Assembly (NCBI GenBank): GCA_018065645.1
Contig: JAGHSX010000187.1
Coordinates: forward strand, 1 to 35,077
DNA from: Candidatus Scybalousia scybalohippi
Lineage (GTDB): Bacteria > Bacteroidota > Bacteroidia > Bacteroidales > P3
Direction of reading: 5' to 3'
Length of the DNA: 35,077 nucleotides
Positions within the stretch are counted from its first letter, which is position 1. Each line of letters begins with the position of its first letter. Below the pieces are notes generated by a model. The model did no database searches and had not been told where the DNA came from. It was given only the letters and a program-made list of their open reading frames with translations. Below, piece by piece: positions 1 to 35,077 of this stretch. The translations under genes were made by a program, and so were the position numbers.

Positions 1-2
1 AA

Positions 3-57
3 GCAAGGGGAATATCAAACCACAGGTTAAATACACACAAGCATCAAATCCCCTTGC
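3..57 (+). other. Long-loop hairpin D in the early leader
   Basis: Perfect 8-bp inverted repeat GCAAGGGG / CCCCTTGC with a 39-nt loop, just before the first early gene. It resembles three other G-rich-arm hairpins in early spacers (558-634, 1407-1450, 6665-6722). Its role is unknown; attenuation or RNA-based control of the early operon is inferred. I found no convincing promoter for the early operon in the visible 1-82 sequence or in the last 10 bases of the window. Confidence 0.5.
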
Positions 58-82
58 GAAACATTAAAACGGAGATACGACA

Positions 83-229
83 ATGAGAACTTTATTTATA
101 ATCACAAACTTATTACTTCTGATAGCTTATTTATATGCTGTAAATACAAACAGAATGTTCTGCCTAGCTTTATGGTTAATTATACCAGCTATCAATCTAG
201 CATTAATTTCAGTTGCAGAGAGGAGATAA
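83..229 (+). CDS. Small two-segment membrane protein (48 aa), first early gene
   Basis: Too short for the ORF track. The ATG at 83 is preceded by GGAG at 71-74 with 8-nt spacing, and the frame is open to TAA at 227-229. The product is almost entirely hydrophobic: an N-terminal segment (about residues 3-20) and a second one (about 25-43), ending in a basic tip (AERR). It ends with its own AGGAG, which serves as the ribosome site of the next gene. No family recognised. The region from the Shine-Dalgarno to the start (71-83) is perfectly complementary to the loops of two hairpins elsewhere in the genome, at 8859-8894 and 1407-1450, so translation may be under antisense control. First-gene position in a phage early operon is often occupied by host-takeover or kil-type peptides, but nothing shows that here. 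Confidence 0.65.
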   Translation: MRTLFIITNLLLLIAYLYAVNTNRMFCLALWLIIPAINLALISVAERR

Positions 230-233
230 TACA

Positions 234-551
234 ATGGATAGCAAAAAAGCATATTCAGCAATATTTTGTTACTTTGAGCAATTAACAAACAAAAGAATTG
301 ATGATGTTTTAAGTGATTGGAGTTCTGATTGTAAAACACGTCAAGAGGCAAGAGAAGAAGTTTTAGATAACCTTTTATCAGACCTTGAGAATATCGGACT
401 TCGTGATTTTGGTGAGTTTATCGTAAATGAGTTAGATGGCTGTTATATGCATAAAGATAACGTGTTTAATAACCTTTATGATGAAGAACCAAGGTATGTA
501 ATGCCTGAAATTGAAGAAATGGGCAAATTAGTCAAACAATTAAAGATTTAA
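234..551 (+). CDS. Hypothetical acidic early protein
   Basis: The track ORF starts at 213, but the start is placed at ATG 234 because AGGAG (221-225) sits 8 nt upstream and overlaps the end of the previous gene. The product is 105 aa, acidic, predicted largely helical, with no membrane segment and no recognised motif. It is tightly coupled to the small membrane protein gene upstream. No function assigned. Confidence 0.7.
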   Translation: MDSKKAYSAIFCYFEQLTNKRIDDVLSDWSSDCKTRQEAREEVLDNLLSDLENIGLRDFGEFIVNELDGCYMHKDNVFNNLYDEEPRYVMPEIEEMGKLVKQLKI

Positions 552-557
552 CAATAA

Positions 558-634
558 TGGGAAGATGAAACACCTTAAAATATATGTAACTCTGACATTC
601 AATATACGACTTGTTCACAATCATCATCTTCCCA
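558..634 (+). other. Long-loop hairpin A (11-bp arms)
   Basis: Perfect inverted repeat TGGGAAGATGA / TCATCTTCCCA around a 55-nt loop, filling the 107-nt spacer between two early genes. The right arm is followed by CCTTACATTTAGGAG, closely like the sequence following hairpin B. The arms differ from those of hairpins B, C and D yet stay complementary, which argues for selection on structure. The loop contains ATACGAC, which also occurs in the leader of the first early gene. Confidence 0.55.
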
Positions 635-658
635 CCTTACATTTAGGAGAAAACGGCA

Positions 659-1270
659 ATGGCAATGAAAAGTATTAACATAAAAGGCAAGGACTACATC
701 CTTGTAAATGAAAGATTAAAAGAGTTTAGAAATAACTTCAAAGATTACTCACTTATTACAGAGATAATAGAAATGGGTACTGACTTCTGCACAATGAAAG
801 CAACTATTATTGATGATAAAGGTGTAATAAGAGCAACAGGTTTCGCCAGAGAAGTTGTAGCAAAATCCCCAATTAACAAATTCGCTTTTGTTGAAAACTG
901 CGAAACTTCTGCAATGGGTCGTTGTTTGGGTAATTTTGGTATTGGTATTGACCAAGCAATATGCACCGCAGAAGAGTTATTGACTAAACTATCACAAGAT
1001 TTGGAGCAGGACAATCCTCACGACCATAAAATTATCTCATCACCTGCTCCAACCCCTACCCCACAGAAATCATTAAAAGAACGTTATACAAGATGTCTTG
1101 ATATTATCATCAACAAGCCAGAATGGTTTAATGATGAGTATAAAGAAAGAGCAAGAGTTCTTATAGAAGATTTAAGAAAAGATGGCTCTCCTGATACCAC
1201 AATTTCAGCAAAAACACTAGAGGACGCAATTATTAAATTAGCAACTAATGGAGATGAGTTACCACTATGA
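659..1270 (+). CDS. Candidate single-strand annealing protein (Rad52-like phage family)
   Basis: 203 aa. The start ATG 659 has GGAG at 646-649. The N-terminal two thirds carry a pattern I know from a widespread phage family: 'VNERLKEFR' (about residues 17-25), then 'ATGFARE' (about 60-66), then 'FVENCETSAMGRCLG' followed by 'GIGID' (about 76-100). The invariant ETSAxGR-LG block resembles the conserved helix of Rad52/ERF-type annealing proteins. This functional reading is inference from pattern; no catalytic residues exist to confirm it. A low-complexity Pro/Thr linker (about 127-137) leads to a helical C-terminal domain ending in acidic DELPL, reminiscent of SSB-like tails. The phage also encodes an SSB-like protein at 34250-34552 and a VRR-NUC nuclease at 33917-34240, which would make a small recombination toolkit. 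Could alternatively be an uncharacterised ssDNA-binding protein. Confidence 0.7.
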   Translation: MAMKSINIKGKDYILVNERLKEFRNNFKDYSLITEIIEMGTDFCTMKATIIDDKGVIRATGFAREVVAKSPINKFAFVENCETSAMGRCLGNFGIGIDQAICTAEELLTKLSQDLEQDNPHDHKIISSPAPTPTPQKSLKERYTRCLDIIINKPEWFNDEYKERARVLIEDLRKDGSPDTTISAKTLEDAIIKLATNGDELPL

Positions 1271-1401
1271 GAAGAATACAGAATATGTTAATTATTAAGC
1301 CATTTGCGTGGCTCTTAACAAGGTTTTTTGATTGTGAGGTTTTTATCTACACAGGCAATAAAACCAAAGCAGGCAACAAGATTTATAACAAGGTTAAATA
1401 A
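1267..1401 (+). CDS. Small hypothetical protein (44 aa)
   Basis: Not in the track because of length. It begins with an ATGA overlap with the stop of the annealing-protein gene (translational coupling) and ends at TAA 1399-1401. It has a hydrophobic patch with aromatic residues (about residues 7-21), then a basic, Lys/Asn-rich tail. No family recognised. The downstream spacer is entirely occupied by hairpin B. Confidence 0.5.
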   Translation: MRRIQNMLIIKPFAWLLTRFFDCEVFIYTGNKTKAGNKIYNKVK

Positions 1402-1406
1402 AAATA

Positions 1407-1450
1407 TGGGGTGGTCAAGTTTTGTTGTCGTATCTACCTCCGCCACCCCA
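1407..1450 (+). other. Hairpin B with anti-leader loop
   Basis: Perfect 8-bp arms TGGGGTGG / CCACCCCA and a 28-nt loop. The loop contains TTGTCGTATCT (1425-1435), an exact 11-nt complement of 73-83 (AGATACGACAA), the ribosome-binding region of the first early gene. The right arm is followed by CCTCAATTTAGGGAG, the ribosome site of the next gene. No T-tract follows, so it is not an obvious intrinsic terminator. Confidence 0.5.
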
Positions 1451-1473
1451 CCTCAATTTAGGGAGAGAGAAAA

Positions 1474-1695
1474 ATGAGAAAGCAAGATTTAGTTTTAGAT
1501 TATTTGAAAGCAGGAAACTCAATTACTGCTATGCAAGCAACGGACTTATTCGGCACAACCAAACTAACAACCATAATATCTGTGTTACGCAAAAAGCACA
1601 ATATCATTGGTATTAGACACGAGGGTTTAGATTGTTTAGGCAACCCTACACATTGGAACGAATACACATATTTAGGAGAGATAGATGTTAAGTAA
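1474..1695 (+). CDS. Winged helix-turn-helix protein (HTH_39-like)
   Basis: 73 aa. Start fixed by AGGGAGAGAGAAAA directly upstream. The whole protein matches the small phage winged-helix family pattern: a helix 'QDLVLDYLKAGNSITAMQATDLFG', a recognition helix 'TTIISVLRKK', then a wing ending in 'NEYTYLG'. Such proteins bind DNA and are usually phage regulators or accessory DNA-binding factors; the target here is unknown. Its last 11 nt overlap the MazG-like gene, whose AGGAG lies inside this gene. The track ORF 1422-1616 is an out-of-frame shadow. Confidence 0.75.
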   Translation: MRKQDLVLDYLKAGNSITAMQATDLFGTTKLTTIISVLRKKHNIIGIRHEGLDCLGNPTHWNEYTYLGEIDVK

Positions 1696-2020
1696 AATAT
1701 TAAAGATTATTGATATTTGGAAATGGCACAAAAACACATTTCCACAAGCAACATCAAAGAGTCAACTTATCAAGCTACAATCAGAAATTAACGAGGTTGT
1801 AGATGCCAAAAAAGAGTTAAGAAATGCTAACAATTATCAAATGAGAAACATTAAGAGAAAACACGTTAGAGAAGAACTTATAGATGTTATTATCACAAGT
1901 ATTAACTGCTTACGTTACCAAGATATTTATGAGGACGTTTGTATCAAAATGAGTTCAAACAAACAACGTGATTGGAATACAAAAACTATGCACCACAAGG
2001 AGAACGACAATGGTAAATAA
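1685..2020 (+). CDS. MazG-like nucleotide pyrophosphohydrolase
   Basis: 111 aa, one MazG-type helical domain. Visible features: an N-terminal helix with 'WHKNTFPQAT' and 'QLIKLQSEINEV' (about residues 23-39), which supplies the ExxE metal-binding pair. After a short insertion comes 'REELIDVIITSINCLRY' (about 61-77), which supplies the second ExxD pair. The family hydrolyses NTP/dNTP to NMP and pyrophosphate, coordinated by Mg2+ on four acidic residues. In phages it is thought to adjust nucleotide pools or lower host alarmone signalling. It overlaps the upstream HTH gene by 11 nt and the next gene by 11 nt, so it is co-translated. The insertion between the metal motifs makes it a divergent member. 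Confidence 0.7.
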   Translation: MLSKILKIIDIWKWHKNTFPQATSKSQLIKLQSEINEVVDAKKELRNANNYQMRNIKRKHVREELIDVIITSINCLRYQDIYEDVCIKMSSNKQRDWNTKTMHHKENDNGK

Positions 2021-2183
2021 CACAAACAAAGTAATGAATGAAGTTCGTAAAGCAGAAGTAAATGCTTTACGTCAGGAATTAGAAAGTCAAAAAGCTTTTT
2101 ATGAAAATAAAATCAAAGAGTTGCAACGTTTAATTGATAGTTTAGTTAAAGATGCAGGGATTGTAATTAAGGATGTGCATTGA
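2010..2183 (+). CDS. Small coiled-coil protein (57 aa)
   Basis: The start is moved from track position 1968 to ATG 2010 because AAGGAG lies 7 nt upstream and the earlier stretch overlaps the MazG-like gene. The protein is one continuous amphipathic helix with heptad leucines (about residues 12-50). No enzymatic motif. Probably an oligomeric helical accessory protein; function unknown. Confidence 0.6.
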   Translation: MVNNTNKVMNEVRKAEVNALRQELESQKAFYENKIKELQRLIDSLVKDAGIVIKDVH

Positions 2184-2331
2184 TTATGAAAAAGAGATTA
2201 AACAACTCCAATATGAACTCAAATACAAAGATAGCTACATTGAGTTTTTGAAAAGCGAAATCAAAGAACTAGAGGATAAAATAGATGAGCAAAAACACGA
2301 TAAAACGAATAAACAAAATCAGGGGAATTGA
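2173..2331 (+). CDS. Small coiled-coil protein (52 aa)
   Basis: Absent from the ORF track (under 60 aa). Begins at ATG 2173, overlapping the preceding gene, and ends at TGA 2329-2331, four bases before the next start. Highly charged helix rich in Glu/Lys with heptads, then a Lys/Asn/Gln tail. The ribosome site is weak (AAGG immediately upstream), so translation may depend on coupling. Confidence 0.5.
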   Translation: MCIDYEKEIKQLQYELKYKDSYIEFLKSEIKELEDKIDEQKHDKTNKQNQGN

Positions 2332-2334
2332 GAA

Positions 2335-2577
2335 ATGAGAGAAGATAGCGATATTAAATTAGTGCAAGCATTAGACAAGTGCGAGAACCTACAAAAGGAA
2401 AATGAGGAACTTAAAGAACTTCTTAAACAAGTAAATGAACATTTTGATTGGGTTAGTTATGACGATAGTTTTTATGTAAATTACCCTCTTTGGCGGGAGA
2501 TTAAAAAAGCTCTAGGGATTAAAGACAAGCAATTAGAAAAATCAGTCAATAATGATATAGAGGAGTTAGATAAATGA
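2335..2577 (+). CDS. Hypothetical coiled-coil protein (80 aa)
   Basis: N-terminal charged coiled coil (about residues 7-35), then an aromatic-rich segment 'FDWVSYDDSFYVNYPLW' and a basic helix. The C-terminus EELDK is encoded by a DNA module that also supplies the ribosome site of the next gene; the same module recurs at 3488-3510. Function unknown. Confidence 0.6.
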   Translation: MREDSDIKLVQALDKCENLQKENEELKELLKQVNEHFDWVSYDDSFYVNYPLWREIKKALGIKDKQLEKSVNNDIEELDK

Positions 2578-2580
2578 GTA
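2558..2580 (+). repeat. Gene-junction repeat, copy 1
   Basis: A 23-nt stretch identical to 3488-3510, containing GAGGAGTTAGATAAATGAG. It encodes the last residues of the upstream gene (EELDK, stop) and at the same time the Shine-Dalgarno and start codon of the downstream gene. Shorter versions occur at 4057-4070 and 4368-4384. Confidence 0.8.
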
Positions 2581-2801
2581 TTAAGATAGAGCAATTACTA
2601 CCACTACTTAAAAAAGGTTGGGTAGCTATGGATGGTAATTGTAAATGGGGTTGGTACGATAAGAAACCTGATATGGGTGAAAATTTTTTGCAATGGTTTC
2701 CAAACGTTAACGGTGGAGATTACAAAATGTTGAATTTTACTTTTGACATCGCTCCTGTTGATGATTGGACACAAAGTTTAATGAGGTGTGGTAATGAGTG
2801 A
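2574..2801 (+). CDS. Small Trp-rich phage protein (75 aa)
   Basis: Coupled by ATGA overlap to the gene before it. Contains 'LLKKGWVAMDGNCKWGWYDKKP' and ends 'DDWTQSLMRCGNE', a pattern that recurs in small uncharacterised phage proteins of many Gram-negative and gut phages. Seven Trp residues in 75. Single compact domain, no membrane segment. Function unknown. Confidence 0.7.
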   Translation: MSIKIEQLLPLLKKGWVAMDGNCKWGWYDKKPDMGENFLQWFPNVNGGDYKMLNFTFDIAPVDDWTQSLMRCGNE

Positions 2802-3243
2802 AGAATTAACCAAAAAGTTAAAGCAAGGTAATCTAAAAGATGGATATTATTACGCAAAAATGCCCACAGGTTGCGTAGATGTAGTTAGCCTATATAACCT
2901 ACGTCAGTTAAGATTAGCTAAAGATGGCGATAAAATAGAAGTATTATCTCCAGTTCCTAGTTTTGATGAAACAGTTATGATGATAACGTTATTGGATAAA
3001 ATGGAAGAAGAGATTAAAGAATTAAAAACAAAATCAGCCAAAGCATTAGAATACTACAACAAGGTAAATATCAACCGTAATTATCCTGATAAAGTGAGCC
3101 AGCTAAAGTCTTATATCAAAAGGCTAATTGAGGAAAGAGAGAAACTTAAAAAGCAGTTAGAAATGTTGCTAAATCCTAAAAATGTTACAGAAAATGTTTC
3201 AAATCAAAAAGTACAACATTGTGAAAAACGCACAGATGAATAG
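2794..3243 (+). CDS. Hypothetical protein with C-terminal coiled coil (149 aa)
   Basis: The track begins at a GTG (2788), but ATG 2794 has GAGG 7 nt upstream and is preferred. The N-terminal 55 residues form a small beta-rich domain ('DGYYYAKMPTGCVDVVSLYN'). The remainder is a long Glu/Lys coiled coil ending in an Asn-rich tail. No family recognised. Confidence 0.65.
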   Translation: MSEELTKKLKQGNLKDGYYYAKMPTGCVDVVSLYNLRQLRLAKDGDKIEVLSPVPSFDETVMMITLLDKMEEEIKELKTKSAKALEYYNKVNINRNYPDKVSQLKSYIKRLIEEREKLKKQLEMLLNPKNVTENVSNQKVQHCEKRTDE

Positions 3244-3252
3244 GAGATTACA

Positions 3253-3507
3253 ATGACCGTTGTTAGAATAAAAGATAAAAAAGATATTTATGTATCAAAA
3301 GAGAGTTTTTGGGAAAGCTTTTGGTCTGACACTTATATGTGTGTTAGTAATGCATTTGTTTTATGGTTAGCTCACGAATACTTTGGGAATGAGTGGTTAC
3401 CTTGTTTTATTTTGTGGATATGTGCTTTAGGATTGCTTATGAGGTCTAAGGAAAAGCAAGTAACAAAAGAAGAACTATTTAAGATGTTAGAGGAGTTAGA
3501 TAAATGA
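3253..3507 (+). CDS. Small membrane protein (84 aa)
   Basis: Soluble N-terminus of about 25 residues, then two hydrophobic segments (about residues 30-43 and 48-65), then a cytoplasmic-looking charged tail ending EELDK. Shine-Dalgarno GGAG precedes the ATG. It shares its C-terminal codons and the downstream ribosome site with the gene at 2335-2577. Unknown role at the membrane. Confidence 0.65.
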   Translation: MTVVRIKDKKDIYVSKESFWESFWSDTYMCVSNAFVLWLAHEYFGNEWLPCFILWICALGLLMRSKEKQVTKEELFKMLEELDK

Positions 3508-3510
3508 GTA
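3488..3510 (+). repeat. Gene-junction repeat, copy 2
   Basis: Identical over 23 nt to 2558-2580. Again it codes for a terminal EELDK and provides the ribosome site and ATG of the following gene, so the repeat is a portable stop/start junction. Confidence 0.8.
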
Positions 3511-3740
3511 AAGAAAAATTTGAAATTGGCGATATTTGGGAAAACGACTATTTTGCCACGATAATTACAAAAGTATGGGGAGATTATAATAATCTTGCCT
3601 ATGGTGTCAGATTAAATAAAAAAAACGGGCAAATATCAAGCACTGAATGTATTTGTTTGGTTGATACAAAAAAATATGACAATTACAAAGGTAAATCTAA
3701 ATATCCAGTTAATAGTTGGTTTGAGGTGCAAGATGACTAG
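3504..3740 (+). CDS. Hypothetical protein (78 aa)
   Basis: Starts inside the junction repeat (ATGA overlap) and overlaps the next gene by 8 nt. Predicted all-beta ('EIGDIWENDYFATIITKVWG' then 'YGVRLNKKNG'), acidic C-terminus. Short length and beta pattern are compatible with a small SH3-like fold, but no family is recognised. Confidence 0.6.
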   Translation: MSKEKFEIGDIWENDYFATIITKVWGDYNNLAYGVRLNKKNGQISSTECICLVDTKKYDNYKGKSKYPVNSWFEVQDD

Positions 3741-4050
3741 CTACGCTGAATTATGTCGTGAATATGGCATATCTTACAAGTTGTTTTGCAGAAGATATTA
3801 TGAATATGGATGGGATTTACTTGAATCTTTAGAAACTCCAAAAATGTCAATAAAAGAATGTTGCCAAAAAGCTAGTAGTGAAAGTGCTAGAAAAAGAAGA
3901 TTTATAGGTACAGATGAGCAAAAATTATATTCTACACTTGATAGACCTTATTATCAAAGGGTTAGAAGAGCGGTGAAGAAAGGAATAAGATGTAAAGATG
4001 CATTGAGATTATGCGTTAAGCCATTTGGAGCAAAAGATTATGGATACTAA
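3733..4050 (+). CDS. Putative small HTH DNA-binding protein (105 aa)
   Basis: The start is moved from 3661 to ATG 3733 because GAGG lies 6 nt upstream and the earlier part overlaps the preceding gene. Residues 3-35 ('YAELCREYGISYKLFCRRYYEYGWDLLESLETP') fit a helix-turn-helix of a type seen in small phage DNA-binding proteins. A second, partial version of the motif near the C-terminus ('YYQRVRRAVKKGIRCKDALRL') suggests an internal duplication. Basic overall. DNA binding is inferred. Confidence 0.6.
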   Translation: MTSYAELCREYGISYKLFCRRYYEYGWDLLESLETPKMSIKECCQKASSESARKRRFIGTDEQKLYSTLDRPYYQRVRRAVKKGIRCKDALRLCVKPFGAKDYGY

Positions 4051-4071
4051 AAAAAATAGAGGAGTTAGATG

Positions 4072-4371
4072 ATGGGAACTAATTATTATCTTAAAACTGA
4101 TTTTTGCCCTTGTTGTGGTAAGCCGAGAAAAACTATACACCTTGGTAGAACCTCGCATGGCTGGAAGTTTTTATTTCACAAACAACCACGAATTTTCAAT
4201 TATAAATCATTTTGTAAAATCATTGATACAGGTATTATAGAAGATGAATATGAACGACAATTAAGCAAAGATGATTTGATTGATATTATTAGTAGTTTCC
4301 AAAATGGAAAAGACCACGATGAAGTAGAGATAATTGATGGTTATAACTTTTTAGAAAGTGATTTTTGTTAG
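4072..4371 (+). CDS. MGTNYY-type phage protein with zinc-ribbon-like CxxCG motif
   Basis: Two tandem ATGs (4069, 4072); the second is chosen because GGAG (4061-4064) then has 7-nt spacing. The N-terminus 'MGTNYYLKTDFCPCCGK' with downstream 'HLGRTSHGWKFLFH' is the signature of a widespread uncharacterised phage family. The CPCCG and paired His could bind zinc, and the C-terminus has a further Cys. 99 aa. Function unknown in the family. Confidence 0.75.
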   Translation: MGTNYYLKTDFCPCCGKPRKTIHLGRTSHGWKFLFHKQPRIFNYKSFCKIIDTGIIEDEYERQLSKDDLIDIISSFQNGKDHDEVEIIDGYNFLESDFC

Positions 4372-4381
4372 GAGTTAGATA

Positions 4382-4447
4382 ATGTTATTCGGATTAGGAG
4401 CTTTATTTATGTTATATGCTTTATGGTTAACAGGACATTTAAAGTAG
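4382..4447 (+). CDS. Tiny hydrophobic peptide (21 aa)
   Basis: ATG 4382 lies 7 nt after GGAG within a copy of the junction module, and the frame runs to TAG 4445-4447. The product is a single membrane-spanning helix with a C-terminal HLK. Good ribosome site, correct position and spacing between two genes argue for real translation, but the length makes this uncertain. Single-helix phage peptides can be membrane effectors; no evidence of function here. Confidence 0.4.
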   Translation: MLFGLGALFMLYALWLTGHLK

Positions 4448-4454
4448 GTTGAAA

Positions 4455-4649
4455 ATGACAGACGATAGACACAGATTTGATGAACTATGCGACTTTATGC
4501 AGGAACATTACTTTACCATTGAGGATATGTTAGCAATTATATGTGCGAACCTATGCAGACAGAAAGGTAAAGAATTTGAAACTAAGATGCTAGTTGGCGG
4601 ACACGAGTTTGAAATTAAGATTGTAAAGAAAGGAACTTTATTTGCGTAG
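4455..4649 (+). CDS. Hypothetical protein, 3' end inside duplicated DNA (64 aa)
   Basis: The track start is a TTG at 4449; ATG 4455 is preferred. Mixed alpha/beta, acidic N-terminus. Its last seven or so codons lie in the 84-nt duplicated segment and are read in a different frame from the methyltransferase, so the native C-terminus was probably replaced when that DNA arrived. Function unknown. Confidence 0.5.
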   Translation: MTDDRHRFDELCDFMQEHYFTIEDMLAIICANLCRQKGKEFETKMLVGGHEFEIKIVKKGTLFA

Positions 4650-4723
4650 AGAAAGATTACGACTACTGGAAAGCTAGTTGTAAAAGATTAGAAGATGAAC
4701 AAAAACAAGGAATATTGTTTTAG
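4629..4723 (+). pseudogene. Relic of a DNA methyltransferase C-terminus
   Basis: Bases 4629-4712 are identical over 84 nt to the 3' end of the methyltransferase gene at 31731-31814 (opposite strand). In the methyltransferase frame the fragment encodes 'VEKDYDYWKASCKRLEDEQK' and continues past the identity to a stop with GILF, against GTLF in the intact gene. So homology extends further at lower identity. No start codon or catalytic motifs remain. Most likely the remnant of a second, related methyltransferase gene, later homogenised by recombination; alternatively a recent local duplication. Confidence 0.85.
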
Positions 4724-4734
4724 GAGATATAAAG

Positions 4735-5031
4735 ATGATTAAACTTATTTGGTGGATTATAAAACATATAATTTGGGGTGGCGATTTTGAAGCAGATTTT
4801 TCTTTTCTTATGGATTTTGAAGAAGCATCTGAATATCTCAAAAAAGGATATTTCATTTATCAATTTTCTTACCCTGATATTCTTTATGTGATGATTGATG
4901 AAGAAATATATTCCATTGATACTAAAAAGAAAAAGATTGAATTAGTAACACATTTTTCTGCAACTGCTATGAAATATTCATGGAAAGTATTACCTTTAAC
5001 AGAACAAGTAAAATTAAAGAAAGGAGATTAA
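4735..5031 (+). CDS. Hypothetical protein (98 aa)
   Basis: Preceded by a good AGGAG just after the methyltransferase relic. Begins with a short hydrophobic stretch 'MIKLIWWIIKHIIWGG', then an acidic alpha/beta domain. The string IIWGG and its DNA (ATAATTTGGGG) also occur in the intact methyltransferase (QIIWGGN), so part of the N-terminus might be recruited methyltransferase DNA; this is weak. No function assigned. Confidence 0.6.
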   Translation: MIKLIWWIIKHIIWGGDFEADFSFLMDFEEASEYLKKGYFIYQFSYPDILYVMIDEEIYSIDTKKKKIELVTHFSATAMKYSWKVLPLTEQVKLKKGD

Positions 5032-5033
5032 AG

Positions 5034-5198
5034 ATGAAAGTATATGTTTTAGAGCGTAGAATGAGAAATACTAGCGATGATTATACAGCTATTGCAGTAT
5101 ATTCCAATCAAAGCACTTGCGAAAGTATATGTTATGAAATGAATGAAAGTTACCCAATATATGAATTTGTTTGGGAAGAATTTGAATTGGAGAATTAA
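5034..5198 (+). CDS. Hypothetical protein (54 aa)
   Basis: The start is moved from 4980 to ATG 5034, which has AAGGAG at the end of the preceding gene. Reads 'MKVYVLERRMRNTSDDYTAI' with a helix 'TCESICYEMNE' and acidic C-terminus, a ferredoxin-like beta-alpha-beta pattern common in tiny phage proteins. No known function. Confidence 0.6.
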   Translation: MKVYVLERRMRNTSDDYTAIAVYSNQSTCESICYEMNESYPIYEFVWEEFELEN

Positions 5199-5201
5199 AG
5201 A

Positions 5202-5323
5202 TACGGTGCCGAGGGGGGTTAAAAGGTGCGGAGATAAGTTGCAAATTATCGGAGCGAAACAGAGTAGCTTGCTGTTATACTTGGTTAAATGATAGATAAA
5301 ATCCTAGTTAGCTATCAGCCGTA
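5202..5323 (+). ncRNA. Candidate structured RNA in early operon
   Basis: A 144-nt gene-free spacer that is visibly richer in G and C than its surroundings. TACGG (5202-5206) can pair with CCGTA (5319-5323), closing a multibranch structure. Inside are three hairpins: GATAA/TTATC (5233-5250), AACAG/CTGTT (5258-5276) and TGATAG/CTATCA (5290-5317). It ends just before the ribosome site of the next gene. It does not fit a tRNA. It could be a cis-acting leader or a processed RNA; there is no clear terminator or promoter. Confidence 0.4.
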
Positions 5324-5342
5324 AATAAAAGGGAGAAAATAA

Positions 5343-5567
5343 ATGATATTTTTAATAAAGATAATGAGAAAATTAGGAATTAAATCCACTGTTACCAAAG
5401 ATGAAATAATTGATGTGCAGAATAAACTTATTAATAACTATCAAGACCAGTTAAGCGATGCTGAAACAATACTTAAATCTCTAGCTTATGGTTATCAGAG
5501 CCGTAACAGATACAATGAATTAATCGGCAAAGCATATCAATATATAAGTAAATATTATAAGGATTAG
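5343..5567 (+). CDS. Hypothetical helical protein (74 aa)
   Basis: AAGGGAG upstream fixes the start. N-terminal hydrophobic/basic stretch (MIFLIKIMRKLG), then helices with regular Leu/Ile spacing. It follows the candidate structured RNA, which could control it in cis. No family recognised. Confidence 0.6.
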   Translation: MIFLIKIMRKLGIKSTVTKDEIIDVQNKLINNYQDQLSDAETILKSLAYGYQSRNRYNELIGKAYQYISKYYKD

Positions 5568-5571
5568 ATAA

Positions 5572-6012
5572 ATGCAAGAATGGGATGATGAGCAATTTCA
5601 AGTATTTGAGAATAATGGTGGATATACTTTACCAATACCAAGAGTTGTTGAAATGGAAGAGACTAAAGTTGTACAAATCTACACTAAAACACAAAATGGA
5701 TATAGTTCTATTGTGGTTGCTGATAAAGATAGAGTGTATAAAAATGAGGTTTTAGCTACTGATAAAATGAGTGCGATAATGAGAGGTGCTAGTTATGTTA
5801 AGAATATGCTACCTTATACTGACAGAGTGGATTTGTTCGCTGATGTACAATTATACGAAATACAGATGAATAGATACCTCAATAGAATGAGATTACCAAT
5901 AGAGTTAAATAATGAAAAGAACAGATGTCAAAAATTGACACAACTATGTGATAGAGGTTTAGTTGATATTAAGTTAAGACTAATGCAAGCTTTTAACAGA
6001 GGTGAGAGATGA
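5572..6012 (+). CDS. Hypothetical protein (146 aa)
   Basis: N-terminal beta-rich half ('TKVVQIYTKTQNGYSSIVVADKDRVY') and a helical, basic C-terminal half. Overlaps the following regulator gene by 4 nt (ATGA). No recognised motif, no membrane segment. Confidence 0.65.
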   Translation: MQEWDDEQFQVFENNGGYTLPIPRVVEMEETKVVQIYTKTQNGYSSIVVADKDRVYKNEVLATDKMSAIMRGASYVKNMLPYTDRVDLFADVQLYEIQMNRYLNRMRLPIELNNEKNRCQKLTQLCDRGLVDIKLRLMQAFNRGER

Positions 6013-6437
6013 TAGTTGATGACACTTCTGAAGAATACTATCAAGCATTATGCATTAATGATAGGATTGAAGAATTAAGAGTTGAGCAAAAGGTTATTTA
6101 TTATCACTTGCCAATAGATAATGCTAACATAAGAATTAATTGTGGTGGCATATTAAGATTAGATATACTTCATAGATTAGCCAAGTTTTTCAATGTTAGC
6201 CTTGAATATCTGCTATATGGTGGCAAAAAAGAACCATATAAAGAAATAGATATAAACTTAAAAAACATAGTCAAATACTTCAAAGAAAACAAGATTAAGC
6301 ACGATAGCAACAGCATTAAAGTAACAATTTCAAAAATCAAAAATAACAAATCAAGGTATATATCGCCATTAATGTTATTCAAGTTGGAGAAATGTTGCAA
6401 ACATAAACTATACGACATTATTACAGGAGAAAATTAA
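6009..6437 (+). CDS. Divergent regulator with two HTH-like repeats
   Basis: 142 aa. Residues around 50-70 read 'LDILHRLAKFFNVSLEYLLYGG', the characteristic end of a Cro/CI (XRE) helix-turn-helix, preceded by a degraded first half (INDRIEELRVEQ). The second half ends 'MLFKLEKCCKHKLYDIITGEN', matching the same position of an XRE domain ('L.KLC....LYDII'). So the protein looks like a tandem duplication of an XRE fold, strongly diverged. Located late in the early operon just before DUF3310, it may be the Cro- or CII-like switch partner of the repressor at 34876-35067. DNA binding is inferred. Confidence 0.6.
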   Translation: MIVDDTSEEYYQALCINDRIEELRVEQKVIYYHLPIDNANIRINCGGILRLDILHRLAKFFNVSLEYLLYGGKKEPYKEIDINLKNIVKYFKENKIKHDSNSIKVTISKIKNNKSRYISPLMLFKLEKCCKHKLYDIITGEN

Positions 6438-6658
6438 TGAAGAAAAATAACACACAAGTTGAGCATCCAGAATATTATAATAAACATCCGTCAGGTATTG
6501 AGTGTATTGACGTGGTGGAATGGTATAATTTCAATGTAGGTAACGTTATTAAATATTTATGGCGAATGGGATTAAAAGACGAAAACCCACCATTGCAAGA
6601 CCTAAAAAAAGCCAAATTCTATTTAGATAGAGAAATAGCAAGGCTAGAAAAACTTTAA
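6437..6658 (+). CDS. DUF3310 protein (T7 gp1.7-like domain)
   Basis: 73 aa, complete small domain. Visible family signature: 'HPEYYNKHPSGIECIDVVEWYNF' (about residues 10-32), 'GNVIKYLWRMGLKDE' (about 35-49) and 'DLKKAKFYLDREI' (about 55-67). In phage T7 the family includes gp1.7, a nucleotide kinase active on dGMP/dTMP; whether this minimal form is catalytic is unknown. Starts by TAATG overlap with the regulator gene. Together with the MazG-like protein it suggests nucleotide-pool handling in early infection. Last gene of the early operon before hairpin C. Confidence 0.85.
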   Translation: MKKNNTQVEHPEYYNKHPSGIECIDVVEWYNFNVGNVIKYLWRMGLKDENPPLQDLKKAKFYLDREIARLEKL

Positions 6659-6664
6659 CCTCTA

Positions 6665-6722
6665 TGGGGCAGTTGTATCGGCTAACCTTAATCAATTTAT
6701 TTTTTAAAACTCCTCTGCCCCA
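6665..6722 (+). terminator. Hairpin C after the early operon
   Basis: 8-bp arms TGGGGCAG / CTGCCCCA with a 42-nt loop, followed by CCTTTTT. It sits directly after the last early gene and could be a long-loop terminator. It also matches hairpins A, B and D in layout and the flanks of the sRNA-like hairpin at 8859-8894 (shared CAGTTG and CTCCTCTG). Confidence 0.5.
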
Positions 6723-6755
6723 CCTTTTTAATTGACTCTTTTAAGGATTTATAAT

Positions 6756-7094
6756 ATGACATTATTAAATACAAAAGATGCGTGTGGATATTTAAAAATT
6801 GGTAGATACTTGTTTGAATCAGCAGTTAATTCAGGCAATATCCCTTATATTATGCCATCCAAACGCAAGATGTTTAATAGTGAGGATTTGGATAAATGGC
6901 TAAAAAGCACACAGACCCATATAGGTTATTTAAAAGAGGAAATATCTACCACGCATACATTTCATTCGCAAGACAAGACGGCTCACAAGTGCAGTTTAGA
7001 TGCTCTACTGGTACAACGGATAGAGCAGAGGCAGTCAGAAGAACAACAGAAAAAGTCCTTGAACTTCAAAAAACACCTGAAAATACAAAATTAA
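6756..7094 (+). CDS. Excisionase-like HTH protein overlapping int
   Basis: The start is moved from 6732 to ATG 6756. Residues 1-50 form a MerR/excisionase-type HTH: 'LLNTKDACGYLKIGRYLFESAVNSG', then 'MPSKRKMFNSEDLDKWLKST'. The remaining 60 or so residues are read from DNA that also encodes the integrase in another frame (199-nt overlap) and look non-conserved. A perfect slippery heptamer T TTA AAA (6929-6935) lies in phase early in the overlap. A -1 shift there would fuse the HTH domain to the integrase. The likely role is directionality factor for excision, by family and position. If the domain is fused, it would instead be an N-terminal DNA-binding arm. Confidence 0.65.
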   Translation: MTLLNTKDACGYLKIGRYLFESAVNSGNIPYIMPSKRKMFNSEDLDKWLKSTQTHIGYLKEEISTTHTFHSQDKTAHKCSLDALLVQRIEQRQSEEQQKKSLNFKKHLKIQN

Positions 7095-7912
7095 CTATTG
7101 ATGAGGCTTTTGGTCTGTTCTATGAAAGACATTCACAATTTTTATCACGACCAAACGAACAATTAAACGGATTAAAAAACTTAAAAGATTTATTAAATAA
7201 AAAATATTTAGATGAAATTAATGCTAATACATTAGCTGAATTTGTAGCAACAAGAAAAAAATCAGTAAAAAATGGCACAATTAACAGAGAGTTGATGCTT
7301 ATTTCATCAATTATGACTAAATGTGATGAATGGGGTTTTAAAATACCTAATGTTAAAATTTCAAAGTATAAACTTCGTGAAACAGCAGAAAATATAAAAT
7401 ATTTTGACAGTATGGAAACTGTGCAAAAAATTATTGATAATGCATCCCCTCATCTGAAACCTATTATCTACACTGCATTATATACAGGTTTAAGACGTGG
7501 TAATTTACTCGCTTTGAAATGGGAAAATATAGATTTCAAAAATAATGTGATTAATGTAAAAGTTAAAGATAAAACAACAGATGGTGGCAAAAACTTTGTT
7601 ATCCCAATGATAGATAAATTAAAAGAAATATTAGAGCAACAACCTAAAGTTTGTGAATATGTATTTACTTTTGATGGTAAACAAATAAAAGATATTAGTC
7701 GTTCGTGGCACACAGCTTTAAGAAATGCAAATATACCTTATATGAACTTTCACACCTTACGTCATACTTGTGCAACGTGGATGCTAAAAGAAACAGGCAA
7801 CTTAAAACTAACTCAACAAATTTTAGGACACGCAGATATTAAAACCACAACCAAATATGCACACGTTTTAGATGGAGAAAAAAGGTCTGCTCTTGAGAGT
7901 GTTTTTAAGTAA
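6896..7912 (+). CDS. int: Tyrosine recombinase integrase
   Basis: 338 aa, full length. The N-terminal arm-binding segment starts 'YRLFKRGNIYHAYISF', followed by a SAM-like core-binding domain (about residues 65-155) and the catalytic domain. Catalytic residues visible: R200 in 'TGLRRG', a beta-hairpin Lys around 222-231, H286 and R289 in 'FHTLRHT', H312 in 'LGHAD', and nucleophile Y321 in 'TTTKYAHV'. It catalyses integration at a host tRNA-Thr gene, judged by the attP immediately downstream. Ribosome site GAGG with long spacing. Start chosen because the N-terminus matches family length, but a frameshifted fusion with the upstream HTH is possible. Confidence 0.95.
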   Translation: MAKKHTDPYRLFKRGNIYHAYISFARQDGSQVQFRCSTGTTDRAEAVRRTTEKVLELQKTPENTKLTIDEAFGLFYERHSQFLSRPNEQLNGLKNLKDLLNKKYLDEINANTLAEFVATRKKSVKNGTINRELMLISSIMTKCDEWGFKIPNVKISKYKLRETAENIKYFDSMETVQKIIDNASPHLKPIIYTALYTGLRRGNLLALKWENIDFKNNVINVKVKDKTTDGGKNFVIPMIDKLKEILEQQPKVCEYVFTFDGKQIKDISRSWHTALRNANIPYMNFHTLRHTCATWMLKETGNLKLTQQILGHADIKTTTKYAHVLDGEKRSALESVFK

Positions 7913-8027
7913 AAAATGCGTGAAAGAATGCGTAGTTCTTTAAAAGTTGCACAATTTTTGCACAATACTTGTTTTTGTCTAAAATAAATAACATCAAAAC
8001 AATTACTTAACTATACAGCCTACTCTC

Positions 8028-8072
8028 TTCGTAATGCGTGGGTCGTGTGTTCAAGTCACATAACCGGCACCA
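8028..8072 (+). other. 3' half of tRNA-Thr(CGU) in attP core
   Basis: Exactly 45 nt, corresponding to tRNA positions 32-76. Anticodon loop TTCGTAA (anticodon CGU), 3' anticodon strand TGCGT, variable GGGTC, T arm GTGTG-TTCAAGT-CACAT, acceptor AACCGGC, discriminator A, encoded CCA. The upstream bases CTCTC do not complete the anticodon stem, so no full tRNA is encoded. On integration it would restore the 3' end of the host gene. Confidence 0.9.
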
Positions 8073-8076
8073 GTAT

Positions 8077-8104
8077 AAAGCCTTGTTTTTACAAGGCTTT
8101 TTTA
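8077..8104 (+). terminator. Terminator behind the tRNA half
   Basis: Perfect 10-bp hairpin AAAGCCTTGT-TTTT-ACAAGGCTTT followed by a T-tract. It lies five bases after the CCA, so the phage carries a replacement terminator for the tRNA gene that it disrupts. It would also stop transcription coming from int. Confidence 0.9.
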
Positions 8105-8243
8105 TTGTTTAAAGCACTTTTTTAAAGTCTAAAAAATGTGAAAAAATGCTAAAAAGTGCTAAAAAATGCTACATATTTATAATAAAGTTGCACAAAAGTT
8201 GCACAATGTGTACAACGTGTGTACAACGTATTTATACAAAAAA

Positions 8244-8681
8244 TTACCTACCTAAACTCTTTGCATATCCTTGTTTTGCTAGTATATCAGCCATAGCATT
8301 ATTCAAGTGTCCTATTCTAAAATCGTGTCTGTGTGCCTTTACTTTCTCAAATGTAATATTTGGGTTGATTTGGTTTATTTCATAAGCTAGCACTTTCATT
8401 TGGTTGTATGCTATCCATTGGCTTTTATACTTAAAATCAGATGGGGTTTTAGGTCGTACATTGCCTTTGATGTAGTCAATAGCGGTTTGGCTATCTGTAT
8501 AAATAGTTGCTTTCTTGCCACCAGCCAATATACAAGCTATCTTTATTGCAAACATTTCACCTAGGTTATTGTTTTCGCAAGGAATACAATTTGATATTTG
8601 CCTAGTCTTAACTCCATCAATAACATAGATACCAATACCAGCAATACCCTTTTGCCAAGAACTATCTGTGTATAACTCCAT
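8244..8681 (-). CDS. rnhA: Ribonuclease HI
   Basis: 145 aa from ATG 8681. The track ORF extends to 8804, but the first RNase H strand begins right at 'MELYTDSSW', AAGGGG lies 5 nt upstream, and the 5' extension overlaps a + strand terminator-like hairpin. Catalytic set visible: D6 (YTDSS), E42 (LGEMFA), D63 (YTDSQTA), H117 (KAHRHD), D132 (NNAMADILA). The enzyme cuts RNA in RNA:DNA hybrids, useful for primer removal during phage replication. It is the only leftward gene between attP and the toxin, so its expression is separate from the late operon. Confidence 0.88.
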   Translation of the reverse strand: MELYTDSSWQKGIAGIGIYVIDGVKTRQISNCIPCENNNLGEMFAIKIACILAGGKKATIYTDSQTAIDYIKGNVRPKTPSDFKYKSQWIAYNQMKVLAYEINQINPNITFEKVKAHRHDFRIGHLNNAMADILAKQGYAKSLGR

Positions 8682-8762
8682 AGCTCCCCCTTGTAAATTC
8701 ATTTCCGATTCGGTAAAGTATTTTTCATAGGTATAGCCTATATTTTTTCCATTATAAGTTAG

Positions 8763-8798
8763 AAAGACAACTTTCCTTACAAGGCTGTCTTTTTTTTG
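8763..8798 (+). terminator. Terminator-like hairpin before sRNA promoter
   Basis: AAAGACA (8763-8769) pairs with TGTCTTT (8786-8792), with complementary CCTT and AAGG inside, followed by a run of T. It would insulate the sRNA promoter immediately downstream from readthrough of int or attP. Its presence argues that RNase HI coding does not extend to 8804. Confidence 0.5.
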
Positions 8799-8826
8799 TT
8801 GCATAAATTTGAAACTTGTTTATAAT
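8799..8826 (+). promoter_or_regulatory. Sigma70-like promoter for sRNA/toxin leader
   Basis: TTGCAT (8799-8804), 16-nt spacer, perfect TATAAT (8821-8826). Predicted start near 8832, reading into the hairpin at 8859-8899 and the toxin gene. Confidence 0.5.
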
Positions 8827-8831
8827 AATAC

Positions 8832-8899
8832 TTGCGAATTAAATCGCTTAACAGTATGGATAGCAGTTGGTTGAGTCGTATCTCCTCTGCTATCTTTTT
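8832..8899 (+). ncRNA. Candidate antisense sRNA / toxin leader (hairpin F)
   Basis: About 65 nt between the promoter and the T-tract. Terminator hairpin GATAGCAG (8859-8866) / CTGCTATC (8887-8894), then TTTTT. The 20-nt loop contains GTCGTATCTCC (8875-8885), the exact 11-nt complement of GGAGATACGAC (71-81), the ribosome site of the first early gene. It could be a free sRNA acting on the early operon, or an attenuator for the toxin that starts 23 nt later, or both. Confidence 0.45.
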
Positions 8900-8921
8900 A
8901 TATAACAATGGAAAAATAACA

Positions 8922-9320
8922 ATGATATTATATTATCCTAAAATGGGTGAAATACTTATTTGTAATTACAACGGATTTAAAGAACCTGAAATGGTTAAAA
9001 TTAGACCTGTTGTAGTTATTTCTCCTAAACATCGTTCTGGCTCAAGGTTATGCACAGTAGTACCTTTAAGTACAACAACACCTATTCCACAAAAAGATTA
9101 TCATTATCTTTTAAAGTTAGAAAGGAAATTACCTAAACCATTTGATAGTTCAACTTGTTGGGTGAAAGCTGATATGATAAACACTGTATCATTAGATAGA
9201 TTAGACCTTATAAGATGTGGGAAGATACAAGGCAAAAGGAACTATTTTAGAGCCAAAGTTACCAAAGACCAATTACAAGAAATCCAACAATCAATAAAAA
9301 ATGCTTTAGGTATAAAATAA
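8922..9320 (+). CDS. PemK/MazF-like toxin family protein
   Basis: 132 aa. The track starts at 8832, but ATG 8922 is chosen because the family begins 'YPKMGEILICNYNGF' and the upstream part is the hairpin leader. Family features: 'GEILICNY', 'MVKIRPVVVISPK' (about residues 23-35) and 'CTVVPLSTT' (about 44-52), an SH3-like beta barrel. Members are mRNA-cleaving toxins (MazF, PemK). No antitoxin gene with an AbrB or MazE pattern is adjacent; solitary copies occur in phages. Antisense or attenuation control by the leader hairpin is an alternative to protein antitoxin control. Ends just before a strong bidirectional terminator. Confidence 0.8.
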   Translation: MILYYPKMGEILICNYNGFKEPEMVKIRPVVVISPKHRSGSRLCTVVPLSTTTPIPQKDYHYLLKLERKLPKPFDSSTCWVKADMINTVSLDRLDLIRCGKIQGKRNYFRAKVTKDQLQEIQQSIKNALGIK

Positions 9321-9344
9321 AGGGGGAATATCCCCCTTTTTTTT
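9321..9344. terminator. Bidirectional intrinsic terminator
   Basis: AGGGGG-AATAT-CCCCCT with eight T on the + strand. On the - strand the same stem is followed by TTTATTTTAT. It separates the rightward toxin gene from the leftward transcript arriving from the lysis side. Confidence 0.9.
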
Positions 9345-9444
9345 ACTACACCGTATATATATTGCAATCTCCATATACGGCGACCATCAACCGATGTTGT
9401 GGTTTTAAAGCCCGATACTTTCGCAGAGCGGGAACCTTACTAAT
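9321..9444 (-). ncRNA. Candidate independent ncRNA
   Basis: A 166-nt gene-free stretch between the toxin and the spanin genes. On the - strand it has its own promoter (9451-9479). Three hairpins follow: CCCG/CGGG (9411-9432), CCACAAC-ATCG-GTTG-bulge-TGG (9384-9402) and CCGTATAT/ATATACGG (9351-9380). It finishes with the terminator at 9321-9344. Total length about 125 nt, and it is GC-rich against an AT-rich genome. No ORF of note inside. Role unknown. It could alternatively be a structured 3' end of the late transcript. Confidence 0.5.
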
Positions 9445-9450
9445 AACATT

Positions 9451-9479
9451 ATAATAATATATTATTTTAAAATAGTCAA
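9451..9479 (-). promoter_or_regulatory. Promoter upstream of candidate ncRNA
   Basis: On the - strand: TTGACT (9474-9479), 17-nt AT-rich spacer, TATTAT (9451-9456). Directs transcription leftward into the structured region, starting near 9444. The AT-rich setting makes chance matches more likely. Confidence 0.45.
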
Positions 9480-9486
9480 TTTATTT

Positions 9487-9726
9487 TTATTGCAACTCAT
9501 CCAACTTTATTACGCACTCTATCGCATCGCCAAAAGTCTTTATTGAGTATCTGCAATTTTCCCTAATTCTAATAGGCTCATTATTTACCCTTGTACAAGA
9601 TGTTAAGCAACTCAGGATGAATAGACTCGTTATAACAATCGCAATCAGTTTTAATATATTTGATTCTCTCTCTGATTTCTGTGATTGTGCCACCGGCGAC
9701 CATTTGCTTTTTGTTATACTCTTCAA
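9487..9726 (-). CDS. o-spanin lipoprotein (Rz1-like)
   Basis: 79 aa. Starts at TTG 9726 with GGAG 7 nt upstream. A hydrophobic signal segment (about residues 25-43) ends in a lipobox LTSC ('ILSCLTSC'), after which a short mature chain would be tethered to the outer membrane. The 5' 146 nt are encoded out of frame inside the Rz-like gene, the overlapping Rz/Rz1 architecture of Gram-negative phages. It would pair with the inner-membrane partner to fuse the membranes at the last lysis step. Unusually long N-terminal extension before the signal; an internal start is possible. Confidence 0.75.
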   Translation of the reverse strand: MKSITKSKWSPVAQSQKSERESNILKLIAIVITSLFILSCLTSCTRVNNEPIRIRENCRYSIKTFGDAIECVIKLDELQ

Positions 9727-9877
9727 TGCTTTTCTCCAAGTTATCAGCTTTGTGTTTAAGGGTTGTTTTTTCGCTCTCTAGTAAGCAGTTTTTACTTTCA
9801 AGCATATTCGTTCGCATATAAAAAAAGCCTGTACTAATACAGGCTAAAACAAACAAACAAGCTAACCCCTTTATCAT
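9581..9877 (-). CDS. i-spanin (Rz-like)
   Basis: 98 aa from ATG 9877, preferred over the GTG at 9886 because GGAG then has 8-nt spacing. It overlaps the lysozyme stop (ATGA). N-terminal membrane anchor (about residues 3-20), then a periplasmic coiled coil 'LLESEKTTLKHKADNLEKSIEEY', and two cysteines (CDC) that may crosslink dimers. With the Rz1-like lipoprotein it should span the periplasm and disrupt the outer membrane. Assigned by topology, length and position in the holin-lysozyme-spanin cassette, not by a sequence motif. Confidence 0.75.
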   Translation of the reverse strand: MIKGLACLFVLACISTGFFYMRTNMLESKNCLLESEKTTLKHKADNLEKSIEEYNKKQMVAGGTITEIRERIKYIKTDCDCYNESIHPELLNILYKGK

Positions 9878-10341
9878 ATAACCCACTCCCCTGTTCTAAT
9901 TAATCTAGCTATTCTGTTTGCTCTCTTTGGTGTCTGTTTCGCATAGTTGCTATCCAAACACTCAATAGATGCTTTTTTGAAGTCTTTTAATTTCAAATAC
10001 AAAAGCATCTTTCTAAATTTCTTTAGTCCGTTAATACCTAATTGAAAGCACATATCTAATAACGCATATTGTCTTTCTTCATCTAACGTAAATATCCAAT
10101 TAAACTCTTTGTTAAGTTGTGCCTTGCATTTATCAATGTCATTCCTTAACAGATATATTGCTCCGTTGTATGTTATACCACGTTCAGCATCAGGACAAAC
10201 TCTCTTTTCTTCTGCCGTCAAAGGGTTTGTTTCAAGGCATCTACCAACCCCTATGGTCTTTTTACCTGCTGGACATACATAAACACATAGCTTTAATCCC
10301 TCGTGGAATTTAAGCCTCTCCATCTCCCAATCTTCAGCCAT
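9874..10341 (-). CDS. Endolysin, T4-type lysozyme (GH24)
   Basis: 155 aa from ATG 10341. The track ORF is longer, but GGAG is 8 nt upstream here and the ATG follows the holin stop. Active-site block: 'KFHEGLKLCVYVCPAGKKTIGVGR'-like, with catalytic Glu14, Thr29 and glycine-rich turn. In the family spacing E-x8-D-x5-T, the Asp position is Cys23. Cleaves the MurNAc-GlcNAc bond of peptidoglycan. No signal peptide or SAR segment, so export depends on the holin encoded just upstream. The Cys at the Asp position is known in active family members and mutants, so loss of function need not follow. Confidence 0.88.
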   Translation of the reverse strand: MAEDWEMERLKFHEGLKLCVYVCPAGKKTIGVGRCLETNPLTAEEKRVCPDAERGITYNGAIYLLRNDIDKCKAQLNKEFNWIFTLDEERQYALLDMCFQLGINGLKKFRKMLLYLKLKDFKKASIECLDSNYAKQTPKRANRIARLIRTGEWVI

Positions 10342-10342
10342 A

Positions 10343-10633
10343 TTATTTCTCCAACCACTTTTCAAATGCACGCATAACAACGTTTGGTATAAAGCTAACA
10401 ATTTTAGCCATAGCATCATAAATCTTTGGCGATAACATACCGCATATATAACCAATACAAGTCGCTGTTTGGCTCTCTAACCCGTATGTTTCAGCAATAA
10501 TAGCAGAGCAATAACAAAAGCTAGCACCCAACAAAAACAACCCTACACTACGTCTATATGATTGAAATTTCTCGTTTATCACGTTCCAAACCCCAGCAAA
10601 TATACTTACAATATACAAAAATAAATGTTCCAT
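10343..10633 (-). CDS. Holin
   Basis: 96 aa with three hydrophobic segments (about residues 3-17, 29-47 and 56-70) and a basic amphipathic C-terminus. It is the first gene of the lysis cassette, abutting the lysozyme gene with its stop overlapping the lysozyme ribosome site. It would form the inner-membrane lesion that releases the endolysin. Assigned by topology and context; the central segment 'SVGLFLLGASFCYCSAIIAE' resembles known phage holins. Sits downstream of a terminator, so it may be expressed through readthrough. Confidence 0.75.
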   Translation of the reverse strand: MEHLFLYIVSIFAGVWNVINEKFQSYRRSVGLFLLGASFCYCSAIIAETYGLESQTATCIGYICGMLSPKIYDAMAKIVSFIPNVVMRAFEKWLEK

Positions 10634-10643
10634 TTAATCCCCC

Positions 10644-10673
10644 AATAAAAAAGAGGGATTAAACCAATCCCTC
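10644..10673 (-). terminator. Terminator ahead of the lysis cassette
   Basis: On the - strand: GAGGGATT-GGTTT-AATCCCTC followed by TTTTTTATT. It overlaps the stop codon of the upstream gene and precedes the holin, and may delay lysis-gene expression until antitermination or partial readthrough. Confidence 0.85.
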
Positions 10674-11112
10674 AATAATGCATTGCACGATAATAACGTT
10701 CAGCCTTGTCAACTGGTGCATCTTTATCGTGTATAAATTTAACCGCATCCTTAATATATCTGTCATCAGATTTATCAGGATAATAAAAATCAGAATACAT
10801 CATATTGATAACATAATAGAACACGTTTTTATCAATCCCATAACTTTCAGCTATTTTAGAAGTTGTGTCATAATCCCAATGTTGCCCATTTGTGCCATCA
10901 TCGTTTTGAAATTCTGCCACGATATGCTCTACTGTTTCCCTATCGTGCATAGGGTGTTTATATAACTTCAATTTCATAACAAAATCGTGTGCTAACTCCG
11001 GATGCGATTTTTTAACCTCACATACAAAGTCATTAGTCATATCAGCAAGATGTATCATTTCAATTTCGTTACCTGATTCAACATACTCATTTAATATCTC
11101 TTTATATCCCAT
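10672..11112 (-). CDS. Conserved phage protein of unknown function (146 aa)
   Basis: Acidic and helical, with a metal-site-like run of histidines (residues about 21, 41, 53, 56, 63, 78). The end 'FIHDKDAPVDKAERYYRAMHY' follows 'VINMMYSDFYY'. I have seen this end pattern in small proteins near structural genes of gut and Gram-negative phages (a DUF7841-like pattern), but the family has no assigned role. Located between a hypothetical gene and the holin. Confidence 0.65.
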   Translation of the reverse strand: MGYKEILNEYVESGNEIEMIHLADMTNDFVCEVKKSHPELAHDFVMKLKLYKHPMHDRETVEHIVAEFQNDDGTNGQHWDYDTTSKIAESYGIDKNVFYYVINMMYSDFYYPDKSDDRYIKDAVKFIHDKDAPVDKAERYYRAMHY

Positions 11113-11116
11113 AGCA

Positions 11117-11443
11117 TCACCCCTTTACATAGTTAATAGCACTAATAAGGAATGGTTGACATTTGCGATATAAATCAATAAGTCTGTATCTCCCATCAGG
11201 AACATTTATAATAATATCATTTACATACTTCTTAATGTCGCTACTATTGATGTACCCCTCATCATCCATCAAAGGATAAATAAGTTTTTCCATATCGTTA
11301 ATAGCTTTTTGAACCTTTGGTGCAAGGTCAAACTTAAAAAATCCATACCTAAAGACAAAACTTTCTTGATTATAACCTCCGAAAATATCCGTCAAAACTT
11401 GTTGCTCAAAAAAGTCAAGTTCTTGTTGTTTAACGTCAACCAT
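11117..11443 (-). CDS. Hypothetical protein (108 aa)
   Basis: GAGG upstream and 4-nt spacing to the next gene indicate co-expression. All-alpha prediction, no membrane segment, 'GFFKFDLAPKVQKAINDMEKLI' helix in the middle. Not recognised. Likely a late accessory protein by position. Confidence 0.6.
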   Translation of the reverse strand: MVDVKQQELDFFEQQVLTDIFGGYNQESFVFRYGFFKFDLAPKVQKAINDMEKLIYPLMDDEGYINSSDIKKYVNDIIINVPDGRYRLIDLYRKCQPFLISAINYVKG

Positions 11444-11453
11444 TCCTCAACCT

Positions 11454-12005
11454 CTATGCTTTTTCTTCAACAACACTATTATCAGGTGCAGGTGTAGTTG
11501 GTGCAACCCAATAATTATAACGTGGCATTACAGCAGGGCAAATAGCATCCTTTGGTATAACTACTTTAGTGATGTCATCAACAACCCTACCCAATACATC
11601 AATGCTATTTTTGTTTGTAGCAATAGCAGATGACATATGACAGTTATTAACAGCTTGTTGAGTATTCCATTCAGCCTGTGCTTTAGCATCAGAGTTAATT
11701 CGTGTAATTAAACGTTCGTACACGTCAGCAATTTTAACCTCTGTGTTTTGTTCAGATTTCAAAAGTGCTATTTCGCTATCTTTTCTAGCCAATTCTTGAG
11801 CATAAGCTAAATCTGTTTTAGTAGCGAACTCTTGATGTGGCTCATAGTTACAAGCATAATTACCCATTCTATTACCACCAAAGATATTGCCTAATCCACC
11901 ATTCAATAAAGCAAGTGTAGTTCCGGCAATACCTAAACCTAAACCAGCTCCACCAACACCAGAAGATGCAACGTGTTGCGTTCCGTCAGCAGTCTTAATT
12001 TCCAT
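11454..12005 (-). CDS. Late protein with glycine-rich hydrophobic segment (183 aa)
   Basis: The start is moved from 12032 to ATG 12005, which has GGAG 8 nt upstream. Residues about 15-40 ('GVGGAGLGLGIAGTTLALLN') form a glycine-rich hydrophobic segment. A charged coiled coil (about 65-100) follows, then a Cys-containing beta region ('AICPAVMPRYNYW') and a Pro-rich tail. Similar architecture recurs in uncharacterised proteins beside lysis or tail genes in podophages. Membrane-active virion or lysis accessory roles are conceivable; none is shown. Confidence 0.6.
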   Translation of the reverse strand: MEIKTADGTQHVASSGVGGAGLGLGIAGTTLALLNGGLGNIFGGNRMGNYACNYEPHQEFATKTDLAYAQELARKDSEIALLKSEQNTEVKIADVYERLITRINSDAKAQAEWNTQQAVNNCHMSSAIATNKNSIDVLGRVVDDITKVVIPKDAICPAVMPRYNYWVAPTTPAPDNSVVEEKA

Positions 12006-12035
12006 TCCTTTTACTCCCATAATAATTAACAAAAT

Positions 12036-12061
12036 AAGACGTAACCATTAGATTACGTCTT
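12036..12061. terminator. Hairpin terminator, both strands
   Basis: Perfect 9-bp arms AAGACGTAA / TTACGTCTT with an 8-nt loop. T-rich tracts follow on both strands. On the - strand it lies between the HTH gene (12118-12390) and the lysis-side genes. Confidence 0.8.
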
Positions 12062-12117
12062 TATTTTATCCTATTTTTTATGTAAGTATAGGTCTGTGTT
12101 AGGAAACAAATAGGAAG

Positions 12118-12390
12118 TTAAACTGTCTTATCGCCAGCAAAATATTGCGAAAACCATCCGACAGCTTTCATTCTGCATAAAGCTCTAGCATAATCTAACC
12201 TACTTCTAATGGTACGTTCTTCAACTCCGTATTTTGTTGCCATTTGTTTTTGTTCAAGATGCTCAACGTAGTAATCTTTTAATGTTTGCTCAACATCTTC
12301 AGGTAAGTTCATAGCTTTTAAAAACCTGTTTCCTACCTCTGCATTGTTGCACTCAAAAAACTCTTCAAAAAAATACACTTTTGTACACAT
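12118..12390 (-). CDS. Sigma-region-4-like HTH protein, possible late regulator
   Basis: 90 aa. The C-terminal half 'YYVEHLEQKQMATKYGVEERTIRSRLDYARAL' (about residues 41-72) matches the helix-turn-helix of sigma70 region 4 and related activators. The N-terminal half is acidic. AGGAG precedes the start. It has its own promoter (12421-12449) between two terminators, which sets it apart as a monocistronic regulator. It could be the late antiterminator or activator acting on the motif-bearing late promoters; that is inference. ArpU-like late regulators have similar size and fold. Confidence 0.6.
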   Translation of the reverse strand: MCTKVYFFEEFFECNNAEVGNRFLKAMNLPEDVEQTLKDYYVEHLEQKQMATKYGVEERTIRSRLDYARALCRMKAVGWFSQYFAGDKTV

Positions 12391-12420
12391 TGTTATCTCC
12401 TATGTTTTGTCGTTTTTATA

Positions 12421-12449
12421 ATAATGAAACTAAAATAATATGCTGTCAA
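12421..12449 (-). promoter_or_regulatory. Promoter for HTH/lysis-side genes
   Basis: On the - strand: perfect TTGACA (12444-12449), 17-nt spacer, CATTAT (12421-12426). Located directly after the tail-spike terminator and upstream of the sigma-4-like gene. Confidence 0.6.
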
Positions 12450-12450
12450 T

Positions 12451-12473
12451 AAAAAAGGCTACATAAAGTAGCC
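12451..12473 (-). terminator. Terminator after tail spike gene
   Basis: On the - strand: GGCTAC-TTTAT-GTAGCC followed by TTTTTT, five bases after the spike stop codon. It ends the structural operon. Confidence 0.9.
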
Positions 12474-12478
12474 CTTTA

Positions 12479-15400
12479 TCAGATTATGTCTGATTTGAGA
12501 AGTTTCTTCAACTTATCTAACGTCCAACGTTGATATGCACATTCAAGAGCAAGAGCTTCAGAATAACGAATACCATAAGCATTGCCTGCTTTTGTTACAA
12601 GTTTCTTTTCTATATGTGTTTTAGCTGGTACAATTTCATTACCATCTTCATCATATACAGCTTGTTCATCTGTAACCTCTTCGTTTTCATATTCATCTTC
12701 CCATTCATCATAGCAAAGTAGTCCGTACTTAAAACCATCTAATCCTTCACTCTCAAAAGCTTCCTTAACTTTTTGTGCAATTAAACCAAAGTGAATACGA
12801 GCATTTTCGCCCTTTTCCTCAACAGATGATTTAAACTTGTATTGAACAAAGTTAACCTTTTCCCAAGCCTTGAATACACGTTCATCAATAACATCTATAT
12901 CTTGTTTTTGGCGTTCATCAGAAGTATTGATTATTGCATTTGCTGCAAATACTTCTTTCCATAAGTGAGAAGCATCTCCAAGAGTGGTACTATTTGTGAT
13001 GTAAGGTCTGCAATATGGAGATGCACCACCAATTATGACACTTGTTTTTATGGTGTTAGTGTTATCTAGTACTTCTAATGATAAATAATCTTGACCAGCA
13101 TAGTGAATTGTTGAACCTGTTGAATAGATTGACCCACGTTTATCAGTCATACCATTACGAGTAAAAACAATACCATGATTATTTGCAGAAGAATAATCTG
13201 ATATATTAAATATAGCCACACCATCTTTTGTGAAAAATAGTTTGTTTTTATTATTATATGATATTCCTAAATAATTATTACTGCTATCATTGTCGCCGTA
13301 TAAAGATAATTGTGCTTTTTGTGTTGTTCCTACATTTAATGAACAATATTGGTTTGTATCATCATACTGCCAATGTAAACCACCAATATAACCTTTTCCA
13401 GTCGGGTATCTGTCATAAAAATACATATTTCTATAATCCATACTCATCAATAATTCAGGTTTACCAGTTGCATAGTTAAAATAATTAAGCCTAAATGAAT
13501 TTCCTTTTGGAGCTGTTATAGTTGCATTATTACTGCTATCATATTGAGCTATCCTTGACCGTATTAGTGTTGTATCTTCTGCATAAGTATCACCTACTCT
13601 GCCAATACTATACACATATTTGTAATCATTAACATAAAATGGTTGTTTGTTGTTGTAAGCTTTAGTAATACCACTTTTATATGCAGTATTTGGCGAATAT
13701 GTCATTGTTGCCGTTTTACTAGTCGGCTGAAAATAATGTTTATCATTTATAGATGTACCATTAGCATCACGAATACAAGCATAATTAATACCATCTAATT
13801 CTACTATATCGCCAAATGGTTGTTCAACTGCATATCCAACAACACATATATCTCCACCACGACAATAAATACCTTCATTCTCAAAAATATGCCACAATCC
13901 AGTAGTATCGTTAATAATTGAATCAATACCACCTTTTATAGCTTTTTCACAACCTATATATTTTGTTTTTATTAAATTACCTGAATAGTCATAAATAAAT
14001 ATTGCCTGATAATCATATAAATTACCCGTACTTACTAAAAAGTAAATATAGTTTGTATCAGCACATTTTCCCTGTACTGTATTAATTCCTTGATTTTGTG
14101 GTACAATAAATTGCTTAATTGGTTTAGAATAAGCTGTCAATCCTTCTATTTCCCAAATTAAACACATATAATCACGAGCACCAGAAACATGTGCTATTAA
14201 ATATTTACCATCTGTAGATACTGTAGGAGTTAATCCTATATAATTTGAATAAACACCTGTATCAGGTATAAGTGGAATTTCTTGTACATCAGAAGCTGTT
14301 GTTAAACTTCCTCTCCAATGTATTTTAGTAACTCCTCTGTATTGTCTAGATAAACTTGCATTATATGCAGATTGACACCATAAATAAATTTCTCCATTTT
14401 CTATTGTAACACCCATACCTTGACCATGTCCAATAGGCAATATGCCTGAAAAAGCAATATATTGAGGTCTTATTGTACCATCACTGTTAATAGCGAATTG
14501 TGTTATACGACAAGAATTACCTGCATCACTTCCACTTGACGGTGTAGCTGTTTGTGATATGAACAAGTATTCATTGTTTCCTTGTTTAACATAAGCTGCA
14601 CCCTGAATACCACGCGAAGCATAAGTATAAATCTCTGTATTTGTTACTCCGTCATTTACTCCAAAGAAAGGCTCACCAAGTTTATGTTCTTTTGAAATAG
14701 AATCTTCTACAATAAATGCACCACCTGCTCTAAATTTCTGTCCTGTTGCTGAACAATAGATAATACCATCACCCTTGATGTTATTATTTAAACTATTAAC
14801 AACATATTCTCCACTTGGTACAATAATATTTGCACCTGCATTTCTAAATGCTGTCGTATCATCAGTAACACCATCGCCTTTAGCACCAAAGTCTTTTACA
14901 TTTATTGCATCAGCAAACCTATCTTGCAACGTTCTCTTTTCGGTGCTACCAGTAGCAATTACCCCATCAGTAAATACGTCTTTTAACACATTATTTAACG
15001 TAGTCTTACTGATAAATGTATATCCTAAAGCACTATCATATTGTGCTTTTGTTAGTTCTCCACATTCCATTTTACCCGTTGTTTGGTTTACAGTTAGCCA
15101 GTTACCACCAGCAACAAGACCGGGAACACCAGCTTTCGCAATAGTTGGTAAATCTGTCTTTAATGCGTATTTACTTAAATCTACTGTTTCACTTAATTTA
15201 TCCCATCCGCTATCAGTCCAAACATAATTAGCACCACTATCTAACACATTATACACATCGCCGACCTTTTGCCCAACTGATGGTAAATCGTTATAAGTTG
15301 CTACACTACCTTTAACACGATAAACACCTGTAATGGATTTTAATGCCTCTTCTGCTTGTTCAGCACTAGCTTGAGCAGATATTGCAGATGATGCACTAGC

Positions 15401-15889
15401 ATTGGCACTTGCTAAACTATCACTAGCTTTAGATGTTGCAATTCCTGCTTGAGTTGTAGCAGTTATAGCACTAGCATTAGCACTATTTACATATTGAACT
15501 AATACTTGTTCACTTTCTTGAGCAAGTGTATTAAAATCATCTGTTTTAGCTGTTGCGTTTGTGTTAAATGCTGTTAATTTAGCATCTGTATAATCATCAA
15601 TATCAGGTTTAATTACACTTTCAACATAGTTATTAATTGTTGTTGCAGCATATTGCTGTACATATTGGGTTGCAACTTCTTCTGCATATTCTCTAATTTC
15701 AGGCTTAACTACATTAACAACATAGCTATCAATTTCACGTTCGCCATTTTTAATAAATTGAACATCTAAATCATAGTTTAACTCTACTTCATCTTGCCAA
15801 TAAACCTCAAGTATTGCAGTATCTGGGTTTTCAATAATATCAACATTAATATCAGTAGAGTGTCCTAATTCAACCTCTAATATTTCCAT
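12479..15889 (-). CDS. Tail spike / fibre with S74 intramolecular chaperone
   Basis: 1136 aa, the largest gene. Domains by eye: an N-terminal virion-attachment beta domain (1-45), an Ala/Ser-rich coiled coil (about 75-190), and a linker domain ('SITGVYRVKGSVATYNDLP'). Then 'INVKDFGAKGDGVTDDTTAF' (about 330), the entry motif of pectate-lyase-like spikes, and a long beta-rich region of propeller-like repeats. The C-terminal peptidase S74 chaperone (about 990-1136) has 'INTSDERQKQDI', where the Ser-Asp begins the autocleavage site, and 'FGLIAQKVKEAFE'. It would trimerise and then cleave itself off. Receptor binding, possibly glycan depolymerisation, on the cell surface. Last gene of the operon, before a terminator. 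Confidence 0.9.
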   Translation of the reverse strand: MEILEVELGHSTDINVDIIENPDTAILEVYWQDEVELNYDLDVQFIKNGEREIDSYVVNVVKPEIREYAEEVATQYVQQYAATTINNYVESVIKPDIDDYTDAKLTAFNTNATAKTDDFNTLAQESEQVLVQYVNSANASAITATTQAGIATSKASDSLASANASASSAISAQASAEQAEEALKSITGVYRVKGSVATYNDLPSVGQKVGDVYNVLDSGANYVWTDSGWDKLSETVDLSKYALKTDLPTIAKAGVPGLVAGGNWLTVNQTTGKMECGELTKAQYDSALGYTFISKTTLNNVLKDVFTDGVIATGSTEKRTLQDRFADAINVKDFGAKGDGVTDDTTAFRNAGANIIVPSGEYVVNSLNNNIKGDGIIYCSATGQKFRAGGAFIVEDSISKEHKLGEPFFGVNDGVTNTEIYTYASRGIQGAAYVKQGNNEYLFISQTATPSSGSDAGNSCRITQFAINSDGTIRPQYIAFSGILPIGHGQGMGVTIENGEIYLWCQSAYNASLSRQYRGVTKIHWRGSLTTASDVQEIPLIPDTGVYSNYIGLTPTVSTDGKYLIAHVSGARDYMCLIWEIEGLTAYSKPIKQFIVPQNQGINTVQGKCADTNYIYFLVSTGNLYDYQAIFIYDYSGNLIKTKYIGCEKAIKGGIDSIINDTTGLWHIFENEGIYCRGGDICVVGYAVEQPFGDIVELDGINYACIRDANGTSINDKHYFQPTSKTATMTYSPNTAYKSGITKAYNNKQPFYVNDYKYVYSIGRVGDTYAEDTTLIRSRIAQYDSSNNATITAPKGNSFRLNYFNYATGKPELLMSMDYRNMYFYDRYPTGKGYIGGLHWQYDDTNQYCSLNVGTTQKAQLSLYGDNDSSNNYLGISYNNKNKLFFTKDGVAIFNISDYSSANNHGIVFTRNGMTDKRGSIYSTGSTIHYAGQDYLSLEVLDNTNTIKTSVIIGGASPYCRPYITNSTTLGDASHLWKEVFAANAIINTSDERQKQDIDVIDERVFKAWEKVNFVQYKFKSSVEEKGENARIHFGLIAQKVKEAFESEGLDGFKYGLLCYDEWEDEYENEEVTDEQAVYDEDGNEIVPAKTHIEKKLVTKAGNAYGIRYSEALALECAYQRWTLDKLKKLLKSDII

Positions 15890-15893
15890 TGTG

Positions 15894-16259
15894 CTACTCC
15901 GTTACTTGTGGTGTTACTCTAAAATATCCTGTTTTATTTACATCAGCAGGGAATATTGTATGTATAGATTTTAGTTCATCATTAAATTGTATTTGAATAT
16001 CTGTTGTATATGTGCCAACAGCAATACCTGTTTGAATAGGTGTTAATGGTATCAAAAACTTACCTTGTTCAATATCTGTTGCTTGTCCTGATAAAGTCCA
16101 CATTACTTGACCATTATCAGGGTTTTTAACTTGCATTTTTACATCTGCACCAGTTAAATCAATTTCCTTGCCTTGTTTTTTAAATTGCAGTCTAATATTG
16201 AAGTTATCGCCCTGCCTAACCTCAATAACATTACCATTTTGTAAAATTCTACCTGTCAT
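15894..16259 (-). CDS. Tail/fibre accessory protein, BppU-N-like beta domain
   Basis: 121 aa from ATG 16259, with GGAG 7 nt upstream; the track start at 16274 is earlier. All-beta, with 'VRQGDNFNIRLQFKKQGKEIDLTGADVKMQVKNP' typical of the N-terminal domain of baseplate/upper receptor-binding proteins. Likely joins the spike or adhesin to the tail. It ends 'VTE' with a stop context (GTAACGGAGTAG) that doubles as the spike ribosome site, almost the same as the junction at 17082. Confidence 0.65.
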   Translation of the reverse strand: MTGRILQNGNVIEVRQGDNFNIRLQFKKQGKEIDLTGADVKMQVKNPDNGQVMWTLSGQATDIEQGKFLIPLTPIQTGIAVGTYTTDIQIQFNDELKSIHTIFPADVNKTGYFRVTPQVTE

Positions 16260-16263
16260 TAAT

Positions 16264-17076
16264 TTACTCCACAAAACTTACTACTATATAACCATTTCCA
16301 TTATTAAAACCTTGTGTATGTACTACATTTGAACATAATGTCGGATGCGTGTAAGATGAACCACCACCACCACCTGCCGTATAAGCTCCATTTTTATTCC
16401 AATCGCCAGCACCTGAACCACCACCATACCAACCAGCTCCACCTGCCCCTGATGGTCCTTCGTAGCTTCCTTCATAAGAACCTGCACCACCTAGACCAAA
16501 TGTTCCTACGTTACCATTATGATAGTGTCCTACTGATACTGGAGTTCCTGCTCCCCCACTACCACCTGCTGTTTGAGTTCCACCTTTTCCGGCTGAGTTA
16601 CCACCATAACCATTACCACCGTTTGCCCCTGTAAGTCCACCACCTGCACCACCTACGGCTCCTGAATTTGCCTGATTACCTCCTCCACCTGCAACAATTA
16701 TTCTATCTGACATCTCTGTCCCATTTATTCTAATATCACTTGCATTATAAGACGGAGCAGATAAATTTCCTGAAGCTTGTGCTCCGGAAGTTATATATAA
16801 TATTTGACCGCCTGTTACTGATAAATCACATTGTACTCTTCCCCCTTTACCTCCATTATTTCCATTACCTTTACTAGCAACACAATCAATATGGATTTTA
16901 CTAACATTATAAGGAATAACAAATTGTTGATTAGTTACTCCAGCAGGTACTGTAAAAGAATCAAATCCCACCTGATAAATAAGAGTATTTCCTCTATATA
17001 TTTTTTTAACCATTTTGTTACCAATATAAAAATGGCATCTTTTACCACCCCAATAAGCATTATTATATTTAACCAT
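16264..17076 (-). CDS. Glycine-rich tail adhesin
   Basis: 270 aa. Residues 1-60 are a small beta domain ('IYRGNTLIYQVGFDSFTVPAG'). Residues about 85-255 are dominated by Gly-rich runs ('VAGGGGNQANSGAVGGAGGG', 'GGSGGAG', 'AGGGGGSSYTH'), the pattern of polyglycine-II sandwich adhesins such as those of S16-like phages and of ALK-type glycine-rich domains. Such tips recognise outer-membrane proteins or surface glycans, with specificity in the loops between the Gly runs. Sits between the fibre adaptor and the accessory protein, consistent with a receptor-binding role. Confidence 0.7.
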   Translation of the reverse strand: MVKYNNAYWGGKRCHFYIGNKMVKKIYRGNTLIYQVGFDSFTVPAGVTNQQFVIPYNVSKIHIDCVASKGNGNNGGKGGRVQCDLSVTGGQILYITSGAQASGNLSAPSYNASDIRINGTEMSDRIIVAGGGGNQANSGAVGGAGGGLTGANGGNGYGGNSAGKGGTQTAGGSGGAGTPVSVGHYHNGNVGTFGLGGAGSYEGSYEGPSGAGGAGWYGGGSGAGDWNKNGAYTAGGGGGSSYTHPTLCSNVVHTQGFNNGNGYIVVSFVE

Positions 17077-17081
17077 AAGCT

Positions 17082-17492
17082 TTACTCCGTAACGATATAT
17101 AATGTATTACTATCCCTAGAAGTTGGTAAAGTTGAAACAATACTAATTTTAAAATTACAAGCTGTAATAACACCACTAGCATTAGAATATACAGGTTGCC
17201 AAGCATTACCCACTGATGGTATAAGTTTATTAGCAATAGCTGTATCTACTTGCCCTTTATTAACAGCATCGGTTGTTGCTGTACCATTAGCAAGTTGTTT
17301 GATTTGATAATTACCCATACGCAAGTTACCAGCCATTACACAACGTCCATCACGCAGCATAACATCGTTTAATCCGTCAGCATAGTTATCAAATTCTTCA
17401 TCCATTCTATCCGACATAATATCAATATCGTTTTGTCTGTCTTCTTCCCAGTTATGAACTCTTGTAAAATTACCCTCTGAATCATAAGGCAT
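17082..17492 (-). CDS. Tail fibre N-terminal adaptor
   Basis: 136 aa. 'MPYDSEGNFTRVHNWEEDRQ' followed by 'NLRMGNYQIKQLANGTATTDAVNKGQVD' is the phage fibre signature (NLxMGNxxI-LANGTAxxDAVNKGQV) found next to virion-binding regions. The end ('SIVSTLPTSRDSNTLYIVTE') is a short carbohydrate-tail-like module. First gene after promoter and terminator at 17507-17586, with GGGAG right after the T-tract. Structural adaptor linking receptor-binding proteins to the tail. Confidence 0.75.
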   Translation of the reverse strand: MPYDSEGNFTRVHNWEEDRQNDIDIMSDRMDEEFDNYADGLNDVMLRDGRCVMAGNLRMGNYQIKQLANGTATTDAVNKGQVDTAIANKLIPSVGNAWQPVYSNASGVITACNFKISIVSTLPTSRDSNTLYIVTE

Positions 17493-17506
17493 TGTATTTC
17501 TCCCAT

Positions 17507-17545
17507 AAAAAAAAGAGAACTAGCTCCATAAGAGCATAGTTCTCT
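17507..17545 (-). terminator. Leader terminator of the fibre operon
   Basis: On the - strand: AGAGAACTA-(bulge)-GCTC-TTATG-GAGC-TAGTTCTCT, a 13-bp stem, followed by eight T. It lies immediately between the fibre promoter and the first fibre gene and also ends the ejection-protein transcript. Confidence 0.9.
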
Positions 17546-17557
17546 ATTATGATTAAC

Positions 17558-17586
17558 ATATTAAATTATTAGTTCCACATTGTCAA
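17558..17586 (-). promoter_or_regulatory. Late promoter 2 (fibre genes)
   Basis: On the - strand: TTGACA (17581-17586), 17-nt spacer, TAATAT (17558-17563). The spacer contains GTGGAACTA (17570-17578), also present in the spacer of late promoter 1 at 30378-30386. Similarity continues upstream of -35. Confidence 0.75.
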
Positions 17587-17591
17587 TAAGT

Positions 17592-18431
17592 TTAATTATT
17601 ACTTAACAATCTTTCAGCAAGTATTGAACTTGATGATGGTATAGAATTATTAATAGTTTTATTTACAATTCTTGCAATATTTCCATCTGCCGTACCATTC
17701 AATATTCTTCTAGCTGTATTTACATCAGATAATCCAAAAAGTGCTTTTTCTCCAGCTGTTAATGTTGAACCAACTGCCGAACCGACACTTTCCAAAATTT
17801 CTCGCCAAAATGGTCTATTTTCTGCATAATTTTCTTTATTAACAATCTTATCAAGGCTTGATGCTCTTGAATACTCTTTATTTACTGCATTAGCTGATTG
17901 TTTAATTTTATTAAATTCATCAGCAGTAGCACCTCTTTTAATTACACTTAAATTGTTTGCAACATTTTTAGCATAATTAGTATCAGAGTTTCCAATTGTG
18001 TTTTTCATACTATCATTAACACCTGAAAGCCAAGCTTTGCGTTCATCTTCATTTCTAAAACTAATTTTAGGTGATTTCTTGCTAGCTGATAAACCTGAAT
18101 CATAAGAATTTTTAACACGCATAGCATATTCATATTCATTATCAATAGCTTTATATCCTTTGTCGGTTTTCAATATCTTATCAAGTTCATCCCTTAATTT
18201 TGATAAAGGTACAGTGTGTCTATTGTTACTTTTCTTTTGAGCTGAATCTATCATATCATCAATAGCCATTCTCATTTGATGCGTATGTTCAACAGAGCCA
18301 ATAGGTGCATTTGTTTCATAATTAGCAGAATTTAATGCATCTGTTAGTGCTTTCTTTTCAAATTTCGTAAATTTTTTATAATTAGATTTGAGATTATCAA
18401 GATTAACACTATTATTTCCATTTAATATCAT
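17592..18431 (-). CDS. Ejection protein, C-terminal part after frameshift
   Basis: 279 aa ORF. Its ATG (18431) has no ribosome site, and coding-like sequence continues upstream in this frame ('VENAKQSYNDYM') until a stop three codons further. So it is best read as the downstream portion of the gene at 18428-19309, joined by a -1 shift or a missing base near 18465-18475. Helical, basic and Asn/Ser-rich, with an amphipathic stretch 'VGSAVGSTLTAGEKALFGL'. Predicted internal virion protein delivered into the host envelope with DNA. Confidence 0.65.
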   Translation of the reverse strand: MILNGNNSVNLDNLKSNYKKFTKFEKKALTDALNSANYETNAPIGSVEHTHQMRMAIDDMIDSAQKKSNNRHTVPLSKLRDELDKILKTDKGYKAIDNEYEYAMRVKNSYDSGLSASKKSPKISFRNEDERKAWLSGVNDSMKNTIGNSDTNYAKNVANNLSVIKRGATADEFNKIKQSANAVNKEYSRASSLDKIVNKENYAENRPFWREILESVGSAVGSTLTAGEKALFGLSDVNTARRILNGTADGNIARIVNKTINNSIPSSSSILAERLLSNN

Positions 18432-19309
18432 ATAATCATTATAAGATTGTTTAGCATTTTCAACCTTGAATCTATATTAGGTGTTTTACCAATAATATTA
18501 TCAACATTGTTACTAATCTTACTATTTATACTATCTTTAATTAATGGCATTTCGCTTGCAATTTCATCAGATAATTTTTGACTAGCTTTTGCACCTCTTT
18601 TTAATGCTATTGTACTTTCTCTATCAGTAAAAGCATCATTAAGATTTTTAGCTAATCCCTCTGAATTTAATGCAGGGAAAACCCTCTGCACACCTTTTCC
18701 AATAGAACCTAATGTACCAGCTATAAGACCACCACCAATAGCACCACCAACTGCATTTTTAGGCAATTCATCTAGTGTATCGCTTTCAGTAGTTCCATAA
18801 ATACCACCCTCAATGGCACTTTTTCCAATCATTTTAGGTAATGATTTAGCACCTTTTAATATTAAATTACTAGCACCACCAATATTACCTCCCATTTCTA
18901 AACCAAATTTAGCAACATTGTTTAGACCACTAGTTATAGCACCATTTATTTTAGCATCTTGTTGCAGTTCTTCATCAAGCTGTTGTAAATTACCACCTGT
19001 TTTTCTATCAATCCAATCACTAGCACCAAGTGTTGCACCACTTAAAACACGACCTAAACCACTTATAGCACCTTGACCCAAACCTTTTAATCCCTCTGAA
19101 CCAACACCTTGTAAATGACTTTTATTAGCATAATCTTCGTTGTTTTGCTTAACTTGAGCAATTTGTTCAGATGTAGGGTTTAATGATGTTTTTGTTTTAC
19201 TTTTAGCAAAATCAGGGAATTTCGTAGCTATTTTATTTCTTATTTCATCTCTTGACATATCATCAGGAAAACGAACATTTACCCCATCAGGCATTCTAAT
19301 TATAGGCAT
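18428..19309 (-). CDS. Ejection/internal virion protein, N-terminal part
   Basis: 293 aa, AAGGAGG upstream. Starts with a compact beta domain ('PIIRMPDGVNVRFPDDMSRDEIRNKIATKFPDF') known at the start of podovirus internal proteins. Gly/Ala-rich membrane-interacting stretches follow ('GLGQGAISGLGRVLSGATLG', 'NAVGGAIGGGLIAGTLGSIG'). The last ten residues (KMLNNLIMII) look out of frame: the natural continuation is in the -1 frame, in the ORF at 17592-18431. Joined, the protein would be about 570 aa. Could be a real mutation, an assembly error, or recoding; no slippery heptamer is visible. Confidence 0.7.
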   Translation of the reverse strand: MPIIRMPDGVNVRFPDDMSRDEIRNKIATKFPDFAKSKTKTSLNPTSEQIAQVKQNNEDYANKSHLQGVGSEGLKGLGQGAISGLGRVLSGATLGASDWIDRKTGGNLQQLDEELQQDAKINGAITSGLNNVAKFGLEMGGNIGGASNLILKGAKSLPKMIGKSAIEGGIYGTTESDTLDELPKNAVGGAIGGGLIAGTLGSIGKGVQRVFPALNSEGLAKNLNDAFTDRESTIALKRGAKASQKLSDEIASEMPLIKDSINSKISNNVDNIIGKTPNIDSRLKMLNNLIMII

Positions 19310-19321
19310 ATTACCTCCTTA

Positions 19322-20380
19322 TTAAAAATATTCAGATGCATCTATAATATCATTGCTAGATTGATTTACACTTGATGTTTGTGGCATAGGTGTTGCAACA
19401 CTATCCATTGCATCAAGTTTTTTCTCTATTTGTTTTAATGCAGATAATGCACCTTTTAATCTTGATTTTCCCTTACCTAAAGTAACACCTGCTGATGCTA
19501 ACTCAATTTCAGGTAATGTATTAATACCTGATTGTCCTTTAGATTTAGCTTTAGCAATCAAATTGTTTTTAATATCACCGATTGTTCTTTCAAGTTGTCC
19601 ATAAGTTTCATTTTCTTGTTCATTAAAACCAAGTGATGAAGTCACAGGAACAGCACCAGCAATAGATTGCATACCAGCATAAGGTGTAAATAATTTATCA
19701 GGAGCAGAATCAATTAATGCTAATGCATTATCTATTGATGCATTATCTTGTGCTATTGCTTGTTGCTCTTTTATTTGATTTTGTTGACTTTCAACATCAG
19801 CTTTTGCTTGATAACCAGCTTTAGCTTTATCATAAGCCATATCAACACTATTTCCAGCTAATCTATTACTTGCCCAAGCTTGCTGTTCAGGTGTGTAATT
19901 TTCAGGGTTTGACATAATAGCTAAAGCCAAGCCGTCAGAAGTTTTACCATAAGGATTATTTGAAAGTGTATCTTGTGCTAATTTATTCTTATATCCTGCC
20001 AAATCCATTGCGTTTTTCTGTGCTATATTTAACTTATTCAAATCTCTTTGATAAGCAATATCGTTTAGTTTTTCTTGCCAACTTCTATCATCAGCTTTAT
20101 CTTTAACGGCAAATTGACGTGCTAGAAATCCACTAGGGTCATAAGTAGCATATGCTTTGTTTATAGCATTTTCATCACCACCAGTTAGAGCATCAACAAG
20201 GTTTTGAGTTTTTTGTTTTTGCTCTGCTATTTCTTGCTCTTTAGCATATCTATCAGCACTTGTTCTATATTGATTAAGAAAGTTATTAACGGCACTAGCA
20301 TAATCAACTTGTTGAACAGGTGTAATTCTTGTCGTATTGGCTATTTGTGATGTAGTACCTGCAAAATCTCTATTTAACAT
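19322..20380 (-). CDS. Ejection/internal virion protein (352 aa)
   Basis: Long, charged, helical protein with Gln/Ala-rich coiled coils (about residues 40-70 and 185-215), no enzymatic motif, no signal. 'NPENYTPEQQAWASNRLAG' and the C-terminal 'LKGALSALKQIEKKLDAMDS' helix are typical of podovirus ejection proteins. It lies between the other two ejection candidates. Good AGGAG start. Role: released from the head with DNA to form a conduit through the envelope. Confidence 0.65.
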   Translation of the reverse strand: MLNRDFAGTTSQIANTTRITPVQQVDYASAVNNFLNQYRTSADRYAKEQEIAEQKQKTQNLVDALTGGDENAINKAYATYDPSGFLARQFAVKDKADDRSWQEKLNDIAYQRDLNKLNIAQKNAMDLAGYKNKLAQDTLSNNPYGKTSDGLALAIMSNPENYTPEQQAWASNRLAGNSVDMAYDKAKAGYQAKADVESQQNQIKEQQAIAQDNASIDNALALIDSAPDKLFTPYAGMQSIAGAVPVTSSLGFNEQENETYGQLERTIGDIKNNLIAKAKSKGQSGINTLPEIELASAGVTLGKGKSRLKGALSALKQIEKKLDAMDSVATPMPQTSSVNQSSNDIIDASEYF

Positions 20381-20391
20381 ATTATTTCTCC

Positions 20392-21129
20392 TTATGCACC
20401 TGTTCCGCCTGAACCACCAGCCATACTACTAGCTAGTTTGCTTGCAAGTAAACCACCAATCGGGCCGCCTAAAGCATTTCCTGCTAGACCAGCACCCGCA
20501 CTAATTAAAGTGTTGGTTAAACCATTTTTAGCACTTGCATTTGCTTGGTCTTGTTGGAATTTAGCATTTGATTTACCAACACCAGTAGAGAATATATTTT
20601 GTTGATTTTCATAACCACTAGCAGAACCAGTTAAAGCAGATAATAGTTGATTAATGTAGTTTTGTTGAGCAGTGTTGCCAAAGTTACCAGCATTAATACT
20701 ATCAGCCAAAGATTGACTAAATGCGTTTTGTCCTGCATTAACAGCATTATAGCTTGCTTGATTAATTGCTTGATTTTGATTGTCTTGCAAATCATTCATA
20801 GCACGTTCATAAGCCTCACTGCCCACCGCTAAACCTTTATTTTGTAGAGCAGTAGCCAAATCGCTTGTTTGTTGCTCAAATTGTGGTTGCATATAGTTCA
20901 TATAGCTATTAAATTGAGCCTGTTCTGCTCTTTGTCTAGCATCGTCAGAACCATCAACACTAAAGTTATAATTACCCATTGCATCAGCTAAATTTTGACT
21001 AGCAGAATTTGCATAAGTGGTTAAGTTGTTTAATGTATTATCTACATTAGAAGTATCATAGCTTTTGAGATAATCCATATAATTATTATATGGTGTCATA
21101 TCATAGCTAACCTTTTTTGATTTACTCAT
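20392..21129 (-). CDS. Ejection/internal virion protein, small (245 aa)
   Basis: N-terminal helical, Asn/Gln/Ala-rich domain with 'MQPQFEQQTSDLATALQNKGLAVGSEAYERAMNDLQ' (about residues 79-114), a pattern frequent in podophage DNA-injection proteins. It ends with a Gly/Ala hydrophobic tail ('SAGAGLAGNALGGPIGGLLA') that can enter membranes, like P22 gp7 in style. GGAGG start. Next to the GNAT and tail hub genes. Confidence 0.65.
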   Translation of the reverse strand: MSKSKKVSYDMTPYNNYMDYLKSYDTSNVDNTLNNLTTYANSASQNLADAMGNYNFSVDGSDDARQRAEQAQFNSYMNYMQPQFEQQTSDLATALQNKGLAVGSEAYERAMNDLQDNQNQAINQASYNAVNAGQNAFSQSLADSINAGNFGNTAQQNYINQLLSALTGSASGYENQQNIFSTGVGKSNAKFQQDQANASAKNGLTNTLISAGAGLAGNALGGPIGGLLASKLASSMAGGSGGTGA

Positions 21130-21561
21130 TTAATTCCTCCATTTACATTCGGTTTTTAACATACCATATACATAACAGTCTGCTCCATTATCACGATATT
21201 GCCGAAGTAATCCCTCACGAGTAAATCCGCATTTTTCAACGAATTTTATGCTCGTTTCATTATCTTTGCTCACAAATAAACTCGCACGTCTGCAATTCAT
21301 TAAATCAAAAACAACCCCAAAGATATATTTTAGAGTTCTTTTTGTTGCCCAATATTTAGATGTAGAATAAATAGTCATCCATACATCAATATTAGGTCTT
21401 AAATCATTCAATATTACCCCACAAATCAGGGTTTCGCCTTTATAAATACCAATGGTTAGGTTTGCACCATATTCAGCAATATTATCGCCTAATCCAGCAC
21501 AAACCCACCTTGCAACACTTCCATCATTATCAGGCTTACAATATACCATTTCCGATTTCAT
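21130..21561 (-). CDS. GNAT-family acetyltransferase
   Basis: 143 aa from ATG 21561 (AGG 8 nt upstream); longer starts lie inside the tail hub gene. GNAT features: 'GANLTIGIYKGETLICGVIL' (beta strands 2-4), 'KYWATKRTLKYIFGVVFD' at the acetyl-CoA loop and helix position (loop motif weak), 'ASLFVSKDNETSIKFVEKCGFTREGLLRQY' (C-terminal strand and helix, the classical N-xx-S-x-x-x-x-E-K-x-G-F segment). GNATs embedded in tail clusters are common in podophages; their targets (virion or host proteins) are unknown. It overlaps the hub gene by 26 nt. Confidence 0.8.
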   Translation of the reverse strand: MKSEMVYCKPDNDGSVARWVCAGLGDNIAEYGANLTIGIYKGETLICGVILNDLRPNIDVWMTIYSTSKYWATKRTLKYIFGVVFDLMNCRRASLFVSKDNETSIKFVEKCGFTREGLLRQYRDNGADCYVYGMLKTECKWRN

Positions 21562-23101
21562 ATCTAATACCTGTATCATACCACTCAATAATATTACCTT
21601 TGGTTTTAGTCTTAAATACCACACTAGCCTTAAACCCTGTTGAGTTGTTAGCTATCCATTGGTTTTGTATCCTAGAAGTTGATAATGTACTCCATTTGGT
21701 ATCGGTTAAATTTGTTGGATGCGACCATTTAGAAACATCCCATTTAGTACCATCAATAGTTTGTATGTTGGTATAATAGTTTCTGTTCTGGTCTTCAAAA
21801 TCCATATTTGTATAAATGGTCAAAGCAAAACTTGTAGATGACCTTGTACGAGGATTTAACAAAGGTATTGTTTTTAAACTATCAGTTCCAAGGTTAGAAT
21901 AAGCTTGTTCTATTTTACCCTCAATTTGTACCCCATTATCAGAATATGTATTAGTATCATATTGATATACATAGTCATCACTTGCAAAATACATATTATT
22001 ATCAAATAAGCACCATTGATAGGAACGGATACCTGTAAATCTGCACCACGCACCACTTGTTAAATTAATAACGTGTTGCTCAAATTGGTTATTTACAGGC
22101 ACGTTAAATATTGCATATCCACGTTTAGAGTAAATAATACCTTGCCAACCTTTTCTATCTTTATTGGCAGAAGTTCTATCTAATACCAAACCACGAATAG
22201 CATCACTAAATGCAACACTTGAACTATTAGCATTTTGTAAACTCAAAGCTTTTGAAAGTGGTATATATCCATCTTGTGATATAATAACTAAATCGCCTTG
22301 ATATTGCATAATACAATTATAACCTATTGGCTCACTTAATTTATAAGAACCCACAATCTCCCAATTATTAGCAGAATTAGGATTAATACCTTTATAAACC
22401 AAACATTCGCCTTTGCTAGTTAAGAATACTGTTAAGTCATCCATACCAGCACCACCATCAACAGACCAGTTAGCAACAGCAATTAATTCGCCACCCCATT
22501 TACTAATCTGTGCAAGGTCAAATTGGTATAATTTACCGGCAATATTGCCAGCCTCTGCTGAATACCAAGCTTTTAAACTATTCTTTTCTACAAACCACAA
22601 AAACTCGTGGCTAACTGCACCATTAATAATTTTACCAGCATTAAAATTTGGATTATCGCTTGTAAATCCCCAATTTTCCAAATGCTCAACACTATCATCA
22701 TCAACGTAAAATACTTTAGGTGTTTCCTCGCCATTTAAGAAAAACAACCTATCTTTATATTGTACAGTCTGACAATATGTATTGCTAAATGTAGCATTAT
22801 AAACACGAACATTAGCTTTAGATGTGATGTTGTATGCTTTATTATTAGCAAGTGCAATAAATTGATTTGCAAGTGGTTTAGTATAGCTAACTAAAGTATG
22901 TATTGGATGCCCAATTTTAACATAGCTTTCATAACCTGAACGCAACTCAATCTTGTTATCAAGTGGGATGTAGTTATCCATTGTAATTGCATACAAGCTA
23001 TCCATAGCCGACAAGCTATCACGTTTGTTTAATCCTTTAATTGGAGCAGGCAAGATAAAATCCCTTGATTTGTTGCCCCTATTCACATTCCTTAATAACA
23101 T
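21536..23101 (-). CDS. Tail hub / DNA stabilisation protein (P22 gp10-like)
   Basis: 521 aa, all-beta. 'DFILPAPIKGLNKRDSLSAMDSLYAITMDNYIPLDNKIELRSGY' at the N-terminus is the podovirus hub signature (PAP-GLN-D-M-A--LDN--P----V--R-G). Repeated strands then predict a beta-propeller, with C-terminal jelly-roll-like strands. Such proteins plug the portal-adaptor complex and carry the fibres. GGAG start with 6-nt spacing, overlapping the upstream adaptor gene by 23 nt. Supports a short non-contractile tail. Confidence 0.75.
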   Translation of the reverse strand: MLLRNVNRGNKSRDFILPAPIKGLNKRDSLSAMDSLYAITMDNYIPLDNKIELRSGYESYVKIGHPIHTLVSYTKPLANQFIALANNKAYNITSKANVRVYNATFSNTYCQTVQYKDRLFFLNGEETPKVFYVDDDSVEHLENWGFTSDNPNFNAGKIINGAVSHEFLWFVEKNSLKAWYSAEAGNIAGKLYQFDLAQISKWGGELIAVANWSVDGGAGMDDLTVFLTSKGECLVYKGINPNSANNWEIVGSYKLSEPIGYNCIMQYQGDLVIISQDGYIPLSKALSLQNANSSSVAFSDAIRGLVLDRTSANKDRKGWQGIIYSKRGYAIFNVPVNNQFEQHVINLTSGAWCRFTGIRSYQWCLFDNNMYFASDDYVYQYDTNTYSDNGVQIEGKIEQAYSNLGTDSLKTIPLLNPRTRSSTSFALTIYTNMDFEDQNRNYYTNIQTIDGTKWDVSKWSHPTNLTDTKWSTLSTSRIQNQWIANNSTGFKASVVFKTKTKGNIIEWYDTGIRYEIGNGIL

Positions 23102-23789
23102 TTATTGCTCCATACTCATCAATATCAAAAACTCTACCACCCAAATTAATATCTTGAGTAGCAAGGCTAGTTCCAAATTTCTTTTTTAACTCTTTTTGAT
23201 ATTCGTTAAATTCTTCTGTGTAATCTAACCCATTACGTTTAAGCCATCGCCAAGTAATACCTAATTTAACAACATAGTTATCAAATATTGGCTTATCTGT
23301 ATTTTTGGTAATGGTTGCTTTATCCTCGTATGTTTCAGCATCTGTACAAACTGCATTACTACGATACATAAAAACAATGTGTAAATTTGGCTCTGGAGCA
23401 TTAACAAATTTAATGCAGTTATTTTGTATCTTAAATTTAATTCTGCCATTATCAGCCTGAAAATATCTGTCTTTCATCCAATCTTCAGGGGTAATAGCAC
23501 CTATAACCTTGTCGCTTTCATCTTTGATGTAAATTGTGTTATTTAATATAGAATAAAAGTCGCTAACAATGTTATCAATAGGATAAACAGTCTTGTTTTT
23601 AACTGTATAAATTACAGCCTCTTTAGTTAAATCTTGCCAATCCCCATATCGCATTAAACTATCTAATTCAACTTTAGCAACAGATAAAAAAATGCTATCG
23701 TTTTGATTGCTTTTATTGAATAGATTAGTCGGTCTTTGTGTGGCACAAATATCTGCCACTTCCTGACATATCTCCAATATACTATTCAT
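23079..23789 (-). CDS. Head-tail adaptor (P22 gp4-like position)
   Basis: 236 aa. Begins with a helical 'SILEICQEVADICATQRP', then 'SVAKVELDSLMRYGDWQDL' and beta strands, and ends with 'LGITWRWLKRNGLDYTEEFNEYQKELK', a helical pattern conserved in podovirus adaptor/connector proteins between portal and hub. It overlaps both neighbours, suggesting fixed stoichiometry through coupling. Attaches to the portal ring after packaging. No enzymatic residues. Confidence 0.65.
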   Translation of the reverse strand: MNSILEICQEVADICATQRPTNLFNKSNQNDSIFLSVAKVELDSLMRYGDWQDLTKEAVIYTVKNKTVYPIDNIVSDFYSILNNTIYIKDESDKVIGAITPEDWMKDRYFQADNGRIKFKIQNNCIKFVNAPEPNLHIVFMYRSNAVCTDAETYEDKATITKNTDKPIFDNYVVKLGITWRWLKRNGLDYTEEFNEYQKELKKKFGTSLATQDINLGGRVFDIDEYGAINVIKECE

Positions 23790-24324
23790 TCTTCCCCTCT
23801 TTTAATGCTTTAATTTCATCCTCTAACTTTTTGATTTTTGCTTTATATTCTTTCTCTTTTTTCGCCCAATCGCTCACACCTTTAGTAGCTTTAGCATTAT
23901 CCATAAATTGTTTAGCAATATCACGTTCAGCAATAATATTAATAGCATTAGCCTTTTCATCATCAATTCCAGCTAATACTTCAACTGTAAAAATACCATA
24001 GAATTTACAAGTTTCTAATTGCTCTACCGTTAAAAAAGCAAAGTTATTTAATGGTGTGCCATTTTCTTTTTGTTTTTGCTCCAACAAATAACGTGCATAT
24101 TCTTGAGGAAATCTATTTTTATGTTCATCTCTTGCAGGTTGGTCAAAAACATCTAAATTATCACGAGTACGAATTTCAACGTATGTAACATTCTTAAATT
24201 TAGGAAGTCCGTTGTCGTTTAATTCGTCAGTTTTAACAGCTTTGTCATAAAATCTAGCAAAAACATTGTTGTTTCTACCTTGCCCCTCAATCATTGATTG
24301 AAACATACCAAAATCCATATCCAT
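23782..24324 (-). CDS. Virion-associated protein downstream of capsid (180 aa)
   Basis: 'MFQSMIEGQGRNNNVFARFYDKAVKTD' N-terminus and a central 'YVEIRTRDNLDVFDQPA' region, repeatedly found between capsid and adaptor genes in short-tailed alphaproteobacterial phages as far as I recall. The end is a long Lys/Glu coiled coil (about residues 150-178). Possibly a head completion or decoration factor. AAAGGA start; it follows the capsid terminator. Confidence 0.55.
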   Translation of the reverse strand: MDMDFGMFQSMIEGQGRNNNVFARFYDKAVKTDELNDNGLPKFKNVTYVEIRTRDNLDVFDQPARDEHKNRFPQEYARYLLEQKQKENGTPLNNFAFLTVEQLETCKFYGIFTVEVLAGIDDEKANAINIIAERDIAKQFMDNAKATKGVSDWAKKEKEYKAKIKKLEDEIKALKEGKNE

Positions 24325-24340
24325 TTTATCATTCCTTTAT

Positions 24341-24373
24341 ATAAAAATAAGGGGAGCAGTCGCCTACTCCCCT
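24341..24373 (-). terminator. Terminator after major capsid gene
   Basis: On the - strand: AGGGGAGTAG-GCGA-CTGCTCCCCT, a 10-bp stem with a GNRA tetraloop, then TATTTTTAT. Placed nine bases after the capsid stop; such partial terminators boost capsid over downstream genes. Confidence 0.9.
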
Positions 24374-24382
24374 AAAAGTTAA

Positions 24383-25339
24383 TTAGGCATTAACTAAAAC
24401 ACCTTGAACAGATGCGTTTGACATAGTTAAGTTACCAGCCCAGCCGATAATCTTGTAAATAGCATCTTGATTGATTGCCATACGTTCGCCACCAATAACC
24501 TTAAAGTTACGGTCTTTGTGAGGACGTAGGTATAAATAATCTGTATTTAAGAAATACATATGTTTAGCAGTTGCTTTGTCATCATAAATAACGTCAGCAC
24601 CTTTGAACTTCAAGCTAGTAAAACCAGCTTCAGCCATTTTAGGGTCTGTGAAACGTTGTAATGGTGTCAAAGATTCTTCAAACAATGAATACATTGTAGC
24701 ATCAGCAGAAATCAAGTCTGGTTTATCTGTGCCACGAGTACAAGCAAGATATAATGCATCCATAGCAGGTCTAATTGTAGCAGATGTTAAAGCAGCACTT
24801 GCAACAGATGATTTGTTTCTCCAAAATTCGTTACCAGAAGTAGCACGATTGATACCCCCAACAGTACCAGTAGCAGGAGCATCAGCAACTAAAAGAGCCA
24901 AACCACCAATTTCTTTACCAGAAGAACCAGTACCATCAGCATATATAGCAGAGCCAAGAACTTCTTTGATTGTTTTTTCAGCATTAGCAATGCGTTTTTC
25001 AAACAAATCAATCATTCTTTCTTTACCACTATTTTTTAATTGGTCTTCACCAGAAATTGATACAGGAACAGCACACAATTTCATTGCATATTCAGCAGCA
25101 GTAAATAGTTGTGGGTGTCCATCTGTAATTGTATCATAGCCATTGTACCATACGTTAGAACCCTGACCCATTTCAATTTCTTCTACGATTTTTGTACCAC
25201 CATCGTAAGGTCTAATTTTTCCTTTAGCATTCAAACGATTTAAAAGAGCATTACCTTTTGTAACGTTATCAGCTAATTTTTTTGAACGATTTTCAATAGT
25301 TGTTGTGAAAATATCGTTATAATTTGCATTTCCAGCCAT
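24383..25339 (-). CDS. Major capsid protein
   Basis: 318 aa. Starts with a helix 'YNDIFTTTIENRSKKLADNVTKGNALLNRLNAKG' and 'PYDGGTKIVEEIEMG', the N-terminal arm and E-loop-like region of HK97-fold coat proteins of the podovirus type. Later come 'SGEDQLKNSGKERMIDLFEKRI' (spine helix) and 'KGADVIYDDKA', 'HMYFLNTDYLYLRP', 'AINQDAIYKIIGWAGNLTMSN' (A-domain and P-domain strands). Forms the icosahedral head with the scaffold encoded upstream. Strong GGAG and a terminator after it suggest high expression. Confidence 0.85.
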   Translation of the reverse strand: MAGNANYNDIFTTTIENRSKKLADNVTKGNALLNRLNAKGKIRPYDGGTKIVEEIEMGQGSNVWYNGYDTITDGHPQLFTAAEYAMKLCAVPVSISGEDQLKNSGKERMIDLFEKRIANAEKTIKEVLGSAIYADGTGSSGKEIGGLALLVADAPATGTVGGINRATSGNEFWRNKSSVASAALTSATIRPAMDALYLACTRGTDKPDLISADATMYSLFEESLTPLQRFTDPKMAEAGFTSLKFKGADVIYDDKATAKHMYFLNTDYLYLRPHKDRNFKVIGGERMAINQDAIYKIIGWAGNLTMSNASVQGVLVNA

Positions 25340-25342
25340 TTT

Positions 25343-26233
25343 TTATTCTCCAAATTGATTAAATGCATCCTCAATTTCTTCACGCAATGACTTTGGCTCT
25401 GATGTAGTTGGTGTTGCTTTTGCTTTCGGATTAAATCCTACTTCTTTAGCTTTTTCTGCTTGTACAACTTTAGAATTTAAACTCTTTTGTGTCTGCTCTG
25501 CAATCAACTTGTTTCTAACTTCAGGGTTAGTATAAATAGCTAACTCATAAGCTTTATCCAAATCTTGACATACACCTTTGGTTAAGAAGTCAACCATCTG
25601 CTCTCTAACATCGTTAAAATATGGATGCTTGAGGTTGCCGTTATCATCTTTAGCATTGGTAAACTCAAAAACTTGTTTATCTGCTGATTGTTTTTGCTGA
25701 CCCAAAATATAATTCTGTTGATTTTGCAACATTGACTGCATTTCTGCTAATTGTCTTTGAATAGCATTATCTTGAGGTTGCGTTGTTGTTGTTAAATTAT
25801 TTATCCCATAAGCATTAGCGATTGCTTGCAAAGCCGAAGTTGGGTCTTTATCCAAAGCATCATCAATTTGAGTTAAGTATTCAAAATAATCTTGTGCCTT
25901 GCTAAAACCTGCCTTTGCTAATCTCTCTTGACGAGCATTATACAAGTTATCACTAAACTTATAATTATTGATTCTGTTACCAAAATCAGAAAAACCTTTT
26001 TCAACTTGTTTTTCTCTCTCTGTTAAATATTTTCTCCAGTTTTGAGGCAAGTCCTTAAAGGTTTCCTTATATTCATTTGTATAGCTATTTGGAGCGTTCA
26101 ACCATTCATCAACTACTGCAGTTTGTTCATTACTAGGTTGTTCTTCAATAACATTACTTTTTTCTTGCGTTTCGCTTTGCTCATTATCAGCCGAAGAAAA
26201 CGCAGTTTCGAGTTCATCTCTCAAATCACTCAT
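25343..26233 (-). CDS. Scaffolding protein
   Basis: 296 aa from ATG 26233; the track start at 26341 lies inside the upstream gene. Acidic, Gln-rich, predicted all-helical, with a coiled coil (about residues 190-215). The N-terminal 'SDLRDELETAF' and C-terminal 'SLREEIEDAFNQFG' are near-copies, one at each end. C-terminal helix-loop-helix of this kind is the coat-binding element in podovirus scaffolds. Directly precedes the capsid gene, the usual order. Acts inside the procapsid and leaves before packaging. Confidence 0.8.
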   Translation of the reverse strand: MSDLRDELETAFSSADNEQSETQEKSNVIEEQPSNEQTAVVDEWLNAPNSYTNEYKETFKDLPQNWRKYLTEREKQVEKGFSDFGNRINNYKFSDNLYNARQERLAKAGFSKAQDYFEYLTQIDDALDKDPTSALQAIANAYGINNLTTTTQPQDNAIQRQLAEMQSMLQNQQNYILGQQKQSADKQVFEFTNAKDDNGNLKHPYFNDVREQMVDFLTKGVCQDLDKAYELAIYTNPEVRNKLIAEQTQKSLNSKVVQAEKAKEVGFNPKAKATPTTSEPKSLREEIEDAFNQFGE

Positions 26234-26435
26234 TCCATATCCTTTGTTTATAAGTTTGAACGAAGTCGTAAAACATTTTTTGTTTTTCGCCTTTTTCTCT
26301 CTCGTACTGGATTTTTTGAGTGTACCCTGTACTGTAATCACTAGCCATAGCTAGACCGCTTTCCTTGAGATATTTATCAACGTCAGCGGTACTAGTGGCA
26401 ACTTTGCCATTCGGTAAAGTAAATTCTTCAAACAT
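26226..26435 (-). CDS. Hypothetical protein between portal and scaffold (69 aa)
   Basis: Ribosome site AAGGG precedes the start two bases after the portal stop, and the gene overlaps the scaffold start by 8 nt. 'MFEEFTLPNGKVATSTADVDKYLKESGLAMASDYS' is a small helical protein with a recurring phage pattern (small virion gene next to portal). Unknown function; possibly head assembly. Confidence 0.6.
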   Translation of the reverse strand: MFEEFTLPNGKVATSTADVDKYLKESGLAMASDYSTGYTQKIQYEREKGEKQKMFYDFVQTYKQRIWNE

Positions 26436-26437
26436 AA

Positions 26438-28354
26438 TTAAAACCCTTTAACATAACCCGTTGTAATATTAGCAGATGAAGCAAGTCCTGCTTGAATCTC
26501 TTGTTGTTTCAAGTCGTATTGCATTTCTGCCTCTTTGTTGGTCATCATAACTTTATTGTCTTCAACTTGTTTTTTAAGTGCCAACTCTTCACGTTTGATT
26601 TGGTTTTGCTCTTGTTTTATCTGAATATCAGCCTGATTTTTACTAGCCTCATTTTGAACCTTTAATAATTCAGGATTTGGCTGTTCTTGTTCAGGTTGCA
26701 TCAATATTTGTTGTATCTGCTCAAAAGATTGCTCAATAACAGGCTCAAATTGTCTAGCATTAGGCAATGATATAACCACAGCCTCAACCATCTTTTGATA
26801 CAATGGCATTAATAAAGGTTGTGATTCTATAATTTCAGCACTTTGAACTATCATATTGTGTATTGTGCTAACAGTATCTAAAATAGCCTTGCCATCTGTC
26901 GCATCTGTTAGAGTTGTATCTGTTTCAATACCTAACGATAACCCACGCAATTTATCGGTTTTTAATAACTCAATAGCTTGCATAACAATTTGAGGGTCAG
27001 TATTTTCATCAACAAATTGCATCAATGTTTCAGGTGTAAATTGTTCGCATATAATTTCTGCTTTAATGCGTAACAAATCACGAATAAAACGTTGCATATC
27101 ATTTTGTCGGTCTTGATTGCGTAGTGTCCCGAAGTTCGTTTTTTTCGTAACAGCAGTGGCTGTTTCGTTAGGGTCAGAGTTACCACGCATAATATCGCTA
27201 ACACCTGTTATTTCATAAATTCTAGATATTACATCTTGTCTTTCTTGTGCAAGGCTTTGTAATGCTGTAATATATTGCTCAATAGGTGCAAAGTCTATAA
27301 TACCTTTAATACCACCAGCCTCTTTAAGCTTGTCAAAATCAGACAATGCCACAAGTGTTGTATCTTTATCTAAAATATTCTTTAGTTCAGGAAAGCTATT
27401 GTCATACGCACCGCTAACCTTTAATGCTTGCATCGTTAGTTTCATTCTTGAAGTAATACCATCTAACTCATCAAGCATAGATTTGATTTGTGTATAGTCT
27501 GGCACAGGTATTAAAGTTTCATTTGTTGTAGTAGCAAACAATGGTTTAGGCATTGGATAAAAGCCATTAATACCTAAAACATCATCACTAACCTTTAAGA
27601 ACTTGCCTTTAATATCCTTGCAGATATAGTAAATCTTTTTATCAGCTTTATCGTATATCTCATAAACATTAGTTGATTTATTACGGTCTTTATCTTCATC
27701 TGTATCAATAAGATATAGTTCAAAATCCTCGCCAAATTGCTCAACTACTTCTTGCCTTGTCATATGGATAACTCTTGCCCACCAAGTGCAATCTTCCCAA
27801 ATACCAACCTTGTCGCTATCAGCTATAAAATCAACAGGGTCAATATATATGGTTTCAACTGTTTCGCTATCCAATACTTCAGCTTGCATTTCGCTAACAA
27901 CAACATTACCCATTTCATCAACTTGTTGCATTTGTTGATTGATGACCTTAAATGTTGGCTTGTATTTTTCGTATGCTAAACCTAACCCAGACAATAAGAA
28001 GTCATTACGAACATATTTAATAACTCCGTCAAAGTCGTATTGCTCCATATCCCACGCAATAGCTTTTTCAATAATTTTACAAGCAACAGATTGCACAGGG
28101 TTATAAGCCTTTTCTTTTCTATCAACGTATGGAGTTGGTTGTTTGAAGTAGATAAATGGCTTTAATGTTTCAATAGAACTCCAAAAGATATTCTGCTTAT
28201 TACGTTTTTTATCATTTTTGTAATATTTGCGAATATCCTCAACAAGTGTGTGGTATTCTTTCCATTCTTTTTCTGCTTTTTCTATCTTTTTAAGCCATTT
28301 TTCCACGTCTTCACGTTGGCTTTCTTCATTTGTTATAATTTCATCATTACTCAT
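26438..28354 (-). CDS. Portal protein
   Basis: 638 aa, start ATG 28354 (track uses a TTG at 28357), overlapping the GroES-like gene. N-terminal helices 'WKEYHTLVEDIRKYYKND', then 'IFWSSIETLKPFIYFKQPTPYVDRK', the portal wing motif. 'DFLLSGLGLAYEKY', 'YIDPVDFIAD' and 'GIWEDCTWWARVIHMTRQEV' follow, as in portals of P22-like and N4-like short-tailed phages. The C-terminus is a long Gln/Glu/Lys barrel-like helix (about 555-620). Forms the dodecameric gate for DNA at one vertex. Position after TerL fits. Confidence 0.88.
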   Translation of the reverse strand: MSNDEIITNEESQREDVEKWLKKIEKAEKEWKEYHTLVEDIRKYYKNDKKRNKQNIFWSSIETLKPFIYFKQPTPYVDRKEKAYNPVQSVACKIIEKAIAWDMEQYDFDGVIKYVRNDFLLSGLGLAYEKYKPTFKVINQQMQQVDEMGNVVVSEMQAEVLDSETVETIYIDPVDFIADSDKVGIWEDCTWWARVIHMTRQEVVEQFGEDFELYLIDTDEDKDRNKSTNVYEIYDKADKKIYYICKDIKGKFLKVSDDVLGINGFYPMPKPLFATTTNETLIPVPDYTQIKSMLDELDGITSRMKLTMQALKVSGAYDNSFPELKNILDKDTTLVALSDFDKLKEAGGIKGIIDFAPIEQYITALQSLAQERQDVISRIYEITGVSDIMRGNSDPNETATAVTKKTNFGTLRNQDRQNDMQRFIRDLLRIKAEIICEQFTPETLMQFVDENTDPQIVMQAIELLKTDKLRGLSLGIETDTTLTDATDGKAILDTVSTIHNMIVQSAEIIESQPLLMPLYQKMVEAVVISLPNARQFEPVIEQSFEQIQQILMQPEQEQPNPELLKVQNEASKNQADIQIKQEQNQIKREELALKKQVEDNKVMMTNKEAEMQYDLKQQEIQAGLASSANITTGYVKGF

Positions 28355-28604
28355 CAATTATCACTCCCAAAAGCGAACTTTCACGCACTACAACAACATC
28401 AGGGTCGTATGTTGGCAAATCATCAAAGGTATGAAACAAAACCTTATCCCCAACCTTAACAGACTTCACATCAGAACCTATGCTTTCCACCACACCAATA
28501 TTGCGTTCATTGATTGCAGTTTCAGGCAAAATAATACCACCTTTTGAGGTGGCTAACGGCTCTAGTCTAACAAAAACTCTATCCATAATTGCGTTTGTTA
28601 CCAT
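28347..28604 (-). CDS. GroES-like cochaperonin
   Basis: 85 aa covering a whole Cpn10 fold. 'DRVFVRLEPLATSKGGIILPETA' matches the first strands and mobile loop (GGI-LP) of GroES; 'GVVESIGSDVKSVKVGDKVLFHTF' is the central barrel; 'VVVRESSLLGVI' is the closing strand. Would cap the host GroEL ring and adapt it to a phage substrate, presumably the capsid or portal, as T4 gp31 does for its coat protein. Inserted between TerL and portal with overlaps on both sides. The mobile loop has KGG where GroES usually has AGG. Confidence 0.85.
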   Translation of the reverse strand: MVTNAIMDRVFVRLEPLATSKGGIILPETAINERNIGVVESIGSDVKSVKVGDKVLFHTFDDLPTYDPDVVVVRESSLLGVIIDE

Positions 28605-29920
28605 TCGCTTGAACTCCCTTTATTATCGCTAAACATATCTTCAATAGCTGTATAACCAGCACCATATAGTTTAGCATTGTTTGTTTCATAAACAGGCTCT
28701 GCAAAAGTCAATGCTAACGCATCAGCTTTATCAGGCGAGCGACCTATTCTTTTCTTAAATTCCTCTTTGTCTTCAAGTTGTAGTTGGTCTTGAGCAACAC
28801 GCACACGTTCAACACCAGATAATTCTTCTAAAAGTTCATCATCATCAGGCAGTTGAACTGGCAACTCTTGTTCTAGCCAATTTTTAATACTATTCCACAT
28901 TTCAGCACGTTTATTTTTGTACCTGTCATTCTGTATTGCTTTGCCACCAAAGTTTATACCTTTAACGATTTTAGCAAACCCACGAGCATTTAATATATCA
29001 TACACACCAGCACCAGAGTTTCCCAAGTCAAGAAATACTTTACTAGGTTTATAATCCTTAATAAATGAAGTGAGTAGGTCTGCAACTTGTACAGTATCAT
29101 AACCACGCACAACGTGAAATTTAATTACGAGCCTCCCTTTTCTAAAACAGAAAACAGTCTTATCGTTTCCTGCCCTCGCAATATCCAAACCTATAACAAG
29201 TGGACTATTGCTCTCCGATATCTTTTGAACCATAGCCTCTCTAACCGATTTGGCTGATATCAGCTTATAGTCACCTTGTTGCATAGGCTCTCCCTCCCAA
29301 ATATGCAAATATTCATCATAATTATCACGTTTGCTTTTTTCTGCCATTTTCTTTATTTCTTCAGGGCAAAACGGATTATTATAATAATTAACTTTAACAA
29401 CCAAAGTATCGTCATCAGGGTTAGATGCTATCATTTTATACGCAGGGTCGCTAACCTCTTTTCTATTCATAGAAAACCATATTTCAGAGTTTGGTTTACG
29501 AATAGTCGGTAATAATATTTGTAAAGACCCTGTTGTAATTGTTTGAGCCTCTTCACACCAACAAATATCAACACCCTCAAGAGATTTGATATTTTGTGCG
29601 TTATGCTCTCCCAAACCTTTAAACACAAATCTAGATTTAGTGATTATATTTTCAATCCTATCATCAAAAAAAACATAATCATTAAATCCATAAAATTCTG
29701 CTCTATCTTTTAAGAGTTTATAAACTGAATCTTTGATAGAGTTTTGCACTTCACGAACGCAAGCAATAAACATTTTTTTACTTCTAGCAAGCAATAGCAA
29801 AGCATCAGCCATTGCCCACGATTTACCACCGGCACGACCTCCGTGAAAGAATTTATAGCGATAGTGTTTAGTTAATAATGGTTGGTAAGTCTTCGGTATT
29901 TGAATCTTCACTTGTTCCAT
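28598..29920 (-). CDS. terL: Terminase large subunit
   Basis: 440 aa, Terminase_3 type. N-terminal ATPase: Walker A 'HGGRAGGKS' (residues 26-34), Walker B 'GVDICWCEEAQ' (about 116-126), coupling motif 'SMNR' (about 152). C-terminal RNase H-like nuclease: 'IGLDIARAGNDKT' (about 241), 'VFLDLGNSGAG' (about 290), 'SPDKADALALTF' (about 398), which contain the acidic metal ligands. Translocates DNA into the procapsid and cuts it. Overlaps the small subunit gene by 53 nt. Whether packaging is headful or cos-type cannot be told. Confidence 0.95.
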   Translation of the reverse strand: MEQVKIQIPKTYQPLLTKHYRYKFFHGGRAGGKSWAMADALLLLARSKKMFIACVREVQNSIKDSVYKLLKDRAEFYGFNDYVFFDDRIENIITKSRFVFKGLGEHNAQNIKSLEGVDICWCEEAQTITTGSLQILLPTIRKPNSEIWFSMNRKEVSDPAYKMIASNPDDDTLVVKVNYYNNPFCPEEIKKMAEKSKRDNYDEYLHIWEGEPMQQGDYKLISAKSVREAMVQKISESNSPLVIGLDIARAGNDKTVFCFRKGRLVIKFHVVRGYDTVQVADLLTSFIKDYKPSKVFLDLGNSGAGVYDILNARGFAKIVKGINFGGKAIQNDRYKNKRAEMWNSIKNWLEQELPVQLPDDDELLEELSGVERVRVAQDQLQLEDKEEFKKRIGRSPDKADALALTFAEPVYETNNAKLYGAGYTAIEDMFSDNKGSSSEW

Positions 29921-30254
29921 CTGTTACATCCACAAATTCAACAAGAGCCTGTTTTATGTTGATGTTAGCATCTACCTCTTGTTTATCAGGTAGTTTTATC
30001 ATTTTTAATAGTTCAATCATTGGCTTTGGGTCGCCAAGAGCAAGATTATTCATAGCACCTTGCACAGCCTTATCTGGTGCATCAACTTCAAGCAATTTCT
30101 TTGTTAAGTCCTCAAATAGTCGCTTTCTTGCAGTTGCCATTTCCCAACCTTTACTTTTAGCCTCTGGCGATGGTTGATATTCAGAACTAAATCTTTTGCC
30201 ACAATAAGGGTCAATGACGTGTCGTTTCTTCGTTGTTTTATTTTCATCAGCCAT
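29868..30254 (-). CDS. terS: Terminase small subunit (putative)
   Basis: 128 aa from ATG 30254 (GGAA 11 nt upstream, after the leader terminator); the track start at 30293 lies in the terminator. Basic N-terminus 'KKRHVIDPYCGKRFSSEYQPSPEAKSKGWE', then helical 'RLFEDLTKKLLEVDAPDKAVQGAMNNLALGDPKPMIELLKMI', as in small terminases that recognise packaging sites. Acidic C-terminal tail. Identity rests largely on position before TerL; the SxxAKxxG/W segment resembles other TerS-like proteins. Confidence 0.75.
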   Translation of the reverse strand: MADENKTTKKRHVIDPYCGKRFSSEYQPSPEAKSKGWEMATARKRLFEDLTKKLLEVDAPDKAVQGAMNNLALGDPKPMIELLKMIKLPDKQEVDANINIKQALVEFVDVTDGTSEDSNTEDLPTIIN

Positions 30255-30270
30255 AGTAATTATTCCTAAC

Positions 30271-30296
30271 AAAAAAGGGACACATTTCTGCATCCC
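30271..30296 (-). terminator. Leader terminator of the terminase operon (tR'-like)
   Basis: On the - strand: GGGATGCA-GAAA-TGTGTCCC (8 bp, GNRA loop) followed by TTTTTT, about 60 nt after the predicted start of late promoter 1 and before TerS. Transcription of all head genes must pass it. Confidence 0.85.
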
Positions 30297-30364
30297 ATAT
30301 TTTAACTAACTTTTTGAGGATAACGTAATTCAAGCTATAAAGCCTAATATTCCATTATGGTTAC

Positions 30365-30393
30365 ATTGTAAAATAGCTAGTTCCACTTGTCAA
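30365..30393 (-). promoter_or_regulatory. Late promoter 1 (terminase operon)
   Basis: On the - strand: perfect TTGACA (30388-30393), 17-nt spacer, TACAAT (30365-30370). The spacer contains GTGGAACTA (30378-30386), as in late promoter 2. It overlaps the stop codon of the small gene at 30390-30536. Confidence 0.8.
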
Positions 30394-30536
30394 TATGCTT
30401 TTAATTTTTTTCTCCTATTAATAACATCGTACCAAGCTAAACGTTCAGCATACTGTCTTGAATGATGTGCTAAATATTCATATATTGCAGCACGTTCTTC
30501 AAAATATTCTTTTTCGTCATCATCCTTAAATTTCAT
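30390..30536 (-). CDS. Small hypothetical protein (48 aa)
   Basis: Not in the track. Starts 7 nt after the stop of the methyltransferase-like gene, with AGG upstream, and ends within late promoter 1. Acidic N-terminus, aromatic-rich helix ('FEERAAIYEYLAHHSRQYAE'), basic tail. Last gene of the replication operon. No function assigned. Confidence 0.55.
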   Translation of the reverse strand: MKFKDDDEKEYFEERAAIYEYLAHHSRQYAERLAWYDVINRRKKLKAY

Positions 30537-30543
30537 AACACAC

Positions 30544-31272
30544 CTAGAATAATTGTAATTGACCTATATCTTGTTTCTTACCTAACACAAAATCGCATAT
30601 CCAATTCCTCGCATAATCAGGGGATATAAGCGAACGTTCCTCGCTACATATTCCAGCTTTATAACCGGATTTACAACGTTTAATAATCTTTTGTTCTTTA
30701 TCGTTTTGAAAACTTTGACCATAAGTAGGCTCACAACCAAAGAACCAATAAGCAGTAGGTTTTTTGAAATAATCCCCACGTTCCATTCTGTTTTTATCAA
30801 CAACTTGAGGTTTTGGAAAGTTTTGCAATGTGATTAGATAATGTGGAGCAGTCGCAGGATTTTCAATAATAAGCCTTAATTTCCTTTTTTCCACGATATA
30901 GATTAGTTTATAAAGCAATGTATGAAAATATGTGCGATTAGATAATCTTTCCATAGCCTCTTTTATTTGTTCTGTTTTGGGTTTAGTTTTGTTATTAACA
31001 CATTCCAAAGAGTAATAAGTCATCTGTAATGATTCAAAGTATATGCAAGGGAAAAAAGCTATAATCAAATCATCTTGACTTATACCATCAAATATAGACA
31101 CACCACCAATATATGCTTTTTCAATCTCATTAAATAAGTCTATAACGTGGTCAGTTTCATTAAAGTTGTTTTGTATATCGTAATCCTCTGCATCGTATCC
31201 TAATTTCTTAAATTCGTTTTTGAACGTTCCTGATTGTTCAAAAAAACAATGTATTTTACCTTTTATTTCCAT
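30544..31272 (-). CDS. Phage C5-cytosine-methyltransferase-like protein
   Basis: 242 aa. Motif-I-like start 'KIHCFFEQSGTFKNEFKKLG' with 'EDYDIQNNF' (SAM-binding Rossmann strands). Then 'DLIIAFFPCIYF', where PC corresponds to the catalytic PPC of C5-methyltransferases, and 'LRLIIENPA', the ENV-like motif. 'RMERGDYFKKPTAYWFFGCEPT' and 'ERSLISPDYARNWI' recur in a family common in gut phages. The altered catalytic motif (FPC, not PPC) leaves activity uncertain; it may modify phage DNA against restriction. No cognate endonuclease nearby. Confidence 0.7.
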   Translation of the reverse strand: MEIKGKIHCFFEQSGTFKNEFKKLGYDAEDYDIQNNFNETDHVIDLFNEIEKAYIGGVSIFDGISQDDLIIAFFPCIYFESLQMTYYSLECVNNKTKPKTEQIKEAMERLSNRTYFHTLLYKLIYIVEKRKLRLIIENPATAPHYLITLQNFPKPQVVDKNRMERGDYFKKPTAYWFFGCEPTYGQSFQNDKEQKIIKRCKSGYKAGICSEERSLISPDYARNWICDFVLGKKQDIGQLQLF

Positions 31273-31276
31273 CTCT

Positions 31277-31708
31277 TTATTTCCATAATGTTAATTGCTT
31301 GCGATTTTTTTGCTTTCTGTGGGGTTTAATGTAATATTTGATAAGTTCATCTAGACCAAGACAAAGTAACGTTGCTAGGTAAGTTTTTTGCCTTGCTACG
31401 TCCCAACGTGAGCCTTTAATTCTAAATGGCTTATCTTCACAACATATCCAACGTACATATGACCTATATTGTGGTGGTATAGAGTTAAATGCTCTACAAA
31501 ATCTCTCTAGTGCCTCCATAGTATAAGAACTTGTTACATTACCACCATCAACCCTAGGTTTAGCATAGTCTGTTGCTTTGGCGGTTGTGCCTGCAATATC
31601 AAAGTCATTACGCAAACGAACAGCTATGTTAAGTCTATCTGTTGGGGTATTACGTGGACTTCCATATTTCAGCCAACCACCATCAAACAAGTCCTTTATT
31701 GCTGTCAT
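31277..31708 (-). CDS. DUF6456-like protein
   Basis: 143 aa. 'RLNIAVRLRNDFDIAGTTAKATDYAKPRVDGGN' (about residues 25-57), 'ALERFCRAFNSIPPQYRSYVRWICCED' (about 65-91) and 'ATLLCLGLDELIKYY' reproduce the order of elements in DUF6456, a domain I associate with alphaproteobacteria and their phages. 'RWICCED' is the most telling. Function unknown; predicted helical and possibly DNA-binding. AGGGAG start. The C-terminal tail is strongly basic. Supports an alphaproteobacterial host. Confidence 0.6.
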   Translation of the reverse strand: MTAIKDLFDGGWLKYGSPRNTPTDRLNIAVRLRNDFDIAGTTAKATDYAKPRVDGGNVTSSYTMEALERFCRAFNSIPPQYRSYVRWICCEDKPFRIKGSRWDVARQKTYLATLLCLGLDELIKYYIKPHRKQKNRKQLTLWK

Positions 31709-31719
31709 TTTCTCTCTCC

Positions 31720-32385
31720 CTAAAATAACGTTCCTTGTTTTTGTTCATCTTCTAATCTTTTACAACTAGCTTTCCAGTAGTCGTAATCTTTCTCTACGCA
31801 AATAAAGTTCCTTTTAAGCCTATGGCAAGCAATAGCTGTTGTGCCTGAACCACTAAAGCAATCAAGAACAATGTCGTTTTCTTTAGAAAAATCTACTAAA
31901 CACTTCTTCATAATTTCTATTGGCTTTTGCGTGGGATGTATTTTTTCTTCTGCTTTGGTATTTCCCTCTATGTTTCCATAGTAATTATAATCATAGCACT
32001 TGCAATTTGTATCAAAGGAAGTCCAAGCAAACTCTCCAGCTCCAAAATTTAAACAGGGATTGTTTTTCTTCCAAAATATAAAACCTCTACATCCTTGTTT
32101 CCAAAGTTCTGGAAAATAATTTCCTCCCCAAATAATTTGATTTTTTGAAACTCTTATTATTTCTTTAAATATTTCATCGTGAGGTATTTCTGAATCCCAA
32201 TCACTATTTTTATATTTGTTTGCTTTTACTCTTTTCCCATTTTTTAATTTATTTGTTCTGTTAAATGTTCCAAAACCTATGCCATAAGGTGGGTCAGTAA
32301 GTACTAAATCAACACTCTTATCAGGTAATTGTTTAAGTATATCCAAGCAATCTGCGTTGATTATTTTATTCAAATATTTTTCCAT
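31720..32385 (-). CDS. Orphan DNA methyltransferase (beta class, DPPY)
   Basis: 221 aa from ATG 32385, overlapping the upstream stop (TAATG) with GAGGAG before it; the track start is 10 codons earlier. Motif order IV then I marks the beta class: catalytic 'VDLVLTDPPYGIGF' (DPPY at 31-34), a variable recognition region, 'HPTQKPIEIM', and the SAM motif 'VLDCFSGSGTTAIA'. Transfers methyl to an exocyclic amine (N6-adenine or N4-cytosine). No restriction partner, so likely protective or regulatory. Its last 84 nt are duplicated exactly at 4629-4712. Confidence 0.93.
   Translation of the reverse strand: MEKYLNKIINADCLDILKQLPDKSVDLVLTDPPYGIGFGTFNRTNKLKNGKRVKANKYKNSDWDSEIPHDEIFKEIIRVSKNQIIWGGNYFPELWKQGCRGFIFWKKNNPCLNFGAGEFAWTSFDTNCKCYDYNYYGNIEGNTKAEEKIHPTQKPIEIMKKCLVDFSKENDIVLDCFSGSGTTAIACHRLKRNFICVEKDYDYWKASCKRLEDEQKQGTLF
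31731..31814 (-). repeat. 84-nt exact duplication, methyltransferase copy
   Basis: The reverse complement is identical base for base to 4629-4712. Here it codes the functional methyltransferase C-terminus. The copies lie about 8 kb apart across the presumed circular junction and are inverted, so recombination between them would invert the segment. Confidence 0.95.
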
Positions 32386-32801
32386 TATTCCCAATACTCC
32401 TCTATTCTGATACAATTATTCTTGTAATCCGGTACTTTCCTAAACTTCTGTTGCTTTTGTTTAATCTTAACCTCTGGTAGAGGATGGATGCGTTTACGTC
32501 CTCTTGTTTCTACTGATTTCGGTATTAAATGCTCTGGTATTGTTTCAAATATATACCTTGCTTTTGCCCATATTTCCTCGCTTGCGTTATTTAGTGCATA
32601 GCCGATTGTGTTATGGTCAAATGATGTCTTCATTGCTATCCAGTTGTTAGCCATTCCACAGAGTTTATAAAAGCAAAATATTATCCAACGTTGGTCAGCT
32701 ATTTCTCTTGAACGTCTGCGTTCGCCAGTGAATAACGCATCCCAAGTTGTATTAAGTTCGTTTAATAAATAATCTCTACAAGTCATCTCTCTCCCTAGCA
32801 T
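32385..32801 (-). CDS. DnaA domain-IV-like DNA-binding protein
   Basis: 138 aa. Residues about 28-72 ('RRRSREIADQRWIIFCFYKLCGMANNWIAMKTSFDHNTIGYALNNA') align by eye with the C-terminal DNA-binding domain of DnaA (R-S--IA--R-IA-YL---LTG-S---IG--FG-RDHTTV-HA), including the DH-T signature that contacts the DnaA box. There is no AAA+ ATPase, only this domain and a basic tail ('RGRKRIHPLP'). Suggests origin recognition or competition with host DnaA. Lies with the helicase-loader-like and replisome-organiser genes. Two ribosome sites allow a start at codon 1 or 6. Confidence 0.7.
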   Translation of the reverse strand: MLGREMTCRDYLLNELNTTWDALFTGERRRSREIADQRWIIFCFYKLCGMANNWIAMKTSFDHNTIGYALNNASEEIWAKARYIFETIPEHLIPKSVETRGRKRIHPLPEVKIKQKQQKFRKVPDYKNNCIRIEEYWE

Positions 32802-32805
32802 TTTT

Positions 32806-33372
32806 TTACTCCCTAACGAAAAATGAACTTGTGTCGTAAGTTTGTGTCATATCATAACCAAGAGTAATAAGGTCATTTTTAGACTGAAACTCATACTCTT
32901 TACCTAACACCTCTTTTGAAACATCAATAAGCACATCGTCAAAATCAGCTTTGCAAGGGTTGATTTTATTTACAATGTTTGGATATTGACCACTTCTGAT
33001 GCGATATAGTGCCATAGTGTAGATATATTTGTTGTGATGGCATTGCCCTGCTTTCACATCTTCATTAAAATATTGTACATCAATATCAGGTAAATATGCT
33101 GGCAACTTCTCACGTTCTTTATCTTCCTTAATCCCTTTTGCGTTAATCATTGCGATTATTTGCGAAACATTAGGTTTAGTTTTAGATGACTTAAATCTCC
33201 AATATTCATCAATAGCAGAGATAACCTCATCTGTATCATAGTTTGCAAAAGCATCGTTCCACTTATTGACTTTTGTCGGATGCTCTAAAGCTAACTGTTC
33301 TATTTTTTCTGGGTCAGGCTCTTTGTCATAAAGTTCAGAGATGTGTTGTAAGATATAAATAGCTTTCATCAC
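32806..33372 (-). CDS. Helicase-loader-like replication protein (putative)
   Basis: 188 aa. N-terminal helical domain 'ILQHISELYDKEPDPEKIEQLALEHPTKVNKWNDAFANYDTDEVISAIDEYWRFKSSKTKPNVSQIIAMI' resembles the G39P/helicase-loader N-terminal fold: W in the middle, repeated A-x-x-x-Y helix, then a P-x-x-x-I segment. The C-terminal region is unlike known loaders, with His/Cys (CHHNKY). Overlaps the DUF6291 gene. Delivery of host DnaB to the phage origin is a reasonable inference from neighbours. Confidence 0.5.
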   Translation of the reverse strand: MMKAIYILQHISELYDKEPDPEKIEQLALEHPTKVNKWNDAFANYDTDEVISAIDEYWRFKSSKTKPNVSQIIAMINAKGIKEDKEREKLPAYLPDIDVQYFNEDVKAGQCHHNKYIYTMALYRIRSGQYPNIVNKINPCKADFDDVLIDVSKEVLGKEYEFQSKNDLITLGYDMTQTYDTSSFFVRE

Positions 33373-33920
33373 TCGCCCCCCAATAATTTATTTTTTCTAG
33401 CAAAAGCCATAACTTGAGAATGAACATCGCTATTATTAGTAGATGTATTAAGAGAATAAGGGAAAGCATTTACAGTTACATTTCCATTTTCATTTACATT
33501 AGCATTCTCATTAACATTTACATTACCATTAGCATTTACATTAGGGGTTGTTTTATTAACCCCATAGGGGTTGTTTTCATAACCCCCTAGGGTTGTTTCA
33601 ATTAACCCCAGTGGGGTTGTTTCATTCAACCCTATACCGTTGTTTTTCTTTCGTGCATTTTGATTGCCTTTAGGTGCTCCACCCAATTTACCATATTCTG
33701 CACCCTTTAAACCATCTTCCCTACGTTTTAAGTTTGCATCAATCTGCGGTTTAATTAGCTTAAATGTTATTTTAGCAGTAGCACTCATATTCTCTGGTAT
33801 TTCTCCAAAGAGAGCATACCTTGTAATAACTTCATAACACTCAAGCCGTTCTTTTATGTCATCTATTTCACAAAAAGCCTCATAAAAGCTGTCGTAAAAT
33901 ACATAGCTTTCAGTAGTCAT
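33369..33920 (-). CDS. Replisome organiser (DUF6291) containing the origin
   Basis: 183 aa. Residues 4-80 match DUF6291: 'SYVFYDSFYEAFCEIDD', 'YEVITRYALFGEIP', 'FKLIKPQIDANLKRREDG', 'YGKLGGAPKGNQNA'. The middle (about 90-125) is encoded by palindromic 22-24-bp repeats, then a 'NVNANGNVNVNENANVNENG' linker. The C-terminus 'VMAFARKNKLL' is short. Replication initiators of many phages carry the origin within the gene, between DNA-binding and partner-binding parts. Because the repeats shift frame, they appear conserved as DNA, not as peptide. GGGAG start; overlaps both neighbours. Confidence 0.75.
   Translation of the reverse strand: MTTESYVFYDSFYEAFCEIDDIKERLECYEVITRYALFGEIPENMSATAKITFKLIKPQIDANLKRREDGLKGAEYGKLGGAPKGNQNARKKNNGIGLNETTPLGLIETTLGGYENNPYGVNKTTPNVNANGNVNVNENANVNENGNVTVNAFPYSLNTSTNNSDVHSQVMAFARKNKLLGGE
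33474..33643 (-). other. ori: Candidate replication origin (iterons + AT-rich tract)
   Basis: Four imperfect palindromic units at 33544-33563, 33567-33586, 33590-33609 and 33613-33632, plus a partial fifth near 33637. Read on the - strand, unit 1 is GGGGTTAATAAAACAACCCC. TTG-to-TTG spacings are 23, 22, 24 and 23 bp. Next to them, 33474-33543 is AT-rich with 12-nt CATTTACATTA-type repeats, a plausible unwinding element. Spacings not divisible by three mean the repeats are read in different frames. Confidence 0.7.
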
Positions 33921-34240
33921 TTTATCTCCCTCAAAAAATTAATAGCATCGTCAAGACTTCTCCAAATCAAATATTCAAAATCCAATTCTTTAACGTGATT
34001 TTCAAATACCTTTTGTGTGTCTTGTTGCTTTCCTTTGCTTGTTTTAATCTCTACAAATACGCACCTTTTAGGTAGTAATATGATTAAGTCTGAAACACCT
34101 GCCAACTGCCCCTCTTTTTTCAAGAACGAGCCTGTTATTGCGTTACGTTTCCCACCATTGGGAACACTAAAGCAAAACACCCTATTCAATTTTAGATATT
34201 GCACTATCATTGTTTGGATTTGGCTTTCTTCAAACTTCAT
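33917..34240 (-). CDS. VRR-NUC domain nuclease
   Basis: 107 aa, a stand-alone VRR-NUC domain of the PD-(D/E)XK superfamily. 'FCFSVPNGGKR' (about residues 22-32), 'LKKEGQLAGVSDLIILLP' (with catalytic D about 52), 'CVFVEIKTSKGKQQDTQKVF' (E-x-K catalytic pair, about 59-78). Family members cut branched DNA or act with helicases. In phages they are found beside SSB and replication genes, as here. It may resolve replication or recombination intermediates. Confidence 0.88.
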   Translation of the reverse strand: MKFEESQIQTMIVQYLKLNRVFCFSVPNGGKRNAITGSFLKKEGQLAGVSDLIILLPKRCVFVEIKTSKGKQQDTQKVFENHVKELDFEYLIWRSLDDAINFLREIK

Positions 34241-34249
34241 CTCAAAACC

Positions 34250-34552
34250 CTAAAAAGGAACATTATCGTCTGTAAAAGAATTATAGTTTGTTGCTTGTGG
34301 TTGCTCATCGCTCTCAATTTTCTTGTTAGCAACGCACCAAATAGCAGCTTGTTTAATCAATTCAGCCAACTGAAAGCCATTCTCTGCAATTTCAGAGATA
34401 GTTTGGTTTTTCCATTCGCCGTTTTTGTCCTTGTATCTTTTTTGAATATTCAAATTATACAAAGTTCTAGTTTTTCCATCTTTCTCATAAGTGTTAGTAA
34501 ACACTGCCACACTTTGAGTACCTGATTTAATCTTATAAATTGGCTCTGCCAT
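34250..34552 (-). CDS. SSB-like single-stranded DNA-binding protein
   Basis: 100 aa. N-terminal strands 'YKIKSGTQSVAVFTNTYEKDGKTRTLYNLNIQKRYKDKNGEWKNQT' fit a small OB-like fold. An Asn/Ser linker follows, and the protein ends 'DDNVPF', very like the acidic tip (DDDIPF) with which SSB recruits partner proteins. Not a classical SSB by sequence. First gene of the replication operon after the + strand island, followed by the nuclease. Coats ssDNA at the fork; tail-mediated recruitment is inferred from the tip. Confidence 0.65.
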   Translation of the reverse strand: MAEPIYKIKSGTQSVAVFTNTYEKDGKTRTLYNLNIQKRYKDKNGEWKNQTISEIAENGFQLAELIKQAAIWCVANKKIESDEQPQATNYNSFTDDNVPF

Positions 34553-34587
34553 CTTATTTTACTCCTTTAAATTTAATTAAATGCAGG

Positions 34588-34609
34588 AGTGCAAAAAAAA
34601 TCTTGCACT
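34588..34609. promoter_or_regulatory. Palindromic operator candidate
   Basis: AGTGCAA-8 nt-TTGCACT, 7-bp arms. The right arm contains the -35 hexamer TTGCAC of the promoter for the + strand membrane gene, so a bound protein would block it. The repressor at 34876-35067 is the obvious candidate ligand. The TTGCAC core also recurs in attP arm sites. Confidence 0.5.
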
Positions 34610-34631
34610 TCCGCATTTTTCCTTTTATGAT
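34603..34631 (+). promoter_or_regulatory. Promoter of the + strand membrane gene
   Basis: TTGCAC (34603-34608), 17-nt spacer, TATGAT (34626-34631). Predicted start near 34638, 28 nt upstream of ATG 34666. Overlaps the palindrome at 34588-34609. Confidence 0.6.
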
Positions 34632-34665
34632 TTATTTGGGAAAAACATAAAAGAAAGGTACAAAA

Positions 34666-34866
34666 ATGACTTACGACATACTCAATTTTTTGTGGGAGAA
34701 AGGGTATATGACTATTACTTGTATATTTTTGTTTGTCTTTCTGTTTTTGCATTATGCCTTTCTTGTGTGGCAAGAACTTCGTAGAGAAAAGAGAGAAGAT
34801 GAACGCATCAAACTTCAATTTTCTGAAAATCGTGCCAGAGAAAAAAGAGAATATTGGCGTAAGTAA
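34666..34866 (+). CDS. Small membrane protein, possible lysogeny-module gene
   Basis: 66 aa. Start supported by GAAAGG upstream and a promoter with 17-nt spacing. One strong membrane segment (about residues 15-33, 'MTITCIFLFVFLFLHYAFLV') followed by a highly charged, basic helix to the end ('RREKREDERIKLQF'). It is the only + strand gene in a leftward region, convergent with the repressor gene. Single transcription unit next to a repressor is typical of lysogenic conversion or superinfection exclusion genes; that is an inference. Confidence 0.65.
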   Translation: MTYDILNFLWEKGYMTITCIFLFVFLFLHYAFLVWQELRREKREDERIKLQFSENRAREKREYWRK

Positions 34867-34875
34867 TTTAATCAC

Positions 34876-35067
34876 TTATTTGTCCTCATAATAAAAATCG
34901 TTTGCTGTTACTTTCCCTTGCGTTGCTAATAAGATTTTACTCATCATATCAGAACGTGGAGCATCACCATTACACCACCTTGATACATTGCCTTGAGCTG
35001 TACCAACTTTGTCGGCAAATTCCTCTTGAGTGATGTTTTCTTCTTTTAAAAAGTCTTTCAATTTCAT
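34876..35067 (-). CDS. Cro/CI-type (XRE) transcriptional repressor
   Basis: 63 aa, a bare HTH_3 domain: 'LKDFLKEENITQEEFADKVGTAQGNVSRWCNGDAPRS' with turn and recognition helix at about residues 14-33. No C-terminal dimerisation or self-cleavage domain, so it is Cro-sized. Divergent, across the presumed circular junction, from the early operon at 83; transcription leftward would also run toward the replication operon. The start is ten bases from the window end with only weak GGAAA upstream. Likely the lysis-lysogeny switch regulator. Confidence 0.85.
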   Translation of the reverse strand: MKLKDFLKEENITQEEFADKVGTAQGNVSRWCNGDAPRSDMMSKILLATQGKVTANDFYYEDK

Positions 35068-35077
35068 ATTGTTTTCC

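Follow-up and report, generated by a model that had tools for sequence, protein, structure and literature searches.

Paired late promoters of a temperate phage with a Q-like layout, and a GafZ-like protein as candidate antiterminator

How would RNA polymerase reach the late genes of a temperate phage when each of two strong late promoters is followed by a terminator before the first gene, and which phage protein might carry it past? The question is raised by an entire 35,077-bp contig of such a phage, referred to here as the window. Promoter-loaded antitermination has been described for lambdoid Q proteins, for AlpA and, recently, for GafZ in one gene transfer agent (GTA). At lambda pR', the Q-binding element lies between the -35 and -10 elements, and the terminator tR' stands in the leader.

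We consider it fairly likely that P2, and here also P1, are strong host-sigma70 late promoters under Q-like processive antitermination, with the GafZ-like product of gene 31277-31708 as loader (Table 1). From the anatomy and its conservation in relatives, both described below, we predict initiation, pausing, binding, loading and read-through, and the part of the GafZ-like protein in them, as follows. Host RNA polymerase would initiate at P1 and P2 unaided, sigma region 2 would re-bind CATAAT so that polymerase pauses, and transcription that lacks the phage factor would go no further than the terminator in the leader. The GafZ-like protein would bind the spacer element and join the paused polymerase, and the modified polymerase would then pass leader and internal terminators into the head, tail, fibre and lysis genes.

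Promoters and leader terminators of the window

The earlier note on this DNA, made from the sequence alone, had described two promoters and, between each of them and its first gene, a strong intrinsic terminator; the sequence confirms both promoters, on the minus strand, and the terminators are found where it had placed them. The element GTGGAACTA, reported from both spacers, is present in exactly two copies in the window, both inside the spacers of P1 and P2. The additional similarity that had been seen upstream of the -35 elements looks, by inspection, like little beyond shared A+T richness. A feature at the start site of both promoters, the -10-like hexamer CATAAT, had been overlooked; its distance from GTGGAACTA is equal in P1 and P2, and the distances to the -35 and -10 elements differ by one base.

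Table 1. Coordinates of features in the window
Feature	Position	Strand	Remarks
Repressor-like gene	6009-6437	+	
Integrase	6896-7912	+	
Lysozyme	9874-10455	-	
Sigma-region-4-like small protein	12118-12390	-	candidate of the earlier note, now a rival
Tail spike	12479-15889	-	
First gene after P1, tail-fibre-like	17082-17492	-	
P1 leader terminator	17507-17545	-	14-pair hairpin and U-run; -17.9 kcal/mol, z -5.1
CATAAT of P1, -10-like hexamer	17546-17551	-	about +1 to +6 of the inferred start
P1, second late promoter, ahead of fibre genes	17558-17586	-	TTGACA-17-TAATAT; -35 17586-17581, -10 TAATAT 17563-17558
GTGGAACTA in P1 spacer	17570-17578	-	exact copy
Amidase	21536-23101	-	
Terminator after major capsid gene	24350-24373	-	27 nt ahead of next gene; conserved in relatives
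Major capsid	24383-25339	-	
Portal	26438-28357	-	
Terminase large subunit (TerL)	28598-29920	-	
First late gene after P2	29868-30254	-	stands in the place of a terminase small subunit gene; probable start 30254 (start and identity judged by sequence and position)
P2 leader terminator	30271-30296	-	GGGAUGCA-GAAA-UGUGUCCC-U6, 8-pair stem; -11.5 kcal/mol, z -5.0
CATAAT of P2, -10-like hexamer, proposed sigma-dependent pause element	30354-30359	-	about -1 to +5 of the inferred start
P2, late promoter ahead of terminase/head genes	30365-30393	-	TTGACA-17-TACAAT; -35 30393-30388, -10 TACAAT 30370-30365
GTGGAACTA in P2 spacer, proposed loading element	30378-30386	-	exact copy; binding inferred
GafZ-like (DUF6456) protein, 143 aa, proposed antiterminator	31277-31708	-	a little upstream of P2

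Taken alone, the hexamers are unremarkable in so A+T-rich a window (2 found against 2.7 expected). The ungapped identity of P1 and P2 downstream of the -35 element is 27/40, a value reached by 5e-5 of dinucleotide-shuffled pairs. A composite scan, combining TTGACA, 16-18 nt, a -10 element, a second -10-like hexamer just downstream and a terminator, returned two sites in 35 kb, P1 and P2 only; 200 shuffled windows averaged 0.11 sites, with at least two in 2/200. Family searches with the first late gene after P2 gave no match, nor was there a match in Rfam.

These counts bear on the simplest alternative, in which the hairpins merely end upstream transcription, the promoters are ordinary and the resemblance to antitermination is accidental. 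P1 and its hairpin do have a late gene on either side, a setting in which a terminator serving the upstream gene would be nothing unusual, but the hairpins stand downstream of the start sites (that of P1 begins about 6 nt past the inferred start) and so also act on the P1 and P2 transcripts. With the composite rare in shuffles and the layout recurring in relatives above all controls, we regard this alternative as very improbable. The Q-like reading of the anatomy, by comparison of sequences, appears well supported.

Recurrence of the layout in related prophages

The comparison comprised 48 loci, the window included, each with a homologue of gene 31277-31708 upstream of the late operon. A promoter of the form TTGAC[AT]-16..18, followed by a hairpin-T terminator, was found between this homologue and the first late gene in 45/48 loci. 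In the control stretches the pair was present in 2/48 when the antisense strand was read, in 1/40 located upstream and in 0/41 located further downstream; adding the second -10-like hexamer left 40/48 loci against 0/129 control stretches. Among late sites with a 17-nt spacer, 34/38 carry the hexamer after the -10 element, compared with 22/184 other such sites. Since the per-locus counts take in related sequences, the conservative figure is the count by sequence cluster, 14/15 with the hexamer against 7.5 ± 1.7 in shuffles. The fibre promoter P1 has no counterpart that could be found in the relatives.

The earlier note had proposed searching the late promoters of relatives for GTGGAACTA, and these turned out to carry other spacer elements: ACCCGTCGGGT in the L227 group of loci, CGGTGACACCG in L231, CAGGGGTCACCCCTG in L326, GGTNACC in many of L237-L299 and CGGGGAAAA-like sequences in the relatives of class C. 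GTGGAACTA is the window's own, lineage-specific element. Dyad symmetry of the spacers exceeds that of shuffles in sum (25 clusters, P 0.0015), and a palindrome is individually clear only in a few, the L227, L231 and L326 groups; the symmetry of GTGGAACTA is weak (P 0.19 in the window). Locus L327, whose GafZ-like protein is 37% identical, has the P2 leader stretch AGGCTTTATAGCTT in common with the window. The Q-like design that the note had read from the window has firmer support in its anatomy than the note could give, with a second -10-like element present and the layout found in dozens of related prophages; the protein it named is probably wrong.

A wide distribution of GTGGAACTA was considered and rejected, as the pattern TTGACAN{1,3}GTGGAACTA matches more than 100 viral contigs, which by our own estimate is the chance range for 15 fixed bases in a collection of this kind; the fuller GTGGAACTA promoter pattern had zero matches in the viral contig collection. 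Additionally, the gene that comes first behind the late promoter in L239 (9653-9937), and the one at the equivalent position in L237-L301, appear GroES-like by eye.

Downstream of the leaders, 64/73 loci have a hairpin-T terminator behind the capsid gene, the median gap to the following start being 25.5 nt; other tested gene junctions have a terminator in roughly 4-26%. So short a gap leaves little room for a new promoter, and the genes behind this terminator would most simply be reached by read-through. The arrangement fits a processive factor, but also a partial terminator that sets stoichiometry. Terminators behind capsid genes are a common means to that end, which favours a rival explanation dispensing with an antiterminator: the hairpins would be partial terminators or mRNA-stabilising structures setting protein ratios, and the spacer motif an activator or repressor site. 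The homologues of the fibre gene, which have a terminator in 15/57 loci, in most of these with no visible promoter, point in the same direction. Promoters with near-consensus -35 and -10 elements, however, would seem to have no need of an activator. For the operator of a lysogeny repressor one would expect copies near the immunity genes, and that role for GTGGAACTA was rejected, the window containing no copies beyond the two late promoters. The rival also leaves the -10-like hexamer unexplained, though this lies far above controls, and we judge it a poor prospect.

The candidate loading protein

The earlier note had proposed as antiterminator the sigma-region-4-like protein of gene 12118-12390. 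Its profile matches (TIGR02937, E 3e-6; PF04545, weak) all fall under the cut-offs where these are given. A Q-like mechanism with this product as loader, or with a small protein such as that of the 48-aa ORF ending at P2, gains from the weak matches of 12118-12390 to PHROG 79 (Q-like) and to sigma region 4, and from the sigma-like helix-turn-helix that GafZ is said to contain. The gene sits, however, within the late operon behind a promoter-like site of its own (12449-12421), and a tblastn search with its protein gave no match in the relatives searched, though these have the same layout; the GafZ-like gene, by contrast, precedes the late promoter in 48/48 loci. As a proposal for the antiterminator, 12118-12390 is probably wrong. 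The relatives of class C, which pair the same anatomy with an adjoining protein of no detectable similarity to the GafZ-like one, lend some weight to another loader, and they mean that the layout alone does not identify it. On balance, a loader other than the GafZ-like protein seems unlikely.

A second protein family, unnamed and with a RHGWA..N motif near its C terminus, was observed at L240 (7621-8070) and also in L255, L256, L257, L261, L270, L277, L279 and L285, occupying the usual place of the GafZ-like gene ahead of late promoters with this anatomy; it is possibly another antiterminator, or a very diverged one.

Judged by sequence and position, gene 31277-31708 is the better candidate. 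Its protein matches DUF6456 at E 5e-5 and 23.8 bits, under the curated cut-off of 26.3, and a match at E 0.01 or better was obtained for 20/34 homologues (best 5.7e-8); among 14 control genomes, DUF6456 was found in Caulobacter vibrioides only. GafA is annotated as DUF6456 (PMC9765227; PMC9638019), and in Caulobacter it is split, GafY resembling DnaA domain IV (PMC9632790) and GafZ the C-terminal part of GafA (PMC11150451). Since GafY is the DnaA-like part, we infer that DUF6456 denotes the GafZ part. GafZ depends on a nearly palindromic sequence in the spacer between -35 and -10; it moves along with RNA polymerase and permits terminator read-through, and its authors found no similarity to Q or AlpA (PMC11150451).

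The structure of the 31277-31708 protein is predicted with good confidence (pLDDT 85.5) and is all-helical, with no significant match in the PDB (best E 0.13 by sequence, 0.64 by fold). It has no match in PHROG or NCBIfam and no detected similarity to Q protein families, and is therefore grouped with Q by its proposed mode of action rather than by homology; IMG/VR yielded no close relatives of the gene. Against our preferred explanation, with the GafZ-like protein as loader, count its score below the cut-off, a fold matching no solved antiterminator, the absence of similarity between class C and GafZ-like proteins, the weak symmetry of GTGGAACTA and a P1 without counterpart.

Pfam scans of selected window proteins revealed no GafY-like partner, and the host genomes of eight relatives each encode one over-cut-off Bac_DnaA_C protein, of DnaA size. 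A perfect DnaA box, TTATCCACA, absent from the window, occurs in one orientation upstream of 28/59 late promoters (permuted 9-mers average 0.03), at fixed distances of -12 to -14, -23/-26 or -92 to -97 from the start of the -35 element; these promoters lie within L205-L292, for example L240, L256, L280 and L227. DnaA itself may touch the late promoters, because GafY is DnaA-domain-IV-like and only the host DnaA was found in the eight host genomes.

Known systems and the source of the phage

The closest parallel is the GafZ/GafY system of the Caulobacter crescentus GTA (PMC11150451), whose GafZ is probably of the same family as the proposed protein (DUF6456, weak match). In each case the late-cluster promoter has an element in its spacer, which in the window is a proposed loading element, the cluster contains terminators that polymerase would have to pass, and the setting is alphaproteobacterial. 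The window differs in representing a temperate phage with a second matched promoter and in its weakly symmetric GTGGAACTA where GafZ has a palindrome; its terminator is promoter-proximal, whereas that of the GTA follows the first gene. The -35 element is degenerate in the GTA and of consensus form in the phage, so that GafY-type activation seems unneeded here; no GafY-like gene is recognised among the window proteins scanned.

Q and AlpA depend on two elements, one in the spacer and one resembling a -10 sequence, the latter causing sigma to halt polymerase in a pause (PMC9371919). The systems of lambda Q at pR' and of the Q proteins of phages 21 and 82 resemble the window in having an element in the spacer and, around the start site, a -10-like hexamer, proposed as a pause element in the window; a leader terminator and a regulator gene slightly upstream of the late promoter are further likenesses to pR'. 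In the lambda region after Q that was compared, AACGAT and then GGG lie past pR'. The phage leaders (about 45 and 88 nt) are much shorter than that of lambda, there are two promoters, and the proposed protein has no detected similarity to Q families. The alpB promoter of Pseudomonas aeruginosa, acted on by AlpA (PMC9371919, PMC7969949), likewise has a short spacer element and a downstream intrinsic terminator, and its -10-like CACGAT at -1 to +5 (PMC9371919) corresponds to CATAAT at about the same place in P2. It differs in serving a host cell-lysis operon, in its protein family and in being described as one promoter. Additionally, the late leader hairpin of L231, GGTGGTGAAG...AGAGGCAGGCGCTCACCACC, resembles the lambda pR' leader hairpin, GGTAGTGAG...AGAGGCGGCGCTTACTACC, which may be coincidence.

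A broader proposal is more tentative, and we hold it to be possible but somewhat less probable than not: GafZ/DUF6456 proteins would be the late antiterminators of a widespread lineage of alphaproteobacterial gut prophages. They would form a further Q-type class whose spacer elements have been re-specified many times, and the GTA regulator would share their descent; in about half of the relatives, late transcription would in addition be coupled to DnaA by one DnaA box standing at a set distance from -35. A prophage lineage in which GafZ-like genes adjoin dozens of late promoters that can be aligned would supply a counterpart, among phages, to the GTA regulator. It would also provide many natural pairs of protein and site from which specificity could be worked out, and would allow a direct test of whether loading of the Q type, through spacer and pause element, evolved more than once on proteins unrelated to each other.

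The portal and capsid proteins place the phage among prophages of gut and rumen Alphaproteobacteria metagenome-assembled genomes (MAGs), and INPHARED contains no near DNA relatives. The 16S of the assembly holding the window is Bacteroidales-like by our own reading of the sequence, the GafZ-like gene is in no other genome among 190 of the assembly's family, and it is present in 60/153 genomes of the order of one alphaproteobacterial relative; the phage contig was therefore probably misbinned into a Bacteroidales MAG. A Bacteroidales system was considered and rejected, the relatives of the phage being all alphaproteobacterial.

Two groups of repeats were also observed in the window. At 33542-33610, within gene 33369-33920, a 23-nt inverted-repeat unit, TAGGGGTTGTTTTATTAACCCCA, stands in three tandem copies adjoined by CATTTA-type repeats. 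Beside the integrase gene, repeats with GTTGCACAA at 7943-7966 and 8184-8207 are possible recombination arm sites.
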